Source: Mesotoga sp. BH458_6_3_2_1 (GTDB taxonomy: Bacteria > Thermotogota > Thermotogae > Petrotogales > Kosmotogaceae). Taken from it: a stretch of DNA of 64,000 nucleotides. Below are positions 1-64,000 of this stretch, piece after piece. The translations under genes and the position numbers were made by a program. The DNA lies in the NCBI RefSeq assembly GCF_003664995.1, contig NZ_JFHL01000026.1, positions 62,001 through 126,000 of the forward strand. Reading direction: 5' to 3'. Numbering within the stretch: the stretch's first letter is position 1; every line of letters begins with the position of its first letter. A model generated the notes under the pieces. That model ran no database searches and was not told where the DNA came from. It saw only the letters and a program-made list of their open reading frames with translations.

Positions 1-390
1 CCGCTGCAAGAATGAACGATTCGCCACATAGCAATCTATTCAGTCTTCTCTTCAGTCCGTTCACCAAAACTCCTCCACTTCTTTGCACAAACGTGCATCA
101 CGTTTTCTCACTTCAAACAATGCTATCACTTTTGCATTATAAAAGTCAACTCAGCAATTCAAAGATAGGAAATGCTCCGCAGAAGGCGAGACGATTAATA
201 ACGAACTGGTTTAGGTGACGCCCGAAACGGTATTCTCTTCTCTCAAGGCAGCGGACGCGTATGGAAGTACCGCTTGCAGGAATAGGGACAAGTTTACACC
301 TCATTAAGCCAAAGTCGCCGGGCCCATAAATCAGCCCGGTTTCAGCTATGAAATAGTAGAATTGACGTTGGAAATTGATGTGGTGGAGAG
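1..390. other. Leading non-coding stretch
   Basis: No convincing gene is visible. The one short plus-strand reading frame (12-218) has no ribosome site and a low-complexity composition. The only structured element is a GC-rich hairpin near 318-339. The region probably holds the end of the upstream transcription unit and the promoter of the acetyltransferase that follows. Confidence 0.5.
318..342 (+). terminator. Possible weak intrinsic terminator
   Basis: CCGGGC at 318-323 pairs with GCCCGG at 334-339 across a 10-nt loop and is followed by only three T residues. It may end a transcript entering from the left edge. The short T run makes this uncertain. Confidence 0.35.
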
Positions 391-396
391 ATGAAA

Positions 397-1323
397 ATGG
401 ATTACAGAATGCGGAGATATGAGAATGAAGAGGATTATTGGAAGCTGAGAGAGTTCCTTAGGAAAGTTTTTAGGGCCAACGGACTGCGCGAGTACTCCTG
501 GCATGTTGCTAGACTCGACTACTGGCGTTGGCATGTGATGGAGAACTGTTTGAAAGTCTATTCACTGAATGAGCATATAATATTTTGGGAAGACGGCAAT
601 AAGAAGATTGTAGCGGCCGTCAACTGTGAGGGGTTCGGCGAGGTCCATTCTCAGGTGCATCCGTCTTTTGACTGCGAAGAGCTGGAAGAAGAGATGCTTG
701 AAGTCTCGGAGAAGCATCTTTTTAGTGAGAAAGACGGAGTTAAGAGACTCTTGGTGTTCGCCGATTCTCAGGACAGAAGAAGGATAGAGATTTTGAAGAG
801 AAGAGGTTATTCGCAAGTAGCTTGGCCAGAACATCAGCATCGACGAGACTTGAAAGGTCAACTTGCAGAAGTCTCGATCTCTAAAGGTTTCGAGATACGC
901 TCTCTTGGAAATCCAGAAGAACTACCTTCCAGAAGCTGGGCCTCCTGGAGGGCCTTTCATCCTTCCGAGCCGGACGAAGAGTACGAGGGCTGGGAATGGT
1001 ATCTCAATATCCAGAAACAACCCCTGTACAGGAGAGATTTAGATATTGTCGCAGTTGCTCCCGGTGGCGAGATAGCCGGCTTCTGCACAATATGGTATGA
1101 TGACGTCACCAGAACCGGATATTATGAGCCGGTTGGGGTTGTACCGGAGTACCACAGGAGAGGTCTGGGAAAGGCAATGTTAACTGAAGGACTCCTCAGG
1201 TTAAAGAGAATGGGTGCGGTGAGAGCATTTGTTGGCGGATATTCAGAGGCAGCAAATGCACTTTATGACTCGGCAGTCTCGACGATCTGCGACTTAAACG
1301 TACCCTGGTTGAAAGTGTTATAA
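397..1323 (+). CDS. Tandem GNAT-family N-acetyltransferase
   Basis: This is a cytoplasmic acyl-CoA-dependent acetyltransferase of unknown substrate. The C-terminal half shows a clear GNAT motif A: a VGVVPEYHRRGLGKAML run at about residues 245-261, with the R/Q-x-x-G-x-G/A pyrophosphate loop. The N-terminal half has a diverged GNAT-like fold, including an RRIEILKRRGY helix typical of motif B, so the roughly 308-residue protein looks like two fused GNAT domains. ATG 397 is preferred over ATG 391 because GGAGAG ends at 390, which leaves no spacing for the first ATG but 6 nt for the second. It stands alone with no operon partner. The family call is firm; the substrate cannot be read from the sequence. 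Confidence 0.85.
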   Translation: MDYRMRRYENEEDYWKLREFLRKVFRANGLREYSWHVARLDYWRWHVMENCLKVYSLNEHIIFWEDGNKKIVAAVNCEGFGEVHSQVHPSFDCEELEEEMLEVSEKHLFSEKDGVKRLLVFADSQDRRRIEILKRRGYSQVAWPEHQHRRDLKGQLAEVSISKGFEIRSLGNPEELPSRSWASWRAFHPSEPDEEYEGWEWYLNIQKQPLYRRDLDIVAVAPGGEIAGFCTIWYDDVTRTGYYEPVGVVPEYHRRGLGKAMLTEGLLRLKRMGAVRAFVGGYSEAANALYDSAVSTICDLNVPWLKVL

Positions 1324-1395
1324 GACTTCACCACTGCAATACTCTTTATTTCCTGCCAATATTCTAGAGGACTCTAAAACAGGTAATGTACTTCT

Positions 1396-1424
1396 TTGCC
1401 TACAATCAAGTCTGGATGTATAAT
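1396..1424 (+). promoter_or_regulatory. Candidate sigma-70-type promoter of the nucleotidase gene
   Basis: A TTGCCT at 1396-1401 and a perfect TATAAT at 1419-1424 are separated by 17 bp. They lie about 75 bp upstream of the nucleotidase start and no gene intervenes. Confidence 0.5.
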
Positions 1425-1497
1425 AATAATCCAAAACGGTTGCTGCATTAACTCACATAGTAGAAAGCAGCCAGTATAGTGAAGGAGGAGAGGTTAG

Positions 1498-3417
1498 ATG
1501 CCTGAAAGAAGAAAGGTTCTGTCGCTTGTTCTGCTTATTCTGGTAGCTTTTTCGAGTGCGCTGTTTTCCGCTGCTGGCAAGTCTGTCCATAGCCTTGTCA
1601 TAATGGGTACAACAGACATGCATCAATACATAATGCCCTATGACTACATGGGGGACAAGCCGAATGAAAGTATAGGTCTTGCAAAGGTTTTCACGCTAAT
1701 TGAAAAGTTTAGGAGTGACAATCCGAACACTCTGCTCTTCGACACAGGTGACTTCATTCAGGGAAGCCTTGTCGGAGATTACGAGGCCGATGTGAATCCT
1801 CTTAAGGGATTCGACTTCCAGACCATCGTTCGCGCCTACAACTACATAGGATATGACGCAGTCTCTGTCGGAAATCACGATGTTACTGACTTTGGCCTGG
1901 AATTTTTTGAACGAGCGAAAAGCAATTCGGTTTTTCCCTGGGTGTCATCAAACATAAGGCTTGCAGATGATCCCAAGGGATTCTTGACCGACCCATACGT
2001 AATTCTCGACCGAGAAGTTGACGGAATCCCGATCAAGATCGGTGTGATCGGGTTCACGCCGCCACAGATTATGAGCTGGGGAAGACGTCATCTTGAAGGC
2101 AACGTCTTCACACAGGCCATTGTCGAACAAGCAGAAAAGTACATTCCTATCCTCAGAGATCAGGCAGATCTCGTAATTGCAGTTGCCCACACGGGAATCT
2201 CCACAGATGAAATAACCAGTTATGACGCTCAGGAGAACGCCGCCTATTATCTCGCTCAGATCGAAGGTATTGACGCAATGATTCTTGGTCACCAACATTC
2301 TCATTTTCCGGGTGATTTCGCAGACATCGAGAGCATCGATAACGACAAAGGCCTAATCTTCGGTGTTCCTACTGTACTTCCGGGTTCTTGGGGTTCACAC
2401 TTAGGTGTAATAAGTCTCGACCTCGCCTATGACTGGAATACGGGAGAGTGGGAAGTGTTAGATGGTTCGGCAGCTCTTGTTCCAGTAGACGCCGATGTCG
2501 AAACCCATCCGCTTCTGGCTGAACTCGTTTGGCCGAAGCACGAAGCGACGATTGAGTATGTAAGAACTCCCATCGGCTGGACCGATACAGAGATAACGTC
2601 TTACTTCTCAAGAATAATGGACAATCCTGTCACTCAGATCATAAACGAAGCTCAAATGTGGTGGGCGGAGCGTGAATTTGCCGGTTCCGAATATGAATGG
2701 CTCCCAATTCTCAGCGCCGCTGCTCCATTCATTGCCGGCAGACAGGGACCATCGTATTTTACGCACGTACAGGGCGATATTTCTATCGGATCGATCACTG
2801 ATATCTACATATATCCAAATACCGTCTATGTTGCAAAGCTAAACGGTGAGCAGATAAAAGACTGGCTAGAGGCGGCCGCAAGCAACTTCAATCAGATTGA
2901 TCCGTTGTCTACAGAGCCGCAGCATATAGTCAACTACGATTTTAGGGAATACAACTTTGACGTAATCGAGGGAATTGATTATGTTTACGACATAACCAGA
3001 CCTGCTGGCCAGCGCCTGATTTCTGCGACCTTTGAAGGCAATCCGCTTGATGAATCAATGGAATTCTTGGTAGTGACAAACAACTACAGAGGGAGCGGAG
3101 GAGGAAATTTCCCACATGTGGCAGACAACGTAATTCTAGCGACAACCGAGATAAATCGTGAAGCCATAATCAAGTACATACAGTATATAGGTGAAGTTGA
3201 TCCAGTTCCAACAAACAACTGGAAAATCCTGCCGATTGACACGACCGGGCCGCTTCTCTACCGTTCTTCTCCCGAAGGCGTAGGATACATCGAGAGGAAT
3301 GCAATCCGAGGAATAGATTTCCTTGAAGTTGATGAGGCAGGATGGGGAGTCTACAAAGTAGATCTGGTAGAACTCGCTGAATACATTGAAGAAGCAGCGC
3401 TGCAGGAAGTCAATTAG
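1498..3417 (+). CDS. Exported 5'-nucleotidase / 2',3'-cyclic phosphodiesterase family protein
   Basis: This is a secreted metallophosphoesterase that probably releases phosphate and nucleosides from nucleotides outside the cytoplasm. An N-terminal signal peptide (about residues 1-27) precedes a calcineurin-like domain. Visible metal-site motifs are TDMH (residue ~40), DTGDFIQG (~80), GNHD (~124), AHTG (~222) and LGHQHSH (~260). The C-terminal half carries the 5'-nucleotidase substrate-binding domain, with AKLNGEQIKDWLE and a TNNYRGSGGGNFP substrate loop. Its 639 residues match the UshA/CpdB/YfkN family. A strong GGAGGAG site precedes ATG 1498. It is a single-gene unit with its own promoter and terminator. 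UDP-sugar hydrolase versus cyclic phosphodiesterase specificity is not decided by what I can see. Confidence 0.9.
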   Translation: MPERRKVLSLVLLILVAFSSALFSAAGKSVHSLVIMGTTDMHQYIMPYDYMGDKPNESIGLAKVFTLIEKFRSDNPNTLLFDTGDFIQGSLVGDYEADVNPLKGFDFQTIVRAYNYIGYDAVSVGNHDVTDFGLEFFERAKSNSVFPWVSSNIRLADDPKGFLTDPYVILDREVDGIPIKIGVIGFTPPQIMSWGRRHLEGNVFTQAIVEQAEKYIPILRDQADLVIAVAHTGISTDEITSYDAQENAAYYLAQIEGIDAMILGHQHSHFPGDFADIESIDNDKGLIFGVPTVLPGSWGSHLGVISLDLAYDWNTGEWEVLDGSAALVPVDADVETHPLLAELVWPKHEATIEYVRTPIGWTDTEITSYFSRIMDNPVTQIINEAQMWWAEREFAGSEYEWLPILSAAAPFIAGRQGPSYFTHVQGDISIGSITDIYIYPNTVYVAKLNGEQIKDWLEAAASNFNQIDPLSTEPQHIVNYDFREYNFDVIEGIDYVYDITRPAGQRLISATFEGNPLDESMEFLVVTNNYRGSGGGNFPHVADNVILATTEINREAIIKYIQYIGEVDPVPTNNWKILPIDTTGPLLYRSSPEGVGYIERNAIRGIDFLEVDEAGWGVYKVDLVELAEYIEEAALQEVN

Positions 3418-3431
3418 CTTGCTTTCTGAAT

Positions 3432-3460
3432 GAAGGGCCCCGAAAGGGGCCCTTCTTATT
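3432..3460 (+). terminator. Intrinsic terminator after the nucleotidase gene
   Basis: A perfect 10-bp stem (GAAGGGCCCC / GGGGCCCTTC) with a GAAA tetraloop is followed by TTATT, 14 bp after the stop codon. Because the arms are complementary it may also serve the convergent gene to the right. Confidence 0.9.
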
Positions 3461-3506
3461 GTATTACCGCTGCATTTGGTTTGGAATTATTCGCAGTCGG
3501 GCGGTT

Positions 3507-3977
3507 CTAGGTTTCTGCTAGAGAGATGCTTACCAACTCCGAAAGAAAGTAGTTCTTGTCCTGCTCGTCGGTAATGAGATCGGCCGCTTCTCTTGCTAGT
3601 TTAATAAACTCATCCGTAGCGTCGCGTTTCCCTGCGATCATGTAGGCTCTTGCAACGGCTTCATACCCAAAGGCAAGATCGAAACCGCTTATCGCGTTGT
3701 CGGTGCAATATTTCAGCGATAGCTCTCCGTGATACAATGCCGACTCGGCCATGTTGAGCAAAGAGTAAACTCTGGACACCTGCCACTCACCCCTTGCAAA
3801 TTCGATCGGGGTACCCACTACTCCCCAGTGGAAGCGAGACGCATGAGAGGCATGTATCATAAGAAGGTCATCTTCTGCGGTTCTTTCTTTCTTATCTATT
3901 AGGTCCCATGTGAGGTTGAAGTTTTCTATCGCTTGCTTTTTGTGCCATTCCTGCTCCGTAAGCTTTTCAGAATCCAT
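3507..3977 (-). CDS. Conserved helical (TPR-like) protein of unknown function
   Basis: This is a soluble protein of 156 residues with no signal peptide or membrane segment. It is almost entirely alpha-helical and repeat-like, with paired helices such as SLLNMAESALYHGELSLKYC and YEAVARAYMIAGKRDATDEF that resemble tetratricopeptide helix pairs; such folds usually bind other proteins. The reading frame extends upstream to 4070. ATG 3977 is chosen because GGAAAGGATGG sits about 8 nt before it, while the upstream extension has no ribosome site and an unrelated composition. It is alone on this strand. I cannot assign a function. Confidence 0.65.
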   Translation of the reverse strand: MDSEKLTEQEWHKKQAIENFNLTWDLIDKKERTAEDDLLMIHASHASRFHWGVVGTPIEFARGEWQVSRVYSLLNMAESALYHGELSLKYCTDNAISGFDLAFGYEAVARAYMIAGKRDATDEFIKLAREAADLITDEQDKNYFLSELVSISLAET

Positions 3978-4317
3978 AGATAACCATCCTTTCCGGGGTA
4001 GTTTTGCCTTCCTCCCGCGTGCCAATTCTATCACTGGAAAAAAGGTTAGCAATGAGCCGCAGCAACTCACGAAGAATTAAGAGTACCTAAAGAAGCTGTA
4101 TTTTTATCGATACCCATTCGGCGAATCTGAACCATTATTGTGCAAGAGAAATATCCCAAGGGTGATTCGCATTGCTCCAATATTGAACAACGCGGTATAC
4201 TTAATCCCGTTCTGTACTCAATCCCCCAAAAAATCGATTCATGAGAAATATAGCTCTATTCAGAGCTAATCAAAGCGATTTCAAACTGATCCAGTAGACT
4301 ATTTTTCAAGCATTGCA
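3978..4317. other. Intergenic stretch between two minus-strand genes
   Basis: No gene is seen. A perfect 7-bp hairpin, TAGCTCT / AGAGCTA (4251-4268), lies downstream of the minus-strand gene at 4318-4926. With the AT-rich bases beyond it, it could be that gene's weak terminator. The part nearest 3977 should contain the promoter of the 3507-3977 gene, but I see no strong consensus. Confidence 0.4.
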
Positions 4318-4926
4318 TCACGATCCACCCATTGAGAATAACAGTTCAAGAGCATCTACGATTCTTTCCGCCTTATAAACAACTATCAGTTGTACTCCGG
4401 TTTCCTCCGAGAGCGCGGAGAAATACTCACTCGGCCCTTCCGGCGATACCAGGATTATGTAGTCGGCTTTGGGCATAAGCAAGTCGAATGACTGCCTCGG
4501 ATCGTTGTCTGGAGAAGTGAAGCCTCCTTCAATGTGAATGGCTACAACAGGAACTCCTCGCTTCTTGGCAATTGATATTAGGTCCTCAATTCTGGAAATC
4601 TCCTGCCCTACATCGATTTCCTCAACACCGCATACGGTATATAGATCTCCCTCGACCATGGCACCAGGGGCAATAATGAGAGTTCCGGGCGCATTTTCCG
4701 AATCGAGTCTCTCGGTAAAGTCTTCGGGTTTCAACTGAAGAATGTTTTCGTAATCAATTCCGTGCATTTCACAGACTATAGCGAGAACATCTGATGCTGC
4801 ACCGTCGCCTATCGCCGTTGCAATAATCGGGGGCTTTGCAATGGGTTCAAGATTCGCTGCAGAAAGTGGCGATATAAGAAACGCAACAAGTATGGCTGTA
4901 AATAGCATCGATATTTTTGGTTTCAT
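4318..4926 (-). CDS. Exported DUF6305-like protein
   Basis: A 202-residue secreted or periplasmic protein. A signal peptide (residues 1-24, ending in SAANLE) is followed by a Rossmann-like alternation of strands and helices: PIIATAIGDGAASDVLAIV, TLIIAPGAMVEGDL and VPVVAIHIEGGF. The opening glycine-rich ATAIGDGAASDV segment and the length recall the DUF6305 family, known by sequence only; that assignment is from memory and tentative. A GGAGGGG site lies just upstream of ATG 4926. No neighbour helps define its role. Confidence 0.65.
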   Translation of the reverse strand: MKPKISMLFTAILVAFLISPLSAANLEPIAKPPIIATAIGDGAASDVLAIVCEMHGIDYENILQLKPEDFTERLDSENAPGTLIIAPGAMVEGDLYTVCGVEEIDVGQEISRIEDLISIAKKRGVPVVAIHIEGGFTSPDNDPRQSFDLLMPKADYIILVSPEGPSEYFSALSEETGVQLIVVYKAERIVDALELLFSMGGS

Positions 4927-5119
4927 GGATTCCCCTCCAAAGATTTAAGAGTTCTGACCAGATGAATCTTAAAAACTCTTGCTTCCAATATCTACAACAG
5001 GATTCTTAATATGACTAATTTTATCAAATTTAATCATTCTTTGCATGAGCCCCCCTTCTTTCTGGGTCTCCGCAATGTTCGTCTTCTCCAAAGATTCTCT
5101 GCACATTTATTCTAGAGAG

Positions 5120-5159
5120 TTTCTTAGTCTTCTCTAAGAAAAACGGAAAATTATATAAT
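5120..5159 (+). promoter_or_regulatory. Palindrome abutting a TATAAT promoter element
   Basis: TTTCTTAG (5120-5127) and CTAAGAAA (5134-5141) form a perfect 8-bp inverted repeat with a 6-bp centre. It ends 12 bp before a TATAAT at 5154-5159, upstream of the transglutaminase-like gene. It covers where the -35 element should be, and no good -35 hexamer is visible, so a repressor or activator site is plausible. It lacks a T tract, so it is unlikely to be a terminator. Confidence 0.4.
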
Positions 5160-5210
5160 GGAAACAAGTTTTGTCGGATTTATTTGACGATGTTGGGAGG
5201 TCTATATGAT

Positions 5211-6602
5211 ATGAAGAGTTTGATAGCATTATTGGCATTAGTCTTACTTGCGACGGCACCAGTCTCTGCTCTTGAGAAGAGCTCGGATTACTACACCACA
5301 CAGAACGAAACAAAGTCTAAAATGGAATTCACAGTTACATTCGATGAGGCCAAAAACACAATCCGGATGTACTATCCTCAAATTAATGCGGATGAGCTGT
5401 TTTATGAGTTCATTGAAGAAAGAGACATTCAAAGAAGGATCGTGGATGGCTCCGAGATGTTCTTCACGGGCTTCGAAAGCAATCTCTTCTACAGAGATCT
5501 CGATCTGGTGGAGCAGAATCCAGAATGGGCAGATCACTTCACAGAAGCCGTAAGATTCGTTCTTTCAGAATATGGACGGGAGAGACAGGCAGGCTTTGCG
5601 GAGTTCAAGCAACCATGGAGCGCTTTCTTCGATCCTCGGGAGTTTCTGGTCGAATACTCGATCGAGGTTCCCAGGTTAGATCTTCCAGATGAAGGCGATC
5701 TAAAGATCTGGCTTCCCCTTCCGCTGAACAGGTTAGGGCAGGATATGATAGAGATAATAGACATAGTCCCGGCCGAAAGCGTTGTTGGCTTTCCCAGAAT
5801 CGATGGGGAGATTGCTTATATGCTTCTTTCTTTTGAGCTTGTCTCTCTAGAGGAAGATCTAAACATAAAGGTGTTATTTTCTTTCAGGCATTTCAGGCAG
5901 GAATTCGACATCGATCCTTCGCAAATCGGAGACTATGACTGGGAAAGCCCTCTATACATAGAAAATACCCTATCTACCGAATCCATATACTACAATGAAG
6001 AGATGAAAGATCTTGCCGGAAGGATCATCGGAGAAGAGAAAAACGCTTATCTTCAGGCCAGACTCCTTTACGATTATGTAGTCGAGAACATTTTCTACAG
6101 TCTAATTGCCCACGCCTCTCTAGAGGCTGAAGGTATTCCCGAAAGCCTCTTTGCTATGGAACACGGATATGGAGATTGCGGAATGCAGTCTATGTTCTTT
6201 GCAGCTTTATGCAGGTCTATTGGAATACCGGCGAGAACACCCGGGGGTTTTCAGCTCTTTTCCGGACAGCTCGGCACTCACTTCTGGGCTGAGTTCTATC
6301 TCCCGAATTACGGCTGGATTCCAGTAGATACGTCAGTCGGACAGGGTGTAATGTACTCTGTCGGAGTAACTGAGGAAGAAAGCAGAATCTATAAGGATTT
6401 CTACTTCGGGAACCTCGATCCACTGAGAATGGTAGTTCAAAATTCAGTCGACATGATGCCAGAAGAAAGGCCGAAGGACATTCAGCCTCTGGAGAAGGTA
6501 ATGCAGTTCCCGTTTGTGGAGAGCGAATTCGGAAACGAAAACCTTGAACTTAGCGATCTGATAACCGACAGTTTCACGATCAGGGCTCTACCGCTGAGAT
6601 AA
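5211..6602 (+). CDS. Secreted transglutaminase-like (cysteine protease fold) protein
   Basis: An exported protein with a C-terminal transglutaminase-like domain, a fold used by bacterial peptidases and amidases as well as crosslinking enzymes. The catalytic triad is visible: Cys in YGDCGMQS (~residue 322), His in GTHFWAEFY (~356) and Asp in IPVDTSVG (~372), with the expected order and spacing. Residues 1-20 are a signal peptide ending in PVSA. The roughly 280 residues between are unassigned. Several starts are possible; ATG 5211 is chosen because GGGAGG ends at 5200 and the signal peptide begins there. It stands alone. The substrate is unknown. Confidence 0.85.
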   Translation: MKSLIALLALVLLATAPVSALEKSSDYYTTQNETKSKMEFTVTFDEAKNTIRMYYPQINADELFYEFIEERDIQRRIVDGSEMFFTGFESNLFYRDLDLVEQNPEWADHFTEAVRFVLSEYGRERQAGFAEFKQPWSAFFDPREFLVEYSIEVPRLDLPDEGDLKIWLPLPLNRLGQDMIEIIDIVPAESVVGFPRIDGEIAYMLLSFELVSLEEDLNIKVLFSFRHFRQEFDIDPSQIGDYDWESPLYIENTLSTESIYYNEEMKDLAGRIIGEEKNAYLQARLLYDYVVENIFYSLIAHASLEAEGIPESLFAMEHGYGDCGMQSMFFAALCRSIGIPARTPGGFQLFSGQLGTHFWAEFYLPNYGWIPVDTSVGQGVMYSVGVTEEESRIYKDFYFGNLDPLRMVVQNSVDMMPEERPKDIQPLEKVMQFPFVESEFGNENLELSDLITDSFTIRALPLR

Positions 6603-6696
6603 AACCTCCAACGCCTTGAAATGGTATTCTGATATTATGGACCTAGACTAGATAAAAGTCTAATGCCCGTTGGACATAAGGAAAGAGGTGGAGATT

Positions 6697-7137
6697 GTGA
6701 AAAAGGGAGTTTTTCTCTCTGTTATCGGAGCGGCAATGATTATAGCTGGTTTGTTCCTGCCGATAGTACGTTTCCCTGGAGGAGGCGAAGCAACCTTTTT
6801 CAACGGCGGAGATCTATATGGCGCACTAACACTGGCAATTGCTATCTTTGCAGGTATCATGGGAATCGTGAAAGTGAGATCGATGGTCTTTCTTTCCGGC
6901 CTTGCTTCGATTGGCATTGTAGTAGCGAGGCTGATTACAGTGATTAAGGACCTTCCCGATGAGAACTCCTTGAGAACTCAATTCAAAGAGCTTATCCAGA
7001 GCAATGTTCCCGGTAGCTCTGGGGAGGAAATAGCAAATATAATAGGCGGACCGCAACTTCACTGGCTTGGGTGGACAATCCTATTTGCAGGAGGAGTTGT
7101 GGTTCTTTTCGCCGCCTTTGTCTCTTCAAAAGAGTGA
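6697..7137 (+). CDS. Small membrane protein with about four transmembrane segments
   Basis: An integral membrane protein of about 146 residues, family not recognised. Hydrophobic segments fall near residues 4-24, 40-60, 65-85 and 122-142, with a polar loop of about 35 residues before the last one. The frame opens further upstream at a TTG (6670), but GTG 6697 is preferred: AGGAAAGAGG at 6679-6688 is spaced 8 nt from it, and the coding then begins with a typical positively charged VKKG start. An overlapping frame at 6663-6947 is only a shadow of this gene. Confidence 0.65.
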   Translation: MKKGVFLSVIGAAMIIAGLFLPIVRFPGGGEATFFNGGDLYGALTLAIAIFAGIMGIVKVRSMVFLSGLASIGIVVARLITVIKDLPDENSLRTQFKELIQSNVPGSSGEEIANIIGGPQLHWLGWTILFAGGVVVLFAAFVSSKE

Positions 7138-7343
7138 AAGGCAAATCTCCTGCCGGATTGGGAGTTTTAGAGTGCAATAATATGACCCTCACAACATAAG
7201 TGAAAGTTTGTTGCGAGCTGACCATCAAAGCGTTCTAGAAACAAGGGCAAACGAAGAATATTCAAGACAGGCATTTCTATTTGACGATATTTGCTTGTAC
7301 AACACTGAGCATTTCGATTTTTAGAATCGATTGGAGGGATCCG

Positions 7344-7529
7344 ATGATTCGAACGGACAAGTGCCCAAACTGTGGCTCACTGGACATTGGAAAGGGTTAC
7401 TGGTCAGGTTATGCAGCCCTTATGCCTTTAGGAAAGCCTCTTTCGATGGGATCTAAGGTTATCGTGCGCGTTTGTAGAGAATGTGGACATATTTTCGATC
7501 TCCAAGCAGAAAAGCCAGAGAAGTTCTGA
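7344..7529 (+). CDS. Small zinc-ribbon protein
   Basis: A 61-residue protein with two CxxC knuckles, CPNC at residues 7-10 and CREC at 44-47, arranged as a classic zinc ribbon (DKCPNCGS ... CRECGH). Such stand-alone ribbons often bind nucleic acid or act as adaptors, but nothing here defines the role. The frame extends upstream to 7281; ATG 7344 is chosen because TTGGAGGGATCCG precedes it directly, and the upstream extension lacks a ribosome site. Confidence 0.75.
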   Translation: MIRTDKCPNCGSLDIGKGYWSGYAALMPLGKPLSMGSKVIVRVCRECGHIFDLQAEKPEKF

Positions 7530-7585
7530 TCTTTACTCTTTAGGGGCTCCATACAAGCTTTAGATTAAACTTCTATTCAAGAGGC

Positions 7586-8830
7586 TTAGTAAGCTTCGCG
7601 GAGATAATCCGATATCTTCGACCAAATCTCTTTCACTCTTTCGAACTGCTCGTAGTGTTTCTCGACAGACTTATGATACTTGTTAAGCTCTTTAGAAATG
7701 TTGTAGAACGAATCGGTACCAAAGTAAGATGAAATAGAAGGTAATGTTTCCCTAAGCTTGATCTTCATCTCTTCAATCTTCTCTGAATAGTTGTCGCGAT
7801 CTGTTATGTAGAGAAGCAGAGGCTTGTATCTTATCCATCCAATGCATGATCTGTAGAAACGCCTTACTATCTCTCTCGAATCGGCTCTTATTGGTCTGAG
7901 ACTGGTTGGAAGAACACCCATTAAAATGTGGTTGTACGTTGAGAAAGCGTTATGAAAGGCGTAACTTGGCACTTTCAGAACCCTCCTATCACTGAGGCAG
8001 GTGCTCAAGAAAGTATCTTCACCACGTGCTCCAGGGGGATTATAGAAGGGAAATAGCCTGCTTGGATCCTTCATATTCAAACAGAGGTTCGATCCCGAGA
8101 TAAACTTCGCATGATTTATCTCTTCAACTTCAAAGACTTCATTGCTGTTCAGCATCTCCGGATCGGCATAGGATACCCCTCCGGCTTGAATAAGCTTCCT
8201 AAGAGTATCCCATTTGACTATGTCGTTGCTAATCGCCTCAATGAAGAGTCTGAAAGTCTCTTCGGGTAGTGCCGGCGAAAACTCTATGAATGGGATCGGT
8301 GAAATGTATCCGCAGTGATAACCGTAGGTGATATCGGCCTGATCAATGCTATTCAAATGCGTTTTCAAGACATGCTGGCCCATCCACGAAACAGAACCCA
8401 TGTCGTTCGTAACGGCAACTGGATACTCGTCATCATCAAGATAGAGAAGGCAATCAATGTGATTCTTCAGAGCACTGTAAAGAACAATGTTCCTCTGGGA
8501 AGCGTATCCTTTTCCAAAAACCAACGAAGCTTCTTCCGAGTCAACAATTCCACGCTTGATTAGCAATCTCTTCTCTTCTTCAACTTCCTTATGACCTATG
8601 AAATGTTTGGAGAAGAGAAATTCGTCCACGCTTGAACTGATCTTGGTGTAATTTGCTTTCTTTGTATTCTTGTAGTTCAGATCATACGCAACAAATAGAT
8701 TCAAAGTCAGCTCTTTGCTGTCAACCAGTTCGGATTCTTTCCAGTTGTAGACGTAGCTGCGCAAAACTCTCTGAAAATGCCTGCGCCCGGTCGCAAAACC
8801 TATTCCAACCTCTATTCTGCCGTCATTCAA
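7586..8830 (-). CDS. Putative GT-A-fold glycosyltransferase
   Basis: A cytoplasmic protein of 414 residues that looks like a nucleotide-sugar-dependent glycosyltransferase. It begins with a beta-strand and nucleotide-binding-like segment (EVGIGFATGRR). It has an acidic LLYLDDDE motif (Asp132-134) in the position of the metal-binding DxD of GT-A enzymes. Later come ISGSNLCLNM and GARGEDTFLSTCL, which resemble the GT-A acceptor/catalytic ED motif. The C-terminal ~100 residues are helical and charged. The start is a TTG with a GGGAGAG site 6-7 nt upstream. No other glycan gene is nearby, so the acceptor is unknown. The fold assignment is from motifs only. Confidence 0.6.
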   Translation of the reverse strand: MNDGRIEVGIGFATGRRHFQRVLRSYVYNWKESELVDSKELTLNLFVAYDLNYKNTKKANYTKISSSVDEFLFSKHFIGHKEVEEEKRLLIKRGIVDSEEASLVFGKGYASQRNIVLYSALKNHIDCLLYLDDDEYPVAVTNDMGSVSWMGQHVLKTHLNSIDQADITYGYHCGYISPIPFIEFSPALPEETFRLFIEAISNDIVKWDTLRKLIQAGGVSYADPEMLNSNEVFEVEEINHAKFISGSNLCLNMKDPSRLFPFYNPPGARGEDTFLSTCLSDRRVLKVPSYAFHNAFSTYNHILMGVLPTSLRPIRADSREIVRRFYRSCIGWIRYKPLLLYITDRDNYSEKIEEMKIKLRETLPSISSYFGTDSFYNISKELNKYHKSVEKHYEQFERVKEIWSKISDYLREAY

Positions 8831-9054
8831 ACAAGTCTCTCCCTCTAGAAAGTAGACAACTACCTCACATCGATAATCATCCTAGTTCGATTAATTTTAG
8901 CATGAGCATTACTTCCGAAGAGATGCTAACAAAGTGAGGAAGCCTGAAGAATACACATTGAAACCCAGACAAAATTCATCCCAAAGAGTTTGCCCAGACC
9001 ATTTCGAATTGCTCACAGACTAACATCACAGCTCCCCTTACAGCTAGAGAAGAA

Positions 9055-9267
9055 TTATCTCCTGTGACACCCAGGAGAACAGTATTTGCAGCCGTAAACG
9101 TTCGGATAGATATCACTTGCCTTCCTAATCGCATCCTGACAGTTATCATAATAGCCAAGATAAGTCTTTGACTCTACTCTTGCCAGCTCAACACAATCGC
9201 CAGTGTGAACCTCGTAGTCACCCGTTGGCAAAACGGAGTCACCAACATAATAGTGCTTGTAAGACAT
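9055..9267 (-). CDS. Small cysteine-containing protein
   Basis: A 70-residue protein preceded by a strong AGGAGG site. It ends in a YGCKYCSPGCHRR segment whose C-x2-C-x3-CH spacing suggests a metal site. The rest (a GDSVLPTGDYEVHTGDCVEL stretch and a helical CQDAIRKASDIYP) is polar and soluble. I do not recognise the family. The strong ribosome site and coherent composition argue that it is real. A hairpin with TCTCTT/AAGAGA arms (9352-9371) lies in its upstream region. Confidence 0.6.
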   Translation of the reverse strand: MSYKHYYVGDSVLPTGDYEVHTGDCVELARVESKTYLGYYDNCQDAIRKASDIYPNVYGCKYCSPGCHRR

Positions 9268-9717
9268 CTTAGATTCCTCCTAGTCCTGACGAATAAGCCG
9301 AACCAATTCAGCATCAGGACGCCAATTCAAATACATCGTGGCTAATGCGAATCTCTTTCGAAACGAAGAGACTCACCTATCTGCTTTTCATATAAATTTT
9401 AACACCAATTAACATTCTATTATCATTCTCTACTGTGATGTTTTCATTCAGAACTTGTACTTCACGTAACATTAGTCTTCGCGAGTTTCAAATCCTACTA
9501 TTCTTATCACTGATCAAGGTTTCTTCAAGTTAGATGTAACTCTGAACATGAAGAAACCAGTTATTACATAGAGTTTCAGTACATTGTGTTGTAGAATGAT
9601 TATGAGACTCATTCTCAACAAGCAAATGTTTGTGCGACTTTCTTTCTTGATTCGTGATCTGGAATTGTTGCTGCAGCTTTATGAAATGAAAAGGCTGCAG
9701 AATTAGAGGGGTCTGCT
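9268..9717. other. Divergent intergenic region upstream of the hybrid sensor kinase
   Basis: No gene is visible. Two structured elements stand out. A TCTCTT / AAGAGA hairpin (9352-9371) lies on the side of the small minus-strand gene. A 7-bp CTGCAGC / GCTGCAG stem (9671-9677 / 9694-9700) with a 16-nt loop sits immediately before the kinase ribosome site (AGAGGGG, about 9704-9711). The second could influence kinase translation. It lacks the loop signature seen in the two downstream leaders. Confidence 0.4.
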
Positions 9718-11580
9718 ATGGAACAGTGCGTCCTGGACATCAAAGAACTAAGCAGCAATAATTCGGGCAATATCAATCTCAAGGAGATCAATCTGGAAGT
9801 CAACTCTTCCGAAGTTCACGCACTTGTGGGGGAGTATGGCGCCGGAAAGGAACTTGTCGTCAGCATCCTCACTGGAGCTGAGAAGAAGATTTCCGGGAGA
9901 GTATTTTTTGATGGAATAGATGTTACGGGCAAAATGAAGGTTGGAGGTTCGACAGATGTTCTGTTCCTCCTTGAAGAACCGATGGTCGCAGAGGGTTTGA
10001 CCGTGGCGGAGAACATGTACGTGTTGAGGAGTCATAGCAATGTGATCAAACTGATCAACCATTCAAAGATAAATCGTGCTGTGAAAGAGCTCATTGCAAG
10101 ATTCGACCTCGGCATTTCAGAGAAGACTCACGTGTATAAGCTTTCTACCGAGGAGAAGAAGCTTATAGAGCTTCTGAGACTGTGTATTTACGAGCCACGG
10201 CTAGTGGTTCTGTATGAACCCACTGCTAATCTTGGCTCCAAGTCTCAGGACCTTCTTCTTAGAATACTGAATGAACTTAAGGGGAAGGGGACTGGAATAC
10301 TTTACGTTACAAATAAGTGGGACGAGGCACTGAAGTACTCAGACAGAATCAGCGTTCTGTCGGAGGGAGTGCTTTGCGGAACTCTAAGCTCAGAAGAGGC
10401 AAAAGACAAGCCGGAGAAGCTTTTGAAACTTATACTTGGCTGGAAGAAATCAGATTCAACGAAACGCGAGGCCGAGGAAATAGAAACCGAAGATATAATT
10501 GATGCAGTTTTGAGGGCGGCCGAGTACCTTACTTCGAACTATGAAATCAACGATGTCTTGAAAATGCTTGAAAATTATACCTGCAAGATAATGGAATCTG
10601 ATTCGTGTTATGTGTACCTGGTTGACGAAAAGACCAGGACAATCATGGATACAATAAAACATAAGGAAACCGAGTCAATAGAAGCCGTTCTCAACGATGA
10701 AGTTGTTATGCGAATAATGGACAACAAGAAGCTATTTGTTTCCAATTTTGACGATGTTCTCTTCGAAAAGCTCTTCAAGAGCATTCGAAATACCGAGACA
10801 ATCGTTTGCGACCCAGTCTCCGTTAGATCTCACCACACCGCTTTGTTTCAGGTGGGCTATCGTAAATACTATGAACCAAATGAAAAGCAGAAGAAGATAT
10901 TTCATACGCTCTCGAGGCAAGTCGCTCTTGCAATAGATAATACGAGACTTATGGGAAGCTCGGTGCTGCTTCAGGAAAGTCACCACAGGATAAAGAACAA
11001 CCTTCAGACTATTGTAAGTCTCATAAATATTCAGAAAAGGAGTTTCGAAAAAAAGACAGACAACGAAGTCGAGGATCTGCTGGACAATGTCGTTTCCAGG
11101 GTGAAAAGCATAGCCGCCGTTCATGATCTCCTTTCTAACGACGAACTGGGCAGAAGTATAATAAACCTGAAGAGTCTTGTAGATACTATCGTACGTTTCA
11201 ACATAGTTGACGGCACTCTCCAGGTAAGGAAAGATCTTGACGACATCTTCATACCGTACGACAAAGCTAGCGGAATCTCACTGACAATAAGCGAACTGAT
11301 AAACAATTGTGTGAAACACGCTTTTAAAGATATTGATAGCGGGTTGATATCGATTTCCTGCAAGAGCTTTGACGATAATGTGGAAATAATCGTGGAGGAC
11401 AACGGCGCGGGATTTCCCAACAGATCCTTTTCAGCAAAAGACGAGAAACTGGGGCTTTCGCTTGCGAGATCCATCGTCGAGAATCAGTTCGACGGTACTC
11501 TTGAGATCGCCTCGGAAAAAGGAGCAAAAGTAAAGATCTTAATTCCAAAAGAGAGCCTGTTGCTCACGAGAGGCTCATAA
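9718..11580 (+). CDS. Hybrid sensor kinase: degenerate sugar-ABC ATPase domain, GAF, HisKA_2, HATPase
   Basis: A 620-residue cytoplasmic protein with no membrane segment. Residues 1-235 align in pattern with the first nucleotide-binding domain of CUT2 sugar ABC ATPases but lack key residues. The Walker A reads GEYGAGKEL (~38-46) where GxxGxGKST is expected. The signature loop reads LSTEEKK (~142), and Walker B reads LVVLYEPT (~162) with Tyr replacing Asp. Residues ~255-410 look like a GAF domain. Next is a HisKA_2 dimerisation/phosphoacceptor motif, ESHHRIKNNLQ (likely His422), then an HATPase_c domain with ELINNCVKHAF (N box) and DNGAGF. HisKA_2 kinases are known partners of ANTAR regulators, and one follows 51 bp downstream. 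I infer that the pseudo-ATPase docks on or senses the adjacent sugar transporters. ATG 9718 has AGAGGGG upstream. Confidence 0.85.
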   Translation: MEQCVLDIKELSSNNSGNINLKEINLEVNSSEVHALVGEYGAGKELVVSILTGAEKKISGRVFFDGIDVTGKMKVGGSTDVLFLLEEPMVAEGLTVAENMYVLRSHSNVIKLINHSKINRAVKELIARFDLGISEKTHVYKLSTEEKKLIELLRLCIYEPRLVVLYEPTANLGSKSQDLLLRILNELKGKGTGILYVTNKWDEALKYSDRISVLSEGVLCGTLSSEEAKDKPEKLLKLILGWKKSDSTKREAEEIETEDIIDAVLRAAEYLTSNYEINDVLKMLENYTCKIMESDSCYVYLVDEKTRTIMDTIKHKETESIEAVLNDEVVMRIMDNKKLFVSNFDDVLFEKLFKSIRNTETIVCDPVSVRSHHTALFQVGYRKYYEPNEKQKKIFHTLSRQVALAIDNTRLMGSSVLLQESHHRIKNNLQTIVSLINIQKRSFEKKTDNEVEDLLDNVVSRVKSIAAVHDLLSNDELGRSIINLKSLVDTIVRFNIVDGTLQVRKDLDDIFIPYDKASGISLTISELINNCVKHAFKDIDSGLISISCKSFDDNVEIIVEDNGAGFPNRSFSAKDEKLGLSLARSIVENQFDGTLEIASEKGAKVKILIPKESLLLTRGS

Positions 11581-11631
11581 GAATTATTGGCGATTATGTG
11601 CTAGACCTAGCCGAAAGGGGAGTCAATTGCT

Positions 11632-12225
11632 ATGGACAATTCTTTAAACATACTTATTGCAGAAGACGAGTACATAGTCCTGAGAGGTCTTAAGGAAACA
11701 CTAATTGGCCTCGGTCATAAAGTTATAGGAGAGGTTATGGATGGAGAGACATTTGTGAAACTGGCACTTGAAACGGATCCAGACTTACTGATAGTAGATG
11801 TAAACCTACCCGCACTAAGCGGAATCGAAGCGATTGAAAGAATTGGAAAAGTGAAACTCGTACCCTCGATAATCGTTACGGGTTACAGCAGCGAAGAAAC
11901 CGTTAAGCGCGCGAACTCTGCAGGGGTCTTCAACTATCTCGTAAAACCCGTTGATGAGAAGGAACTCAAGCCCGCAATTGAGATTGCTATGGGTCGATTC
12001 AAAGAGTTCATGCTTCTCAAAAAGGAGCTCCATGAGCAGGAAGAAGCTCTAGAGGCTAGAAAACTTATAGAAAGGGCTAAAGGGATTTTAATGGACCGTA
12101 ACGGAATCAGAGAGTCAGAGGCAATGAAGTTGCTACAGAAGATCAGTAGAGACAGGAATTTGAAGCTCGTTGCAGTTGCAAAGGAAATCATAGAAGCCGA
12201 CAACACTTTGCATTACGGAATCTAG
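11632..12225 (+). CDS. Response regulator with ANTAR RNA-binding output (transcription antiterminator)
   Basis: A 197-residue two-component regulator. The REC domain (1-120) has the acidic pair EDE (11-13), phospho-acceptor Asp56 in LLIVDVNLP, a TGYS segment and Lys in YLVKPVDE. A coiled linker leads to an ANTAR domain (~135-190) with the typical RAKGILMDRNGIRESEAMKL helix and a following helix of conserved pattern. ANTAR proteins of the EutV/NasR/AmiR type bind paired hexaloop hairpins in nascent mRNA and prevent terminator formation. The hybrid kinase directly upstream is the likely phosphodonor. Matching leader structures occur at 12386-12468 and 21197-21285, so both sugar operons are likely targets. 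AAGGGG precedes ATG 11632. Confidence 0.92.
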   Translation: MDNSLNILIAEDEYIVLRGLKETLIGLGHKVIGEVMDGETFVKLALETDPDLLIVDVNLPALSGIEAIERIGKVKLVPSIIVTGYSSEETVKRANSAGVFNYLVKPVDEKELKPAIEIAMGRFKEFMLLKKELHEQEEALEARKLIERAKGILMDRNGIRESEAMKLLQKISRDRNLKLVAVAKEIIEADNTLHYGI

Positions 12226-12385
12226 GTTCGCAGTTCCTGCTATTCGGAATACGCGAATGATTGAGCTTTTCTATCATAATTGCTGTTAAAGACTCTTAGA
12301 TCTAATAGAGCTCGCGAGATCGGATTTTGTATTGGGTGTTCTTCTGTGCATAATTGTCTCGTAGATATCTGAAAAGCGAATATAG

Positions 12386-12468
12386 TTGCGGCGATACTTA
12401 TGGTTGGTATTGCTTAGCAAAGGAAGATAAAGGTTATGGGTGCCTGATTACTGCAGGCACCCTTTTTT
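12386..12468 (+). promoter_or_regulatory. ANTAR-type two-hairpin antiterminator leader plus terminator (first sugar operon)
   Basis: Hairpin P1 has stem GCGATACT (12391-12398) pairing with GGTATTGC (12406-12413); an outer TTGC/GCAA pairing extends it to 12386-12420, and its loop contains ATGGTT. P2 has AGGT (12431-12434) pairing with GCCT (12442-12445) around a loop with ATGGGT. Both loops have A at position 1 and G at position 4, the conserved ANTAR contacts. A strong terminator, GGGTGCCTG (12438-12446) with CAGGCACCC (12454-12462) and TTTTTT, shares its 5' arm with P2, so P2 and terminator exclude each other. The element lies between the regulator gene and the cupin-led operon. Pairings were worked out by eye. 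Confidence 0.85.
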
Positions 12469-12557
12469 GTTTTGGAAGTCTCTGAGATTCAGTTTTTGGA
12501 AAATAGATAACTGTTCACTGTGTGAGCAAAAGAATCTAAGAATGGAGGAGAGAGATT

Positions 12558-13196
12558 ATGGCAGTAGTTGATGTAAAACTGGAAAAACTGAGTGAAGTAA
12601 GTATGAGAGATTTCAGTACCTTTGGCAGAATCATTGGTAGAGATGAAGACACGGAAGAAGGCAAGTATGAGTTGCATCCCGTGGACGCAAAAGCCGCAGT
12701 CGAAAATAGCATGATCAAGGCTTACTGGGATCTAGTTCCTTTCAAGGACAACAAAGAAGACCGATTCTCAATGGGAATGCTTTTCGTTTATCCAAAGCCA
12801 ATAGGGGAAATCCTTAACTGGACAGAAGTTCATTATGAAACTCTTGAGTTCTTTTTCCCTCTGGGTGGAAAACAGTTCATATTCGTTCTTGCGCCGAAAT
12901 CGAAGATCCCCGAAGCCGAAAAGACCAGAGCCTTCCTTATAGGACCGAATGAAGGAGTCCTTCTGAACAAAGGGACATGGCATTACCCGCCTTTCGCAAT
13001 TGATGGTCCTACCCCCGTTTTGATGCCTCGCTTTGGAAAACTTGGAGAAATCACGGGCGACGTAACCGAGGCCTATGGAAAGAAATGGGAGACTCCCGTT
13101 GGAAACCGTTATTTCAAAGGACAACTGCACGCATTGAAGACCGATTACTACGGCGAAGGTTACGGAGGCGAATACAAGATAAGAATCATTCTTTGA
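12558..13196 (+). CDS. Ureidoglycolate-lyase-like (AllA family) cupin protein
   Basis: A soluble 212-residue protein resembling the AllA cupin family: a central HYETLEFFFPLGGKQFIFVLAP strand pair, then GVLLNKGTWHYPPFAI, where the buried His and Trp-His resemble the AllA active-site region, and a closing LMPRFGKL. AllA enzymes cleave ureidoglycolate. No other purine-degradation gene is present, and this gene leads a sugar-transport/kinase operon, so I expect a related lyase, isomerase or mutarotase-like step on a sugar or sugar acid. GGAGGAGAG precedes ATG 12558, directly after the antiterminator leader. The fold family is likely; the activity is inferred. Confidence 0.7.
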   Translation: MAVVDVKLEKLSEVSMRDFSTFGRIIGRDEDTEEGKYELHPVDAKAAVENSMIKAYWDLVPFKDNKEDRFSMGMLFVYPKPIGEILNWTEVHYETLEFFFPLGGKQFIFVLAPKSKIPEAEKTRAFLIGPNEGVLLNKGTWHYPPFAIDGPTPVLMPRFGKLGEITGDVTEAYGKKWETPVGNRYFKGQLHALKTDYYGEGYGGEYKIRIIL

Positions 13197-13293
13197 TTCC
13201 TTTGTTTGAAGGGAGGTTGGCACAAAGAAAAAAAGCTATTCGTGTGAATGTTTCGATCTATGAGAGTACTTCTTTTGAAGGAGGATGGTACAG

Positions 13294-14646
13294 GTGAAAA
13301 AGCTCAGTGTTCTGTTAATTGTTGTTATTGCTTTGTTTGGTGTTACTGCACTTTCAACGGAAACAATGGTATGCACGTATTCACAGATGGCAAACGACTT
13401 CTTCCTTACCTTTGACAAAGGCGCAAGGGAGGCTGTCGAGGCTCTTGGAAACATGTACATAGCAGCCAGCGACGACAGGAGCCCCGAAAAGTTCCTGTTC
13501 CAAATCGAGTCTTTCGCTGCCGCCGGTGTCAAGATGATATTTGGTTACTCCCCAACAATCGAATCTGTTATTCAGGCATCGAACTTCGTTAACAGAGAGA
13601 AAGTCTATTACGCAAACATTCTCGAGATAGCCGACTGGTGGACTCCGCTGGATGCAGGCCCATACTACGGTCAATTCATTGGACCTGACGCTTATGTCGA
13701 TGGTTATCTTGGCGGACTAGAAATGGGCAGACTTCTCAACGGAGAAGGCGAGACCTGCATTCTCTGGGGATTCCCCGGTTCCAAAGCAGGTAACGACAGA
13801 GCAAGAGGTTACAAATCCGCTCTTATGGAGAACTTCCCGAACATCACGGTTATCGGTGAGGAATATGCAGACTTCATAAGAGACAAGGGATACTCTGTTA
13901 CCAAAGACTGGATCGCAAAGTTCGGTGACAGGATAGACGGTATTTTTGGCACTGCGACAAGCATGAATGTTGGCGCGGCAATTGCCTGTGAAGAGGCCGG
14001 ATTGGACCATGTTTTCCAGGTCACAACCGACGCTAACAAGTCCAACCTCGTCGATATCCAAGATGGAAGTCTCGACGTTGTCGCTGGAATCTACGGATTC
14101 TGGATGGCCGGAAGACAGGCCGTTACTGTATACGACATGAAGAACGGCTGGAAACCAACCATTCCTGAAACGATGATGTCAACTATGCAGACCTTCATTA
14201 CTCCTGAAAACGTTGACTGGTACATCGAGACTTTCGGACAGGAAGGACCATACGACTACGACTGGAAGATGATGTCAAGAACGCTTCATCCAAACGACTG
14301 GGATCCACAGGGTCTTCTCGTTCCGATATACCCAGAGAGATTCACCAACTGGATTTACCTAGACAAGCCCAGGGGTTACGAAGTTCCCAAGGAATACAAG
14401 GACGCTATGGAATCCGGTCTTTACCAGGAGATCTACGAGCTTTACCTTGACAAGTTCACCGCTGCATGGGTTGTCCCTCCATTCGAGAGCTCCCCATACA
14501 ACTACGTATTCGTAGCGAACAACCTGGAAGAGGGTCTCAGAGCAGATATCGTTAAGAGAATGGAAAACGATGTGCTTGTTCATGAAGTGATTGACGTTCC
14601 TTACCGCTTTGATATTCCGGGTTTTGGAGAAGGATGTAATAACTAA
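13294..14646 (+). CDS. Sugar ABC transporter substrate-binding protein (CUT2 type)
   Basis: An exported periplasmic-binding protein of the Peripla_BP_4 class, about 450 residues. The signal peptide is VKKLSVLLIVVIALFGVTAL. Two lobes follow, with recognisable RbsB-like segments such as FDKGAREAVEALG, FGYSPTIESVI and DGIFGTATSMNVGAA. It is longer than RbsB (about 300 residues) because of a roughly 100-residue C-terminal extension rich in Trp and Tyr. GTG 13294 is preferred over ATG 13285, since AAGGAGG ends at 13284, touching the ATG but 9 nt from the GTG. It is the second gene of the operon and feeds the two permeases and the ATPase downstream. Confidence 0.85.
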   Translation: MKKLSVLLIVVIALFGVTALSTETMVCTYSQMANDFFLTFDKGAREAVEALGNMYIAASDDRSPEKFLFQIESFAAAGVKMIFGYSPTIESVIQASNFVNREKVYYANILEIADWWTPLDAGPYYGQFIGPDAYVDGYLGGLEMGRLLNGEGETCILWGFPGSKAGNDRARGYKSALMENFPNITVIGEEYADFIRDKGYSVTKDWIAKFGDRIDGIFGTATSMNVGAAIACEEAGLDHVFQVTTDANKSNLVDIQDGSLDVVAGIYGFWMAGRQAVTVYDMKNGWKPTIPETMMSTMQTFITPENVDWYIETFGQEGPYDYDWKMMSRTLHPNDWDPQGLLVPIYPERFTNWIYLDKPRGYEVPKEYKDAMESGLYQEIYELYLDKFTAAWVVPPFESSPYNYVFVANNLEEGLRADIVKRMENDVLVHEVIDVPYRFDIPGFGEGCNN

Positions 14647-14683
14647 GCACCTTATGATTCTAAAAAAACACTTTTGAATGCTG

Positions 14684-14725
14684 GAGTAGACTGTTCCAGC
14701 TCACAGGGAATCAGTCTACTCTTTC
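14684..14725 (+). other. Intra-operon hairpin between binding protein and permease genes
   Basis: GAGTAGACTG (14684-14693) pairs with CAGTCTACTC (14712-14721), and the stem continues inward with TTCC/GGAA around one bulge. It is followed by TTTCT. Such structures after binding-protein genes commonly protect the upstream mRNA or cause partial termination, giving more binding protein than membrane subunits. Confidence 0.7.
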
Positions 14726-14732
14726 TGGAAGG

Positions 14733-15717
14733 ATGAGGAATTTGGCTCTCAAAAATCTCTTGAAAAAAGGACTTAAAACAGAGAACCTTATTGAAGTACT
14801 TCCTTACTTCTTGCTTGCTGGAATCTTTGTGTTTTTCGCAATCTCATATCCGCCGTTTGCAAGAATAAGGAACATCACAGGCATTCTGACAGTCTCGAGC
14901 GTCTTCCTTCTGGTGGCCGCCGGAGAGACTTTTCCCATACTCATGGGGAGCATAGATCTCTCTGTGGGCGCCATGCTTTCATCGTCAGCGATTGTTGCCG
15001 CTTACTTCTTTCCTCAGGGTGGATTAGGGATGATAGTTCTTGCGATAGTCGTAGGATTCCTTTCGGGACTGGTTAACGGTCTACTGGTAGTACTTCTGAA
15101 ACTTCCGTCTTTCATCGTTACACTGGCGATGATGTATGTCTATGTGGGAATAGCTACTGGTCTAACAAATGGTTATAACATATCCATTAGAAACAGGGAC
15201 TTTGCCTGGATTTCGACGGGACAGATGATTGAAGGCATTCCAAACGTCATTATTTGGTCTCTGATAGTATTTGCAGTTTTCGTATTCATAAGCAGGAAGA
15301 CAGTAGTGGGAAGATACATTTTGGCAATAGGAAGCAACGAAGAATCCGTGAAGAAAATGGGAATCAACACCAATAAATACAGGATAATCGCGTTTATGTT
15401 TTCAGGCTTGTTGGTTGGCATTGCCTCGGTTTTGCTCTCTTCATTATCTGGGAATGGCCCCGTCCAGACTTGGAGACAAATATCTCTTCAATACTCTGAT
15501 AGCCGTCGTTGTAGGTGGAACTTCTATCATGGGAGGTTCCGGTGGTTTAATGAAGACACTCATAGGGGTTCTTCTCATCAGTATGTTCGATAATGGAATG
15601 AGTCTAATTGGAAGTACATCGAATGTACAGAACATTGCAAAAGGTATACTGTTAATCGCCGCAATTTCACTCGTAATGCTTCCTCACAGAAGAGGAAGAT
15701 TACTTCTTACTAAGTAG
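14733..15717 (+). pseudogene. Sugar ABC transporter permease (CUT2), frameshifted
   Basis: A RbsC-like inner-membrane permease split by one frameshift. The first frame (14733-~15452) encodes the N-terminal part including MGSIDLSVGAM and VNGLLVVLLKLPSFIVTLAMM. It runs out of family similarity after LSSLSG and stops at 15593. The second frame resumes at GMAPSRLGDKYLFNTL and continues through VVVGGTSIMGGSGG to 15717. Removing one G from the GGG run at 15450-15452 joins the halves into a normal ~327-residue permease. The rest of the operon is intact, so a sequencing error or very recent mutation is as likely as decay. The start lies after a GGAAGG site. Confidence 0.85.
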
Positions 15718-15735
15718 GCAGGGAGGTGGATGAAG

Positions 15736-16692
15736 ATGGATAATCAAAACAGGAAGCTAAAGTTCTCACTTTCTAAGTTATGGACTCCCTTACTGCTTGT
15801 GGTTTTGTTCTTGATATTCGGTTTGCAGTATCCTACGTTCTTGTCCGTAAAGAACTTCAACAACTTGCTCGTACAGATGGCTATTCTGCTGATTGCATCG
15901 ATGGGCATGTCCATGGTCGTTCTGATGGGAAGCATAGATGTCTCTGTCGGAGCGACGATAACGATTACCGCCGTGGCTTCTGCAATGGTCAGCTCGGCAC
16001 TGGGTGGAGCATCGATTGTCGTGGGGATGCTAGTGGGGGCTCTGGTAGGTCTGATAAACGGTCTTCTGGCTACTTTCCTCAAAATTCCGACGTTTCTATC
16101 TACTATCGCTATGATGGGAATCTTAAATGGAACTGCAGTCTTAATACTTAAAGGTTCTCCTTACAACGTCCATTCAGAATCCTTTTTGGCAGTCGCAAGA
16201 GGCAGCTTTCTAGGTGGCATATCGAACTTGATCACTATACCAATCATTGTAGTGCTTATAACCATAATAATAACCAAAAAGACAGTGCTTGGCAGAATGA
16301 TTTACGCTATTGGCAACAACGAGTATGTATGCCAGTATTCAGGGATCAGTGTTGTAAAGATTCAGACTTTTGTATTCATGATTCATGGTTCGCTCGTAGG
16401 GCTAGCCGGTGCTCTTGATGCATCTATGCTTGAAGCCGCTTGCCCATACTGCGGGGATACCTATACCTTGCCAGTGATTGCGATAGTTGTCATGGGTGGC
16501 ATTCCTCTTAGCGGAGGCCGGGGAGGACCAATCGGCACAGTCCTTGGAGCGATGCTGGTTACCGTTCTGATAAGCGGCTTGAATTTCATGGGCGTTACAC
16601 CCGAGTTCAGAAATGTCGCCATGGGCGCTCTAATAATTGCCGGTGCGCTCATGTCCAATGTCGGAAGACCAAAGATAATCACCGTTAAGTAA
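15736..16692 (+). CDS. Sugar ABC transporter permease (CUT2), second subunit
   Basis: An integral inner-membrane permease of ~318 residues with the BPD_transp_2 pattern: MGSIDVSVGATITI near residue 70, VGLINGLLATFLKIPTFLSTIAMM, then a cytoplasmic GRMIYAIGNNEYVCQYSGI loop that contacts the ATPase, and VVMGGIPLSGGRGG near the C-terminus. It has eight or more hydrophobic segments. It pairs with the preceding (frameshifted) permease as a likely heterodimer. ATG 15736 is preferred over ATG 15730 because GGGAGG ends at 15726. An unusual DASMLEAACPYCGDTYT segment, with two close cysteines, sits in the periplasmic loop before the last helices. Confidence 0.88.
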   Translation: MDNQNRKLKFSLSKLWTPLLLVVLFLIFGLQYPTFLSVKNFNNLLVQMAILLIASMGMSMVVLMGSIDVSVGATITITAVASAMVSSALGGASIVVGMLVGALVGLINGLLATFLKIPTFLSTIAMMGILNGTAVLILKGSPYNVHSESFLAVARGSFLGGISNLITIPIIVVLITIIITKKTVLGRMIYAIGNNEYVCQYSGISVVKIQTFVFMIHGSLVGLAGALDASMLEAACPYCGDTYTLPVIAIVVMGGIPLSGGRGGPIGTVLGAMLVTVLISGLNFMGVTPEFRNVAMGALIIAGALMSNVGRPKIITVK

Positions 16693-16737
16693 TCTTTGAT
16701 TCCAATAGGTGAGACAAAGAATGCGAGGTTTATCTGT

Positions 16738-18282
16738 ATGGATGAAAACATAAAAGGAAACAACAAAATCCTCTTCGAGATCAAGGGAATTGAAAGAAGC
16801 TATCCAGGTGTGCAGGCACTAAAGGACGTTACTTTCAATATCAACAGGAACGATGTTATTGGGTTCGCCGGAGAAAATGGAGCGGGAAAGTCAACTTTGC
16901 TTAAGCTGATAGCAGGAGTTGAACCACCCGATAAAGGAGAGATGTTCCTAGAAGGAAAGAAGTATGCTCCTCAAAGCTTCCGGGAGGCCAATACACTCGG
17001 AGTCTCGATGGTCTTTCAGGAGCAGAACCTTGTTCAGAGCCTGACTGTTTACGAGAATCTCTTTCTATCACACGAGAAGCGATTCCAGGTTGCCGGTACT
17101 CTCAAGAAGAGACAGATGATCTCCGAAGCGAAACGTTACCTGGAGAGTTTTGGGCTCGACATCGACCCCAGAAAGGAAGTTTCCCGATACTCTTTTCACG
17201 AGCGTCAGATGCTTGAGATAATCAGAGCGTTTGTTATCGCAGACATGTACAAAGTTCAGACGCCTCTAATACTTCTTGATGAGCCCACCGCGGCGCTCCC
17301 TGAAAAGGAGAGAGAGATTCTCCTTGAAAGAGTGAAAAGCTTTTCGAACAAAGCAACATTTGTATTTGTCTCACATCGGCTTTCAGAATTGATGAATGCC
17401 TGTAACAGGGTCCTGATTCTCAAAGACGGCCAGCTTATAGGAGAAGTGGACCCCGAGCTCTCGGAAGAGAGAGAGATTCACCCGCTCATGGTCGGAAGAG
17501 AGTTGAGCGCCGATACATACAGAGTTGAAGATCAGAAGGAATTCAACGGGGATGAGGACCCTGTTTTGAGAGTAAGAAATCTTTCCAAGAAAGGCCTTTA
17601 CAGCTCCGTTTCTCTGGAAGTGCGTCGAGGCGAGATACTTGGAATAGGAGGCCTCATAGGCTCTGGAAAGAAATTCCTTGGGGAGACGCTCTTTGGAGTG
17701 GACGAACCAACAGAGGGAGAGATAATCATTGACGGACATCCCGTGTCTAAATCAACAATTAGAAACATGACCAAGCTTAGAGTCGGGTATGTGCCTTCGG
17801 AGAGAAAGGAAAACGGAATAATCGGACTGTCAACTGTGGCCGACAATCTCACTATTACCAGATTCGACGAGTTCAGCAGTCGCTTTGGCTTCTTGAACAA
17901 CAAAAAGGAACTCAGACTGATCAAAGAGGGAATAGAGAAATTCCGAATAAAGGCAACAAGCGAAGATCTGTGCTTTTCATTGAGTGGAGGAAACCAACAA
18001 AAAATCGTGTTGACCAAGTGGATTATGAAGAATCTCGACATTCTGATTCTCGACAACCCCACCAGAGGCATAGACATCGGAGCTAAAGAGGAGATATACA
18101 CCTTCATAAGAGAAGCGGCAAATAAGAACCTCGCCATCATCTTAATAACAGACGACTTGCTCGAACTCATTGGATTGAGCAACAGGATAGTCATTATGAA
18201 AGATGGAAACATCTCGCTTATCGTTGATGCTGATAAAAAGCGTAAACCAACCGAGCAAGAACTAGTAAGAGATATGGTATAA
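16738..18282 (+). CDS. Sugar ABC transporter ATPase with two nucleotide-binding domains (CUT2)
   Basis: A RbsA-type double-cassette ATPase of 514 residues that powers the two permeases upstream. Domain 1 has a perfect Walker A (GENGAGKST) and Walker B (LILLDEPTAAL) but a diverged signature (YSFHERQMLEII). Domain 2 has the degenerate Walker A typical of this class (GLIGSGKKF), an intact signature LSGGNQQK and Walker B-like LILDNPTRGIDIG with Asn where the catalytic Glu would be. Both features are usual in CUT2 ATPases. The frame extends to a TTG at 16696, but ATG 16738 begins the conserved region and has GAGG about 10 nt upstream. Confidence 0.9.
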   Translation: MDENIKGNNKILFEIKGIERSYPGVQALKDVTFNINRNDVIGFAGENGAGKSTLLKLIAGVEPPDKGEMFLEGKKYAPQSFREANTLGVSMVFQEQNLVQSLTVYENLFLSHEKRFQVAGTLKKRQMISEAKRYLESFGLDIDPRKEVSRYSFHERQMLEIIRAFVIADMYKVQTPLILLDEPTAALPEKEREILLERVKSFSNKATFVFVSHRLSELMNACNRVLILKDGQLIGEVDPELSEEREIHPLMVGRELSADTYRVEDQKEFNGDEDPVLRVRNLSKKGLYSSVSLEVRRGEILGIGGLIGSGKKFLGETLFGVDEPTEGEIIIDGHPVSKSTIRNMTKLRVGYVPSERKENGIIGLSTVADNLTITRFDEFSSRFGFLNNKKELRLIKEGIEKFRIKATSEDLCFSLSGGNQQKIVLTKWIMKNLDILILDNPTRGIDIGAKEEIYTFIREAANKNLAIILITDDLLELIGLSNRIVIMKDGNISLIVDADKKRKPTEQELVRDMV

Positions 18283-18306
18283 GAATAGCTAAGGTGGTGT
18301 AAAGAG

Positions 18307-19299
18307 ATGAAGAAGCTTATCAATGATCCCAAGAGTGTGGTAATCGAAATGTGTCAGGGAATGGTAAAGGCCTTCCCGGATAATCTCGCACTTAACGAGG
18401 AATTCATGGTGATTTCAAGAAAGAATCCCGACAAGAACAAGGTCATTCTAATCAGTGGCGGAGGAAGCGGCCATGAACCTGCTCATGCAGGGTTCGTAGG
18501 CAAGGGAATGCTTGATGCGGCCGTATGTGGTGATGTCTTTGCTTCACCGTCTGTAATACAGGTTTTCAACGCCATAAAACACAACCATTCGGAGCAAGGG
18601 GTTTTGCTGGTTATAAAGAATTATTCTGGAGATGTCATGAACTTCGAAAGCGCTGCTGCAATGGCTGAAGATTACGATATTAGGGTTGATAGCGTTTGTG
18701 TAAATGATGATATCTCAATCGAAAAAAAGGAAGACAGACGGGGCGTGGCTGGAACGATCTTCGTTCACAAAATTGCTGGAGCTCTGGCCGAAAGGGGAGC
18801 TTCTCTCAGGCAGGTGAAAGAGATCGCCCAAAGAGTTATCGACAATGTTAGAACAATGGGGATTGCACTGACTTCCTGTATAGTCCCAGCAAGGGGAAAA
18901 CCAACTTTCGACCTTGAAGAGGACAAGATCGAGGTTGGCGTCGGAATTCACGGAGAAGCCGGAATATTTAGAGAGCGATTGCTATCAGCTAAAGAAACTG
19001 CCGACCTGATCATTGAAAAAATACTTGGCGAATTATCCGTATCAAAGGAAGAAGAGGTTGCCGTACTGATAAATGGATTCGGTGGAACTCCTCTTCAAGA
19101 GCTTTTCATACTTAACAACGAGGTTGCCTCGATTCTTAAGGACAAGGGAATAGCGGTGGCGAAAACTCTAGTTGGAAGTTATATGACGTCCATAGATATG
19201 GAGGGTGCGTCAATCTCAGTTCTTAAGCTCGACGAGCAGATGAAGAGACTTCTCTCTGCACCCTGTGAAACCGCTGCCTGGAAGGAAACGGAGGCTTAG
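18307..19299 (+). CDS. DhaK-type ketose kinase substrate-binding subunit
   Basis: A cytoplasmic 330-residue homologue of dihydroxyacetone kinase subunit K. The three hallmark residues are present: His in GGGSGHEPAHAGFVG (~residue 58), Asp in KNYSGDVMNFE (~107) and the substrate-linking His in GVGIHGEAGI (~216). DhaK binds short ketoses by a hemiaminal bond for phosphorylation by DhaL. No PTS-type DhaM is in the window, so an ATP-dependent kinase is likely. AAGGTGGTG precedes ATG 18307. The subunit L gene follows after 3 bp. Substrates known for this family include dihydroxyacetone and erythrulose; the one used here is unknown. Confidence 0.9.
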   Translation: MKKLINDPKSVVIEMCQGMVKAFPDNLALNEEFMVISRKNPDKNKVILISGGGSGHEPAHAGFVGKGMLDAAVCGDVFASPSVIQVFNAIKHNHSEQGVLLVIKNYSGDVMNFESAAAMAEDYDIRVDSVCVNDDISIEKKEDRRGVAGTIFVHKIAGALAERGASLRQVKEIAQRVIDNVRTMGIALTSCIVPARGKPTFDLEEDKIEVGVGIHGEAGIFRERLLSAKETADLIIEKILGELSVSKEEEVAVLINGFGGTPLQELFILNNEVASILKDKGIAVAKTLVGSYMTSIDMEGASISVLKLDEQMKRLLSAPCETAAWKETEA

Positions 19300-19302
19300 A
19301 AC

Positions 19303-19947
19303 ATGACTGTAATCTCGAAAGATGAATTCATAGAAATCGTTGGAATCGCTGTCGACTCTATACTGGAAAACGAACAGTACTTCTGTGATCTCGATTCTGT
19401 TGCCGGAGACGGTGATTTTGGAGCTTCTTTGGCGAAAGGCTTCTCTGAAGTCAAGTCAAAGTGGAAGGATCTCGAAAAGAGCAATGTTGGAACCTTTTTG
19501 AGAGACTGCAGCATGATAATAATGGAAAAATGTGGTGGAGCCTCCGGTCCAATCTGGGGCAATGCTTTTTTGAGCGCTTCTAGAGCTTCGAAAGGAAAGG
19601 AGAGTCTCGAAATTGCAGACATCGCCGAACTCTTCCAGGCGATGGTAGATGGAGTACAGAAGGTCGGTAAAGCTGAACTAGGTGACAAAACTCTTCTAGA
19701 TGCGCTTATCCCCTTCAAAGAATCTTTGAAGGAAAGCGCAAAGCTGAATGAACCAATAGAAGCGGCCTTTGAAAAGGCCGTAACCAGAGCAGAAGAAGGA
19801 GCCGAATCTACAAAAACGATTGTTGCGACGAAAGGAAGGGCCAGATATCTGGGCGGCAGGAGCATTGGCGCATATGACGCGGGTGCTAGAGCGGTTGCAG
19901 TCATTCTCTCAGATATTCAAAATCGCTTCTTCAACAAAACGAAGTGA
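19303..19947 (+). CDS. DhaL-type ketose kinase nucleotide-binding subunit
   Basis: A 214-residue DhaL (DAK2) homologue providing the ATP and Mg site for the adjacent DhaK. The metal-binding aspartates are in VAGDGDFGASLAKG. KCGGASGPIWGNAF is the nucleotide-binding loop, GDKTLLDALIPF carries the conserved Asp of the lid region, and GRARYLGGRSIGAYDAGA closes the family pattern. The gene begins 3 bp after dhaK, so it is co-transcribed and probably translationally coupled. Together the pair forms a likely two-component sugar kinase acting on the solute imported by the transporter encoded upstream. Confidence 0.9.
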   Translation: MTVISKDEFIEIVGIAVDSILENEQYFCDLDSVAGDGDFGASLAKGFSEVKSKWKDLEKSNVGTFLRDCSMIIMEKCGGASGPIWGNAFLSASRASKGKESLEIADIAELFQAMVDGVQKVGKAELGDKTLLDALIPFKESLKESAKLNEPIEAAFEKAVTRAEEGAESTKTIVATKGRARYLGGRSIGAYDAGARAVAVILSDIQNRFFNKTK

Positions 19948-19974
19948 GACTTTTGCCGATGGAAGGTGATTAAT

Positions 19975-21090
19975 TTGTTGTCAAGCATTTTCAGACTCTG
20001 TCGTTTCTTGTTAGTTATGTCCATGTTCATCGGAAGCTTTTGTGGAGCCTTCTGGGTCGATTCTTATCTGGATAATATTAGCACAACCGGAGTAAAAAGG
20101 ATTGAAATAAAAAACTATAATACTCAGGACGGGGAGTTGTGGATAAAATTTGCCACTCTGACCGCTGAGTACGATGAATCGGGAAACACCATTCGTGAGA
20201 GCAAAGTAGCCGGAGATGGTGTTCTGGAGTTTGAATATTCCTATCAGTACGATATAGAAGGTAACATGATCACGATGCAGGGGAAGAGGATAGTTGAGGA
20301 CTCTGTATTAGAACACAGTTATGAATACAAATACGACGAGAACGGGAGACAGATCGAAGGAATTCAGTACTCCACAGATGGTTCTATAACCTCGAAATAC
20401 TCTGCAAAGTACGACGAAGGAGGAAACTTCGTCGAAGGAAATGATGTTCAGTATGATTCAACAACCAGCACAAGATACTTAGCCAGCTATAACGAACTCG
20501 GTTACATGACCGAGGAAACCAAGTATATTGTTTATGAGTACAAAGAAGAGGAAGGACTTCAAACTGAATTCAGAAACGAGTATCAGTATGATGACCTTGG
20601 AAACTTACTTCTGGAGATCGGTTACGGCAAATACGGAGACTTCTCCTACAAGTACGGTTATGAATACGATGAAGAAAGTAATTTGATAAAGGCATACAAC
20701 TACAACGCGAGCGATACGCTCATTTCTGTCTACGAAGCTTCTTACGATGATGAAGGGAACCTGATAAGGTTCATCCTATCCGACGCAAATGGAAAGATAC
20801 TCTCTAAGCATGAAGCTCAATACGAGAATGGCAATATGGTTCTCGAGGTCGACTGTCTTTCGGTGTCGCGTAATCCCGTCTACTCGGCCGAATACAATAG
20901 TGAAGGACTGAAGCTGAAGGAGACTAACTATAACAGAAATATCGGCGGAAGTCCGCTCACTTACAGTTATGAATACCTCTACGACGATAGAGGGAACTGT
21001 ATTCAGGAAAGATACTTTGTTTACTTCGAAGATGAAGATCTGTGGAAACCGATAACGAAGACAGTTTACCTGATTACCTATTATGAGTAA
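19975..21090 (+). CDS. Exported YD-repeat-like protein
   Basis: A protein of ~371 residues with one N-terminal hydrophobic segment (signal peptide or membrane anchor, about residues 3-26). It is followed by many degenerate copies of a Y-x-Y-D-x-x-G-N-x-I/L unit about 20-25 residues long, for example YQYDDLGNLLLEI and YEYDEESNLIKAY. This matches YD/RHS-like beta-strand repeats, which often bind carbohydrate. Start choice is weak: the frame opens at GTG 19966, but GGAAGG overlaps it, so TTG 19975 or 19978 fits spacing better. It is the last gene before the next leader, and its presence in a sugar operon suggests surface capture or binding of substrate, by inference only. Confidence 0.7.
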   Translation: MLSSIFRLCRFLLVMSMFIGSFCGAFWVDSYLDNISTTGVKRIEIKNYNTQDGELWIKFATLTAEYDESGNTIRESKVAGDGVLEFEYSYQYDIEGNMITMQGKRIVEDSVLEHSYEYKYDENGRQIEGIQYSTDGSITSKYSAKYDEGGNFVEGNDVQYDSTTSTRYLASYNELGYMTEETKYIVYEYKEEEGLQTEFRNEYQYDDLGNLLLEIGYGKYGDFSYKYGYEYDEESNLIKAYNYNASDTLISVYEASYDDEGNLIRFILSDANGKILSKHEAQYENGNMVLEVDCLSVSRNPVYSAEYNSEGLKLKETNYNRNIGGSPLTYSYEYLYDDRGNCIQERYFVYFEDEDLWKPITKTVYLITYYE

Positions 21091-21196
21091 GAAGAAACTT
21101 TGACAAAAAACCATTACACTGTTTCCGAAACCAAAACCTGTTCTAATTAGCTGCGCTAGAACCGCCGGGAATACGAGAACTAAAATTTAATAAAAA

Positions 21197-21285
21197 TCCT
21201 TCGCGCTCATGGTTGGTGCGATGGAAAAGCATAGAGCTTAGAGGTTATGGGTGCCTTGAGTTATGGGGCACCTTTATGCTTTTTT
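21197..21285 (+). promoter_or_regulatory. Second ANTAR-type two-hairpin leader plus terminator (second sugar operon)
   Basis: This repeats the architecture at 12386-12468. P1: CGC-TC (21204-21208) pairs with GG-T-GCG (21215-21220, one bulged T) around loop ATGGTT. P2: AGGT (21242-21245) pairs with GCCT (21253-21256) around ATGGGT. The loops are identical to those of the first leader and have A1 and G4. The terminator uses GGTGCC (21250-21255) with GGCACC (21267-21272), sharing its 5' arm with P2. An outer AAGCATA/TATGCTT pairing (21227-21233 / 21275-21281) runs into a T tract ending at 21285. It precedes the GATase1-like gene by about 95 bp. Confidence 0.82.
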
Positions 21286-21379
21286 CTTTGAGAATTTGAT
21301 CACAATTTTGCATTAATGAAGAATTTTTCAAATAAAGGCCCGTTGGTGACCTAATTCAAAATCAAAAGGAGGTATTTTC

Positions 21380-22129
21380 GTGCTTAAAGTATTCTATTGT
21401 GGAGATCAGGTAATGCTGATCACAACGTACGTAAAAGGTATGAATTCCTGGACAGATGGAGTTGTACATGATGAAAGTTTCCATCTGAGAAAGGCTCTTG
21501 AATCGGATTCTGAAATCGATCTGACTTACTTGCCTACAAGCGAGGTCCAGAGAAACTTCCCGAAGCCGGACGAGCTTGGACAGTACGACGTGATACTTTT
21601 CAGCGACGTTGGTACAGATACGGTAATAATGTACGAAGACAGATTTAACAACTGCCCCATGGGGGTCGACAGACTTGGTGCACTGAAGAAATGGACGCGT
21701 GATGGCGGCGGCTTCTGTGGTGTAGGCGGCTGGCTATCCTTTGGAGGCATGTTTGGAGTAGCCAAGTGGCACAAGACTCCCGTTGAGGAGATACTTCCCG
21801 TCACCTGTTATCCATACGACGACAGAGTCGAAATTTCCGAAGGTATGACTCCTAAAGTCCTCAAGAAAGACCATCCGATCTTCAAGGGAGTAGACTTCGA
21901 TTCGGCTCCCCCTCTCTTCTCCGGATACAACGAAGTAAAGGCAAAGCCCGAAGGAGAAGTCCTGGCAGAACACAACGGAGATCCAATAATCGTGACCGGT
22001 CAGTATGGAAAGGGTAGAACGCTTGCATTCGCAACCGATCCAGCTCCTCACTGGGGCCGCGGGATGGTCGAATGGAAGGATTACGGTCAATTCTGGGTAA
22101 ATGTGGTGAAGTGGCTTGGAGGCAAATAA
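21380..22129 (+). CDS. GATase1/ThuA-like cytoplasmic protein
   Basis: A 249-residue protein of the glutamine-amidotransferase-like (ThuA/COG5426-type) fold. It has an early VFYCGDQ strand, QYDVILFSDVG, a DGGGFCGVGGWLSFGG turn at the nucleophile-elbow position with Cys near residue 115, and a closing VTGQYGKGRTLAFATDPAPHW. ThuA-type proteins occur widely in sugar-utilisation operons, but their reactions are mostly unproven. GTG 21380 has AAAAGGAGG upstream. It is the first gene of the second antitermination-controlled operon, 2 bp before the second dhaK. It probably acts on the same sugar pathway; the exact role is unknown. Confidence 0.75.
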   Translation: MLKVFYCGDQVMLITTYVKGMNSWTDGVVHDESFHLRKALESDSEIDLTYLPTSEVQRNFPKPDELGQYDVILFSDVGTDTVIMYEDRFNNCPMGVDRLGALKKWTRDGGGFCGVGGWLSFGGMFGVAKWHKTPVEEILPVTCYPYDDRVEISEGMTPKVLKKDHPIFKGVDFDSAPPLFSGYNEVKAKPEGEVLAEHNGDPIIVTGQYGKGRTLAFATDPAPHWGRGMVEWKDYGQFWVNVVKWLGGK

Positions 22130-22131
22130 CC

Positions 22132-23136
22132 ATGAAGAAGATCATTAACTCCACTGACAATTTGATCACGGAAATGCTCGATGGAATTGTTATGGCCTTC
22201 CCAAAGGATTTCAAGAGAGTCGAAGGCTTTGACAAAGCCTTGATCACACCAAGAGCACCCGTGAAAAACAAGGTAGGCATCGCAACCGGTGGCGGTTCAG
22301 GTCACCTGCCACTCTTCCTGGGATATATTGGCGAAAACCTTCTCGACGGCGCCGCAGTCGGCGACGTATTCTCATCGCCTTCGGCCGAGACTATGCTTGC
22401 GATCACAAAGGTTATCGACAGCGGGAAAGGCGTTCTCTATTTGTATGGAAACTACGGCGGAGACATCATGAACTTCGACATGGCCGCAGAAATGGCAGAA
22501 GAAGAGGGAATCCGGGTTGAAACGAGTATCGGTTGTGACGATGTGGCATCGGCCCCGGCAGATGATGCCGGTTCAAGAAGAGGAATAGCAGGGCTGATCT
22601 TCGCATATAAGATTGCCGGCGCAAAGGCTGCCACGGGTGCCTCTCTTGAAGAAGTAAAAGAAACAACCGACAGAGCTCTGAATGTTATCAGAACAATGGG
22701 AGTCGCCCTTTCACCATGCACGATTCCTGCAGTCGGATTGCCTACTTTTGAGATTGGCGATGATGAAATGGAAATCGGAATGGGCATTCATGGAGAGCGA
22801 GGTATAAAGCGTGAAAAACTCAAGAGTGCCGACGAGATTGCTAGTTTCATGACGGGGAGAGTAATCGACGATCTTCCATTCGAATCGGGAGACGAGGTTG
22901 CAGTGCTTATCAACGGGCTAGGTGCGACAGCACCTCAGGAACTCTATGTTACCTTCAGAAAGGTCAAGGAGATACTCGATCTGAAGAAAATCAATATATA
23001 CAAGTCATTCGTGGGAGAATACGCAACTTCAATGGAGATGAAAGGTCTTTCGATAACTCTCTTCAAACTTGACAGGGAATTCAAAGAGCTCCTAGATATG
23101 CCGGTTCATTCGCCGATGCTTCTGCAGCAATTCTGA
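22132..23136 (+). CDS. Divergent DhaK-type ketose kinase subunit
   Basis: A second DhaK homologue of 334 residues. The catalytic pattern is kept (GGGSGH, GNYGGDIMNFD, GMGIHGERGI), but the first substrate loop reads GHLPLFLGYIG instead of the usual GHEPxHxGYVG. Loss of Glu and of the second His suggests a different substrate from the kinase at 18307. The frame extends back into the preceding gene; ATG 22132 is chosen because it starts 2 bp after that gene's stop with a GGAGG site inside its 3' end. It is followed by its own DhaL partner. Confidence 0.88.
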   Translation: MKKIINSTDNLITEMLDGIVMAFPKDFKRVEGFDKALITPRAPVKNKVGIATGGGSGHLPLFLGYIGENLLDGAAVGDVFSSPSAETMLAITKVIDSGKGVLYLYGNYGGDIMNFDMAAEMAEEEGIRVETSIGCDDVASAPADDAGSRRGIAGLIFAYKIAGAKAATGASLEEVKETTDRALNVIRTMGVALSPCTIPAVGLPTFEIGDDEMEIGMGIHGERGIKREKLKSADEIASFMTGRVIDDLPFESGDEVAVLINGLGATAPQELYVTFRKVKEILDLKKINIYKSFVGEYATSMEMKGLSITLFKLDREFKELLDMPVHSPMLLQQF

Positions 23137-23150
23137 GGGGCGGTGGTCAA

Positions 23151-23795
23151 ATGAAAGAAGCCATTAGTGCAGCAAAGATCTCAGAGATTCTCTTAGGTGC
23201 CTGCAATTCACTTGAAAAGAACCATATCGATGAATTTAGAGCTCTTGACGCTGCCATAGGTGACGGAGATCTAGGCATCACTATAAGAAAGGGCTGTACA
23301 GCGATAATCGAAACACTAAAGACTTTTCAGACTGAGGATACTGGGGCTCTGATAAAGAAGTGTGGAATTCAGTTTAATCAGGCAAATCCCTCCACCTTCG
23401 GAGTTCTGACCGCAAGCGCGTTCATTGAGGGAGGCAAGAAGGTTTCGGGAAAGGAATCTCTCACTCTGGATGAAATCGCCGGTATGTTCAGGGCTGCACT
23501 AGAGGGAATTATGAAGAGAGGAAAGGCAAAGACGGGAGAAAAAACGATGCTCGATGCTCTTGAACCCGCTGTGGAAGTTCTTGAAAAGGCCGCTTCTGAA
23601 GACAAATCGATTAAGGAAGCCTTCGAGAAAGCTGCAGAGGCCGCAAAAGATGGACTGGAAAGAACTAAGGACATGGAAGCAAAGAAGGGTAGAGCGAAAG
23701 CATTCGGCAGCCGCACGGTCGGCGAGCAGGATCCCGGAGCAACAGTTGTTTACCGCTTTCTGAGGGAAGTTTCAGAAGAACTAAACAAATCTTGA
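23151..23795 (+). CDS. Divergent DhaL-type ketose kinase subunit
   Basis: A 214-residue DhaL/DAK2 homologue, partner of the DhaK 14 bp upstream. Metal-site aspartates appear in DAAIGDGDLGITIRKG, followed by GEKTMLDALEPA and GRAKAFGSRTVGEQDPGA. The nucleotide loop is altered: KCGIQFNQANPSTFGVLT replaces the GGxSG-type motif seen in the other DhaL of this cluster. This could change nucleotide handling or coupling. GGGGCGG precedes the ATG. The conserved metal site suggests the pair is still an active kinase. Confidence 0.87.
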   Translation: MKEAISAAKISEILLGACNSLEKNHIDEFRALDAAIGDGDLGITIRKGCTAIIETLKTFQTEDTGALIKKCGIQFNQANPSTFGVLTASAFIEGGKKVSGKESLTLDEIAGMFRAALEGIMKRGKAKTGEKTMLDALEPAVEVLEKAASEDKSIKEAFEKAAEAAKDGLERTKDMEAKKGRAKAFGSRTVGEQDPGATVVYRFLREVSEELNKS

Positions 23796-23809
23796 AAAGG
23801 GGTGAAGGA

Positions 23810-24871
23810 ATGAAGAAGCGTTTTATTATTTCGATTCTTGTAATCATGGTTCTAGCGCTTTCAAGTATGACGTTCGCAGGAACTGAATATGCGAAAGACG
23901 TGACGGTCGCAATCTGTGGGCATGGACTTGAGGCAGAATCCTGTCAGAGAGATTTCCAGCAGGTGAAGATCGAATGCGCTCACAGGGATTGGGAGTTTAT
24001 CGATGCAATGACCGTAAGAGATCCAGCCCAGCAGCGTGAAACTATGGAGACCTTGATCCAGAAGAAAGTAGATGCCATCGTAATCATCTACTGGGACATG
24101 GAAGCTATCGCAGACCTCATTCTCAAAGCAACCGAAGAGGGTATTGGTGTCTACTGTGTTGACACTGAAGTTAAGCCTGGAGTCATTGTCAGTTGTACAC
24201 AGAATAACGCCGTTGCCGGAGCTCTAATGAGTTACTGGGGAATCCAGAGGCTAAACGAGAGAGGGAAAGTGGCGATTTTCAGTGGTAAGTGGCATATTAT
24301 GAGACGAAGAGCCTATGTCGCCGCAACGCTCTTCGAAAGAGATTGGCCGGCCATTGAGCTTGTTGCCGAAGAATTTCTACCTCTCGTTGGATACGAAGAC
24401 AGCGCTTTCAACGTTGCAGTCAACTGGATGACAAAGTATGGAAATGACCTCGACTGGATATTTGCCGGTTGGGACACTCCCGGTCAGTACGCCGCACGTG
24501 CAATTGAACAGGCGGGATTCGACAAGGACGATATTTTCGTTACCGGTATTGATGGAGGTTCGGCCGTTTACTCTATGATAAGAAGTGGATCTCCATTTGT
24601 TGCCACAGTAAGTCAGCCATTCGAATACTACGTTCACACAGTATTTGAAGTCATCAACCAGGTAGAAATGGGAATTGGTCCTGATCATCCAGACTCTCTC
24701 GTACCTCCGGGAAGAGTCATCTATGCAACTCCGTACGTAACAGATGAGACAAATGTTCCCGAACCAGGAAGTTCTATCCACGCTGTTTTTGGTTATTACG
24801 GAATGGATCCCGACGACCCAGATGCATGGTTCAACTGGCAAGACGCTGGCGGTCCATACAAGATTCAGTAA
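23810..24871 (+). CDS. Sugar ABC transporter substrate-binding protein (CUT2), second system
   Basis: An exported RbsB/Peripla_BP_4-type binding protein of 353 residues. The signal peptide is ~22 residues, ending in SSMTFA. The first lobe has VAICGHGLEAESCQRDFQQV and MEALIQKKVDAIV-like RbsB segments, and the second has DWIFAGWDTPGQYAARAIEQ and VTGIDGG. The C-terminal Trp-rich tail is shorter than in the first system's binding protein. The frame opens at TTG 23792 inside dhaL, but ATG 23810 has GGGGTGAAGGA upstream and begins the signal peptide. Confidence 0.87.
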   Translation: MKKRFIISILVIMVLALSSMTFAGTEYAKDVTVAICGHGLEAESCQRDFQQVKIECAHRDWEFIDAMTVRDPAQQRETMETLIQKKVDAIVIIYWDMEAIADLILKATEEGIGVYCVDTEVKPGVIVSCTQNNAVAGALMSYWGIQRLNERGKVAIFSGKWHIMRRRAYVAATLFERDWPAIELVAEEFLPLVGYEDSAFNVAVNWMTKYGNDLDWIFAGWDTPGQYAARAIEQAGFDKDDIFVTGIDGGSAVYSMIRSGSPFVATVSQPFEYYVHTVFEVINQVEMGIGPDHPDSLVPPGRVIYATPYVTDETNVPEPGSSIHAVFGYYGMDPDDPDAWFNWQDAGGPYKIQ

Positions 24872-24889
24872 TCGACCTGCTTTAGAAGC

Positions 24890-24923
24890 CAATATCGGGA
24901 GAGAGAAGCCTCTCCCGATATTG
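24890..24923 (+). other. Intra-operon hairpin after the second binding-protein gene
   Basis: A perfect 14-bp stem, CAATATCGGGAGAG with CTCTCCCGATATTG, has a 6-nt loop and no T tract. It lies between the binding-protein and ATPase genes. As at 14684, the likely role is to stabilise the binding-protein mRNA or set subunit ratios rather than to terminate fully. Confidence 0.75.
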
Positions 24924-24955
24924 ATTCGAGATTACCTGGTGAAAGAAGGTCTAAT

Positions 24956-26455
24956 ATGACGGACAAGAATATTGTTTTGAAGACTGTATCGATATCTAAA
25001 TCCTTTCCGGGGGTCAAAGCCCTGAACAACGTAGACTTCGATTTGCTCGAGGGTGAGATTCATGCTATTTGTGGTGAAAACGGAGCAGGAAAGAGCACTT
25101 TCTGCAATGTCTTGACCGGAATAGTCAGACCTGATGAGGGAAATGTCTTTCTCAACGGTGCGGAAGTGAGACTCACTCACCCTTCCCAGGCCCTCAGACT
25201 GGGGATAAGAATGGTTTATCAGGAGCGGAACCTCATCCCGTATCTCACCGGCGCTCAAAACATCCTTTTGAGAGAGGAACCCGTCAAGGGAGGTTTCCTG
25301 ATAGACGAAAAATCAATTCTTTCAAAGGCAGAAGAACTATCTGAACTCTACAATCTAAGAGTACCTCTCGGCATCCCCGTTGCGCTTCTCAGTTCCGCGC
25401 AAAGACAGGCCATAGAGATTCTTCGTGCTTTCCTCTACAAGCCGAAGATATTGATTCTTGACGAGCCTACTTCAAGTCTTACCGAGTCGGAAGTCAAGTC
25501 ACTGTTCAGTGCAATCCATCAGATAAAAAATGAAGGTGTTTCCGTAATACTAATTACTCACAAACTTGAGGAAGTCTTCGAAAACGCAGACAGGATTTCG
25601 ATTTTCAGAAATGGTGAGCGAGTAACCACAAGGGATAAGAAAGCCCTTTCTGAGGAAGAGGCGATAAGACTTATGGTTAACAGGAATATTTCCAGCCTCT
25701 TTCCCGAAGTGACGGATCATTCAGGGGACACGATACTACAGGTCGAAAACCTTAGCGGTTCGGGATTCCTTAAGGATATTAGTATTCACTTGAAAAAGGG
25801 AGAAGTTCTTGGATTATATGGTCTTATTGGTTCTGGAAGAACCGAGCTAATAGAACACTTGTACGGTCTGAGAGAAACAAAGACCGGCAGAGTAATTGTC
25901 AAAGGCAAAGAAGTCCAGCCTAATGTCCACAAAATGATTGAGAAAGGTGTCTTTCTTGTACCGGACGACAGAAGAGAAAAGGGACTACTTACAAGTTTGA
26001 ATCTGAAGAAGAATTTGACAATATCATATATTAATGAGTTCTCAAAACTCCTTGGAGTTGTCTCGACCAGGAGAGAAAATGCTCTGGTTAAGACCATTCT
26101 TGACAAGAGCTCACTAAGTCTCAAGTACTCGAATATCAATCAGGACGTCCAGGTTCTGAGCGGCGGTAATCAACAAAAAGTCGTAATAGGCCGATGGATC
26201 TCAAAGGATCATATGAGCATATTGATTCTCGACGATCCGACAAATGGAATCGACGTTGGGACGAAGTTCGAAATCTACAAGATGATCAGAAATCTTGCTG
26301 AAGAAAAGAGCGTAGGCGTGATTTTCATTTCTTCTGAACTCCCAGAACTTATAGGAGTTTGTGATAGGCTTTATGTCTTTAAAGAAGGGCGAATCTCTGG
26401 TGAGCTGTCTCGGGAAGAATTCGATGATGAAAAGATATTATCCATGGCTCTTTAA
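24956..26455 (+). CDS. Sugar ABC transporter ATPase with two nucleotide-binding domains (CUT2), second system
   Basis: A 499-residue RbsA-type ATPase. Domain 1: GENGAGKST, signature LSSAQRQAIEI and Walker B LILDEPTSSL. Domain 2: degenerate GLIGSGRTE, intact signature LSGGNQQK and LILDDPTNGIDVG. It energises the single permease encoded next (26522). AAGAAGG lies 7 nt before ATG 24956. Its first domain is a useful comparison for the pseudo-ATPase part of the kinase at 9718: the kinase has lost the Ser/Thr and Asp residues that this protein keeps. Confidence 0.92.
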   Translation: MTDKNIVLKTVSISKSFPGVKALNNVDFDLLEGEIHAICGENGAGKSTFCNVLTGIVRPDEGNVFLNGAEVRLTHPSQALRLGIRMVYQERNLIPYLTGAQNILLREEPVKGGFLIDEKSILSKAEELSELYNLRVPLGIPVALLSSAQRQAIEILRAFLYKPKILILDEPTSSLTESEVKSLFSAIHQIKNEGVSVILITHKLEEVFENADRISIFRNGERVTTRDKKALSEEEAIRLMVNRNISSLFPEVTDHSGDTILQVENLSGSGFLKDISIHLKKGEVLGLYGLIGSGRTELIEHLYGLRETKTGRVIVKGKEVQPNVHKMIEKGVFLVPDDRREKGLLTSLNLKKNLTISYINEFSKLLGVVSTRRENALVKTILDKSSLSLKYSNINQDVQVLSGGNQQKVVIGRWISKDHMSILILDDPTNGIDVGTKFEIYKMIRNLAEEKSVGVIFISSELPELIGVCDRLYVFKEGRISGELSREEFDDEKILSMAL

Positions 26456-26521
26456 ATCGAAGATTGCTAACTGCCAATTCAAGGGTGAATACCTGGAAGG
26501 GCTAGATGAGGAGGATAGGTC

Positions 26522-27499
26522 ATGATCTCAAAAGAAAACCTGGCTTCAGTAGTGAGAAGATACGGTGTGTTATTTGCATTGATCGCCGTATTTGCCGTAT
26601 TCTCATTCATGGAACCTACCTTTTATAGTGTAAGAAATATTCTATCGATTATTAGACAGGCAAGCATAACGGGAATCCTCGCTATCGGGCTAACTACTGT
26701 TGTAATAGCCGGTGAATTCGATATGTCGTTCGCATCACTTGCAGGGTTCTCCGGTGTTCTCAGTGTAATACTGATGGGAAAACTCTTCATGGGAGCAATT
26801 CCCGCGTGGATCATCTCCCTCCTGGCAGCTTTGGGAGTCGGTGCTCTGAACGGACTGGTAATACTTTTCATTGGGGTTCCGTCGATAATTACAACCATTG
26901 GAATGATGACGCTTCTTGCCGGATTTACGAAATGGCTTACGGGAGGATCGACCTACTACTCAGCGAAGTTCCCGGAAATATTTCCATTCCTTGGAAGGTC
27001 TTTTCTCTTTGAGACAATTCCAATGCCGGTAGTAATATTCGCAATCATTATAGCAATTTATGTGGTTGTTCTTGAACATACGAAGATCGGAAGATTCTTT
27101 CACGCAGTAGGTGGAAACCCAAAAGCATCTGAGCATGTAGGTATTAAAGTTCGGAAGGTGAAGTTCATTGCCCTGCTGATTTCGGGATTCATGGCTGGTC
27201 TCGCCGGAATAATGATTGGATCTCTTCTTGGATCGGGCACACCGGCCATGGGCGACGGATACCTTATGCCAGGGATAAGTGCAATGTTTATTGGAGCAGT
27301 CTTTCTACGTGATGGAGTCCCAAATATCTGGGGAACCGTTATTGGCTCTCTTCTACTGTCAGTTCTGACAAATGGATTTGTTATGATCAATCTTCCTTTC
27401 TACATGAAGGAGATAGTGCTTGGAGCGGTTCTAATTGGATCAGTAAGCATGGTAGCGATTTTCAAGAAAGGTTCTATACCAGGAGTGAATCTCCTTTAG
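26522..27499 (+). CDS. Sugar ABC transporter permease (CUT2), second system
   Basis: A 325-residue inner-membrane permease with the RbsC pattern: VIAGEFDMSFASLAGFSGVL (the equivalent of GxIDLSVG), VGALNGLVILFIGVPSIITT, GRFFHAVGGNPKASEHVGI (ATPase-contact loop) and FIGAVFLRDGVPNIWGT near the end. Only one permease gene is present, so a homodimer is likely, unlike the two-permease first system. GGAGGATAGGTC precedes ATG 26522. It is the last gene of the operon; no clear terminator follows. Confidence 0.9.
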   Translation: MISKENLASVVRRYGVLFALIAVFAVFSFMEPTFYSVRNILSIIRQASITGILAIGLTTVVIAGEFDMSFASLAGFSGVLSVILMGKLFMGAIPAWIISLLAALGVGALNGLVILFIGVPSIITTIGMMTLLAGFTKWLTGGSTYYSAKFPEIFPFLGRSFLFETIPMPVVIFAIIIAIYVVVLEHTKIGRFFHAVGGNPKASEHVGIKVRKVKFIALLISGFMAGLAGIMIGSLLGSGTPAMGDGYLMPGISAMFIGAVFLRDGVPNIWGTVIGSLLLSVLTNGFVMINLPFYMKEIVLGAVLIGSVSMVAIFKKGSIPGVNLL

Positions 27500-28112
27500 G
27501 AGCATTCCGAAAAAAATCCTACACTTGCGTACCGTCTTGAGCGGGAACGCTAGTCTTTTGAACGGAATTTCGAAAAATAGTGAGCTGATTAATATAACTG
27601 ACGTGCTCTCATAAAGGGTTATCCGTATCTAACGATCTTTACTGAGAGCACTTTGCAGTTGATCAGCCATATAGTTTTCGTACATGAACACTCTACAATT
27701 TGCATAATGAAGTAAATCAGTTCTCTCAAAAAAGAGTAATACAAAGGCCACCCGGTTCAACGTAAGTGAATTAACCTACTTAAGTCTGTTTCATCAAGCC
27801 AATCTCACGACACAGAATTCTACTTCGAGAAATTTATACTTTGACTAAAAATGCGCACTGAACTGATTAATTGACTTCCTCCAGATTTCATAGGCCAGCT
27901 AACCAGTTAATAGTATTCGTAAGGACTTCGTAATTTGTGTTTTGACAAGAGTCGGTTTTTTTGAAAACTCCAATGCTAAGCCGATATTTTGACGCTTCAA
28001 CATACGAGACTCTGCATTTATATGACATAGAGACCGGTAGTATGATCATTTCCGAAACACATATTGCCAAGCAGTCCAGGTGGCATACTACAGGGCTTTC
28101 CATACCAAACTC
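27500..28112. other. Gene-poor gap between the sugar operon and the SLC13-like gene
   Basis: No supported gene. A 71-codon minus-strand frame at 27888-28103 lies just beyond the end of the minus-strand transporter gene. It has no ribosome site and a composition unlike the neighbouring genes. The stretch is AT-rich, with no strong hairpin or repeat that I can see. Confidence 0.45.
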
Positions 28113-29264
28113 CTAAAAACCTTGTACTCTAAGTTGAATGTAACCGAAAACAATACTTAGCAGAAGTGTTATTGCGCTTGAAACCATGAAGATGGTGAGA
28201 TACTTCAAGTTTTGACCTCTATCTTTGACGTAGATTCTATAAGCTATCAGATTAGCCAGAGAGGCAATAATTGTGCCACTGCCTCCAATATTCACGCCCA
28301 GAAGAAGGCCTTTGTAGCTCCCGGTAAATGATGAAAAGAGAATCGCTGCAGGCACGTTGCTGATAAACTGCGATAGAAGAGCGGAGCTGGTCATTGTCCT
28401 AATCTCACCGTTTGTTGCAGACTTCATCATAGTAGCTATTATCTCCATTCTTGAGATGTTGTCAATAAAGACAAAGAACAGCAAGAAAGTACCCAGCAAG
28501 AAGTAATCAATCTTTTGAAAGAACCTTCTTTCAAGAACTAAAGTAACTACCACAGTGAGTACAAGTCCCACTCTGAAGTCGATGATTCTGAAGACGGAAA
28601 GCATAACAACAAGGAAGCAACCAATGAAAATACCAAGCCTTATAGGTTCACGGATCTCCGAAGATGGAACATCGAAAACAATCTTCCTCTTGGTGTTCAG
28701 AAGATTCATCAAAAGAGTCCAGCAAACACCAAAGACAACAAATGGCAGCAGGAGGCTGCCAAATTCCCAGATACCAATTTCGTACTTTTCGAAGAGAAAA
28801 AGATTCTGCCGATTTCCTATCGGCGTCAGTGCGCTGCCAATATTAGCGGCCTGACTCTGAATAATGACAATCCACATCGGCTCGAATTTCGCCTTTTCAG
28901 CTATTGTCAATGTGAGTGGAACAAGTGCGATAAGGGCAACATCATTTGTAATCAAAGCCCCCATGAAAGCCGTTAGAATTACAATTACGGATCCGATGCT
29001 TCTAGCGCTTCTTAGATTTGAGAGCGAGATAGTAGCTATCTTCTCTAGAACCTTGTATTCCTTAAGAGCCTGAACAACTATCATGAGGCTTAAGAGCTCG
29101 GCAATTACTCGCCAGTCAATGCTTTCAATACGAGGGGGAATAATTATCGATGTCATCAAAGCCAATAGTAGAGATATCCAGAACATCATCTCCTTTACGA
29201 GATGTCTCTTAATAAAACGCTTGTTCAATATAGTCTTATAAATAGCTGCTGAAATATTGGGCAC
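28113..29264 (-). CDS. SLC13/ArsB-type (CitMHS-like) anion transporter
   Basis: An integral membrane protein of 383 residues with about ten hydrophobic segments, resembling ion-transporter superfamily carriers (citrate/arsenite/sulfate type). Diagnostic pieces are MGALITNDVALIALVPLTLTIAEK, with the buried Asn-Asp pair, and the matching re-entrant loop SQFISNVPAAILFSSFTG in the second half. SQAANIGSALTPIGNRQNLFLF follows the first loop, and a similar GVNIGGSGTIIASLANLIAY follows the second. These pseudo-symmetric Asn-rich loops form the substrate site in this superfamily. GTG 29264 has a GGAGG site 9 nt upstream. The transported ion cannot be told. Confidence 0.8.
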   Translation of the reverse strand: MPNISAAIYKTILNKRFIKRHLVKEMMFWISLLLALMTSIIIPPRIESIDWRVIAELLSLMIVVQALKEYKVLEKIATISLSNLRSARSIGSVIVILTAFMGALITNDVALIALVPLTLTIAEKAKFEPMWIVIIQSQAANIGSALTPIGNRQNLFLFEKYEIGIWEFGSLLLPFVVFGVCWTLLMNLLNTKRKIVFDVPSSEIREPIRLGIFIGCFLVVMLSVFRIIDFRVGLVLTVVVTLVLERRFFQKIDYFLLGTFLLFFVFIDNISRMEIIATMMKSATNGEIRTMTSSALLSQFISNVPAAILFSSFTGSYKGLLLGVNIGGSGTIIASLANLIAYRIYVKDRGQNLKYLTIFMVSSAITLLLSIVFGYIQLRVQGF

Positions 29265-29555
29265 TGAGAATGACCTCCGATCACCAAGGGAGATAATATC
29301 ACCGAAAAAGAGATCAAATTAAGTATGTTCTGCTAAATGGAGGTAACCGCAGTTATGCGAATCAAAATACGTCACGTTTCTTTCGTTTCGGTACTCTCCA
29401 TAAAGTATCTATTAATGTCGAAATCTCTTTGAATAGCATCCTAAGTGAGGAAGTACGATAAGGCTTCTCAATGTAATATACTCAAAGGGGTCGATCGGAT
29501 TTATTCAAACAAAAATGAGTAGCAGAGAATCTTTTTTTGCCGGAGGGTGGGTCGT

Positions 29556-30770
29556 TTGTTGCGAAGAGTTCATTCTAAGCATTATGGACATGAATGGAAT
29601 GTGGCCGCTGCCGTTCTCAGAGGCTGCAATACGAAGGAATTACTGAAAGAGCACTTCTCAGTGATGGGGAGAAGGTTCGGCATTTTCTTCGAGGTCTTCC
29701 CCTATGGCAAGAGGATGCATGAAGCCACTGAGCTAGATTCATTTCTGGATTCCGCTATAGAAGACATGAAAGAAGATAAGTGGTTAATTCAGAATGGCGA
29801 CACATTTGAACTGACTGAGAGGGGAGAGTTTGAGGCTAGGAAGATGCTCGCCGAACTCGAGAATAGCGGCAGACTTCTGGAAAAAGCGACAAGAGCCGAA
29901 ACTGTCTCGAGAGTAACGATAGTAGTTCACTTCATCCTTGCTGCCTTGAAGCTTCCCACCGCTATTCTTTCTGGCAGTGTCGGCCTTCTAAATGATTCAT
30001 TCGATACTCTTCTGGACGGAATCTCAAGTGTCTTCGTGTACTGGGGAGTGAAGAAAAACCATGAACATCTGGTCAGCCTAATTCTTCTATTATTTATGGG
30101 AGTAACTGGTGTTTTTTCATTGATAGAGGCTATGTTCAGAATCATTTCCGGTGATATCCCTTCTCCTGATCTCCTTACTTTTACTGCAGTGGCAATTTCG
30201 GGAATAGTCTGCGCTCTCTTGTGGTTCTATCAGAAGTACTCAGGCCTCAAGAACCGATCCTTCCCACTGATTACCCAGTCGGCGGATTCAAGAAATCATG
30301 TTCTAGTAGCTGTTAGCGTAGCAATTGGCCTCATCGTATCTCTCATGAGGATTCCCTACGCCGACGCGATTGTAGGGCTGATCGTTTCTATTCTGATTCT
30401 CAAAGGGGCGGCAGAGTTACTGATAGATCTTATAAGATCTGCCAGAGGAGAGGCCATCGACTTCGAAAGATATGGCTTTTCTCTCTTCAACAAGTTCAGA
30501 GCGAAACAGCTAAAGCGCTGGTTCCTTTTCATGATCGATCAAGGGAAGATACAGACTCGCGATCAGCTCGAGTGCGAAGCAAAGGCATCTATGGCTTATC
30601 AAGATATAGAACCACTCAGAGCCTTAGGAATTTCCGGTTCGCAGTCTGACGAATCGATAGTTAAAACCGCCCTCGAGGCGCTAGATAAGGAAATGTTGAT
30701 AACCGAGTACGAAGGACACCTCAAGCTTACCGAAGAGGGCTCCTTCGAGTTGAGATCTACCCGTATGTGA
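29556..30770 (+). CDS. Cation-diffusion-facilitator-like transporter flanked by winged-helix-like segments
   Basis: A ~404-residue protein with a CDF-like membrane core between two soluble parts. Residues ~1-105 look like a winged helix (LRGCNTKELLKEHFSV and DTFELTERGEFEARKML). The core (~110-300) has GSVGLLNDSFDTLLDGISS, the CDF TM2 pattern, and ITQSADSRNHVLVAVSVAIGL, the TM5 pattern. The C-terminus (~315-404) again has a helix-turn-helix then HLKLTEEGSFEL. The TM2 site reads NDSFD and the TM5 site DSRNH, so the metal ligands differ from the usual D/H-SxxD and HxxxD. The start is uncertain: GGAGGG favours TTG 29556 over GTG 29547. The substrate and the function of the added domains are unknown. 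Confidence 0.75.
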   Translation: MLRRVHSKHYGHEWNVAAAVLRGCNTKELLKEHFSVMGRRFGIFFEVFPYGKRMHEATELDSFLDSAIEDMKEDKWLIQNGDTFELTERGEFEARKMLAELENSGRLLEKATRAETVSRVTIVVHFILAALKLPTAILSGSVGLLNDSFDTLLDGISSVFVYWGVKKNHEHLVSLILLLFMGVTGVFSLIEAMFRIISGDIPSPDLLTFTAVAISGIVCALLWFYQKYSGLKNRSFPLITQSADSRNHVLVAVSVAIGLIVSLMRIPYADAIVGLIVSILILKGAAELLIDLIRSARGEAIDFERYGFSLFNKFRAKQLKRWFLFMIDQGKIQTRDQLECEAKASMAYQDIEPLRALGISGSQSDESIVKTALEALDKEMLITEYEGHLKLTEEGSFELRSTRM

Positions 30771-30983
30771 TTGCCAATTTGAGGAACCGATCAATGTCTT
30801 TTTAAATCTCACTTCCAAAGTTGCTTATCTCTTGTCAACTACTAATCTTTCAAGATAACCATCATCATCGAAGTAAAGCATAGATTAAGAATTAGTTAAG
30901 CGTTCGTATGATTATTTTGTATTGCTTTTTCGAAGAGCCAAAGAGAAATCAAAGTCAATGATTTTTCATTGTGCACAACCCTA

Positions 30984-31034
30984 TTGACAACGATTAAGTT
31001 GGCAGAGTAAAATCAAATTGTCAACGATTTAGTT
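30984..31034 (+). promoter_or_regulatory. Promoter with paired direct-repeat operator upstream of the fasciclin gene
   Basis: TTGACA (30984-30989) and TAAAAT (31008-31013) with an 18-bp spacer form a good promoter. Two near-identical 17-mers, TTGACAACGATTAAGTT (30984-31000) and TTGTCAACGATTTAGTT (31018-31034), differ at two positions and start 34 bp apart, about three helical turns. One covers the -35 region and the other the transcription start. That placement suits a repressor bound on one DNA face. Confidence 0.6.
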
Positions 31035-31076
31035 TTGAAAAATGTAGTACAAAAAATTCTGATTGAGGTGATTGTG

Positions 31077-31937
31077 ATGAAAAAGGTTTTTCTGGTATTA
31101 GTTTTAATAGGGTTAGTTTTCACTGGTTTCTCCAAGAACATAGTAGAAGTAGCGGTTTCAGCAGGCAATTTCAGTACACTCGTAGCAGCAGTTGAAAAGG
31201 CGGGTCTAGTGGAGACTCTAATAGGAGATGGACCTTTTACTGTGTTCGCTCCAACTGACGAAGCATTTGCAAAGCTTCCGGAGGGAACTGTTGAAAGTCT
31301 CCTAAACGATATACCGGCACTTACAAGAATTCTTACATATCATGTGATCCCTGGAAAGTACATGTCTTCAGACGTGGTCTCTCTTGAATCGCTCAAGTCA
31401 GTAGAAGGCAGCTCTATACCAATAAAAGTAGAAGAAGGAAAGGTTTACGTCAGTAATGCAATGATAACGGCAGTTGATATTGAGGCAAGCAATGGAGTAA
31501 TTCATGTTATTGACACGGTCATCCTTCCCCCGGAAAGAGAGACAAGGAGAATCCCTGAAATTGCTATCGATGCGGGCTCCTTTACAACACTGGTAACAGC
31601 ACTTCAAGAAGCCGGTCTAGTCGAAGCGCTTATGGGTGATGGGCCTTTCACAGTCTTCGCTCCAAATGATGAAGCCTTTGCAAAATTACCCGAAGGGACT
31701 ATCGAATCGTTGCTCAAGGATATACCGACTCTAAAGAACATCCTCCTATTCCATGTCGTATCGGGAGAATACTTGGCTGAAGATGTACTAGGTATGAGAT
31801 CTTTGACTGCTCTTAATGGCGGTCAGCTGATGATAAACCCAACCGAAGTCAAGATTCAAGGATCTGGGATAATTTTAACGAATATAATTGCGGCAAATGG
31901 CGTAATCCACGTAATAGATACGGTGATGATTCCTTAA
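31077..31937 (+). CDS. Exported protein with two fasciclin (FAS1) domains
   Basis: A 286-residue secreted protein. A signal peptide (about residues 1-18) is followed by two tandem FAS1 domains (~21-155 and ~160-286), each with the H1 box ([17 protein letters not shown] and [17 protein letters not shown]) and the H2 box ([12 protein letters not shown] and [12 protein letters not shown]). The domains are closely similar, which points to recent internal duplication. FAS1 proteins mediate adhesion or matrix association. ATG 31077 has GAGGTG upstream; the frame extends to 31035 without a better site. The gene has its own promoter and terminator. Confidence 0.92.
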
Positions 31938-31979
31938 AGTTAACCTCGTACCACTATCAAGCAATAAGCAGATCTTTCA

Positions 31980-32003
31980 GGCGGAGCGTTTGCTCCGCCT
32001 TTA
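31980..32003 (+). terminator. Intrinsic terminator after the fasciclin gene
   Basis: A perfect 8-bp stem, GGCGGAGC / GCTCCGCC, with a GTTT loop, followed by TTTA. Confidence 0.85.
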
Positions 32004-32120
32004 CTATTCCTTATCCTCTGCCAATCTACTTTTCCGAAGCTGCATAAAACTCTAGGAGATGGGCATTCCAATAATTTAGAATTCTAATAGATAACATGTA
32101 TGGATTAATAGGGGGTGTAT

Positions 32121-34013
32121 ATGAACGGTAAGTTCTTTCCCGAAAGCAAATACGACGTTGCGGTAATTGGATCTGGACTCGGAAGTTTATCGGCTGCCTC
32201 TCTGCTGGCTAATAAGGGACTAAGAGTGCTCGTTGCGGAGCAGCATTATCTTCCCGGAGGATGTTGCTCGATCTTCAGAAGAAATGACTTCACGTTTGAT
32301 TCTGCTGTCGGCATGGTATTCGGATTTGGAAACCGCGGCTTCAATTCTCACAGGTTTGTTTTCAACGAGATCGGTGAAGACATTGAAATGGTAAGACACG
32401 AGGCCCTATACACTGTGACTTTTGGAGAGAAGAGAATCGTCTTTTGGCCGGATCTCGACCGATTTATTGAGGAGCTTGGAAATAACTTTCCAGGTTATGA
32501 AGAACAGCTAAGAAAGTTCTACAACTATCTAGCCGACTTATATCATAACGTGATTGTTGCAGATCCTGTAATTGTCCCTCCCACTGAAATAAAGAGAAGC
32601 GACAGTCTCAGATCTCTGCTGAAGCATCCTGTACGACAGGCCAAAATGATCAGGCTTCTATTCAAAAGCACTGAAGAACTTATGAGCAGTTTTATAGACC
32701 CGGAAGCGAAGGAGCTTTATCAGTTTTTCGATGTTCTAACTTCCACCTACTGCTATACGACTGTAAAGGAAACCCCCGGCGTCCTGGCCGTAACTATGTT
32801 TATTGACAATCACGAAGGAGGTGGCTTCTATCCCGTAGGTTCTTCTCAGATGATACCGAACAAACTTGAAAAGGCGATCGAGAAGAACGGCGGTTACATG
32901 CTTTACGAAAATCGCGTTAATGAAATACTCTTTGATGATGGGAAGGCATCGGGGATAAGGCTCGAAGATGGGAGCGAAATAAGATCTGACTTCGTGATTT
33001 ACGGAGGAACGGTCTGGAATCTCTATCGAGGAATCGTTCCCAAAGAGTATGTTAGTCAGGAAAGAGTTAAATGGGTGGAGTCCCTTGAGCCGACTTTTCC
33101 CGCCATGGTCGTGTACGCCGCCGTTGATTCTTCTGCTATCCCGGCTGGAACGAATCCGGTGGAAATGTTTGTCGAGGAATTTGACGAAATAGCCGAAAGC
33201 GATGTCACAGTATACATACCTTCGATTGACGAACCCTCTATATGTCCAGAAGGAACTCACGTGATGTCAATGATAGCTCCCTCAAAGAAGAGGTGGCCGC
33301 CTCGCGGCACAAAGGAATATCGTGTGATGAAAGAGGACGAGACCGAGCGGGTTATTAAACTGATAGAAAAGAGATTCCCCAAACTGAGAGAGTCCTTGAA
33401 ACATCTGGAGTCGGCAACTCCGCTTACAATCGAAAGATATACCCTCAAGAACGAAGGTCGCGTTGGCGGTCCGAAGCAATCCATAGGTCAGGAATTGCTG
33501 AAGAGACTACATGCCAAAAGCGAATGGGAAAACCTCTTTATCTGCGGAGATTCAACAGTTATGGGAATGGGGACACCTGCAGTTACGGTCTCCGGGATCG
33601 GAGCTGCAAATCTTGTTCTTAGAAAGCTAAAGATGAAGGAATACAGCTACAGGGAGCCTGAAGTCGAGAGAGTTCACTACACTGCAGGAAAGAAAAGGGT
33701 TCCAGCAGATCTTGAGAATACAGTTCTAGACAGAGAGACCGTTCCATTGATTAGCAGTTCCTGTCAGCTCTGCGACATTCCGAATTGCACATTAAAGTGC
33801 CCCGATGGAAAGGATATTCGAGGAATTCTCAGGCGTCTCGAAGCGGGCAATTTCATAGGTGCTAAGAAGCGGTTACTTGAGACTACAATCGGCACACTTT
33901 GCTCAGACTGCGCCGGTTTCTGTGAGAAAAGCTGTAAGAGACTTTCCTTCGATAGAAAGCCCGTACCAATTAAAAGGCTCTTGAGCTGGCTTGAAAAGGA
34001 AGTGATTGTATGA
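32121..34013 (+). CDS. CrtI-like FAD oxidoreductase with C-terminal cysteine-cluster (Fer4_20-like) domain
   Basis: A 630-residue flavoprotein. Residues ~12-500 resemble phytoene-desaturase/all-trans-retinol-saturase-type enzymes: dinucleotide motif VAVIGSGLGSLSAASLLA with EQHYLPGGCC, and a C-terminal FICGDSTVMGMGTPAVTVSG FAD-closing motif. Residues ~545-600 carry eight clustered cysteines, CQLCDIPNCTLKCP and CSDCAGFCEKSC. This is the pattern of the GltD/dihydropyrimidine-dehydrogenase N-terminal domain that binds Fe-S clusters. The fusion suggests electron transfer between Fe-S clusters and FAD. ATG 32121 is preferred to GTG 32115 because GGGGG ends at 32114. It overlaps the next gene by 4 bp. 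Confidence 0.82.
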   Translation: MNGKFFPESKYDVAVIGSGLGSLSAASLLANKGLRVLVAEQHYLPGGCCSIFRRNDFTFDSAVGMVFGFGNRGFNSHRFVFNEIGEDIEMVRHEALYTVTFGEKRIVFWPDLDRFIEELGNNFPGYEEQLRKFYNYLADLYHNVIVADPVIVPPTEIKRSDSLRSLLKHPVRQAKMIRLLFKSTEELMSSFIDPEAKELYQFFDVLTSTYCYTTVKETPGVLAVTMFIDNHEGGGFYPVGSSQMIPNKLEKAIEKNGGYMLYENRVNEILFDDGKASGIRLEDGSEIRSDFVIYGGTVWNLYRGIVPKEYVSQERVKWVESLEPTFPAMVVYAAVDSSAIPAGTNPVEMFVEEFDEIAESDVTVYIPSIDEPSICPEGTHVMSMIAPSKKRWPPRGTKEYRVMKEDETERVIKLIEKRFPKLRESLKHLESATPLTIERYTLKNEGRVGGPKQSIGQELLKRLHAKSEWENLFICGDSTVMGMGTPAVTVSGIGAANLVLRKLKMKEYSYREPEVERVHYTAGKKRVPADLENTVLDRETVPLISSSCQLCDIPNCTLKCPDGKDIRGILRRLEAGNFIGAKKRLLETTIGTLCSDCAGFCEKSCKRLSFDRKPVPIKRLLSWLEKEVIV

Positions 34014-35542
34014 AATTCGACTGTATTGTTATCGGTGCGGGAATAGCTGGCCTCAGTTGTGCCGCCTTCTTGTCCAAGGCGGGAAAGAAAGTTGCACTTG
34101 TTGAGAGAGCGGAAAAACCCGGCGGCTGTTTCTCGTCATTTCAGTACAGAGGTTACCATTTCGACAGCGGAATCAAGGCGGTGGAAAACGCTGGGCTTCT
34201 ATTTCCAATGCTCGAGAACTTCGGTATCATGGATAAGCTGGATTTCGTAAAGAACAGAGTGTACGCTGGTTTCGAGGACAAAGTATTTTCTATGGAGTCT
34301 GACGAAAGCCTTCTGGCGTACTTCGACTTCCTCGGCGAACGTTTCCCCGAAAGCAGATCCGGCATAGAGGATCTACTTAAGGAAATGGAAGAACTGAACA
34401 GCTTCATGGGTTCGTTATCGGGAATGTCGGGACCGCTTTATGGAAAGACTACGTTTCTGACTAAGTTGAAATCAATTCCCTGGTTTTTCAAGAACGGCAA
34501 GAAGCTTCTAGGCTTCTTGAAGAAACTCAAATACAACAATGTGCCGTTCAGGGACTTCTTGAGAGCCAGAATACTCGACGACGAGCTGGTAAGTATCATC
34601 GATGAACCCTTTTTCGACGGGACTCCTGCATTCTTCGGTCTCGCCTACCCAACTGTCTTCAGGGATTACTTCTACCCCAAAGGTGGGATAGAAAGGATAC
34701 CCCTCGAAATTGCAGAGTTCGTGAGAAATACCGGAGGGACCGTCCTTACAAACACCGAAGTTACGAAGATTCTTCTCGAACGCAACTTGCCGGTCGGGGT
34801 GGTTACAGATAACGGTGACGAGTTGAAGGCATCCTTCATCGTTAACGCTGCAGACGCTAAGCGTTTGTACAACAGGCTGCTTCCTGAGAATACCCTCGAC
34901 AAAGACTTCATGCAAAGACTCAACAGAGCGCAGGTTTCCGACTCTGTCTTCTCCGTATTTATGGGAGTTGATACACCTCCGGAGAATCTCGATAAACATG
35001 TAGAACACGTAATCTATGTTCCCGTCGCTGCAAAATACTGCGATTATGAATCTCCAGATTACTTCAAGACAGCGGGAATGGAGATCAGCATTCCCTGCCT
35101 TAGAGACCCGTCTCTCGCTCCAGAAGGCAAGACAGGAATAATTCTGAACTTGAATACGACTCAAAAGGCAATGAACGGCTGGGGAAAGGGGATTTCTGTG
35201 GAGGAATATGAACGTACGAAAGAAGAGGTGGCGGATGATGTAATGGCCAACTTCTTTAGACCATACCCTTCACTTAGAGAGAAAGTTGAGTTCAGGATCG
35301 TCGCCACTCCTTTCACGATGGAAGAGAAGACCTTGAACAGCGGTGGTTCGATTACTGGATGGAATTATCATCCTTCCGAGACCTTTCCTTTGAGAGACTT
35401 CATGAAGATGAAGAAATCGATCAATACGCCGGTGAAGAATCTCTTTCAAGTAGGTCAGTGGAGCTTCGATCCGGCCGGTCTTCCTGTATGCCTTATTACA
35501 GCAAAACTCGCTGCTGACAGGGTGGAGAAAGCTCTTGGCTAG
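34010..35542 (+). CDS. CrtI-like FAD-dependent oxidoreductase
   Basis: A 510-residue phytoene-desaturase-like flavoprotein with FAD-binding motif VIGAGIAGLSCAAFLSKAGK then VERAEKPGGCFSSF, and a C-terminal LFQVGQWSFDPAGLPVCLIT motif that closes the FAD site. Its ATG overlaps the TGA of the upstream flavoprotein (ATGA), so the two are translationally coupled and may work as a pair. No carotenoid or isoprenoid gene is near, so pigment synthesis is not implied. The substrate is unknown. Related pairs could act on lipids or prenyl chains, which is inference. Confidence 0.82.
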   Translation: MKFDCIVIGAGIAGLSCAAFLSKAGKKVALVERAEKPGGCFSSFQYRGYHFDSGIKAVENAGLLFPMLENFGIMDKLDFVKNRVYAGFEDKVFSMESDESLLAYFDFLGERFPESRSGIEDLLKEMEELNSFMGSLSGMSGPLYGKTTFLTKLKSIPWFFKNGKKLLGFLKKLKYNNVPFRDFLRARILDDELVSIIDEPFFDGTPAFFGLAYPTVFRDYFYPKGGIERIPLEIAEFVRNTGGTVLTNTEVTKILLERNLPVGVVTDNGDELKASFIVNAADAKRLYNRLLPENTLDKDFMQRLNRAQVSDSVFSVFMGVDTPPENLDKHVEHVIYVPVAAKYCDYESPDYFKTAGMEISIPCLRDPSLAPEGKTGIILNLNTTQKAMNGWGKGISVEEYERTKEEVADDVMANFFRPYPSLREKVEFRIVATPFTMEEKTLNSGGSITGWNYHPSETFPLRDFMKMKKSINTPVKNLFQVGQWSFDPAGLPVCLITAKLAADRVEKALG

Positions 35543-35636
35543 TTAGTTCTGCAATTCCTTTGATAATGTCTTGATGTTGGTCTGCCTTTTTCCGTGAGAA
35601 TGATATAATCTCTCAAATACTTTGCGGGGGAATTCC

Positions 35637-37862
35637 ATGAAGAGAATCGGGGTGGTACTTCTTTTTGCTTTGCTTTGTGCAATTATCTACGCACGAGAGT
35701 TCAGAAGCATCGAAGAGATAAGGAAATCCGGCGTATTACGGATTTTGCAGACAGAAGACTACTGGTATCCCTTCTATTATCTTGACAGCGACGGCAATCT
35801 CTCGGGTATCGACATAGAACTTGGAAGACATATCGCTTCTCAATTGGGCGTAGAAGCGGAGTTCATTCGAACTGCTTCAGGTCATGAGACTCTTGCAGAA
35901 AACCTTCGTACCGGTGAGGGCGATATTATTCTCAGTTATTACTCATATTCGCCCCGCAGAGCATCACAGATATTCCTGTCACGTGCCTATCTTACGGAGA
36001 GACTTTCCGTGCTGGTCAACACTCAGCTTTTCGAAGAGATCAAGAAGAACGATCCTGAAATGTCCGTTGAAGAAGCATTCGAGACTCTTAACAGACCAGT
36101 GGTTTCAATAATGACTGTAGCAGACACGGTATACGAATCCCTTGCCGAACAGTATTTCCCAAATGCAAGAGTAACGGCCGTAGATAGTACCGAAGAAGCT
36201 TCAAGAAGGTTAGTTCAGAGAACGGAAGAAGCTTTCTTCCTGAACAATCTCTGGACTGAGTCCTTTCTCGTCAGAAACACCTCTCTTCTCCTCCATTACT
36301 CTCTTTATCTATTACCTAACGAGGATCAGATTGTAATCGGTGTAAGCCAGAATAATCCGGAGCTTCTCGAGTGGATCAACAGATTTTTGAGCAGCGAATA
36401 CAACCGGACAAAAGAGTTTGTCTCTAAGTACATTGACTTCGATCTCGTTTCGAAGCTATACGATCCAGTTGACAAAAAAGAAGAGATTCTCTTGGTCGGC
36501 GATCCATACAGATGGATAATTCTGGCTCTGCTGATCGTTTTTTCCATTGTAGTCGTTCACAATAGCCAAAATAAGCTACGAAGAAATAATTCACCTGAGA
36601 ATATTCCACACTGGCTACTGAATATATGGACAATTCTCTTTTCAATGGTATTGGGATTCTATGTGGGTGGCGCATTTCCCGAGATAATTGATTTTCTAAG
36701 TCCCATCGGAACTCTCTTTTTCAATTATCTTCTGTTCTGCGGTCTTCCGATTTTGTTCTGCGTCGTTACGCTAAACTTTCTAAAGCTCATTGAAAGATCA
36801 GATGGAGCGCGTTTCATTAAACGATTCGCTATGGTAATAATCTTCTTCTTTGTCATTGGGGCGGCAATCGGACTTCTTACGGCATTAGTCCTGAAACCCG
36901 GCGTTGGAATCCCTACCGAAGCTCAGGAAGCTCTCGTTTCTTCGATGAGAGAGACAGATCCGTATGAAGAAGTGGATCTCTCGGCAGGCTCCATAATATG
37001 GGCCTTACCTTCAAATATGATTGGTAATAGCGTGGTTAAGGCATTTTCAGAGAACAGAACTCTGACTATTGTCTTCTTTTCAATAATCTTTGCCTTCGCA
37101 GTGAGGTATATTCAATCTTCTAAGAGAACCGGCATCGTAAATTCAGTAGAGACAATAAATGATGCCTTCCTCTTTCTCTTCAGGCTTTCCTACTACGTTC
37201 TTCCAATAGGAATTTTCAGTCTCATGCTTGGGCAGGCCTCGATCTTCATCAGAGATACTGAAGTGCTGATAGCTCTAGTAATGCTCATAGTATGTGAAAT
37301 CGTATGTTTCATTATCTGGTTCTTCATCGGAACATTCCTTGGAGCCAGAAAGGCTTCTCTCTCTCCGAAAAAGTATCTCGGAGTAATAAAGAAGCCGATG
37401 ATGCTTTTGTTCGCCCTTCTATCTTCTGTTGCCGTTATTCCCGAAGCGGTGAAGACATGTGAAAAAAGCGAAAACTTCAACGATGAGAATCAGAAAGGCG
37501 TCATTCCTTTGCTTCTGGTTATGTTTCAGCCTCAAACGGTTTCCCTTTTTGTGGTCGTAGCTATCTTCAACATGCAGCTTCTCGGAAAGTCTTTGAACGC
37601 TGGAGATTACCTGTACATAATGTTTTCATCTATCATTGCCGTATTTGCATCGATTGGCGTTCCCAGCCCACTAGACCTCTTCACTATCTCGATGGTTGTG
37701 CTTCCGTTCAACATCCCTCCGGCCCAGGTAATCTTCTTTCTTCTGCCCTGGATGTACACAGGGAGAAGGTTAGATACGCTTGCAATGGTGACAAATGATT
37801 TTGCCGTAGTACAGTTTTTCAGGAAGAAGCAAACTAAGACTTCAGATTACGAAGCTTTATAA
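35637..37862 (+). CDS. Fusion of a PAAT-type solute-binding domain with a DAACS (glutamate-type) symporter
   Basis: A 741-residue membrane protein. A signal peptide (1-21) leads to an SBP_bac_3-like domain (~25-280), with SGVLRILQTEDYWYPFYYLD, GNLSGIDIELGRHIASQLG and GDIILSYYS. After a transmembrane helix (~300) comes a DAACS/SDF-like carrier (~325-735). The carrier keeps LPSNMIGNSVVKAF and LLSSVAVIPEAVKTCEK (HP1-like). It lacks the NMDGT sodium motif, reading FQPQTVSLFVVVAIF at that place, and HP2 reads GVPSPLDLFTISMVVLPFNIP. Altered coupling or substrate is likely. ATG 35637 has GGGGGA upstream and TATAAT at 35604-35609. Confidence 0.85.
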   Translation: MKRIGVVLLFALLCAIIYAREFRSIEEIRKSGVLRILQTEDYWYPFYYLDSDGNLSGIDIELGRHIASQLGVEAEFIRTASGHETLAENLRTGEGDIILSYYSYSPRRASQIFLSRAYLTERLSVLVNTQLFEEIKKNDPEMSVEEAFETLNRPVVSIMTVADTVYESLAEQYFPNARVTAVDSTEEASRRLVQRTEEAFFLNNLWTESFLVRNTSLLLHYSLYLLPNEDQIVIGVSQNNPELLEWINRFLSSEYNRTKEFVSKYIDFDLVSKLYDPVDKKEEILLVGDPYRWIILALLIVFSIVVVHNSQNKLRRNNSPENIPHWLLNIWTILFSMVLGFYVGGAFPEIIDFLSPIGTLFFNYLLFCGLPILFCVVTLNFLKLIERSDGARFIKRFAMVIIFFFVIGAAIGLLTALVLKPGVGIPTEAQEALVSSMRETDPYEEVDLSAGSIIWALPSNMIGNSVVKAFSENRTLTIVFFSIIFAFAVRYIQSSKRTGIVNSVETINDAFLFLFRLSYYVLPIGIFSLMLGQASIFIRDTEVLIALVMLIVCEIVCFIIWFFIGTFLGARKASLSPKKYLGVIKKPMMLLFALLSSVAVIPEAVKTCEKSENFNDENQKGVIPLLLVMFQPQTVSLFVVVAIFNMQLLGKSLNAGDYLYIMFSSIIAVFASIGVPSPLDLFTISMVVLPFNIPPAQVIFFLLPWMYTGRRLDTLAMVTNDFAVVQFFRKKQTKTSDYEAL

Positions 37863-37944
37863 TGACCGATTTTCCTTTGCTTCACGGTAGATTTCGCACT
37901 CTGAATCTTTTCATCTGCTGAGGTACCACACACTCTAGACTGCC

Positions 37945-37972
37945 TTGAGTTGGCACTCGTATATCATATAAT
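37945..37972 (+). promoter_or_regulatory. Candidate promoter for the exported sensor-like gene
   Basis: TTGAGT (37945-37950) and TATAAT (37967-37972) with a 16-bp spacer lie 43 bp before the GTG start of the next gene. Confidence 0.5.
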
Positions 37973-38014
37973 CCACTTGTTTGGGCTCCAATAATTTCTA
38001 CGGGGGGATTCTTA

Positions 38015-40387
38015 GTGAGAAAAGTACCATTGGTCATTTTGATTATTTCGATTCTCTTTTGCTCTCATATGTTAGCTACTAAGATAATGGTTGTCCAGAG
38101 CTACGATAACGATTATAGCTGGTCTAGAGAGCTTCTTGATGGTATTCAAACCGTATTGTCCGATCCTTCGTTCGAATGGAAAGTCTTTTACATGGATACC
38201 CGCCTTCAAACTTCGGAAGAATGGAAGATCAAGTCTGGAGTCTTAGCCTCAGAAGAGGCGTCTGCATTCAAACCGAACATATTGATTGTCTGTGATGACA
38301 ATGCGATGGAATACTTCGCAAAAGATTATCATGATGCGCCGGTTGTCTTTTGCGGTGTAAATCTCGATCCTTCGATCCATTATTCAGCCAACGCAAATCA
38401 AACTGGTGTAATAGAGACAATCTTCGCCAATGGAACAATCTCTATGATCCTTGAACTCTTTCCAGAAATACAATCCGTTCGATTTATCGGAGATGACAGC
38501 GAGACATTTGAAGGAATGAAGGAACAGATACAAAGGCTCGATTTTGGAGATACATCGGTAGAGATAGAAGGGTTCAAGGTTTTCGAGGATTGGAAAAACT
38601 ACATAGAAGGAGTTTCCCCTCGCGAAGCGGTAGTGCTTCTATCAGTCAGGACTATAGAAGACAGATCTGGCAATACAATCGGCGCTCACGATATCACACA
38701 GTGGACGGTGGAAAATTCCTCTGGTCCAGTCTTCGGTGTATCTGACTTCATTGTTCGAGACGGAGCTGTCGGGGGAGTCGTAAATTCTGGTTTCGAAGAG
38801 GGAAAACAGGTAGCGATTCTGGCATCCAGGATCCTCTCGGGAAGTTCCGCATCAGAAATCGAGATAGAGAGTTCGAAGAATCCGAAAACACTTCTGAATA
38901 CCGAAGCTCTCAGTATGTGGAATATAGAGCTAGATGTTGGCTGGACCGACATAGTTGATGAAGTTATCACAGACTGGTCGATCCCAGCTCAGAGTATTCT
39001 GAACCTTATCATGACGTCTTTTGAAGAGCGGCTGTTAGGAATTATTAGTTCACTGAGGATTTTAGCATCCTGCGCTGAAGTTGAGTCTGGAGACTGGTCA
39101 CTAATCCGACCCCTGCTTGAAAAATTCAACGTTAACTATGAAGGGCTTGCTCTATATATCCTCCCCGATGGTGGATACTATACCGTTCAGAGAGACTGGA
39201 CCGGGTTGAATCTGTCGAATCGCGGTTACTTTCCGGATCTTTTGGAAGGAAAAGAGGTTCTGGGCTATCAGGTACTTAGTCGATCTACGGGAAAAAGATC
39301 GGTAGTTTTCGCAGTTCCTGTTATGGATAACGGTAAGATTTCGGCTTTCGTAGGTCTATCTGCCTTTTTTGAAAACTGGAATTTCTCATTGATAGAACGT
39401 TTAGTTCTGCTTCCAGATATTCACTTCTACGTCTTCGATGCACAGAATTCACTTGCTATGACAGACGATACCGCACTTCTCCTCGGTTCTCTTGACTACC
39501 CGGTGGTCGGTTTAAGCAAGAGATTGGGAGGACTCTCAACGGATGACGGGAGTTTGATCTATTCGGACGGTGATAGCTTGAATACTGCGTACTTCAAGAA
39601 ATCAACACAATGCGGTTGGACATTTGTGATATCCAAACCGATAAATGATGTTGCAGAAGAGAAGGACATGGATCTCATTCTAAATAGTGTACAGAAAAGC
39701 ATTCAGGAGCAGTTCAATCTCATGGACAGTTCCCTTGCAAAGGGAGCGGAAGAGATAAGGAGCGTTCTTCAGGACCCTTCCGGCATAAGGAAAATTCTGA
39801 AAGATCTGTACTCAAACAATCCTCAGGTTGTAAACGTATCTTTCATAGACATAGAAGGCGTTTTGAAGTACATATACCCTGATGAATTCGATTATGTGGA
39901 AGGAGACTGGATTGGAGATCAAGAGCAAATAGTTGAACTCCACAGGAGGGGATTACCTGTATTGAGCCAGAGTTTTGTTGCTGTTGAGGGTTTCCCTGCT
40001 CTTGATCTTGAATGGCCAGTATTTACGAAGGAGGGTGAACTATCCGGTTCTCTAAGTTTCTTGATAAAGCCGGAAACCTTCCTTGCACCCCTAATAATTC
40101 CGAAAAACTATGAACCTTATGAATTTTGGGTAATGCAGCCAGATGGGTTGATATTCTACGATCAGGATGAAATGGAAATGGGCAGGAACCTCTTTACTGA
40201 CCAGCTTTACGAGCCCTTTGAGGAGCTAAGAGTATTGGGTAGTGAGATATCTCAAAAGGAATCCGGGTGGGGAGAATACAGATTCTTTTCACGCGGAATG
40301 GATACGGTTGTTGTGAAAGAAGTCAAGTGGAGTTCGGTTGGGCTTCATGGAACACAGTGGCGTCTGATACTTACGAAGAGCAATTGA
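38015..40387 (+). CDS. Exported multidomain binding protein (ABC_sub_bind-like plus Cache-like domains)
   Basis: A 790-residue protein with a signal peptide (1-21). Residues ~22-300 resemble the ABC_sub_bind domain found in sensor kinases and chemoreceptors: MVVQSYDNDYSWSRELLDGI, LIVCDDNAMEYFA, PVVFCGVNLDP and EGKQVAILASRILSG. The remainder holds two Cache-like sensory segments, one around 330-540 (FAVPVMDNGKISAFVGLSAFF) and one around 560-780 (PVFTKEGELSGSLSFLIKP, FWVMQPDGLIFYDQDEMEMGRNLF). No second membrane helix or cytoplasmic output domain follows, unlike the usual sensors. It may deliver a signal to another membrane protein. GTG 38015 has GGGGGG upstream. Confidence 0.7.
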   Translation: MRKVPLVILIISILFCSHMLATKIMVVQSYDNDYSWSRELLDGIQTVLSDPSFEWKVFYMDTRLQTSEEWKIKSGVLASEEASAFKPNILIVCDDNAMEYFAKDYHDAPVVFCGVNLDPSIHYSANANQTGVIETIFANGTISMILELFPEIQSVRFIGDDSETFEGMKEQIQRLDFGDTSVEIEGFKVFEDWKNYIEGVSPREAVVLLSVRTIEDRSGNTIGAHDITQWTVENSSGPVFGVSDFIVRDGAVGGVVNSGFEEGKQVAILASRILSGSSASEIEIESSKNPKTLLNTEALSMWNIELDVGWTDIVDEVITDWSIPAQSILNLIMTSFEERLLGIISSLRILASCAEVESGDWSLIRPLLEKFNVNYEGLALYILPDGGYYTVQRDWTGLNLSNRGYFPDLLEGKEVLGYQVLSRSTGKRSVVFAVPVMDNGKISAFVGLSAFFENWNFSLIERLVLLPDIHFYVFDAQNSLAMTDDTALLLGSLDYPVVGLSKRLGGLSTDDGSLIYSDGDSLNTAYFKKSTQCGWTFVISKPINDVAEEKDMDLILNSVQKSIQEQFNLMDSSLAKGAEEIRSVLQDPSGIRKILKDLYSNNPQVVNVSFIDIEGVLKYIYPDEFDYVEGDWIGDQEQIVELHRRGLPVLSQSFVAVEGFPALDLEWPVFTKEGELSGSLSFLIKPETFLAPLIIPKNYEPYEFWVMQPDGLIFYDQDEMEMGRNLFTDQLYEPFEELRVLGSEISQKESGWGEYRFFSRGMDTVVVKEVKWSSVGLHGTQWRLILTKSN

Positions 40388-40397
40388 TTTACAATAG

Positions 40398-40418
40398 ACC
40401 CGTTATATGCTAACGGGT
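40398..40418 (+). other. Perfect hairpin directly before the HdeD-like gene
   Basis: ACCCGTTA (40398-40405) pairs with TAACGGGT (40411-40418) with a 5-nt loop. No T tract follows; the next bases are the AAGGTGG ribosome site. It may be a weak attenuator or an mRNA end-protecting structure for the upstream gene. Confidence 0.6.
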
Positions 40419-40434
40419 GAAGGTGGTGGATAGC

Positions 40435-40971
40435 ATGGCAGAAGCAAAGAAGTTCGACTGGATCTCTCTTCTCGTAGGTTTCGTGCTCATAATTGGAGGT
40501 ATTTTTTCTCTGAGCAATCCTCTTGCAACGTTCCTTACCCTTGCAATAATGTTAGGTATCGTTGTTCTTGTTCGTGGAATTATGTTGATAGTGGTCTTCT
40601 TCAAACTTGAAAACCGAACCGGAGCTAAGGTTTTCTTCGCGCTAATTCTAGGAATATTGTTGGCCATTACGGGGGTAATATTTCTCTTCAGACCGCTTTT
40701 TGCCGCAAATGTATTTGCTTTCATAATAGCGATATGGTTTATTGTGGATGCCATTAACAACCTGATAAACGCCGATCGGCTGAAACCTGCGGGAAAGGGA
40801 ATCTACTTTATGAGCATTGTCTTCAATGTTCTTGTTCTTTTTGGAGGAATAATACTCGTTCTACACCCGCTCATTGCCGGTCTGTCGGTTGCCGTAATGA
40901 TTGGGATAACTCTCCTTGTTTTTGGTGTAAACCACATTGTTCTAGCGTTTATGGGCAAGGAGTCTGCATAG
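40435..40971 (+). CDS. HdeD-family (DUF308) membrane protein
   Basis: A 178-residue integral membrane protein with six hydrophobic segments in two similar sets of three, the pattern of DUF308/HdeD proteins. Typical pieces are LVGFVLIIGGIFSLSNPLAT and LILGILLAITGVIFLFRPL near the N-terminus and FGGIILVLHPLIAGLSVAVMIG later. HdeD has been linked to acid resistance in enteric bacteria; the role here is unknown. ATG 40435 is favoured over upstream GTG/ATG codons because AAGGTGGTGG precedes it. It is probably co-transcribed with the upstream gene. Confidence 0.85.
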   Translation: MAEAKKFDWISLLVGFVLIIGGIFSLSNPLATFLTLAIMLGIVVLVRGIMLIVVFFKLENRTGAKVFFALILGILLAITGVIFLFRPLFAANVFAFIIAIWFIVDAINNLINADRLKPAGKGIYFMSIVFNVLVLFGGIILVLHPLIAGLSVAVMIGITLLVFGVNHIVLAFMGKESA

Positions 40972-41243
40972 AAGAAGCGATTTCTTAGTAATTAATACTG
41001 GATGAGTTCTTTGAATTTGAGATGGGGTAAGGATGCATCAATCTATATCCCATCTTTTCTTTTGCTCTTTTACTGCTGAGAAATTCCAGTTCGGGTATAA
41101 TGGTTATGTATGGCTCCTGATATAGTTTATACTTCATAGTCACACTCTTGTTTTCTGCATTTGATTTCTGGAAACCTCTCATGGAGTTCATGGTCATATC
41201 GTTGCTGCAGTTGTCAGATTTGCCGCAAAAAGGAGGTATTTAG

Positions 41244-42317
41244 GTGAGAAAAATCGCATTGGTCTTTCTTCTTTTGTTAGCTTTTATTTCCGCTTCGCTT
41301 GGATGTACTGAGTTTCTTCTTTCGCCTGAAAAAAACAATGGTTTAGTTATCTCAGGTAGAAGTATGGAGTTCTCATATCCTCTGAACTCGAAAGTTGTCT
41401 TCTTCAACAGGGGTGACAGTTTTAGCAGTCATATGCCCGATGGGTCTGAAGCGGCCTCGTGGGAAAATAAATATGGATTTGTGGGATTGAATGCTTTTGA
41501 TATTCCCACAGCAATTTCAGATGGATTGAATGAAATGGGATTGTCTTTGAGCGCATTGTGGTTGCCAGGAACAGAGTATGAACGGGTCTCTCCTGAATCA
41601 GATCCTACAAAGGTTATAGAGCTGTTCGATCTTCCTTCCTGGATTCTTGGAAACTTTGACAGACTTGAATCAGTAAGAGAAGCTCTTGAAAGTATGACAA
41701 TTTGGGGTGAAGAAAATGAACTGCTCGGTGAAGTGCCCCCTCTTCACCTCTCTTTGCATGACAAGTTTGGTGGAAGCATGGTTGTCGAGTTCATTGATGG
41801 TGAGATGAAAATCTATGATAATCCAAATGCAGTTCTTACAAATGCTCCTGAGCTTTCATGGCATCTCGAAAATCTGAGAAACTACGTTAATCTTAGTCCA
41901 TATATGAAAGAAGGTGAAATAAACGGAATAACATATAAGGGAATGGGTTTTGGTAGTGGATACGTTGGAATTCCCGGTGATGGAACTCCTCCCTCTAGAT
42001 TCGTTAGGATAGCTCTGTTAAGAGAGTTTTCAAATCCCGTTGAAACGGAAGAGGAAGCAGTAATGCTTGCCCTTCATCTTCTAAATGCAGTGGACATTCC
42101 TGCCGGAGTTTCAAAGAGAGAAGGAGATGGACCTGCATCTTTCGAGAACACTCAGTGGGTTACCATTAAGGACAATAAGAACCTCAAGTTGTATTTCAGG
42201 TCTTATGATTGCTCCACTCTGTTTCTTGTAGATCTAAATAAGGTTGATTTCTCTGATGGAAGTGAGCATGAGTCGATAATTGTGGATAAAGAATTTTCAG
42301 TCATAGATGCTTTTTGA
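41244..42317 (+). CDS. Exported choloylglycine-hydrolase-family (Ntn) amidase
   Basis: A 357-residue secreted Ntn-hydrolase of the linear-amide C-N hydrolase family, which includes penicillin V acylase and bile-salt hydrolase. The signal peptide ends at ISASLG and is followed at once by Cys21 (GCTEFLL). Cleavage there would expose the N-terminal catalytic Cys required by the family. ISGRSMEF (the Arg and Asp/Glu site), KYGFVGLNAFD, DGLNEMGLSLSALWLPG and LTNAPELSWHLENL (the Asn site) are further family landmarks. GTG 41244 has AAAAAGGAGG upstream. Natural substrates may be acyl-amides such as acyl-homoserine lactones or conjugated acids; this is not resolved. Confidence 0.85.
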   Translation: MRKIALVFLLLLAFISASLGCTEFLLSPEKNNGLVISGRSMEFSYPLNSKVVFFNRGDSFSSHMPDGSEAASWENKYGFVGLNAFDIPTAISDGLNEMGLSLSALWLPGTEYERVSPESDPTKVIELFDLPSWILGNFDRLESVREALESMTIWGEENELLGEVPPLHLSLHDKFGGSMVVEFIDGEMKIYDNPNAVLTNAPELSWHLENLRNYVNLSPYMKEGEINGITYKGMGFGSGYVGIPGDGTPPSRFVRIALLREFSNPVETEEEAVMLALHLLNAVDIPAGVSKREGDGPASFENTQWVTIKDNKNLKLYFRSYDCSTLFLVDLNKVDFSDGSEHESIIVDKEFSVIDAF

Positions 42318-42968
42318 TTGGCTGGAAGTCTACTATATTTTTCAGATTTGTGTAATTGATTATGGTGAGTGATTTTCAATGTGGGTGGTTTCGATGGAGT
42401 GTATTTAGGTCTTTTTCTTATTATATATATCTTTATAGATAATAATAATTAGGTATGTTCAAAACTCGTCGAAAACTTACAGACTTCTTTTCTGCTAAGT
42501 GTTTGGAGTCATGTTCAAAACTTTTTCGCTTTGAACATTGAATGTAGATAACCTTGAGATGGCTGTTTAGAAGAGAGTTTTGGGGTTGTTCAAAAGCGTA
42601 TAAGTTGTAATTAGCCATGATGGCTGGATACACAAATAGTCTTCATTAATTGTTGAGAATTAGTGGAGCGGTGATGTTCAAAACGAGGTTAGCAGAAGGG
42701 AAAAATGGAGGAAAATGATTCAGTAATTGACCTAGGAGACAACACTTTTGAACATGCGTGGGAAGCCATTTCAAGGTGATTCCTGTCGAAAAACAAGGGT
42801 TATGAACTTAGTATGTTCAAAAGATAGGTTTGTTCAGGAAAAGAATTTCCCTACATTGAGGGCTTTTTTGAAGAAGGTTTCCAGAAGGAAGAAAAGAACA
42901 GGGTGTCGCAGCCATTATGCTAAAAGATCCGCGACACCCTGTTTCAGTACAACTCCCGTAACGTTAGC
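42318..42968. repeat. Non-coding region with seven scattered copies of ATGTTCAAAA
   Basis: The decamer ATGTTCAAAA, or a one-base variant, occurs at 42455-42464, 42511-42520, 42587-42595 (TGTTCAAAA), 42674-42683 and 42813-42822 on the plus strand. The reverse form occurs at 42530-42538 (TTTGAACAT) and 42746-42755. No gene is supported: the frame at 42748-42972 has no ribosome site and overlaps the terminator hairpin. Spacing is irregular and orientation mixed, so this is not a simple tandem repeat. A binding-site cluster or the debris of a repeat family are both possible. Confidence 0.7.
42897..42943 (-). terminator. Intrinsic terminator of the FGGY kinase operon
   Basis: A 13-bp perfect stem (42897-42909 with 42931-42943, core CAGGGTGTCGC) surrounds a 21-nt loop. 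Read on the minus strand it is followed by a T-rich run and lies 26 bp after the kinase stop codon. Confidence 0.8.
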
Positions 42969-44489
42969 CTAACCCCTTCTGACTCCATTAAGCCCTTCAA
43001 ATGTCTTCTCTAGAGCAAGATATGATTCTTTGAACAGGTCGTAGAGTCTCAGGTAATCTTCTTGCTGTTCCCCGCTCGGCTCGATTTCTTCGACATCAAC
43101 GACGAAATTCCGAACCGCGGAGAAATTAAAAAGACCGGCACCTACTCCGGCAATCATTGCCGCCCCGATAGAAGTAGCTTCATCGACGTTTTGCGGAATG
43201 GTGATAGTCTTTCCGAGAATGTTTGAGATCATTCGCTTCCAAATTCTGCTTTTTATTACTCCTCCAATGACCCTGATCTTACCTATAGGCAAGGATTCTT
43301 CCAGACTTTCCAGAATCCATTTCAGATTCATAGAAACGCCTTCGATTACCGCTCGCACGATATCGACCTTATTGTGGGAGGCCGACAATCCTATGAAAGT
43401 ACCTCTTGCATTGGAATTCCATATCGGACTTCTCTCTCCAAGCAGATACGGAAGATATAATATTGATTCACTATGACGTTGAGATTGGCAGAGTTGGGTG
43501 TCGAGATAAGAATAGATATCACGATCGCTTTCTTTCATGGATCCATCACAGTACATAGTATCCTTAATCCAGCTGTATGAGGTTCCGGCGGCCTGCATAG
43601 TGCCGGACGGAAAGTAGAGGCCTTTTACTGCATGCGCCCCGGAAAATACTCTCATTTCCTTCTCAAGTAGAGGCTCTTCAGCAATTGTGGAAATCCAGGC
43701 CGAGGACCCGAGATAAAGGTAAGTATCGCCCACTTCAACGGCGCCTGCCCCCACGGCCGCACTACAACCGTCTCCTGCCCCGAGTATTACTCTGCATGAG
43801 TTTGGAAGGCCAAGGTCCGCAGCCACTTCTTTCTTTATTTCTCCAAGGTCGGTAATGGAGGCTTGTACATCTGGAAGCTTTGAGCTCTCAATTCCGAGAG
43901 CGAAAATCAGTTCTTCAGACCACTCTAACCTCGAGATATCAAATAGAGCTGTCATGACGGCATCGGAAAAGTCTGTCGCAAACTTACCTGTCAGGCGAAG
44001 GTTTATGTAATCCTTTGCCTGAAGAAACTTGAAAGTTCTTTCATAGAGATCGGGTTCATACTTTTTCAGCCAGGCTATTTTCAACCCCTGATACGTTGGT
44101 GAGAGCCTGGAACCGGTTATTTTGTACAGATTGCTTGCCGGAACTTTCTCTAGGAGTTCTTCTACCTGTTCGGTGCTTCTCGAATCTGCCCAAATCATTG
44201 ACCTTCTGAGCACTTCGCCCGATCTATCTACAGGCACTACTGCCATCATCTGGCCGCTAATACTGAGTGCAGAGATTTCTTTTCTGTCGATTTCTGCCTT
44301 CTGAACGATTTCGGAAGTTGTCTTGCAGAAGGCAGTCCACCACTCCTCGGGATCTTGCTCAACCATTCCGGGTCCGGTGTAGAAGGTTTCATAACCGGCG
44401 AAGGATGAAGCGACGAGAGAGCCTGTTTGGCTGAACAAAGTCGCTTTATCTCCAGTTGTTCCCAGGTCATGTGCCATTATGTACTTCAA
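42969..44489 (-). CDS. FGGY-family carbohydrate kinase (xylulokinase-like)
   Basis: A cytoplasmic 506-residue sugar kinase. The N-terminal phosphate loop HDLGTTGDKATLF, SISGQMMAVVPVD, the substrate-site WADSRSTEQ, the ATPase-domain GAGDGCSAAVGAGAV and the C-terminal RVIGGVIKSRIWKRM (GG-x-S motif region) are in the expected order. The pattern is nearest xylulokinases, but FGGY specificity is hard to call from motifs. It is third in a minus-strand operon behind DeoC-like and transaldolase-like genes, spaced 32 bp from the latter. It likely phosphorylates a ketose or polyol feeding the two aldolases. LacI control from 45969-45986 is inferred. Confidence 0.88.
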   Translation of the reverse strand: MKYIMAHDLGTTGDKATLFSQTGSLVASSFAGYETFYTGPGMVEQDPEEWWTAFCKTTSEIVQKAEIDRKEISALSISGQMMAVVPVDRSGEVLRRSMIWADSRSTEQVEELLEKVPASNLYKITGSRLSPTYQGLKIAWLKKYEPDLYERTFKFLQAKDYINLRLTGKFATDFSDAVMTALFDISRLEWSEELIFALGIESSKLPDVQASITDLGEIKKEVAADLGLPNSCRVILGAGDGCSAAVGAGAVEVGDTYLYLGSSAWISTIAEEPLLEKEMRVFSGAHAVKGLYFPSGTMQAAGTSYSWIKDTMYCDGSMKESDRDIYSYLDTQLCQSQRHSESILYLPYLLGERSPIWNSNARGTFIGLSASHNKVDIVRAVIEGVSMNLKWILESLEESLPIGKIRVIGGVIKSRIWKRMISNILGKTITIPQNVDEATSIGAAMIAGVGAGLFNFSAVRNFVVDVEEIEPSGEQQEDYLRLYDLFKESYLALEKTFEGLNGVRRG

Positions 44490-44521
44490 GGAAAAACCTC
44501 GCTTTCAGAGAGAATGGTATC

Positions 44522-45190
44522 TCATGATCTCAGAGGAACCCATTCACGGTCTTCAATAGAATCCCAATCGGCCTCGAAATTGTCGATCGCCTTCAATGTG
44601 CCGCTGTGTGAGAAAAACTCGTTGTACATACCTACAGGAAGCGACATTCCGTAAATAGGTAGCTCGGCCATCTTGGATATCTGAGTTAGAGTCTTGAAGC
44701 TTGCGGCAATCAACTTCGTCTCGTAGTCACCGTTGGACAAGACTTTCTGCATACTACCGACAACAGAGAGATCTATTCCCAGGTTTTCGATCCTGTTCGC
44801 ATATGGCGCCACATAGTCGGAACCGGCTTCTGCAGACATCAGCACTTGAGGAACAGAGAAAACACCGGTAATCAAAGTATTGATATTCATCTTCTTGAAT
44901 TCTCTCAATACCCTAATGCCCGTTCGCGAGAAGGGGATCTTGAGAATTATCCTTTCGGGATCTAGCCTGAAGAGTTCCTGTCCCTCCTTGAGCACTTCAT
45001 CGTGACCTCTAGAGGCACACTGGACAAAAAGAGAGCCCGTGAACCTATTCAACATATCCTTTATGACTTCGAGCGGTTTTCTTCCCGTTCGCTTCAAAAT
45101 ACTTGGATTAGTGCTTATCCCGGAAAAGAAACCTAAATCGAACAGTTCGCTTATCGCCTGTACATTTCCATCATCTATAAAAAGCCTCAT
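44522..45190 (-). CDS. Transaldolase / fructose-6-phosphate-aldolase-like protein
   Basis: A 222-residue class I aldolase of the small transaldolase (TalC/FSA) group. The length matches FSA (220 residues) rather than full-length transaldolase. Landmarks are MRLFIDDGN (the active-site Asp strand), GISTNPSIL, ILKIPFSRTGI (Schiff-base Lys), TLITGVFSVPQVLMSAEAG and YVAPYANRIENLG. GGAGGC precedes ATG 45190. It sits between a DeoC-like and a kinase gene, and three carbon-bond enzymes in one operon suggest cleavage of a phosphorylated or free ketose into C3 units. The substrate is unproven. Confidence 0.88.
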   Translation of the reverse strand: MRLFIDDGNVQAISELFDLGFFSGISTNPSILKRTGRKPLEVIKDMLNRFTGSLFVQCASRGHDEVLKEGQELFRLDPERIILKIPFSRTGIRVLREFKKMNINTLITGVFSVPQVLMSAEAGSDYVAPYANRIENLGIDLSVVGSMQKVLSNGDYETKLIAASFKTLTQISKMAELPIYGMSLPVGMYNEFFSHSGTLKAIDNFEADWDSIEDREWVPLRS

Positions 45191-45213
45191 TTATGCCTCC
45201 ATTCATATTCCTT

Positions 45214-45912
45214 TCATTTAAGATCGGCTATACCAGGGTATTTTTCGGTAAATTCCCCGTATATTGCTATCGCACTGCTGGAACCGAAAATATCCGCTCC
45301 TGCAGCCATGAAATCCTCAACCTGAGAGAGAGATTTCACACCTCCCGATACCTTTATTCCTTTCTGATCTCCAACAACTCTCTTGATTATCTTGACATCC
45401 TCTACCGTGGTGGCTCTGGAACCGTAGCCCGTACCGGTCTTGACGAAATCGACGTAAGGAAGCTTCATCAGAATAGAGCAAGCCTTTTCAATTTCGACTG
45501 TATCGAGATAAGATACTTCGATAATTACTTTGCAGGTTACATCCTTCAGGAGACCGGAAAGATAAGAGATCTCCCTTTCAAAGTAATCCCATTCTCCGGA
45601 CTTCATAGCGGAGATATTGGCCGTTATATCGATATCTCTCACTTCGGGACCGAGCCTAAGAGACTCTCTAATCATATACGCCTTGGTTTCTGTCGTCTCG
45701 AACCCGAAAGGAAAACCCGACCCGCAGGCCGCCGAGATATCCGTACCTCTGACCTTCTTAACCACTCTGTCCATCAAATACCACGGAACAACAATCGCCC
45801 TGAAATTACAAGATACGCTATCGTCTATAAAGACTTCTGACTCTTTTATTGTAGCGGTCGCTTTCAGAAGAGTACTGTCGAACCTTTTAGAGAATCTGTC
45901 AATCCTTTCCAA
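45214..45912 (-). CDS. DeoC-like class I aldolase
   Basis: A 232-residue TIM-barrel aldolase of the deoxyribose-phosphate aldolase family. Landmarks are DSTLLKATATI at the N-terminus, CGSGFPFG, EVRDIDITANI, FVKTGTGYG (Schiff-base Lys, VKTSTG in DeoC) and GIKVSGGVKSLSQVEDFMAAG. Divergence at several motifs allows a substrate other than deoxyribose-5-phosphate. The frame opens at 45954 (TTG), but GGAGGTG lies 6-7 nt before an in-frame TTG at 45912, which is the better start. It is first in the minus-strand operon, just below the upstream LacI-type palindrome. Confidence 0.85.
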   Translation of the reverse strand: MERIDRFSKRFDSTLLKATATIKESEVFIDDSVSCNFRAIVVPWYLMDRVVKKVRGTDISAACGSGFPFGFETTETKAYMIRESLRLGPEVRDIDITANISAMKSGEWDYFEREISYLSGLLKDVTCKVIIEVSYLDTVEIEKACSILMKLPYVDFVKTGTGYGSRATTVEDVKIIKRVVGDQKGIKVSGGVKSLSQVEDFMAAGADIFGSSSAIAIYGEFTEKYPGIADLK

Positions 45913-45968
45913 AGGGGCACCTCCGTAATCGAAATGAGCGAGATAATCACACAAAACTCATCGAAATA

Positions 45969-45986
45969 TATGATAGCGGTATCATA
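45969..45986 (-). promoter_or_regulatory. LacI-type operator (aldolase side)
   Basis: TATGATAGCGGTATCATA is a perfect 7-bp inverted repeat with a 4-bp centre. An identical copy lies at 46109-46126. On the minus strand a TATAAT (46001-46006) places this site just after the probable transcription start of the aldolase/kinase operon, suiting repression. Confidence 0.8.
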
Positions 45987-46068
45987 GTTATTGTAAATCA
46001 ATTATATAACACAAAACTCGAAAAAATTGAACACCTATCTATGAGCTAATTCGAAGCATTAATAAAAC

Positions 46069-46098
46069 TTGACATAATATTAGATTTTGAGATAGAAT
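46069..46098 (+). promoter_or_regulatory. Promoter of the LacI-led operon
   Basis: TTGACA (46069-46074) and TAGAAT (46093-46098) with an 18-bp spacer. The second operator copy begins 11 bp after the -10 element, overlapping the expected start site. Confidence 0.65.
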
Positions 46099-46108
46099 AG
46101 ACATGAAA

Positions 46109-46126
46109 TATGATAGCGGTATCATA
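46109..46126 (+). promoter_or_regulatory. LacI-type operator (regulator side)
   Basis: The same 18-mer as at 45969-45986, on the same strand and exactly 140 bp away. Its place between promoter and ATG 46166 suggests autoregulation of the LacI-family gene, and the pair could support looping. Confidence 0.8.
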
Positions 46127-46165
46127 AAGAACCATGTATTCGGACATTTGAGCAGGTGATGAGTT

Positions 46166-47176
46166 ATGGCAGCAACGCTGGATGACATTGCGAAAGAGAC
46201 GGGCCTCTCGAGGGCAACGGTAGCGAGGGCGATCGGGAAATATGGATACGTCAGCAAGAAAGCGAGAGAAAAGGTCATAGCGGCTGCAAAGAAACTTAAC
46301 TACAAGCCAAACTACATTGCCAAGAGCATGGCTACCGGTGAGACGAAAAATATAGGTTTGATTGTGGGCGATATTCAGAATCCCTTTTTCTCTACGATAG
46401 CGAGAGCGATAAGCGATGTTATTGTCCCAGAAGGGTACAGTTTGATTGTCACAAGTACGGACGAAAAAGTGGAGGTCGAGAAGACATCTATAGATCGATT
46501 TTTTCAGAAGCAGGTAGATGGCTTGATTCTCGCTCCGGTTTCGCGTAGCAATTCCGATCATTTGAAGGATCTTGTGAAGTCCGAAATTCCCATAGTTCTA
46601 ATTGACAGAATCATTGAAGGTCTTGATGTTGATATGATTGTCAGCGATGACGTTGGTGGAGGCTTTGAGGCGGCTGAATATCTTCTGGAGCTTGGTCACA
46701 GGAGAATCGGTTTCCTTTCGGATACGCTTGACATTAGCACAAACTACGATAGGATTGCCGGATACAGCAAGGCCCTTTCAAAGTACGGCATAGCTGAAAA
46801 GCAGTCGTGGGTAAAGCTTGGCGGCTTCAGGGTTGAGGGAGCTTATAAGAGCGGAGTCTCTCTCTTGGGTCAGAACAAAGATATTACAGCGGTAATAGCA
46901 ACAAACAACTATATGGCGGCGGGACTCCTTCTTGCTGCGAAGGACATGGGAATTGAGATTCCGCGAGATCTATCGGTCATAAGCTTCGATGATATTGTTT
47001 GGTTTGATCTATGTAATCCTCCAATAACATCAGTGGCTCAGGATACGAGAGAAATCGGCAGTATAGCCGCAAAAAGAATATTGATGAACATAAAGGGTCA
47101 GCGATATGAAAAGGGGCTAACCAGACTGCCTACACGACTGATCATAAGAGAATCATGTACCTCACCAAGAGACTAA
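46166..47176 (+). CDS. LacI-family transcriptional regulator
   Basis: A 336-residue DNA-binding repressor. The N-terminal helix-turn-helix reads ATLDDIAKETGLSRATVARAI with the hinge helix KPNYIAKSMATGET. The periplasmic-binding-like core begins at NIGLIVGDIQNPFFS and includes VDGLILAPVS, DRIIEGLDVDMIVSDD and LSVISFDDIVWFDLCNPPIT. The usual recognition-helix TVSRAL is TVARAI here, so its operator need not match the common AxxTGxxA type. The two identical TATGATA-centred palindromes on either side of its promoter are the likely binding sites. It probably represses both arms of the divergent cluster in response to a sugar. Confidence 0.93.
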   Translation: MAATLDDIAKETGLSRATVARAIGKYGYVSKKAREKVIAAAKKLNYKPNYIAKSMATGETKNIGLIVGDIQNPFFSTIARAISDVIVPEGYSLIVTSTDEKVEVEKTSIDRFFQKQVDGLILAPVSRSNSDHLKDLVKSEIPIVLIDRIIEGLDVDMIVSDDVGGGFEAAEYLLELGHRRIGFLSDTLDISTNYDRIAGYSKALSKYGIAEKQSWVKLGGFRVEGAYKSGVSLLGQNKDITAVIATNNYMAAGLLLAAKDMGIEIPRDLSVISFDDIVWFDLCNPPITSVAQDTREIGSIAAKRILMNIKGQRYEKGLTRLPTRLIIRESCTSPRD

Positions 47177-47211
47177 TTAAACTTCTTGATAGATATTTGG
47201 AGGTGTTTGGA

Positions 47212-48267
47212 TTGACACTGGAAGATTTTTTGACTGATGCAAAACAAAGCGTACTCTTTACTGCCCCTTCTCTTGAGAAGGATCTTTCCGCCTTCCTTGA
47301 AGAGCATACAGAAAGGATCAAGAATCTTGCGAAGACTGCTTTAGATAAAGGCTATAAGCAGATTTACTGGGTAGGTAGCGGGAACTCCTGGTGTAATCTC
47401 TATTCAGGAGACTATATACTCAACAAGATGACGGATCTTCCCTCTAATTACTTCAAGAGTTATGATTTCATATGGACGAATCCTTCAAGACTTGACAAGG
47501 ACGCATTGGTAATACTGGCCTCCTTCTCTGGAAATACCGAAGATACTGCGGCAGCACTTAGATTTGCCAACGAAAAGGGAGCGACAACAATTTCATTTAC
47601 AAGCAAACCCGACAGCATTTTGGCAAGGGAAGCTGACGAATCGATAGTCTACGATTCTAATGGACTGTTTATACTTCCACTCGCCGGAGCCTTCATTTTC
47701 AGTCTTGAAATGGCCAGGCTAAAAGGGAGAGACGTTTCGAAGTTATACGAGCAGATAAAGATAATGCCTGAGCTGCTGGGCAGAATATACAAGGAAGAGG
47801 AATCAAGAGCTTACAGACTAGCCAGGAAGTACCAGGAGAGTGATCTCTTTTACGTGTTAGCAAGCGGAGCGGCCTACGCTATAGGCTATAAGTTCGGACT
47901 GACTGTCTTCATGGAAAACATGAGAGTCAATGCTTCATTCATGGAAACGTCGGAATTCAGGCACGGACCTGCAGAAATGCTGGACGGTCACAAGCCCTTA
48001 ATGGTCTTCCTTGTGGGGAGCGACGAATCTAGAGACATGAGCGAACGGGTCATGAAAATCGCTGAATCTAACGGTGCAGAGATAATACGCTTTGATGTGA
48101 AGGATTATGGCGACTTCGATCCACTCTTCGCCCCCTTCCTTCTGATGATCCCTCTCCAGTGGTTCGCAGTATATTCGGCGTACTACAGGGGCATCTTCGA
48201 TCTCGATGAGAGGGTCCTTATGGGAAGAGGAAAGATGTCAACGGGTAATCAAATAACCTGGCCATGA
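47212..48267 (+). CDS. Double-SIS-domain sugar-phosphate isomerase/deglycase
   Basis: A 351-residue cytoplasmic enzyme with two SIS domains. Domain 1 (~50-170) shows IYWVGSGNSWCNLYSGDYI and VILASFSGNTEDTAAALRFA. Domain 2 (~200-340) shows FYVLASGAAYAIGYKFGLTVFMEN and the ETSEFRHGPAEML active-site motif shared with GlmS, AgaS and FrlB. The overall pattern and length fit aminosugar-phosphate isomerases or fructoselysine-type deglycases. TTG 47212, preceded by GGAGGTG, is chosen; an earlier ATG at 47155 would overlap the repressor gene. With the NagA-like gene next to it, an aminosugar route is likely. Confidence 0.82.
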   Translation: MTLEDFLTDAKQSVLFTAPSLEKDLSAFLEEHTERIKNLAKTALDKGYKQIYWVGSGNSWCNLYSGDYILNKMTDLPSNYFKSYDFIWTNPSRLDKDALVILASFSGNTEDTAAALRFANEKGATTISFTSKPDSILAREADESIVYDSNGLFILPLAGAFIFSLEMARLKGRDVSKLYEQIKIMPELLGRIYKEEESRAYRLARKYQESDLFYVLASGAAYAIGYKFGLTVFMENMRVNASFMETSEFRHGPAEMLDGHKPLMVFLVGSDESRDMSERVMKIAESNGAEIIRFDVKDYGDFDPLFAPFLLMIPLQWFAVYSAYYRGIFDLDERVLMGRGKMSTGNQITWP

Positions 48268-48298
48268 TTTTTTTCATAACAGGGAGGATTGAAGGCAG

Positions 48299-49408
48299 AT
48301 GAGATTCGAGAATGTACTGGTTGTTGATCCTATCGATGGAGAGTTTGTAGGAAGTGTTGAAACTGAAGAAAACGTAATCTCGAGAATTGAGCGAATTCAA
48401 GGGGCTCAAGAATTCGAGAGAATACTGATGCCGGGATATGTCGATCCTCACACTCATGGCTCAGTAGGTGTGGACACTCTTTCCATGAATCAAAAAGATC
48501 TAGAAAAGTGGGAGAACTTCCTTTACACTCAGGGAGTAACTTATTTCCTGCCTACTACTATGTCATCGACTCCTTCGGCAATCCTTTCTCCTGCTAGAGT
48601 AGTAAGAGATTACATAAAGAATAACAGTATGACTTCAGTTGGGGGCATTCACTATGAAGGCCCCTACCTGAGTCTGAAAAGAAAGGGAGCTCAGAATCCA
48701 GAACTCATTCGAAGCATAGACCTTAAGGAAATTGAGGAGACGCTAATCGAATCGGTGAAGCTCATTACTATGGCCCCGGAGCTCGAGGGATTCTCACACG
48801 CGCAAGAACTGATACAGAAGCGCGGTATAACTCTTTCGTTGGGACATACCGATGCAACTTACGAAGACATGGAGAAAGCATATAACCAAGGCTGCGATAG
48901 AATAACCCACTTTCCAAACGGGATGAACACTCTTCATCATAGGGAACTGGGCTGCGTTGGAGCTGTTCTTTCGCTGCCTTTTTCGGTAGAGATGATAATT
49001 GACGGAATTCACTCTTTGCCGGGTTTTGTGAAGCTAATCTTCGGAATAAAGGGCCCGAAGAAGATTATGATAGTCACCGATACTATAGATGCGACAGCCA
49101 TGCCCGATGGAGAGTATGAACTGGGCGGACAGAAGGTCATTCTGAAAAATGGAAGACCTACTCTTGAGGACGGAACAATTGCCGCGGCCGTACTTGTCTT
49201 CAGCGGAGCTGTAAGAAATTTCAGAGAATTCACAGGATGCTCACTGAAGGAGCTTGCAATGGTATCCTCCCTCAATTCTCTGAATTCTATTGGCATAAAG
49301 GATCGCGGAAGAATCTCCGAGGGTTATCGCGCAGATATGGTATTACTGGATGAAAATCTTTGTGTTAGGGAAACCATTCTGAATGGGAAGACAGTGTTTC
49401 AATCCTGA
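48299..49408 (+). CDS. N-acetylglucosamine-6-phosphate deacetylase-like amidohydrolase
   Basis: A 369-residue TIM-barrel amidohydrolase of the NagA family. Motifs in order are MPGYVDPHTHG (metal site), GGIHYEGPYLS (metal-binding Glu), LSLGHTDATYEDM (His), ITHFPNGMNTLHHREL (His and the ThxFNaM region), IIDGIHSLP and IVTDTIDATAMPDGEYELGG (catalytic Asp). The family removes acetyl groups from N-acetyl aminosugar 6-phosphates. The HFPNGMN and DGIHSLP variants differ slightly from canonical HLFNAM and DGxH, so the acyl or sugar part may differ. A GGGAGG site precedes ATG 48299. It lies 31 bp after the SIS gene in the LacI-led operon. Confidence 0.87.
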   Translation: MRFENVLVVDPIDGEFVGSVETEENVISRIERIQGAQEFERILMPGYVDPHTHGSVGVDTLSMNQKDLEKWENFLYTQGVTYFLPTTMSSTPSAILSPARVVRDYIKNNSMTSVGGIHYEGPYLSLKRKGAQNPELIRSIDLKEIEETLIESVKLITMAPELEGFSHAQELIQKRGITLSLGHTDATYEDMEKAYNQGCDRITHFPNGMNTLHHRELGCVGAVLSLPFSVEMIIDGIHSLPGFVKLIFGIKGPKKIMIVTDTIDATAMPDGEYELGGQKVILKNGRPTLEDGTIAAAVLVFSGAVRNFREFTGCSLKELAMVSSLNSLNSIGIKDRGRISEGYRADMVLLDENLCVRETILNGKTVFQS

Positions 49409-49444
49409 GTAGGATTTCTTTCTACCCAGTAATGGAGGGGTCGT

Positions 49445-50503
49445 GTGGAGCCAATTAAAGTGTACATCGTTGACAACGGTACGGCGGAGATCAAGACATT
49501 ATCTGAACGGATTTCAAAGCTGAGATGGAACATGCACGTGGAGACGGTTTCAGAAGATCCCTTTGTCGGAGAAACCTCGAGGTCCAATCAATTCTATACA
49601 CTGAACAAATATCTAAAGAGCAAGTATGAAGGTTTCTCCAGCTTGATTGACGACATGATCTTTCTCGTAAGCCTTGACGATCCTTTGAGGCCCGGTAGAA
49701 TAGTCGAAGCCAATAACAGCGTGGTTCAGAAGCTTGGATTTTCTTACGAAGAGCTTCTTGAGATGAGTTTTTATTCGGTGGCTGGCGATCTTGATAATGA
49801 GATGAAGAAGATCAGAGCAGATCTTCAAATAAAGGGAATGTGTACGACGGATTCATTTCTTACGATGAAGAGTGGCGAGAAGCTTCAAGTTGAGATTTGC
49901 CTGAAGGTTCTCGACTTGCAGAACTCCATAGTAACAATGGTTGTGGCTCGAGACACAGGCGCCTACCGGAAGATAGCGGCAGAGCTTCAGTGGAGAGAGA
50001 ATTTCGAACGGGTCATTTCAGAGGTTTCCGGAGCACTCAAGGAGTACGAGAACATAGATGACGCGATAGAAAAGGCGCTTGGACAACTTGGAATGCTCAC
50101 TTCTGCAGACAGGTCCAATGTCTTCTTGCTGGACTACAGAACTAATTCTACCAGAAACACCCACGAATGGTGTAGAGAAGGTGTAATGAGCGCCAAACCC
50201 CATCTTCAGAACATGCCGTTCGACGATTTCTCGTGGTGGATGAAGGAAATGAAAAAAGGCGGGGTACATTCTTATGTAGTCAGTGATCTCCCTGAGGAGG
50301 CAAGCAGAGAAGCCGAAGTTCTTTCGCAGCTGGGAATCGTTTCACTTGTCGTCATTCCAATTTTCTCTCGTCAGAGGCCCGTAGGTTTTGTCGGACTTGA
50401 AAGGCTTAACGGCCAATTTGATTGGAGCAGGGCAGACATAGAGCTTCTAGAGGTCTTCGCCGGATTGATATCCGGAGTTATCGAATACTCGAGATTCATG
50501 TGA
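49445..50503 (+). CDS. PAS-GAF sensory protein without an output domain
   Basis: A 352-residue soluble protein. A PAS domain (~70-180) has GRIVEANNSVVQKLGFSYEE and a following LTMKSGEKLQVEI strand pair. A GAF domain (~195-350) has ADRSNVFLLDYRTNS and SLVVIPIFSRQRPVGFVGLE. The sequence ends shortly after the GAF, with no kinase, GGDEF or DNA-binding part. The first 60 residues are unassigned. GTG 49445 follows a GGAGGGG site, 36 bp after the NagA-like gene, so co-transcription is possible. It may act through partner binding; the GAF ligand is unknown. Confidence 0.75.
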   Translation: MEPIKVYIVDNGTAEIKTLSERISKLRWNMHVETVSEDPFVGETSRSNQFYTLNKYLKSKYEGFSSLIDDMIFLVSLDDPLRPGRIVEANNSVVQKLGFSYEELLEMSFYSVAGDLDNEMKKIRADLQIKGMCTTDSFLTMKSGEKLQVEICLKVLDLQNSIVTMVVARDTGAYRKIAAELQWRENFERVISEVSGALKEYENIDDAIEKALGQLGMLTSADRSNVFLLDYRTNSTRNTHEWCREGVMSAKPHLQNMPFDDFSWWMKEMKKGGVHSYVVSDLPEEASREAEVLSQLGIVSLVVIPIFSRQRPVGFVGLERLNGQFDWSRADIELLEVFAGLISGVIEYSRFM

Positions 50504-50616
50504 AGGGAAAAAATCAACCTGAAGGTCAGAGGCGTCAGGATAATTAAGGAAAAACCGCCTTGGTCCTTTGGGAAGAGCAGTTACAAGCTTTAGGCGAGAA
50601 GAAGAATAAAAGACTC

Positions 50617-50800
50617 GACGCAAGGCGCCGAAGAACATGGGCGGACGCAATGCACTGAGGAGCGTCAGTGGACGCAAGGCTGGACTAGAACATTTCAAGA
50701 AGTGATGCTGGGAAGAGCATCTCAGGAAGTGATGCGCCGAAAGATCCCGGCGGAAGTGATGCCCGGAGGATCGTCCGGGGAAGTGAGGCTGCTTCGCAGG
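50617..50800 (+). repeat. Array of seven ~27-bp units: 10-bp core plus variable hairpin (left array)
   Basis: Cores start at 50617, 50644, 50671, 50699, 50726, 50753 and 50780, spaced 27 or 28 bp. The first three are GACGCAAGGC or GACGCAATGC, the next three GAAGTGATGC and the last GAAGTGAGGC. The ~17 bp after each core differs between units, but most form a 4-6-bp stem with a short loop, for example CACTGA-GGAGCG-TCAGTG and CCCGGA-GGATCG-TCCGGG. Different stems of the same shape imply conserved structure rather than sequence. Unit 3 lacks a clear stem. Confidence 0.88.
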
Positions 50801-51644
50801 AGGCAAAAAGGGGCCAGTCTGCTAACCGAGGCAAGTTAAAAAGCGAGAATCATCGCCGCCAGTGAAAGCTTCGCTTGCCGAGGCCAGTTCCGCTTCGCGG
50901 GGAAAGAGCAGATGAACGCCGCTAAGAACCACGTTATCCGTCAACGGTCCTCCGAAAAAGAAGAAGAATAACCAGAGCAGAAGTGATGCCGCTTCCAGAT
51001 CCTACACCCGACAACCCCAGGCCCGGCTCTTCCTGGCTCTTGATCTTAAATCCCCGCTCGAGCGGGGGGGACCGCTTGCGGTGGGGTGTGTGCTCTTTGA
51101 ACAACGTTTAGAATAGGTTGGCTCCTCGCAATTGAACGACAAATTTACTCTTCACGTTATTTGGTCTGTGATCCATATGTATGGTTTTAAAAGCAACCAA
51201 GAACGCACAACGAATAACCGTTATCAGAGCATTATTTCAGGCGGCAGCTTTTCCATACTTTAGATACTCGTGCACACCCTCCGCCACTATGTGGCCCTTC
51301 TCCCTCAAGGGAGGACTTAAGATCAGGATCATCAGGAGCCAAACACAGCATTCGCACGAGAACCAGCATATTAGTGGAATTTAACTCCCTGACTCATGGG
51401 TAATAATGAGCTCTCGAGAGCGGATTAAAGAGCTTTTCAATATCGCGGAACCTTACCAGCCCTCTTTGCTTTTCCCTTCTCTCTACTCTCTGAATAATGG
51501 TTTGACCAAGAACGGTTATTCTGAAAACTCCCAATTCCGTCATTCCGACAAAGCTCCTGGTCGGAATCTCTATGGTATTTCTTCACGGCTCTCCTCAACG
51601 AACGGATAACCGTCCAACGGCGAAATAGTCTCTCCAAGAGTTTT
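50801..51644. other. Gene-free spacer between the two hairpin arrays
   Basis: No supported gene. Decayed hairpin-like pieces continue to about 50905, for example AAGC-TTCG-CTT and CCGC-TTC-GCGG. A GC-rich block at 51051-51086 contains the palindrome CCCCGCTCGAGCGGGG and then CCGCTTGCGG. Short frames at 51181-51384 and 51406-51609 have no ribosome sites. The composition changes along the stretch, as in a region of accumulated repeats or old insertions. Confidence 0.55.
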
Positions 51645-51819
51645 CGTCCCCGCGAAGCGGGCCTTGCGTCCCCGGATGCTTCTCCGGGCATTGCGACCTG
51701 GCGTGGTCTTCGCCAGCCTTGCGTCCACTGATGCTTTTCAGTGCAATGCGTCCCACCGAAGGTGGCATCACTTCCTCGCGCCAGCGAGCCTCACTTCCTG
51801 CCGGAGGCAGCATCACTTC
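51645..51819 (-). repeat. Array of seven core-plus-hairpin units in opposite orientation (right array)
   Basis: Read on the plus strand, reverse-form cores start at 51661 (GCCTTGCGTC), 51688 (GCATTGCGAC), 51716 (GCCTTGCGTC), 51743 (GCAATGCGTC), 51765 (GCATCACTTC), 51788 (GCCTCACTTC) and 51810 (GCATCACTTC). Between them are perfect hairpins: CCCGGA/TCCGGG, CTGGCG/CGCCAG, CACTGA/TCAGTG, CCACC/GGTGG, CTCGC/GCGAG and CTGCC/GGCAG. Spacing is 27-28 bp for the GACGC-type units and 22-23 bp for the GAAGTG-type units, whose hairpins have shorter loops. The same two core types as in the left array are present. Confidence 0.88.
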
Positions 51820-51939
51820 TGATCTTGATGCCACCAACCGCCACCCCTGACCCCGGCTTAAGTTTGCTTCTTCGCTTCTTATTTCGTAACTGTTGTGTTA
51901 TAAATGAAATAGTACGTAATCGAAATCATGGGAGCAGAG

Positions 51940-53277
51940 ATGAAACGAGTCAATATTCTAAATGAAAGCATGATGAGCGCCCTTCTTAAACTCGCCTGGC
52001 CGGCGGTTCTTACCATGCTCTTCCAGACCGTTTACAATATGGTCGACGCTTACTGGCTCGGGAAGTTGGGGAAAATTGAGATCTCCGCTCCCACAATTGC
52101 TTGGCCTGCAATCTTCTTGCTGATCTCTATCGGTGGAGGGCTGGCAGTAGCGGGACTGGCTCTCGTCTCTCAAAATCTTGGGGCAGGAAGAAAGGAAGAG
52201 GCCTCTCATGTAGCCGGACAGGTGATTTCCATAAGCTTAGTTGTCGCAGTGATTCTAGGTCTTCTCGGTGCGATCTTTTCCGAGGCCGTATTGAAGCTTC
52301 TCAGTATTCCGCCAGAACTGCTTTCAGTAACCAATATATACATGAGAACGATCTTTCTAGGAGCTCCCTTCACCTTCACGATGTTCACTTTCAACTCACT
52401 CTTCACCGCTATCGGTGATACAAAAACACCGATGTACTTGATGGGTTTCTCTGTAACGGTAAATGCGTTTCTCGATCCTCTCTTGATATTCGGTATAGGC
52501 TTTCCGAGACTGGAGGTCTTCGGAGCCGCTCTCGCAACTGTAATATCAAGAGGATTTGTTGTGATCGTTGCGACAGTCATTCTATTCAAGGGAAAGAGAG
52601 GATTCAAAGTCAATTTCAGAGATCTGAGACCGAAGTGGAAGACTCTTGCCCGCGTCTTGAGGATAGGTCTCCCCTCCTCTGCCGGACAGTCTATAACGGC
52701 TCTCGCATTTCTAATAATCACTTCGATGGTTGCTGGCTTCGGTTCGGTGGCAACCGCTGCCCTGGGTGTGGGGAATAGGATAACATCACTTGCAACTATG
52801 TTCTCTTTCGGCCTTTCACAGGCAACGTCATCGATGGTCGGGCAGTATCTTGGCGCCGGAAGGAAGAATGATGCTTATTCAGTTGTATGGAAGGCGACCG
52901 GAATAAACGTGTTGATTGTTGGAGTGATCTGCACCGGTACGTTCTTCTTTGGGAAGGAAGTGACGGCTTTTTTCATCAATGACCCGCTTGTCTTGATTGA
53001 AGGAGAGAAGTACTTCAGAATAGTCTCCTTTTCAATACCGGTCTTCGCAAGTTACAACATCTTCGACATGGCTCTAAGAGGCTCGGGCCATACGATTCAG
53101 TCGATGATTCTCAATATCACCAGACTATGGGGAATACGCCTTCCCCTGATATACTTCTTCGGTCTGTCCATGGGAACCACAGGAATCTGGTACGCAATGC
53201 TGGCGAGCAATCTTGTGATTTCGTCTGCGGCAGCCATGGTTATCTTCATGAAGCGGTGGCTCAAACCGGTTATCTAG
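51940..53277 (+). CDS. MATE-family multidrug/sodium exporter
   Basis: An inner-membrane antiporter of 445 residues with about twelve hydrophobic segments in two homologous halves. Recognisable pieces are PAVLTMLFQTVYNMVDAYWLG in helix 1, VSQNLGAGRKEEA after helix 2, and in the second half ALGVGNRITSLATMFSFGLSQATSSMVGQYLGAGRKNDA. Such proteins export cationic drugs or metabolites using sodium or proton gradients. ATG 51940 is preferred to ATG 51928 because GGGAG lies just before it. It follows the repeat-rich gap and has no obvious operon partner. Confidence 0.9.
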   Translation: MKRVNILNESMMSALLKLAWPAVLTMLFQTVYNMVDAYWLGKLGKIEISAPTIAWPAIFLLISIGGGLAVAGLALVSQNLGAGRKEEASHVAGQVISISLVVAVILGLLGAIFSEAVLKLLSIPPELLSVTNIYMRTIFLGAPFTFTMFTFNSLFTAIGDTKTPMYLMGFSVTVNAFLDPLLIFGIGFPRLEVFGAALATVISRGFVVIVATVILFKGKRGFKVNFRDLRPKWKTLARVLRIGLPSSAGQSITALAFLIITSMVAGFGSVATAALGVGNRITSLATMFSFGLSQATSSMVGQYLGAGRKNDAYSVVWKATGINVLIVGVICTGTFFFGKEVTAFFINDPLVLIEGEKYFRIVSFSIPVFASYNIFDMALRGSGHTIQSMILNITRLWGIRLPLIYFFGLSMGTTGIWYAMLASNLVISSAAAMVIFMKRWLKPVI

Positions 53278-53576
53278 TACAGACTATGTCAAGTCCAATG
53301 TGAGGCAATTACTACCGTTTACAGATGATGTCTTCGATATGTTACCAAAATTCTCTTCATTGTTTCACTTCTTAATATTTCCTTATTGTCATTAGTGGTA
53401 CTATTCGTACAACATGCAAAAGCTCGAATTTCTGCGTTCTGGCTAGTTAAATGCGCTTTCGGGGGAATAATTAGCTTAGAACACCGATTTTTGTACTTGC
53501 TTCGATATCAGAAAATGTGCATCAGATTATGGGTTAGTCTCATTCACTTGTAACCACTTCAGGAGGAGGTAGAAGT

Positions 53577-54680
53577 ATGAGAAAACTCTTTGTAATTCTT
53601 TCAGTTGTTTTTCTTTCCGTATCAGCACTTGCTTCAATTAAGGTGGGCGCCATTCTTCCAATGACCGGGGGCGTTGCAGCGTTCGGCCAGATGATCTGGC
53701 AGGGTGTGGAACTTGCAAACGAGCTGTTCCCGGGGGTCCTTGGAGAGGAAATCGAAATTATCTTGCTAGACAACAATTCCGATAAGGTTCAGGCTGTGAA
53801 CACCGCACGTCGTGCTATCGAGCAGGAGGGGGTTGTTGCGATTATCGGGCAGGTAATAAGCTCGAATACGATTGCCGGGGGAACGGTGGCAGAAGAGAAC
53901 GGAGTTGCGATGGTTTCACCAAGTTCAACAAATCCACTTGTAACTCAGGACAAAAAATACGTTTCCCGTGTCTGCTTCAGCGATCCTTTCCAGGGAGTGG
54001 CAGCTGCATTGTTGGCGTTCAACAATATGGGAGCGGAAAACGTCGCAGTCTTCGTAGATGTTGAGCAAGACTATGCCGTAGGATTTGCCAATTATTTTAA
54101 GGAGACTGCTATTGAACTCGGAGGGAGCGTTTTCTATGAGTATTACAAATCGGGAGATCAGGATTTCACTGCGCAGGTCTCTGACGCTATCTCCAAAGGA
54201 GCAGGCGCCTTCTTCATTCCAGGATACTATCAGGAGATCGCGCTCATAGCTATCCAGGCAAGACAGCTGGGTTTCTACGATCCAATAATTGCAGGTGACG
54301 GAGCAGCAGTTCCTGAAACTATTGAAATTGGCGGAGACGCTGTGAACGGATTGTATTTCACAACTCACTATGATGCGGGAAGTCCGGCGTTGACAGAGAA
54401 TGCAAAGCTCTTTGTAGAAGCCTACACTGCAAAGTACGGTGAAGCGCCGGGAACATTCACTGCCCTCGGGTTTGACACATATTTGGTCGTCAGGGACGCA
54501 ATAGAACGTGCGGGGAGCACAGATCGAGAAGCAATAGCCAAGGCTGTAAGACAGACAAGGGATTTTCCTGCCGTGACAGGGATAATCACAATCGATGAAA
54601 ATGGTGATGCGATTAAGTCTGTTGCGATTGTGAAGATCGAAAACGGCAAGTTCGTCTACGATACAACGATCAATCCTTAA
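53577..54680 (+). CDS. livJ: Branched-chain amino-acid-type ABC substrate-binding protein
   Basis: An exported type I periplasmic-binding protein of 367 residues, LivJ/Peripla_BP_6-like. The signal peptide (1-19) is followed by IKVGAILPMTGGVAAFGQMI, the typical N-terminal strand and ligand loop. VVAIIGQVISSNTIAGG, VAMVSPSSTNPLVT and FTALGFDTYLVVRDAIERAG are further landmarks. AGGAGG precedes ATG 53577. It leads a five-gene operon in livJHMGF order. The likely ligand is a branched-chain or other aliphatic amino acid; the family also includes amide and urea binders. Confidence 0.9.
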   Translation: MRKLFVILSVVFLSVSALASIKVGAILPMTGGVAAFGQMIWQGVELANELFPGVLGEEIEIILLDNNSDKVQAVNTARRAIEQEGVVAIIGQVISSNTIAGGTVAEENGVAMVSPSSTNPLVTQDKKYVSRVCFSDPFQGVAAALLAFNNMGAENVAVFVDVEQDYAVGFANYFKETAIELGGSVFYEYYKSGDQDFTAQVSDAISKGAGAFFIPGYYQEIALIAIQARQLGFYDPIIAGDGAAVPETIEIGGDAVNGLYFTTHYDAGSPALTENAKLFVEAYTAKYGEAPGTFTALGFDTYLVVRDAIERAGSTDREAIAKAVRQTRDFPAVTGIITIDENGDAIKSVAIVKIENGKFVYDTTINP

Positions 54681-54684
54681 AGAA

Positions 54685-54708
54685 GACGGGGCTCGAATGA
54701 GCCCCGTC
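54685..54708 (+). terminator. Intra-operon hairpin/partial terminator after livJ
   Basis: A perfect 10-bp stem, GACGGGGCTC / GAGCCCCGTC, with a GAAT loop, followed by a pyrimidine-rich CTCCCCTTTCTT run. Its location after the binding-protein gene suggests partial termination that keeps livJ mRNA in excess over the membrane subunits. Confidence 0.75.
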
Positions 54709-54743
54709 CTCCCCTTTCTTCTTGATCGGCCGGAGGTGTGAGC

Positions 54744-55685
54744 TTGGACCCTAAGACTCTCTTACAGAACTTTATTAACGGTCTTAGCCTTGGTTCCCTA
54801 TATGCTCTGATAGCGATAGGCTATACGATGGTTTACGGGATTCTAAGACTGATAAATTTTGCTCATGGAGACATCTTCATGATGGCCGTTTATTTTGCTC
54901 TCTTCTTTGTAACACTTGCTCAGCTTCCGTGGTATCTGGCGGCTGTTCTTGCCATAGCTTGTGCTGCTTTACTGGGATTTACAGTTGACAGGATTGCTTA
55001 CAAACCAATAAGAAGTGCCCCAAGAATATCTGCGCTTATAACGGCCATCGGTGTCTCTTTCTTTCTAGAAAGCCTTGCGGTAGTTGTGTTTTCGGGCATT
55101 CCTAGATCGTTCCGAACTATCTTTCCCCAGTCATTGAACGAGATGATTATCATCGGTGGTCATATGGAAGTTAAGTACGGCAAGGAAGTAGTGTTGGGCG
55201 GCATAAGGTTTCCAGTAATATCACTCATAACACTTATTGTTGCAGCTATTGCTCTCGTTTTTCTTTGGTGGTTCATTTTCAAAACTAAGGTCGGAATGGC
55301 AATGAGGGCAGTTTCTCTAGATATTCAGACAACATCGCTTATGGGAGTAAATGTAGATCGTGTGATTGGAATGACATTTGCCCTGGGGTCGGCTCTCGCG
55401 GCTATTGGTGGAATACTTTGGGCAATCAGGTATCCCCAGGTATGGCCTTACATGGGCTTTATACCAGGAATGAAAGCCTTTGTTGCCGCTGTCTTTGGTG
55501 GGATAGGATCTGTACCAGGAGCAGTACTCGGAGGCTTGATACTTGGGATCACCGAAGTGATGATGGTCGGTATAATGCCGAGTGCTGCGGGTTACAGAGA
55601 TGCTTTTGCGTTCTTCATTTTGATAATAATTCTCTCAATTAAACCCTCCGGTTTACTGGGTAAACAGGAAGCAGTGAAGGTGTGA
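54744..55685 (+). CDS. livH: Branched-chain amino-acid ABC transporter permease LivH
   Basis: A 313-residue inner-membrane permease with the LivH signature near the N-terminus (NGLSLGSLYALIAIGYTMVYGILRLINFAHGD, split here across two helices) and, later, MRAVSLDIQTTSLMGVNVDR (ATPase-contact loop) and AFVAAVFGGIGSVPGAVLGG. About eight hydrophobic segments. GGAGG at 54732-54736 fits TTG 54744 better than GTG 54738, which it almost touches. It forms the channel with LivM. Confidence 0.92.
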   Translation: MDPKTLLQNFINGLSLGSLYALIAIGYTMVYGILRLINFAHGDIFMMAVYFALFFVTLAQLPWYLAAVLAIACAALLGFTVDRIAYKPIRSAPRISALITAIGVSFFLESLAVVVFSGIPRSFRTIFPQSLNEMIIIGGHMEVKYGKEVVLGGIRFPVISLITLIVAAIALVFLWWFIFKTKVGMAMRAVSLDIQTTSLMGVNVDRVIGMTFALGSALAAIGGILWAIRYPQVWPYMGFIPGMKAFVAAVFGGIGSVPGAVLGGLILGITEVMMVGIMPSAAGYRDAFAFFILIIILSIKPSGLLGKQEAVKV

Positions 55686-55689
55686 TTTG

Positions 55690-56736
55690 ATGAAGCAACG
55701 GACGAAGACTTCACTGACATTGATCGCACTTCCTTTGATTGCGTTTCTTCTCTTTCTATCGCAAGAATTTCTGAACAGCTATTATTCGAGAATAATTACA
55801 CTTATTGGAATCTACGGAATAATGGCTGTCAGTCTCACGCTCGTAAATGGTATATCCGGAGTCTTTTCGCTGGGACATGCCGGATTCATAGCACTTGGTG
55901 CATACACTTCAGCGCTACTGACGCTATCTCCCAAGCAGAAGGAAATGACGTTCCTCATCGAGAAGCTGATTTGGCCACTGAATTCGATTCAGATTCCCTT
56001 CTTCTGGGCGACAATAATTGCGGGGCTGGTTGCGGCGATATTCGCCTTCTTGATTGGGTGGCCGTCGCTAAGATTGACGGGTGATTACTTCGCAATTGCG
56101 ACACTCGGCTTTTCTGAGATAATCAGAATTTTCGCGTTGAATCTCAATTCGATAACTAACGGAGCACTCGGGCTGAAGGCACTACCAGATCACACAAATG
56201 TGTGGTGGGCTTGGGGATGGTTGCTAGTTACGGTTGCCTGTGTGATGAGCCTTTCTTACAGTTCTTTTGGCAGGGCGTTGAGGGCGATAAGAGAAGATAG
56301 GGTTGCAGCTCAGGCTATGGGAATAAACGTCTTTAAGCATCAGCTAATGGCCTTTGTAGTAGGCGGTTTCTTTGCAGGCATTTCTGGTTCTCTGTACGGA
56401 CACTGGCTAAGTACAATCGATCCAAGGACAAACACTTTTGGGATACTTCTCACATTCAACGTGCTTATCATGATTGTGTTGGGCGGTTTGGGAAGTATAA
56501 CGGGAGCGATTATCGGGGGTGCACTATTCGCATTCTTGAGTGAATGGCTGCGATTCCTGGAAGGCCCTATGAATCTATTTGGCTTCAAAATCATGGGGAT
56601 GAGTGGAATGAGGATGCTTGTCTTCTCAGGCCTCTTTGTAATAATCATGATCTTCTGGCCTAGAGGACTGATGGGAAGGAAAGAGTTTTCCTGGGAGGGT
56701 CTCGCATCTCTTTTCAGAAGGGGAGATAAGAGATGA
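55690..56736 (+). CDS. livM: Branched-chain amino-acid ABC transporter permease LivM
   Basis: A 348-residue inner-membrane permease with the LivM features SLTLVNGISGVFSLGHAGFI, RLTGDYFAIATLGFSEIIRI, GRALRAIREDRVAAQAMGIN (the EAA-like ATPase-contact loop) and VLGGLGSITGAIIGGALF. A tail of ~20 charged residues follows the last helix. ATG 55690 has GAAGGTG upstream and lies 4 bp after livH. It overlaps livG by 4 bp, a typical coupled arrangement. Confidence 0.93.
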   Translation: MKQRTKTSLTLIALPLIAFLLFLSQEFLNSYYSRIITLIGIYGIMAVSLTLVNGISGVFSLGHAGFIALGAYTSALLTLSPKQKEMTFLIEKLIWPLNSIQIPFFWATIIAGLVAAIFAFLIGWPSLRLTGDYFAIATLGFSEIIRIFALNLNSITNGALGLKALPDHTNVWWAWGWLLVTVACVMSLSYSSFGRALRAIREDRVAAQAMGINVFKHQLMAFVVGGFFAGISGSLYGHWLSTIDPRTNTFGILLTFNVLIMIVLGGLGSITGAIIGGALFAFLSEWLRFLEGPMNLFGFKIMGMSGMRMLVFSGLFVIIMIFWPRGLMGRKEFSWEGLASLFRRGDKR

Positions 56737-57527
56737 GCCTATTAACGCTGGATAATACGACGATGAAGTTTGGAGGACTTACAGCAGTGGAAGAAGTTAG
56801 CCTGTGTGTAGAGGAAGGCGAGATCTTCGGACTCATCGGTCCAAATGGAGCGGGCAAAACAACGGTATTTAACATGATTACCGGCCATTATAAGCCAACA
56901 AATGGTCGTATACTGTTCAAAGAGAATGAGATAACAGGTCTTCCACCGGATAGGATTACCAGAATTGGCATTGCCAGGACCTTTCAGAACATTAGGCTTT
57001 TCAAGGATCTTACCGTCTTAGAGAACGTCATGGTTTCTCAGCATCACACGATAGCCAGCAACGGAGCAGCTTTAAGCTGGTTATTAAGGAGCGTTTCTCG
57101 GATAGGCTATGCAGACAGAGAAAGCGAAATGAAAGCCAAGGCGCTTGATCTGTTAAGTGTGTTCGGTATTGAAAGGCATTCAGATGAAAAATCTAGCTCG
57201 CTCCCCTATGGTTCACAAAGGGTTCTTGAGATTGCAAGAGCAATGGCTACCGGTTCCATTCTCCTGCTTCTCGACGAGCCTGCCGCCGGAATGAATCCTT
57301 CAGAAACTGCGAGCCTAGTTAAGACGATCAGGAGAATTCGAGATGATTTTGGTCTCACGATTTTGCTAATAGAGCATGACATGAAACTAGTTATGGGTCT
57401 TTGTGAAAGGATAATGGTATTGGATCACGGAAGGACAATAAGTGAAGGAGACCCTGCCTTTGTTCAAAAGGATGTGAGGGTTATCGAAGCCTATCTGGGT
57501 AGGGAGTGGGTAACCGTTGGAAAATGA
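56733..57527 (+). CDS. livG: Branched-chain amino-acid ABC transporter ATPase LivG
   Basis: A 264-residue ABC ATPase with Walker A GPNGAGKTT, a Q-loop region TFQNIRLFKDLTVLENVM, signature-like SSLPYGSQRVLEIARAM (LivG proteins have LPYGxQRxLEIARA), Walker B LLLLDEPAAGMNP and the switch His in LLIEHDM. The ATG overlaps the livM stop. Together with LivF it hydrolyses ATP for the LivHM channel. Confidence 0.94.
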   Translation: MSLLTLDNTTMKFGGLTAVEEVSLCVEEGEIFGLIGPNGAGKTTVFNMITGHYKPTNGRILFKENEITGLPPDRITRIGIARTFQNIRLFKDLTVLENVMVSQHHTIASNGAALSWLLRSVSRIGYADRESEMKAKALDLLSVFGIERHSDEKSSSLPYGSQRVLEIARAMATGSILLLLDEPAAGMNPSETASLVKTIRRIRDDFGLTILLIEHDMKLVMGLCERIMVLDHGRTISEGDPAFVQKDVRVIEAYLGREWVTVGK

Positions 57528-58233
57528 AATTCTTAGCGTTGATGAACTGCAGGTCTCCTATGGAGTAATCAAGGCGGTGAAAGGAATCACCCTTTCCGTT
57601 GAAGAGGGAAGCATTGTGACGATTATCGGTTCCAATGGGGCAGGGAAGAGTACTACCTTGGGAGCTATTAGCGGATTGATTAGGCCATCCGGAGGAAGCG
57701 TTTCTTTCAGGGGTATCAACATAAATAAGCTCGGAGCCGCCAGAACTGCAAGGCGGGGAATTTCTCTCGTACCTGAGGGAAGAAGAATCTTCTCCAATTT
57801 ATCAGTAAGGGAAAATCTCCTTATGGGTGCCTACAATAGAAAAGACAAATCGGAAGTAGAGGAGAATTTCGAGATGGTTTTCTCACTCTTTCCTGTGCTG
57901 AGAGAAAGACTAAAACAGTCTGGCGGGACTCTTTCCGGAGGTGAGCAGCAGATGCTCGCTATAGGGCGTAGTCTGATGGCAAATCCAGATCTCGTTATGA
58001 TGGATGAGCCTTCGCTAGGTCTGGCGCCGATTGTAGTTGAAGAAGTCTTTCTAGCGATTCATAAATTGAATTCGAAAGGCGTAACTATTCTACTTGTAGA
58101 ACAGAACGCAGCAAAGGCGTTGGAGATTTCTGAATACGCGTATGTCTTGGAAACAGGCAAAATTACTCTTGAGGGTCCTGCAAAGGAGCTTCTGGAGAGT
58201 GAAGAAGTTCGAAAAGTGTATCTGGGTATTTGA
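57517..58233 (+). CDS. livF: Branched-chain amino-acid ABC transporter ATPase LivF
   Basis: A 238-residue ABC ATPase with Walker A GSNGAGKST, an RRIFSNLSVRENLLMGAY segment typical of LivF, signature LSGGEQQMLAIGR, Walker B LVMMDEPSLGLAP and the switch His replaced by Gln in LLVEQNA, as usual for LivF. TTG 57517 overlaps the end of livG by 11 bp and has GGGAGTGGG upstream. It is the last gene of the operon; a short shared hairpin separates it from the convergent plsY. Confidence 0.93.
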   Translation: MENEILSVDELQVSYGVIKAVKGITLSVEEGSIVTIIGSNGAGKSTTLGAISGLIRPSGGSVSFRGININKLGAARTARRGISLVPEGRRIFSNLSVRENLLMGAYNRKDKSEVEENFEMVFSLFPVLRERLKQSGGTLSGGEQQMLAIGRSLMANPDLVMMDEPSLGLAPIVVEEVFLAIHKLNSKGVTILLVEQNAAKALEISEYAYVLETGKITLEGPAKELLESEEVRKVYLGI

Positions 58234-58256
58234 GAAGTGACCCTCAGGTCCCTTCT
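58233..58256. terminator. Compact bidirectional terminator-like hairpin
   Basis: GAAG-T-GACC (58234-58242) pairs with GGTC-C-CTTC (58247-58255) with one mismatch and a CTCA loop. It lies across the 10-bp gap and the end of the convergent plsY coding region. The T run is short in both directions, so efficiency is uncertain. Confidence 0.5.
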
Positions 58257-58873
58257 TGTATGGTCTTTTTCTTTTTTCTTACGTGCGCCCTCAGTCCCGG
58301 TTCTTCCCCTTGCAAAATCCTTTGGATATTCTCGAGATTTCTAGCTATCATAATCACTGCAATGGGTATCAGCAGAAGAGATATTCCCCATCTGTACCCA
58401 AAGATTCTGAAAAGGAAGATCATTACTGAAGAGACTGCGATAACGCCCGGAGCCGAGTAGTCCGTTATCGCGATAAAAGCGAGAAGTATGACCATACAGA
58501 TCAGGGCGACTTGATAATCAAGACCTATAAGGCCGCCGGCCAGTGTTGCAGTTCCCTTCCCGCCCCTGAACTTCAGGAAGATGGGATACATATGACCGAT
58601 CGCGGCAAAGCTGGCTGCAATGAAAAGCATCTGATAGGTCCAGTGAGGGGAGACGCCTTTAATAATCAAGATTGTTCCCAAACCCTTCATGAAGTCGATA
58701 GCTCCGGTGAGGATTCCGATCTTCCAGCCCTTTACGGCCACCATATTCGAGGCTCCCATATTACCGGTGCCCTGCTTTCTTATATCGAATCCATAGAAAA
58801 TCTTACCTATGAGAAATGCTGTGGGAATAGATCCAATTAGATAGGCAAAGAGCGCAGAGAATAAGATTTCCAT
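58244..58873 (-). CDS. plsY: Acyl-phosphate:glycerol-3-phosphate acyltransferase
   Basis: A 209-residue integral membrane enzyme that transfers an acyl group from acyl phosphate to glycerol-3-phosphate, the first committed step of phospholipid synthesis in most bacteria. The three conserved cytoplasmic motifs are visible: GSIPTAFLIGK, RKQGTGNMGASNMV (GSGNxGAxN motif) and GHMYPIFLKFRGGKGTAT. It has five hydrophobic segments and a basic C-terminal tail (RKKKK). It is last in a three-gene minus-strand operon after the FakA-FakB fusion, which would make the acyl phosphate. It starts 7 bp after the preceding gene. Confidence 0.93.
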   Translation of the reverse strand: MEILFSALFAYLIGSIPTAFLIGKIFYGFDIRKQGTGNMGASNMVAVKGWKIGILTGAIDFMKGLGTILIIKGVSPHWTYQMLFIAASFAAIGHMYPIFLKFRGGKGTATLAGGLIGLDYQVALICMVILLAFIAITDYSAPGVIAVSSVMIFLFRIFGYRWGISLLLIPIAVIMIARNLENIQRILQGEEPGLRAHVRKKKKTIQEGT

Positions 58874-58880
58874 TTCTTCG

Positions 58881-59654
58881 TCACGACTTCCTTCTCGAGA
58901 ACCAGGGGATAAATGCGTTTGTTTCCTTCATGTACTCCCTGAATGCCGGGTACTGTTTGTATTTCCTTTCAAGATATGGCACTCCTGAAACGAATCTCAA
59001 TAAAAAGGTTATTGTTATCGGGCTTATAATTGCCCATATTCCACCTTCAATTGAAAGAGCGATGACGAATACACCCCACCACTGAACGGCCTCGCCGAAA
59101 TAATTAGGGTGGCGAGAGTATCTCCACAAGCCCTTTGTCATTATCTCTCCGGGTTTCTTAGTCTTTACGAAATCCCTTAACTGCATATCTGCTATTGCTT
59201 CGACAGCGAAGCCGCAGACCCAAATAAGAATTCCGAGAATGTCCAAAAATCCAAATTCCCTTCCCGAATGGCTATTAATGAGCATTACTGAGTAAGAGAC
59301 AATCACCATAAAAAGACCCTGCAACATATAGATTTGAAGGAAGGATCTGATCAATACCTTCTCTCCCCACTTCTCTCTCATCTGTACATACCGAAAATCT
59401 TCACCACGGCCCCAGTTTCTCTTGAATATATGGGTAGTCAACCTTATTCCCCAGAAGGAGATCAGTACCGTTGCAATTATCTGTCTTGCATTGAATTCGC
59501 CGTATACGAAAAGTGTGAAGAGCGCGACTAAAACGAAACCGGTACCCCACCCTATATCGACGACAGAGTTGTCTTTCTTTGCGGTCCCGATTACAAAGAA
59601 TACCGACATATAGCCAACAACTACCAGAGCGTTGAACAGAATTACATACGCCAT
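58881..59654 (-). CDS. DUF1295 (steroid 5-alpha-reductase-like) membrane protein
   Basis: A 257-residue membrane protein of the DUF1295 family. It shows SVVDIGWGTGFVLVAL near residue 30 and the C-terminal family core GLWRYSRHPNYFGEAVQWWG followed by LRFVSGVPYLERKYKQYPAFREYMKETNAFIPW. This core matches the NADPH-binding region of steroid-5-alpha-reductase/isoprenylcysteine methyltransferase-type enzymes. About six or seven hydrophobic segments. It lies between the FakA-FakB gene and plsY with gaps of 9 and 7 bp, which suggests a role in modifying membrane lipid. ATG 59654 has GAGGTG upstream. Confidence 0.87.
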   Translation of the reverse strand: MAYVILFNALVVVGYMSVFFVIGTAKKDNSVVDIGWGTGFVLVALFTLFVYGEFNARQIIATVLISFWGIRLTTHIFKRNWGRGEDFRYVQMREKWGEKVLIRSFLQIYMLQGLFMVIVSYSVMLINSHSGREFGFLDILGILIWVCGFAVEAIADMQLRDFVKTKKPGEIMTKGLWRYSRHPNYFGEAVQWWGVFVIALSIEGGIWAIISPITITFLLRFVSGVPYLERKYKQYPAFREYMKETNAFIPWFSRRKS

Positions 59655-59663
59655 TAATTCACC

Positions 59664-61481
59664 TCATTTGACTTGAACGTCTGGTGACCACGTATCTCTT
59701 TCGCAAAGAATGGAGACGCTTACTGCCCCTACTCCTGCGCTTATGCCGACTACTGGAGATACCTCCATTATGTACTCGGGTTTCTTTCCGAGTAGCTTGG
59801 TCAGGCTATCTTCATAAGCCTTTGCAGTCTTGTGAGCATGAGCATGAGTTATGTTGTAGGAGACGATATGGCACTTCTTGTTCAACTCTTCAACAAAGCC
59901 AAGTATCTTCTTCATGTTTCCAAGTTTGCTGAAGGCCTTTCCGTAAAGTTTTGAATTGCCTTCTCTATCCACAGATACTATAGGTTTCAAATTAAGGGCC
60001 TTTCCTACCAATCCAAGCACCGGGCTGACTCTCCCACCCTTTACCATGTATTTCAGTGTGTTAACGCTGACGAAGATCCTTGTGTTGTTCGTCAGGGTTT
60101 CAATAGTCTCAACTATTTCATCATGATCCCGTCGTTCCTCAATCATCATTGCGGCCTTTAGTACAAGGAGACCAATTGATCCAGATACATGCCGGGAGTT
60201 GATTACGCTGATCTTCTTCCCCTTCAGTCGCTCGGCAGCCTTTGTGCTGGCATTCCATGTACCGCTTAGTTTATCCGAAACATGAATTGCTATTATTGAA
60301 TCATAGTGTGTTCCGAGAAAGTGATAAAGATTCTGAAATGTGTTCATACCTGGCTGCGCTGAAACTGGGTAGTCCTCTGCAGAGTCCAGCAAAGAATAGA
60401 ATTGATCGGCCTTCATCGTTATTTTGTCTAGATACTGGCTTTGACCAAAGTTGAGATACAGTGGAACCATCTGGATCTGATAATAATCCATTACTTCCTT
60501 TGGTAAATCGCATACAGAGTCTACGACGAGAGCGATTGGATATTTCCGTTTCTGGCTTACTCTATACTGCATTTCCATGTCGTCAACCTTCTGCTGAGTC
60601 ACATTTCCAAAGTCCTTCAGTTTAAAAAATAACTCTGCCGGTTCATTTGTGTGAACATGGATTCTTACTTTACTCTCGGTACCGGCAACAAGAGCGGAGT
60701 CTCCAAATTCGCTAATGATTGACTTAATTCCTTCGATATTTAGTTTTGTACCTTCAATTATCGCTTCAGTACAGAATCTATTCTCAATGTTTCCTTCGTC
60801 GATGTGAACGTGATTTCTTAGCTCAACATCAGGGATTATCTCATCTTCGAGATTCACACCCTTGCCGCTTAGAAAGGTTTTGATCCCTTCAATAAATGCA
60901 ACAAAGCCCTTTGCGCCGGCATCGACTACGCCGGCCTTCTTCAGTATGGCTAGTTTCTCAGGGGTTTCTTCAAGCGACTTCTGAGCGACGGCGTTCGACT
61001 GAGCTATCACTTCGAGCAGCGATTTGTCTGAACCATCAATAGCATTGAGAGCATCGGCCCAGTCCTTCATAACGGTCAGCATAGTCCCTTCAACTGGAGT
61101 AACCATTGCGTCATAAGCGTATGATATAGCTTCTTGGGCAGCTCTTGCAAAAGCTTGTCTGTCAATACTTTCTCGATTTCCTATTGCAGTACTGAGCCCA
61201 TGCATATACTGGGCGAATATCGCGCCAGAATTTCCCCTCGCTCCCATTAAAGCAGCATCAGCGATTGATCTGGTCGTCTCACCGATTGAGTTGGACACAT
61301 CTGTTAGCTCGAGAATATACCGCATCGTTGAAGCAAGATTTGTTCCCGTATCGCCGTCGGGAACAGGAAAGACATTTATCTTGTTCAGGTCATTCTGTAC
61401 CTTTATTACGGCACTGGCACCCGAGGAAAAGGCATTGAAGAACATGGTTCCGTCAAGTAGATTCATTGATCTGGAGTCCAT
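59664..61481 (-). CDS. FakA-FakB fusion: DAK2-domain fatty acid kinase joined to a DegV fatty-acid-binding domain
   Basis: A 605-residue cytoplasmic protein. Residues ~1-200 are a DhaL/DAK2 kinase domain with the metal-site motif VFPVPDGDTGTNLAST and ALMGARGNSGAIFAQ. A FakA middle/C-terminal region follows (to ~310; RNHVHIDEGN, RIHVHTNEPAELF). Residues ~320-600 are a DegV domain, IALVVDSVCDLPKEVMDYY then VSAQPGMNTFQNLY and GGRVSPVLGLVGKALNLKPI. In Firmicutes FakA and FakB are separate and phosphorylate exogenous fatty acids; here they are one chain. It heads the operon with plsY, consistent with acyl-phosphate supply. GGGAGGAA fits ATG 61481 or 61484. Confidence 0.9.
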   Translation of the reverse strand: MDSRSMNLLDGTMFFNAFSSGASAVIKVQNDLNKINVFPVPDGDTGTNLASTMRYILELTDVSNSIGETTRSIADAALMGARGNSGAIFAQYMHGLSTAIGNRESIDRQAFARAAQEAISYAYDAMVTPVEGTMLTVMKDWADALNAIDGSDKSLLEVIAQSNAVAQKSLEETPEKLAILKKAGVVDAGAKGFVAFIEGIKTFLSGKGVNLEDEIIPDVELRNHVHIDEGNIENRFCTEAIIEGTKLNIEGIKSIISEFGDSALVAGTESKVRIHVHTNEPAELFFKLKDFGNVTQQKVDDMEMQYRVSQKRKYPIALVVDSVCDLPKEVMDYYQIQMVPLYLNFGQSQYLDKITMKADQFYSLLDSAEDYPVSAQPGMNTFQNLYHFLGTHYDSIIAIHVSDKLSGTWNASTKAAERLKGKKISVINSRHVSGSIGLLVLKAAMMIEERRDHDEIVETIETLTNNTRIFVSVNTLKYMVKGGRVSPVLGLVGKALNLKPIVSVDREGNSKLYGKAFSKLGNMKKILGFVEELNKKCHIVSYNITHAHAHKTAKAYEDSLTKLLGKKPEYIMEVSPVVGISAGVGAVSVSILCERDTWSPDVQVK

Positions 61482-61562
61482 CATTTCCTCCCGCTGTTTG
61501 TTTTGATTATTGATATGTTAGCACAAGGAAGAGAGATTAGTCGGATGATTACAGGATAGAAC

Positions 61563-61590
61563 AAAAAAATCGCCCGCTAAAAGCGGGCGA
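61563..61590 (-). terminator. Intrinsic terminator after the cold-shock gene
   Basis: CGCCCGCT (61571-61578) pairs with AGCGGGCG (61582-61589) with a 3-nt loop. Read on the minus strand it ends in a run of T residues (plus-strand A run at 61563-61569). It separates the cold-shock gene from the FakA-FakB gene. Confidence 0.9.
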
Positions 61591-61614
61591 TCAGGTTCCT
61601 ATATGGACAATCGA

Positions 61615-61815
61615 TTACTTAGCAATTCTAACTTTTGCTGCCTGAGGACCCTTTGGACCGTCTTCTACATCAAACTCGACTCTCTGTCCTTCGTCAAGGG
61701 TCTTGAAACCGTCCATCTCAATAGCTGAGAAATGAACGAAAACATCCCCACCGTCATCCTTAGTAATGAATCCATAACCTTTTGTTCCGTTGAACCACTT
61801 TACTGTTCCTGTCAT
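61615..61815 (-). CDS. Cold-shock domain protein (CspA family)
   Basis: A 66-residue single-stranded nucleic-acid-binding protein of the OB-fold cold-shock family. It begins [17 protein letters not shown], with RNP1 KGYGFI and RNP2 VFVHFS, and ends with [10 protein letters not shown]. These proteins melt RNA structure. The frame extends to 61857, but ATG 61815 matches the universal CspA start and has AAGGAGG upstream at an 11-nt spacing. The gene is single with its own terminator. Confidence 0.96.
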
Positions 61816-61988
61816 ACTTAAATGTTCCTCCTTAAAACTACCTTGCACCACTTGCAAAGCGATAGTGTCCTTTGGACAGATAGATTATAACACAGACTTT
61901 CAAATAAAATGCAAGCCGACTGCAAGATTAATTTGATTATTTCTAAAATTAGAGCCTTTCGGGCTTTGCTAATCTAGGGTGATTTAGA

Positions 61989-63413
61989 TTATTGTGTTCT
62001 GTAAAAGGCTTCATTTGAGCTATCTAGATATTCCTTCAGCTCTAACAGAAGACTTCTGAATTCTCTGCACTGAGCCTCGTCAGGTTCGCAATTGCCATAT
62101 TTTACCGGAAGATAGATCTCTGTGAGCTCTTTAAGGAAGAGATTAGGTTCGTTCTTAGTTTGTCTAATTAGTTCTAAGGGTGTCAGATTTCGCTGGTCAT
62201 CGAAGTAAATGTCTCTGAGTAACTGATAGCTTGAGATGATGAACGTTCTGCCCTCGCAGTTATCAGAGATGAGCATGATCTTTTGACAGCCTTCCGTTCT
62301 ATTTGATTCTTCAACGGGTGGTGTAGAATGTACTGTTTGCCGCTTCCCTGTGATTACAAATATAATGTAGGCAAGAAGAGATGAGAGAATCGCAATGCCG
62401 ACGAGTGTTGTCCACCTGAGGATATTGTAAGCCGAAAGACCCATGCGCTCTGCCACTTCGAAATGAGCTTCTTCGTCTTCCTGAAACCCAGGTTCTTGAG
62501 GAGGAGATAGAGATGCTGAAGGTTCACCGGAGATGCCGCCGGTGCCAAATACAATGTCTTCTGAAAGAGGTAAGGATCTCAAATACATGAAGCCACCAAC
62601 TAGAACTAGCACAATGGAAATCAAAATCATAAAGGGAGGAACAAGTCGCCACCAGCCCCTGAACTCACTGACAGCCTTTCTTGCTATGGAAACAACAAGA
62701 ACTAGAGTGATTATGTAGAATCCAAATAGAAAGAGGGAGTCTAAAAATCCTATCTCTGATACCTCTTCTCCAATTGAAGACTCATTAGGATTTTCTATAG
62801 CTCTTATTCCAGAAGGTAACGGAACTTCTGTAGCTGCTACGGACACTTCGCCTTTTATAGATATTTCAGATTGAGTTTCGTTGATGTCAACGGCTGAGGA
62901 CTTCATTCTTGCAGATAGTAGCCCTCCCCTGTAGTTGCCTAGAGACAAAATGGCTACTAAAGGAATTATGACTCCGAGAACCACGAAGGTCTTAGGAACG
63001 TTGGGCATTAAGAGCAACCGTATTAGAATAACCATAAGTGTAATGTAAGCTCCCGTATGTTGCAGTAAAGGATTTGCTGAAAGAGAGATGCCGACAATGA
63101 ACAAACCGAAAACAGATAGATATTCCTTTCTGTCCATCGTAAGTACGATTCCCACTATTGCTCCCAGTGCTGAAAGTGACAAAGAGACACCCGTTCTCAG
63201 AACACCAAGAAGCAAAATCATTATCGTGAAGAAGAGAATCGGCAGCAATAGATAAATACTGCAACCAGCTTTCGTCCTTCCAAGGTAAAACAGAAAGGCT
63301 ACCAGCCCCGCAAGAATCCCCGCAAACAAAGCTCCTCCGGCTAAGAAAAGCAGCACGAAACTTGCTGTAAAGACTAAACATGCTTCAGTTAGCGAAAACC
63401 TATCGATTCTCAA
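61989..63413 (-). CDS. Membrane protein with C-terminal DUF4129-like domain
   Basis: A ~474-residue membrane protein. The first ~180 residues hold five or six hydrophobic segments. A soluble stretch with two further membrane helices (~225-320) and a Pro/Glu-rich loop follow, then a membrane helix (~345-370). The C-terminal ~90 residues read NLTPLELIRQTKN and LTEIYLPVKYGNCEPDEAQ, the pattern of the DUF4129 domain found in MoxR-DUF58-transglutaminase operons. No transglutaminase triad is seen. The frame extends to 63464; TTG 63413, with AGGAGGTG 10 nt upstream and a 14-bp overlap with the previous gene, is the likely start. Function unknown. Confidence 0.7.
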   Translation of the reverse strand: MRIDRFSLTEACLVFTASFVLLFLAGGALFAGILAGLVAFLFYLGRTKAGCSIYLLLPILFFTIMILLLGVLRTGVSLSLSALGAIVGIVLTMDRKEYLSVFGLFIVGISLSANPLLQHTGAYITLMVILIRLLLMPNVPKTFVVLGVIIPLVAILSLGNYRGGLLSARMKSSAVDINETQSEISIKGEVSVAATEVPLPSGIRAIENPNESSIGEEVSEIGFLDSLFLFGFYIITLVLVVSIARKAVSEFRGWWRLVPPFMILISIVLVLVGGFMYLRSLPLSEDIVFGTGGISGEPSASLSPPQEPGFQEDEEAHFEVAERMGLSAYNILRWTTLVGIAILSSLLAYIIFVITGKRQTVHSTPPVEESNRTEGCQKIMLISDNCEGRTFIISSYQLLRDIYFDDQRNLTPLELIRQTKNEPNLFLKELTEIYLPVKYGNCEPDEAQCREFRSLLLELKEYLDSSNEAFYRTQ

Positions 63414-64000
63414 GATCGACAAGCACCTCCTGGATCGACTGGTTATCGCCCACAACTCTGACAACTATCTGCTCCTCTTCGAGAAGAGCGGCTCGTCTTT
63501 TTAATGACTCGATTGTTCTTGGAAGCATCTGATAAGAAATAGTTCGCTTTGTCCAGGGATCTCTTGGGTTGAAAGGAATGATTATTACTACGACCCTGCT
63601 GCAATGAGATTTCGCTTTTAGGAGCTGGGGAAGAATATCTTCTCCGAGGTACATAGAAATAATCACAACCGTTGTTGCCGGGTCAAATCGTTCAAGATCT
63701 TCTTCTATTATCTCGGAGAGCTGTGGACCCTGATCGCTGCCTCTGGTGTCGGCCAGCACTTCGGCAAAGTCAGTCCAATTCCTACCAAGGCTACTCAACC
63801 TGAGAACATCATCACCAACAATCACCAAGCCGATTCTACCTCCTGACCCATATGTGAACCTGACTAAACTAAGGGAAAGCTGTACGGCGATCTCCTCATA
63901 GTCAATCCTGATCTTTTCCCAAACGTCGCGAGCGAAGATCTCTCTTGAAAGATTCAAGTCGAGGTAGAGGATGGTGTTACTGACAGCAGTGTATCCAAAC
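63400..64000 (-). CDS. DUF58-family protein, 5' end beyond the window
   Basis: A C-terminal fragment of at least 199 codons; the frame stays open to the right edge (residues ...FGYTAVSNTILYLDLNLSRE). The visible part contains a DUF58/vWA-like pattern: a strand ending in LYLDL, then IAVQLSLSLVRFTYGSGGRIGLVIVGDD and, later, TTVVIISMYLGEDILPQLLKAK. DUF58 proteins usually sit between a MoxR ATPase and a DUF4129 or transglutaminase protein, as the overlapping next gene suggests. A TTG at 63957 is probably internal, not the start. Confidence 0.75.
   Translation of the reverse strand, partial: FGYTAVSNTILYLDLNLSREIFARDVWEKIRIDYEEIAVQLSLSLVRFTYGSGGRIGLVIVGDDVLRLSSLGRNWTDFAEVLADTRGSDQGPQLSEIIEEDLERFDPATTVVIISMYLGEDILPQLLKAKSHCSRVVVIIIPFNPRDPWTKRTISYQMLPRTIESLKRRAALLEEEQIVVRVVGDNQSIQEVLVDLENR

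Follow-up and report, generated by a model that had tools for sequence, protein, structure and literature searches.

A sensor histidine kinase with a dead CUT2-type ATPase domain and candidate ANTAR-controlled sugar-import operons in Mesotoga

Organization of the locus

The window analyzed here is a stretch of 64,000 nucleotides from Mesotoga sp. BH458_6_3_2_1 (contig NZ_JFHL01000026.1, positions 62,001 to 126,000 of the forward strand), and coordinates without a locus name are counted from its first nucleotide. It contains a kinase gene, a regulator gene and two CUT2 operons:

9718..11580, + strand: sensor histidine kinase, 620 aa (ATG start; open reading frame and Pfam domains)
9718..10452, + strand: pseudo ATP-binding cassette of the kinase, CUT2 NBD1-derived (motif loss; predicted ABC fold)
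11632..12225, + strand: response regulator with REC and ANTAR (RNA-binding antiterminator) domains (Pfam), directly after the kinase gene
12558..19947, + strand: candidate target operon 1, a CUT2 operon behind leader 1; ureidoglycolate-lyase-like gene, CUT2 binding protein (13285), permeases (14733, 15730), CUT2 ATPase (16696), DhaK/DhaL-type pair (18307, 19303)
21380..27499, + strand: candidate target operon 2, a CUT2 operon behind leader 2; GATase1-like gene (21380), DhaK/DhaL pair (22138, 23151), CUT2 binding protein (23792), CUT2 ATPase (24956), permease (26522)

The kinase is composed of a pseudo-NBD (residues 1-241), a GAF domain (approximately 278-408), HisKA_2 (420-492, with HHRIKNNLQ) and HATPase_c (518-612). 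Pfam matched ABC_tran at residues 21-170 (E-value 4e-17), HisKA_2 at 420-492 (1e-16) and HATPase_c at 518-612 (4e-13); the latter two were found in all eight family members and were above cut-off in the window protein. GAF was below threshold in the window kinase, and GAF_3 was matched in 7 of 8 family members (best E-value 4e-10). The order ABC-GAF-HisKA_2-HATPase, which the original prediction had assigned to 9718-11580, was therefore borne out by Pfam, with GAF being clear only at the level of the family. HHRIKNNLQ, the N-box and DNGxGFP, corresponding to the phospho-acceptor region and ATP-binding motifs, were conserved in the kinase core, and these features place the protein among predicted HisKA_2 sensor histidine kinases. 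We found no transmembrane segment, the longest hydrophobic stretch having a mean Kyte-Doolittle value of 1.0 compared with 2.6-2.9 in the permeases. The kinase is thus predicted to be soluble and cytoplasmic, and because it lacks a membrane segment it would need a partner to perceive the outside. An AlphaFold model of the whole kinase, built from 8 sequences, was poor (pLDDT 51) and was set aside.

The kinase was the only HisKA_2 protein in the source genome, and the regulator at 11632-12225 was the only ANTAR protein, which argues for a dedicated kinase-regulator pair. Two intact CUT2 transporters had been predicted downstream of the kinase. Both were found, and both lie behind the leader described below, but the frame of the operon 1 permease at 14733-15593 is broken; also, operon 1 has two permease genes (14733-15593 and 15730-16692) and not the single one that had been assumed. 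The break, near the 3' end, results from a one-base length difference relative to the L013 and L014 orthologues (327 aa) and is either a real mutation or an assembly error. Each operon has its own DhaK/DhaL-type pair (18307-19947 and 22138-23795), with no PTS partner seen nearby, which suggests small keto-sugars, such as tetruloses, as substrates.

A degenerate CUT2 ATPase domain

The motifs reported for the N-terminal domain were read correctly: Walker A is GEYGAGKEL, Walker B is VVLYEP, with Tyr in place of Asp, and the signature is LSTEEKK. Further losses were found in the window domain, where the H-loop His is replaced by Asn (YVTNKW) and the Q-loop Gln by Glu. LSTEEKK had also been taken as a mark of a dead ATPase, and this part did not hold, as absence of LSGGQ is normal in CUT2 NBD1; the real CUT2 ATPases of the window also lack it there (LSSAQRQ and YSFHERQ). 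The Walker A Ser/Thr, Walker B Asp and H-loop His were lost in all eight intact family members and kept in each of 23 comparison NBD1s, nearly all of them from CUT2 ATPases. When aligned with this set, the pseudo-domains had E-L, N-A, N-S or K-I in place of the Walker A Ser/Thr, Tyr, Glu or Asp for N40 (fixed in the comparison NBD1s), Tyr or Phe for Walker B Asp166, and Asn, Lys or Arg for H-loop His199, with such replacements of NBD1-fixed residues occurring in all or nearly all pseudo-domains. Newly invariant in the pseudo-domains were EEK at the signature, Trp201 (W201) and Pro232 (P232).

Unlike the CUT2 ATPases, which have tandem NBDs, the kinase has one. The best NCBIfam matches of its N-terminus were the CUT2 ATPases YtfR, AlsA, AraG, MglA and RbsA, in each case over the first half only. 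The eight N-terminal domains were made into an HMM, which scored CUT2 NBD1s at 91-146 bits, CUT2 NBD2s at 55-93 bits and other ABC ATPases mostly at 42-72 bits, except for the single-NBD proteins L070 (123 bits) and L071 (90 bits) and for L072 (97 bits). Given this preference for CUT2 NBD1s, the pseudo-domain most likely descended from the first NBD of a CUT2 ATPase. A recent duplication of a neighboring ATPase was considered and rejected, as the window's own ATPases scored 91 and 123 bits, below several others.

When the window was compared with close relatives, the ABC domain gave dN/dS values of 0.048-0.051 (dS 0.9 and dN 0.04 for the closest relatives), and the kinase core behaved alike. 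Values for the GAF/linker were 0.01-0.08, making it the most conserved region in most comparisons. The original prediction had proposed to compare the predicted structure of the N-terminus with a CUT2 ATPase. An AlphaFold model of the pseudo-domain from 31 sequences reached a pLDDT of 88.7 and a pTM of 0.88, although the alignment contained real CUT2 NBDs, so that the fold was confirmed by homology and not independently. Foldseek matched this model to ABC ATPases at TM 0.72-0.80, including LptB (6mbn, 0.80) and MalK (2r6g, 0.76); the N-terminus is accordingly modeled as an ABC ATPase fold with a RecA-like and a helical subdomain. The proposal of a pseudo-ATPase was thus upheld by motif loss in all 8 homologues, the most distant at 27% identity, and by purifying selection and the predicted fold.

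The most divergent pseudo-NBD, in L016 (10048-10782), has no recognizable P-loop, with FLNSPERK in place of GENGAGKS. It is 30-34% identical to the others, and the core of the same kinase is 66-76% identical to other Petrotogales cores.

Leader RNAs as candidate ANTAR targets

By comparing leaders upstream of kinase-adjacent CUT2 operons, we recognized an element that consists of a hairpin P1, a linker, a hairpin P2 and a terminator, the 5' arm of which contains the 3' strand of P2. The window has two copies:

12391..12413, + strand: leader 1 hairpin P1, hexaloop AUGGUU at 12400-12405; candidate ANTAR target
12431..12445, + strand: leader 1 hairpin P2, hexaloop AUGGGU at 12436-12441; bases in common with the terminator
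12438..12468, + strand: intrinsic terminator 5' of CUT2 operon 1; mutually exclusive with P2
21201..21221, + strand: leader 2 hairpin P1, hexaloop AUGGUU at 21209-21214; covariance-model match
21242..21256, + strand: leader 2 hairpin P2, hexaloop AUGGGU at 21247-21252
21250..21286, + strand: terminator-like hairpin 5' of CUT2 operon 2; overlaps P2, T-run interrupted

Both hairpins are built from a stem, a bulged pyrimidine (U with one exception), a closing Y-G pair and a hexaloop of the form A[U/A/G]G[G/A]NN; P1 of L016 and of L019 deviate from this consensus, the latter with a loop of 8 nt. It has been reported that known ANTAR proteins require A1 and G4 of the hexaloop (PMC3369931, PMC8934654). 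Both bases are present in all four window hexaloops, while in the relatives A1 was found in 14 of 14, G3 was constant and position 4 was G or A. In an alignment of 14 leaders, 7 of 8 P1 pairs had changed on both sides and 97% of cells were paired, and the covariation score was reached by none of 500 shuffles; controls slid along the alignment were only 36-51% paired. This alignment was fitted to the model, and a separate MAFFT alignment agreed with it (5 pairs changed on both sides, 99% of cells paired). The covariation support refers to P1, as variation in P2 was too low for the test. With two hexaloop hairpins and, in leader 1, a P2 that overlaps and would exclude the terminator, the element is a predicted leader of the EutVW kind. 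A search of the window against Rfam at gathering scores gave no match, and the element is thus an additional leader family, without an Rfam counterpart at those scores.

A covariance model trained on first leaders only recovered the second leader, which was not part of its training, at 21199-21278, 5' of operon 2. Across the whole genome the search returned just two sites, one ahead of each window CUT2 operon, and these same two came back when a retrained model was run with laxer filters.

Distribution of the kinase, leader and CUT2 operons

ANTAR was above cut-off in 13 of 103 Thermotogota genomes, 12 times at a locus of this kinase and once at an EutVW-like locus. Three of the 12 kinases were truncated or transposon-cut and one was frame-broken. 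The kinase-regulator pair adjoined a CUT2 operon in six Petrotogales loci (L015-L020), all six with the leader, and every intact Petrotogales kinase adjoined a CUT2 operon bearing it. Of 18 genomes searched, the eight that have an intact kinase all contained the leader, as did G021, which has a frame-broken kinase. The same search did not find it in G022, G024 and G029 (truncated or transposon-cut kinase), in G033 (EutVW only) or in three kinase-free controls. A weak G024 match (E-value 0.55) was dismissed, being in an unrelated setting and not recovered by the better model. Within the genus, genomes with the kinase were exactly those with the operon 1 binding protein (3 of 10). The proposed link to CUT2 transport is therefore strongly supported by the presence of the ANTAR regulator's leader 5' of both CUT2 operons and of the kinase-adjacent Petrotogales ones, and the only homologues without a nearby sugar transporter were copies that had lost the ABC domain or were cut by a transposon.

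In G001, operon 2 has been lost and leader 2 remains as a relic (L083, approximately 674-753; G001 C1 2758173-2758252) ahead of a fasciclin-like gene.

Our survey covered Thermotogota genomes, plasmids and one peptide-pattern scan, and other occurrences may exist. No protein with the full architecture was found among 72,556 plasmids, and a search of public genomes with back-translated peptides returned only a distant kinase, L012. With these being the results beyond Thermotogota, a center of distribution in another phylum was not accepted.

Natural transporter swaps and kinase deletions

Kinase cores of L015, L017 and L018, all from one genus (g9), were 90-94% identical and their ABC domains 77-88%, and the CUT2 systems beside them had ATPases of 41-45% and binding proteins of 20-29% identity. 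At these levels, near-identical kinases stand beside unrelated CUT2 systems, so that the sensor cannot be tuned to one sugar, and whatever it contacts must be something that CUT2 permeases or ATPases have in common. The idea that the pseudo-ATPase competes with the real ATPases on one particular transporter therefore has to be revised, and co-tracking of the pseudo-NBD with transporter type, examined with the same identities, was not seen. A GH35/42-type glycosidase is encoded in L017 and was not found next to the CUT2 genes in L015 or L018. Behind the leaders of L015-L020 the transporter cassettes differ, the kinase pair, leader and downstream sugar-catabolic genes being common, which looks like repeated cassette replacement.

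The L021 kinase has lost the ABC domain and begins at GAF, and there is no CUT2 operon downstream of it. In L022 and L038 the kinase is interrupted by a transposase-like gene; L022 likewise has no CUT2 operon downstream, and the L038 locus is cut by a contig end. Where the ABC domain was deleted or the kinase transposon-cut, the leader was gone. Each joint loss of ABC domain and CUT2 operon in L021 and L022 could be one deletion across adjacent DNA, and these losses are therefore consistent with functional coupling and not independent proof of it. The L022 (9389-11536) and L038 (9403-10109) kinases are broken at different points, by ISL3-type transposase-like genes.

Proposed mechanism and alternatives

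Taken as a whole, these observations are best explained by the kinase and its regulator being a dedicated regulator of CUT2 sugar-import operons, a reading to which we give a probability of about 0.55. At the sequence level, a dead CUT2-derived NBD, an active-looking kinase, an ANTAR regulator and ANTAR leaders before CUT2 operons were established. Sugar-transport operons appear to be the only ones that the kinase and its RNA-binding partner activate, through a block of the terminator. We consider it very likely that the predicted ANTAR antitermination arm acts on the CUT2 operons, and give slightly better than even odds to the transporter being contacted through the dead NBD.

Three steps are inferred, namely that the kinase passes phosphate to its regulator, that antitermination results and that the dead NBD docks on the transporter. 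The two dead NBD1-like domains of a kinase dimer would bind to CUT2 transporters, with the cytoplasmic coupling helices of the permease as the most likely site, and the dimer would thereby read the state of the transporter, for example a loaded binding protein on the permease or a permease without its real ATPase. The signal would pass through the GAF/linker to the HisKA_2-HATPase core, and the kinase would phosphorylate the neighboring REC-ANTAR protein. A REC-ANTAR dimer would then bind the P1 and P2 hexaloops in the nascent leader and stabilize P2 against the overlapping terminator, allowing polymerase to continue into the CUT2 operon; this output half of the model has strong support from the sequence. 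The few transporters that sensing requires would come from a low basal level of read-through. As a speculation, newly made real ATPase might displace the kinase in a negative feedback loop.

Docking is proposed because of the CUT2 ancestry, the conserved fold and the segment from the Q-loop to ENxxL, which remains near real NBDs in the alignment and whose equivalent in LptB (F90/R91/L93) directly contacts the coupling helices (PMC5082905), and because no other link is seen between a soluble kinase and an external sugar. More tentatively, and at less than even odds, two dead NBDs under a CUT2 permease dimer could make the importer and its binding protein a transmembrane receptor signaling via antitermination; with a common CUT2 permease feature being read, any CUT2 transporter could be swapped behind the leader. 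Against the model count G002 and G013, which have leader 2 and in which no kinase or ANTAR protein was detected; both assemblies are fragmented, the G013 contig ending just upstream of the leader and the G002 contig near the operon 1 ATPase gene. Against docking in particular, the pseudo-NBD does not track transporter type, and the highly conserved GAF/linker may hold the real signal input.

The main alternative, which we regard as rather unlikely, is that GAF senses a cytosolic sugar or metabolite and the dead ABC domain is a tether, dimerization or structural module without a role in signaling. It would account for the conservation of the GAF/linker and for the detection of GAF across the family, and it has a precedent in EutW, the kinase of the best-studied ANTAR system, which responds to the small molecule ethanolamine (PMC8934654). 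However, GAF hardly differs between loci whose CUT2 systems are different, which is at odds with its sensing the particular sugar of each operon, and a generic spacer would need neither the strong selection on the ABC domain nor its CUT2 specificity. We consider it improbable that the partners of the pseudo-NBD are the NBDs of the real CUT2 ATPase and not the permease, and that free or idle ATPase is sensed in the manner of MalK controlling MalT: the common ancestry with NBD1 is in line with this, and the signature surface EEK[KR], altered but invariant, could have been adapted to contact between NBDs, but the surfaces of the ATP sandwich (P-loop, signature, D-loop) are the most changed and the P-loop is wholly lost in L016. 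An ABC domain that has kept nucleotide binding and serves to report the energy state, as the P-loop Lys (7 of 8 members) and the Glu following Walker B (8 of 8) might suggest, is very improbable, since the Mg-binding Ser/Thr, Walker B Asp and H-loop His are missing from all members, L016 lacks even GENGAGKS, and the CUT2 ancestry and CUT2-only regulon would be left unexplained.

Relation to known systems

Control of CUT2 operons by a kinase that docks through its dead NBD, the reading we prefer, has several partial parallels. In systems of the BceS-BceAB type, a transporter-coupled kinase has no sensory ectodomain of its own and its regulon is the transporter operon. The likeness is one of analogy, the corresponding features being predicted from sequence here; BceS is a membrane protein contacting the permease, whereas the present kinase is predicted to be soluble, and what it would use is the transporter's motor domain in a dead copy. 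In MalK-MalT, a transport ATPase module controls expression of its own transporter, with the active ATPase sequestering a DNA-binding activator; here the ATPase domain is dead and inside the kinase, and the output would be RNA antitermination. With the NBD1 of CUT2 ATPases (RbsA, AraG, MglA, YtfR) the pseudo-domain has specific sequence kinship and a predicted fold in common, but it is single, catalytically dead and fused to a kinase. A literature search found no description of a kinase with a pseudo-NBD as its input.

A dead motor part, as these features suggest, has been reused to read transporter state. Few molecular links have been defined that would explain how cells sense transport activity itself as opposed to the sugar. 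In the present case the proposed sensor can be recognized as a dead version of the transporter's motor domain, and its regulon in the genome is exactly two CUT2 operons. The relatives offer natural transporter swaps and natural deletions, which make the idea testable.

The output arm is predicted to be an ANTAR system of the EutVW kind in which the hairpin is a variant one. Like EutW-EutV of Enterococcus and Listeria (PMC3369931, PMC8934654), it combines a HisKA_2-type kinase with an adjoining REC-ANTAR regulator and a dual-hexaloop leader with A1 and G4 (in the window loops), P2 overlapping the terminator. It differs in its input (a dead CUT2 ATPase and GAF), in its targets (CUT2 sugar operons) and in its hairpins, which have a bulged U and a Y-G closing pair, with A at position 4 in several relatives and a constant G3. 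ANTAR control would thereby be extended to sugar import in Thermotogota. An EutVW-like locus was also seen in a related genome (L037, 6887-10556), where transposase genes lie between the REC and ANTAR parts of the regulator and ethanolamine-utilization-like genes follow.

Follow-up and report, generated by a model that had tools for sequence, protein, structure and literature searches.

The window, i.e., the whole stretch of 64,000 nucleotides of Mesotoga DNA that was analyzed, contains two sugar-uptake/kinase operons, each preceded by a short leader (Table 1). The genes of a histidine kinase and a response regulator lie directly upstream of leader 1, and leader 2 (21197-21285) stands before the operon that starts with a GATase1-like gene. 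The regulator, the only ANTAR protein of the genome, matches PF00072 (6.4e-23) and PF03861 (1.6e-19), is clearly related to EutV and Rv1626 by its PDB match, and retains the REC phospho-acceptor D56 together with K105. A search for consensus sigma-70 promoters before leader 1 and leader 2 found none. It should be noted that the first permease gene of operon 1 (14733-15717) has one extra base near 15443 that the intact orthologues in L021 and L022 lack, and the gene falls into two reading frames; this could be a real frameshift or an error of sequencing. A gene for an RHS-like-repeat protein (19966-21090), conserved in the same-genus orthologues, lies between the operons, directly after DhaL.

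Table 1. Genes and RNA features of the two-leader locus (window coordinates)
Feature	Coordinates	Strand	Description and basis
Histidine kinase	9718..11580	+	Degenerate ABC-ATPase-like domain (1-240), GAF-like, HisKA_2, HATPase_c; Pfam, motifs, AlphaFold
Response regulator	11632..12225	+	REC+ANTAR; Pfam, genome search, PDB match, alignment
Leader 1, hairpin P1	12391..12413	+	GCGATACT[TATGGTT]GGTATTGC, arms gcgatact / ggtattgc; sequence reading
Leader 1, hairpin P2	12431..12445	+	Sequence identical to leader 2 P2; sequence reading, R1
Leader 1, terminator-like hairpin and T tail	12438..12468	+	Overlaps P2; stem 12438-12462
Operon 1	12558..19947	+	Ureidoglycolate-lyase-like protein, sugar-binding protein, two permeases, dual ATPase, DhaK, DhaL; putative limits
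Leader 2, hairpin P1	21201..21221	+	TCGCGCT[CATGGTT]GGTGCGA; U.G closing pair; stem covaries in orthologues L021, L022, L112
Leader 2, linker	21222..21241	+	20 nt, with predicted small AAGC/GCTT hairpin; ViennaRNA
Leader 2, outer pairing	21227..21281	+	AAGCATA/TATGCTT; perfect in window, unconserved
Leader 2, hairpin P2 (putative antiterminator)	21242..21256	+	AGGT[TATGGGT]GCCT; sequence reading, R1, folding
Leader 2, terminator-like hairpin and T tail	21249..21286	+	5' arm inside P2; stem 21249-21273
Operon 2	21380..27499	+	GATase1-like protein, DhaK, DhaL, sugar-binding protein, dual ATPase, permease; putative limits

Structure of the two leaders

Direct reading of the sequence resolves each leader into two hairpins and, sharing the second of these, a terminator. 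Both leaders match our covariance model R1 at nearly the same score (12391-12446, 53.9 bits; 21200-21257, 54.1 bits). The original prediction, made from the letters of this DNA, held that the two leaders carry the same two loops, the same AGGT/GCCT second stem and the same overlap with a terminator, and have different P1 stems. The second stem and the difference in P1 were found as described, and each terminator stem starts inside P2; the loop cores, ATGGTT and ATGGGT, are identical, but the loops are 7 nt long (Y-ATGGTT and U-ATGGGT), not 6. Folding with ViennaRNA gave P1 and P2 for a transcript that ends with P2, with an additional small linker hairpin in leader 2, and P1 and the terminator for the full-length leader in both cases; thus, P2 and the terminator are mutually exclusive.

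The main stem of leader 2 is followed by TTATGC and only then by the T run, so that its U tract is imperfect. The extra outer AAGCATA/TATGCTT stem, which had been proposed as a distinguishing feature of leader 2, is indeed perfect in the window, but it has one uncompensated mismatch in each of two same-genus orthologues and is absent from the orthologue of another genus (L112); it is therefore unsupported as a selected feature, and we rejected it as a conserved one.

Rarity, conservation and co-occurrence with ANTAR genes

Using R1, which was built from 20 leaders, we scanned the whole 3.23-Mb genome and found exactly two strong sites (E of 1.6e-10 and 1.7e-10, approximately 54 bits each); the third-best site, with 14.7 bits and E=2.7, is noise. 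Random occurrence of the motif across the genome had been named beforehand as a refuting outcome; this test was run, and the prediction was not refuted. A strict loop-and-stem descriptor yielded no sites in the 64-kb window beyond the two leaders, and a genome-wide search for exact ATGGKTG pairs produced six matches, four of them without hairpins or terminator.

Both leaders are kept at orthologous positions in two other species of the genus. A further genome of the same genus (G024) has leader 2 only, its contig ending within operon 1; G024 aside, the other same-genus species without an ANTAR gene have no leader. The position of leader 2 is conserved in three other genomes of the genus and in another genus (L021, L022, L119, L120), with unaltered loops and P2 and with compensatory changes in P1; in G018, which represents a different genus of the same family, it precedes the orthologous GATase1-like operon (L120/L112). 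Double-sided stem changes were counted in 20 cells, compared to 6.3 in shuffles, for 11 Thermotogota leaders, and in 60 cells, compared to 14.7, for 20 leaders; these shuffles ignore the relatedness of the sequences, and the Firmicutes leaders were partly chosen for having stems. The leaders of a second Thermotogota family (f2) first came to light through terminator scanning, which is less biased. The claim of preserved loops with changed stems thus holds for the compensatory changes, which exceed the shuffled expectation, but not for the outer stem of leader 2 or for the loop letters beyond A2 and G4, which vary (ATGATT, ATGAAT, AAGGGT). The predicted two-operon regulon is supported: there are exactly two sites in the genome, both before sugar-uptake/kinase operons and near the sole ANTAR gene, and both are kept in two congeners. 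These results support two operons under one RNA element as the best reading of the two leaders.

Among 103 Thermotogota genomes, the leader was found in 9 of the 13 with an ANTAR gene, versus 2 of the 90 without (Fisher p=1.4e-8). No ANTAR gene was found in the leader-bearing genomes G018 and G024; both assemblies are fragmented, and the G024 contig is broken inside operon 1. One of the four ANTAR-positive genomes without the leader (L027) instead carries a canonical hexaloop leader (AATGAT/AATGAG) that belongs to a eut system. In the other three, G035 (L025), G048 (L030) and G050 (L032), the ANTAR gene is kept, the ABC-kinase is truncated or missing and the leader was not found; the module seems to be decaying there. 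In L120 (G018:C54), operon 2 is present with its leader, and the ANTAR gene and the ABC-kinase were undetected in a 91%-complete genome, i.e., this is either an orphan leader or an assembly gap. In the eut locus of L027 (7887-10142), transposase-like genes (8343-9925) lie between the REC-coding and the ANTAR-coding part of the EutV gene and make the regulator look broken; eutA still has its intact canonical eut leader in front.

We also scanned 85,000 genomes once with the kinase alignment and obtained 38 loci with the ABC-kinase or its remnant, mostly in Firmicutes (Halanaerobiales, Bacillaceae, Christensenella, Lachnospiraceae and others), with Fusobacteriales and one Thermotogota. An adjacent ANTAR regulator is present in all 38 loci, and a CUT2 transporter in nearly all. 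R1 detected leaders at E<=0.01 in 29 of the 38 (19 of these lie outside the model-building set) and weaker ones in four more; the best match among 27 control kinase loci had E=1.1. Kinase, ANTAR regulator, leader type and CUT2 transporter thus recur together in both Thermotogota and Firmicutes. The enzymes beside this module vary: DhaKL in Mesotoga; a pentitol-type dehydrogenase, an FGGY kinase and an AraD-like epimerase in Bacillaceae; and a PfkB kinase in Orenia. The CUT2 transporter is therefore the more constant partner. In several leaders from Firmicutes, a further P1-type hairpin precedes P1-P2, giving three tandem loops (L036 12805-12918, L040 12568-12688, L042 12557-12671, L047 8892-9014, L064 1756-1877, L037 12609-12686).

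Comparison with known ANTAR target RNAs

ANTAR proteins capture a pair of small hairpins, so that a terminator overlapping the second one does not form (PMC3369931, PMC8934654). Published target RNAs have hexaloops with A1 and G4 (PMC3369931, PMC8934654, PMC8164766), and in the crystal structure of EutV with RNA, G4 is the sole base that is read specifically. The leaders in the window have this layout, i.e., tandem small stem-loops upstream of a gene, the second overlapping an intrinsic terminator, and the one ANTAR gene of the genome adjoins leader 1. The linkers of 17 nt (leader 1) and 20 nt (leader 2) fall within the accepted range of 2-25 nt, and reach up to 27 nt in some relatives. The loops depart from the rule: they have 7 nt in the window and 6-7 nt in relatives, and their first base, C or U in the window, varies among relatives. 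What is invariant across the leaders, counting from the closing pair, is A2 and G4, with U.G or C-G closing. The ATGGTT and ATGGGT cores of the window could be fitted to A1/G4; the orthologous loops (ATGATT, ATGAAT, AAGGGT and others) vary. It should be noted that the exclusivity of A2/G4 in Firmicutes is partly by construction, because the model and the descriptors favor it; the Thermotogota orthologues are unaffected. A canonical A1/G4 hexaloop descriptor, applied to the Thermotogota loci and the window, recovered the L027 eut leader, the true leaders, whose ATGG letters satisfy both spacings, and three sites in other loci that are due to chance; its strict version gave one chance site in the 38 ABC-kinase loci.

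The closest known system is EutV/EutW, which controls eut in Enterococcus faecalis (PMC3369931, PMC8934654). It shares with Mesotoga a HisKA_2-type kinase with a REC-ANTAR regulator, the two hairpins with the second overlapping an intrinsic terminator, the loop G4 and several leaders per regulator. It differs in its hexaloops with A1, as opposed to 7-nt loops (6-7 in relatives) with A2 and an invariant U.G/C-G closing pair, and in its shorter linkers (5-12 nt); the Mesotoga set is linked to sugar uptake, and the input of its kinase is a dead ABC-ATPase domain. Actinobacterial ANTAR-target RNAs (PMC8164766) likewise have dual stem-loops with a linker of 2-25 nt; unlike the Mesotoga leaders, they are defined by hexanucleotide loops with prevalent A1/G4, and many act on translation. 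At the positions of EutV R168, M172, R175 and R177, the regulator subfamily has Q, mostly R/K/N/Q, N and K; judging from the alignment, these altered RNA-contact residues would match the altered loop type. Since both the loops and the contact residues depart from the ANTAR norm, we describe the leaders as a variant working like an ANTAR target, rather than as strict members of the class. Multi-operon ANTAR regulons have been known since a study of 2012; therefore, the regulon idea itself is not new.

Proposed switch, its input and alternative explanations

We regard leader 2, with high confidence, as a variant ANTAR-type antitermination element, through which the kinase-regulator pair would switch both operons together; it is very probably the RNA-binding response regulator from the adjacent gene that reads both leaders and lets transcription pass the terminators. 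By analogy with EutV, we would expect the following in the cell. When there is no signal, the nascent RNA would fold into P1 and the terminator, and transcription would stop before the GATase1-like operon, as it would at the twin leader before operon 1. The stimulated kinase would phosphorylate the regulator, which would dimerize and bind the A2/G4 loops of P1 and then of P2. Held by the regulator, P2 would keep the 5' arm of the terminator unpaired, and both operons would be read together. In Thermotogota, for which few descriptions of ANTAR regulation seem to exist, the hairpin pair becomes a defined and testable two-operon switch. It would also extend ANTAR RNA recognition past the A1/G4 hexaloop rule, and published searches using that rule could miss the class.

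The probable signal is a sugar, a polyol or the state of the CUT2 transporter; possibly, it is the transporter itself that is sensed. Residues 1-240 of the kinase match ABC_tran in Pfam (4.2e-17), and NCBIfam scores place them nearest the ribose-type (CUT2) transporter ATPases. AlphaFold predicts a full nucleotide-binding-domain fold here with good local confidence; we do not trust the arrangement of domains in the model, because the overall pTM of 0.46 is low. Compared with the features of an active ABC ATPase (Walker A GxxGxGK[ST], the signature, the Walker B Asp and the H-loop His), the motifs are destroyed: Walker A is GEYGAGKE, the signature LSTEEKK and Walker B VVLYEP, and the H-loop His is absent. 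Among about 40 relatives, practically none keeps the Asp of Walker B or the His of the H-loop, and most have lost Walker A, which is intact in three members (L041, L043, L044). By these motifs, the domain is catalytically dead, and its fold is predicted to be intact.

We tentatively suggest that this domain may dock on the CUT2 permease, replacing the real ATPase or sitting beside it, and may report transport activity to an ANTAR regulator that has its own class of A2/G4 7-nt loops and matching altered contact residues; this would be a transporter-coupled module so far undescribed. A search of the open-access literature found neither a kinase fused to an ABC ATPase domain nor such a module in Mesotoga. 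Transporter-linked two-component systems are known, e.g., CbrA, in which an SLC5 transporter domain is fused to the kinase (PMC7096432). They likewise have a transporter-derived domain within a sensor kinase or as its partner; the Mesotoga system, whose kinase may interact with the transporter, differs in its catalytically dead ABC nucleotide-binding domain and its putative output by RNA antitermination. With this kinase family present in at least three phyla, signaling from ABC transporters to gene expression becomes testable.

Another explanation changes the kinase input only and leaves the RNA output as it is: the dead ABC and GAF domains would sense the nucleotide or energy state, or another cytosolic ligand, instead of docking on a transporter. 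We give this a substantial chance, somewhat short of even. It is favored by the presence of the GAF-like domain and by the three members with an intact Walker A; however, practically the whole family has lost the Asp of Walker B and the His of the H-loop, and most members Walker A, and CUT2 transporter genes accompany nearly all loci, in contrast to the variable enzymes.

An explanation that touches the RNA itself, i.e., that the leaders serve another ligand or protein (a riboswitch, a LicT-like antiterminator or a T-box) and that the neighboring ANTAR gene is a coincidence, appears very unlikely. The loop length and the position of the A are indeed unlike those of described ANTAR RNAs. Yet an Rfam scan gave no family matching the window, or seven leader loci at a permissive threshold; the leader type tracks ANTAR genes across the 103 Thermotogota genomes and ANTAR/kinase loci in Firmicutes; and the bare layout of two hairpins and a terminator is that of an ANTAR RNA. 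Least probable of all is that leader 2 is a decayed or constitutive copy whose weaker, interrupted terminator leaks, leaving leader 1 alone regulated: its imperfect U tract and unconserved outer stem would fit, but decay would not yield intact loops and P2 with a compensatory P1, as kept in L021, L022, L119 and L120, and the full-length leader 2 folds with a ViennaRNA minimum free energy of -32.3 kcal/mol.

Follow-up and report, generated by a model that had tools for sequence, protein, structure and literature searches.

What kind of element is a run of small hairpins whose stems change from one unit to the next while pairing is kept, and what has kept them paired? We addressed this question at a locus in 64,000 nucleotides of DNA from Mesotoga sp. 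BH458_6_3_2_1 (hereafter the window, in which all positions are given unless a contig or locus is named), where such a run lies in an intergenic mosaic whose content varies strongly across species.

Anatomy of the array and its surroundings

At 50617–50804 we found seven head-to-tail units, each made of a 10-bp core and a hairpin, with cores starting at 50617, 50644, 50671, 50699, 50726, 50753, and 50780 (spacings of 27, 27, 28, 27, 27, and 27). These positions bear out an earlier description, made from the letters alone (the sequence-only reading), of seven core-plus-hairpin units repeating every 27–28 bp. The same reading gave every unit a hairpin of ~17 bp, which fits six units (17–18 nt) but not the seventh, where the hairpin TGCTTCGCAG has only 10 nt and is followed by GAGGC. 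The features are as follows; R1 is a covariance model that we built from 76 distinct 27-mers, and the A-type and B-type chains are described below.

50504–51927, no strand: non-coding mosaic with both arrays, reaching from a GAF-domain gene (49445–50503) to a MATE transporter gene (51928–53277)
50617–50643, plus: unit 1, core GACGCAAGGC, hairpin GCCG-AAGAACAT-GGGC-G (imperfect); R1 match of 34.9 bits
50644–50670, plus: unit 2, core GACGCAATGC, hairpin ACTG-AGGAGCGT-CAGT-G; R1 match of 34.7 bits
50671–50698, plus: unit 3, core GACGCAAGGC followed by TGGACTAGAACATTTCAA, a recurring hybrid unit leading from the B-type to the A-type chain
50699–50725, plus: unit 4, core GAAGTGATGC, hairpin TGGG-AAGAGCAT-CTCA-G
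50726–50752, plus: unit 5, core GAAGTGATGC, hairpin GCCG-AAAGATCC-CGGC-G; weak R1 match
50753–50779, plus: unit 6, core GAAGTGATGC, hairpin CCGG-AGGATCGT-CCGG-G
50780–50804, plus: unit 7 (terminal), core GAAGTGAGGC, 10-nt hairpin TGC-TTC-GCA-G, end tag GAGGC
50812–50900, plus: GCCAGT-type modules adjoining the array, the last containing CCG-C(TTC)G-CGG with a minus-strand GNA loop
50980–50989, plus: lone core GAAGTGATGC without a clear partner hairpin
51648–51819, minus: second array of the same family, seven units that end in CCGCTTCGCGGGG

A typical unit has 27 nt, namely a 10-nt core, a 4-nt arm, an 8-nt loop resembling AAGANCAT, a second 4-nt arm, and G; further hairpins fall into length classes of 18, 15, 13, 12, and 10 nt. 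Stems have 3–5 bp and do not start with AT, and loops have 3, 4, or 8–9 nt. Cores are of two types, GAAGTGAKGC or GNCGCAAKGC (GCMTCACTTC or GCMTTGCGNC on the opposite strand). Read on the minus strand, GNCGCA cores place CGTC or CGAC one base before the hairpin, whereas GAAGTG cores place CTTC there; about half of the units have CTTC in place of CGTC. Because the unit stems differ, Tandem Repeats Finder reported only 2.3 copies in the window array. We rejected protein coding, as the 119-aa minus-strand ORF at 50447–50806 consists mostly of the array itself and the 27/28 spacing breaks the frame.

Stem compensation, loops and strand

The sequence-only reading held that pairing is kept as stems change, and suggested a covariation test. 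Unit 1 is imperfect (GCCG/GGGC) and the stem of unit 3 takes in a G.T pairing. Across the family, compensation far exceeds the controls. In ~443 kb of genome G000 and 775 kb of genome G001, the source of our array statistics and picked largely for array content, the arms pair fully in 55 of 81 distinct 17-nt hairpins, compared with 12.4 (maximum 26) when arms were reshuffled; chance therefore does not account for the stems. Among the 76 distinct 27-mers, 95.1% of stem cells are paired and covariation is 0.827, compared with 0.150 ± 0.025 after shuffling and at most 0.155 in a slid alignment. Two-sided stem changes number 94 versus 26.6 in the control, and both sides vary at all four stem pairs in the alignment of distinct units. 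The variation is not free, however: ~15 hairpin alleles recur, most of them bound to one core type (CCGG, TGC, and CGAC forms with GAAGTG cores; ACTG, TGGC, CGGC, and CGGG forms with GNCGCA cores). Because these alleles recur in a largely fixed order, much of the stem change between neighbors is inherited cassette structure.

The short hairpins obey a loop rule, and the telling side of it is the strand opposite to the one first written out. TNC triloops on the written strand read GNA on the minus strand (GAA in unit 7), and among the triloop hairpins that come after a core this form makes up 104 of 110 copies and 15 of 20 distinct sequences, N being any of A, C, G, or T and the mirror rule never being seen. 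Of the hairpins after GCCAGT modules whose stems have 4 bp or more, 79 of 93 copies fit the GNA rule. Near arrays, triloop hairpins with stems of at least 5 bp have minus-strand GNA in 58% of copies and 28% of distinct sequences, whereas away from arrays the rule and its mirror are equal at 8% each. GNNA is the prevailing form among 4-nt loops that come after cores, frequently with C or T as the third base, and in 43 of 51 GNNA copies (core and GCCAGT classes) that base is a pyrimidine. The RNA GNRA rule excludes C or T at this position, so these loops fit the DNA rule and break the RNA one. The longer 17–18-nt hairpins, with minus-strand loop ATGNTCTT, break the GNA rule. Mini-hairpin DNA with GNA or GNNA loops and GC stems has extraordinary stability and resists nucleases (PMC4686876); the short hairpins of the arrays satisfy the sequence rule and would be predicted to share that stability.

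Only as minus-strand DNA does the window array out-fold every shuffle (z of −2.69, 0 of 200 shuffles better; plus-strand DNA, −1.86). The folding program gives no visible GNA bonus, so our case for one strand is based on the loop statistics together with a slight bias in the mismatches: distinct stems have 19 A.C versus 9 G.T mismatches on the plus strand, a lean toward mismatches reading G.T on the minus strand that is suggestive only. We conclude that what is selected is probably single-stranded DNA, on the strand complementary to the listed cores.

An RNA-level element, that is, transcribed hairpin chains in 3′ or 5′ untranslated regions or in a small RNA that bind protein or tune mRNA decay, appears unlikely to us. 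In its favor, the stems covary as those of structured RNAs do, the arrays are intergenic (none of 362 array units falls within ORFs of at least 250 aa), and the pneumococcal BOX element, a modular analog, is transcribed (PMC3049150). However, array orientation is uniform over long stretches regardless of gene direction (over one stretch of 20 kb, all 17 ORFs lie on the minus strand and the arrays on the plus strand), the window has no match in Rfam 15 at gathering or relaxed thresholds, RNA folds of the array have z of −1.58 on the plus and −0.23 on the minus strand, and loops of GNA and GNNA form with pyrimidines are neither GNRA nor UNCG.

Ordered cassettes, their distribution and history

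Exact GAAGTGATGC occurs 190 times in the genome compared with 7 for the reversed control, and GACGCAAKGC 152 times compared with 0; as these counts far exceed the controls, the cores are not chance occurrences. Mesotoga has about a hundred such non-coding mini-hairpin clusters scattered over its DNA, the window array being one of them. With the family present in relatives and the stems far above their controls, neither of the two outcomes that the sequence-only reading named as refuting it applies. In an R1 search that scored 150 first-look candidates per genome, so that counts may be low, seven genomes of the genus had at least 195 (this genome), 163, 143, 55, 47, 24, and 13 full-length units. 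Among the same number of candidates per genome, three deep-branching congeners had no unit; of the 31 other Thermotogota searched, 30 likewise had none and one, from a sister genus, had at least 2. The neighboring GAF gene is 80–91% identical in four genomes with units; in the three unit-less genomes it is 55–56% identical or has no clear orthologue. In a genome scan, true arrays among named records came from Mesotoga sp. WOFB36 and a Kosmotogaceae metagenome-assembled genome (MAG), and matches in other phyla looked like unrelated tandem repeats (Epulonipiscium, ZodW, and Geobacter) or were isolated. We rejected carriage by phages or plasmids, as a search of viral contigs, phages, and plasmids gave no match. 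We read the family as restricted to the Mesotoga clade. Typical Mesotoga arrays were also seen in a "Bacteroidales" MAG (L071) and an "Acidobacteriota" MAG (L074), which are probably mis-binned Mesotoga contigs. In G000, many arrays lie within 1–2 kb of contig ends (C2, C4, C5, C8, C10, C26, and C27), and the repeats therefore probably break assemblies and are under-counted.

The parsed arrays form two chains. Chain B runs from taaaaca to CGGC or GCCG, then ACTG or CGGG, then TGGC, and then CCGC(TTC)GCGG; chain A runs from TGCC(TCC)GGCA through a hairpin beginning TCGC and then TGGG, CCGG, and CGAC(TTC)GTCG to either one beginning TGGCGCTT or TGC(TTC)GCA with GAGGC. The window array starts as B, passes through the hybrid unit, and ends as A. 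Over 57 distinct, de-duplicated token strings, the majority order holds for 90% of pairs compared with 67% (maximum 73%) after shuffling, and the order learned in G000 predicts strings exclusive to G001 by 51 to 9, a result that is not fully independent because the genomes have common ancestry.

Orthologous loci gain, lose, and swap multi-unit cassettes. At the window locus, genome G004 is without the 50617 array and has two tandem A-type array copies (~250 bp) on the minus strand, G001 has neither array type, and G008 and G003 have unrelated spacers; in G001, an apparent group II intron reverse transcriptase, recognized by eye, stands in place of the arrays (L147:2600–4056). A block syntenic between G000 and G001 has one array inside a 99.8% identical stretch, a second with a common first unit and right flank and a differing cassette between them, and a third that is truncated in G000 beside a site with an IS110-family transposase in G001. 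An IS110-family element (DEDD_Tnp_IS110 and Transposase_20) lies inside the repeat mosaic at L116:2930–4610 of G001 (ORF 3037–4338, minus); the mosaic may be a target for elements of this type. Inverted-repeat ends and target duplications were not seen in eleven aligned copies of one subtype, and borders are graded and mosaic.

Other modules accompany the arrays. We noted a separate array with ~15-bp spacing and CGGGTTA-containing words 3′ of B-type arrays (L116:9560–10720 and L094:6200–8900), and, as further modules in the intergenic mosaics (L092:3250–3560, L099:13129, and others), CGTC-3-like REPs (beginning CGTCATCC, and GATCCCGTACAGGAGCACTACGGGATGACA) and GTAGGGGCGAACGGC hairpins. The densest array region, C7–C8 of G000 (L087–L095), is low-coding and has AbiEii, TOTE conflict system, Fic, ParE, PIN, and AAA_21 genes; it is likely a defense/toxin-antitoxin island and, given this gene content, may be a tolerant island for arrays rather than a functional partner.

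Taken together, we think it reasonably probable that the arrays are a family of palindromic repeats of the REP/BOX sort, dispersed, non-coding, and confined to one clade, which is built of ordered cassettes and selected as single-stranded DNA. Each unit is a 10-nt linker plus a mini-hairpin, read on the minus strand as CTTC or CGTC, C, the hairpin, and GCATCA or GCATTG, and would spread within ordered multi-unit cassettes and not singly. Recombination or template switching between copies would seed new loci and rewrite old ones, aided by hairpins that would form wherever replication forks or supercoiling expose the strand. The data directly show the dispersal of the family, the compensation of its stems, the loop rule with its strand, the fixed order, the polymorphism of loci, and the swapping of cassettes. 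We infer the single-stranded intermediate, any benefit to the cell, and the enzyme, which could be a trans-acting HUH/Y1-type transposase, or nothing beyond host recombination. A bolder and, to us, doubtful proposal is a dedicated single-stranded DNA system in which a putative protein reads the ordered mini-hairpins in a fixed 5′–3′ syntax and copies or joins cassettes only while the minus strand is exposed; if true, this would make the arrays a novel sort of mobile or regulatory element built from DNA hairpins and not another REP family.

Cassettes swapped between loci and species, blurred borders, and the lack of transposon ends are also what passive debris would leave, with old repeats homogenized and shuffled by gene conversion and hairpins not selected. 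We hold this to be quite unlikely, because stem compensation and a loop rule that is specific to one strand and leaves the middle base free call for selection on folding or for a copying step that depends on it.

Candidate mobilizers and known repeat systems

A REP system driven by the RAYT-like Y1 transposases of some of these genomes is very unlikely in our view. Such a gene (287 aa; Pfam Y1_Tnp, E of 7e-15; NCBIfam REP_Tyr_transpos, E of 1e-16, below the cut-off) does lie between arrays on contig C7. However, Y1 genes and arrays do not co-occur. A Y1 gene is missing from two genomes with arrays, G001 (at least 143 units) and G002 (at least 55), whereas G007 and G008 have such genes but lack arrays. 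At the remaining Y1 loci retrieved, all in other genomes, no units flank the gene, and the GTAG foot is missing; we rejected this mobilizer. Likewise rejected was the 23S-rRNA intervening-sequence (Avd-like) protein, one copy of which adjoins arrays on C8, as units lie near 5 of the 30 loci retrieved and the gene is missing from G002, which has arrays. These PF05635 four-helix proteins (L155–L184) give 20 matches in G004 and 10 in G000, while G002, G003, and G006 have none; this expansion is specific to certain lineages and does not follow the arrays. Chromosome-organizing polar sequences of the KOPS/BIME kind are extremely improbable: there are like-oriented runs and a dense cluster at 1.2–1.27 Mb in G001, and replichore polarity is attractive in part of that genome, but long counter-oriented blocks (e.g. 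plus at 1.80–1.92 Mb) break it, the skew is weak, and the family is missing from sister species.

In the literature examined we found no published description of Mesotoga mini-hairpin arrays. RepRanger counted REPs in M. prima without naming families (PMC12306157), and in the text of Di Nocera 2013 CGTC-3 is the sole REP family named for M. prima. CGTC-3 is reported in M. prima and K. olearia (PMC3733652), with an unpaired CGTC (or TGTC/CCTC) tag at one palindrome end, 9-bp stems starting with AT, loops mostly of ~5 nt (M. prima being reported to have different ones), a CCA-like tail, and dimers that are mainly head-head, head-tail ones being negligible. Both families are dispersed short palindromes with no dedicated transposase found, and B-type units have minus-strand CGTC just 5′ of the hairpin; the Mesotoga arrays differ in their 3–5-bp stems, GNA or 8-nt loops, 10-nt linker, and head-to-tail arrangement. 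Lacking the 9-bp AT-start stem, the ~5-nt loop, and the CCA-like tail, they are not CGTC-3 REPs as so described.

The GTAG REP/BIME elements with TnpA-REP, whose hairpins act as single-stranded DNA, share with the arrays intergenic hairpins, a tetranucleotide foot 5′ of the hairpin, and mosaic clusters (PMC8266576, PMC2817692). The arrays, however, are ordered and same-directional and have no GTAG 5′ of the hairpin, consistent RAYT, cognate RAYT flanked by units, or inverted pairs, which places them outside that group; they are REP-like in the broad sense, as high-copy short palindromes confined to intergenic DNA. BOX of Streptococcus pneumoniae is likewise a modular composite with a variable number of internal modules in set order and a small clade (PMC3049150). 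Unlike BOX, whose modules are of three kinds and which has terminal inverted repeats and target duplications (PMC3049150), the arrays have ~15 hairpin alleles, and no such ends were seen in the eleven aligned copies of one subtype, which argues against a MITE or BOX. We rejected CRISPR on the nature of the "spacers", which are self-complementary alleles that recur in a fixed order. The sequence-only reading, which recognized no standard class, is partly borne out: the arrays lack the defining tags of REP/BIME and BOX but work like repeats of those kinds.

Known REP families have, to our knowledge, a single stem design per family and inverted pairs; the Mesotoga arrays have ~15 stems in largely fixed order and one direction, with short loops that follow the rule of the most stable DNA mini-hairpins. 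If confirmed, this would show from nature that selection can act on palindromic repeats of bacteria as single-stranded DNA and not as RNA, and would make repeat spread testable through the loop-rule and strand prediction. The arrays are also a likely cause of Mesotoga contig breaks and a possible strain-typing marker. The d(GCGAAGC) DNA mini-hairpins have the identical GNA/GNNA loop rule, GC stems, and one strand, but are synthetic or physical models (PMC4686876), whereas the Mesotoga arrays are a genomic repeat family and, judged from their sequence, look like a new, undescribed palindromic relative of REP and BOX.
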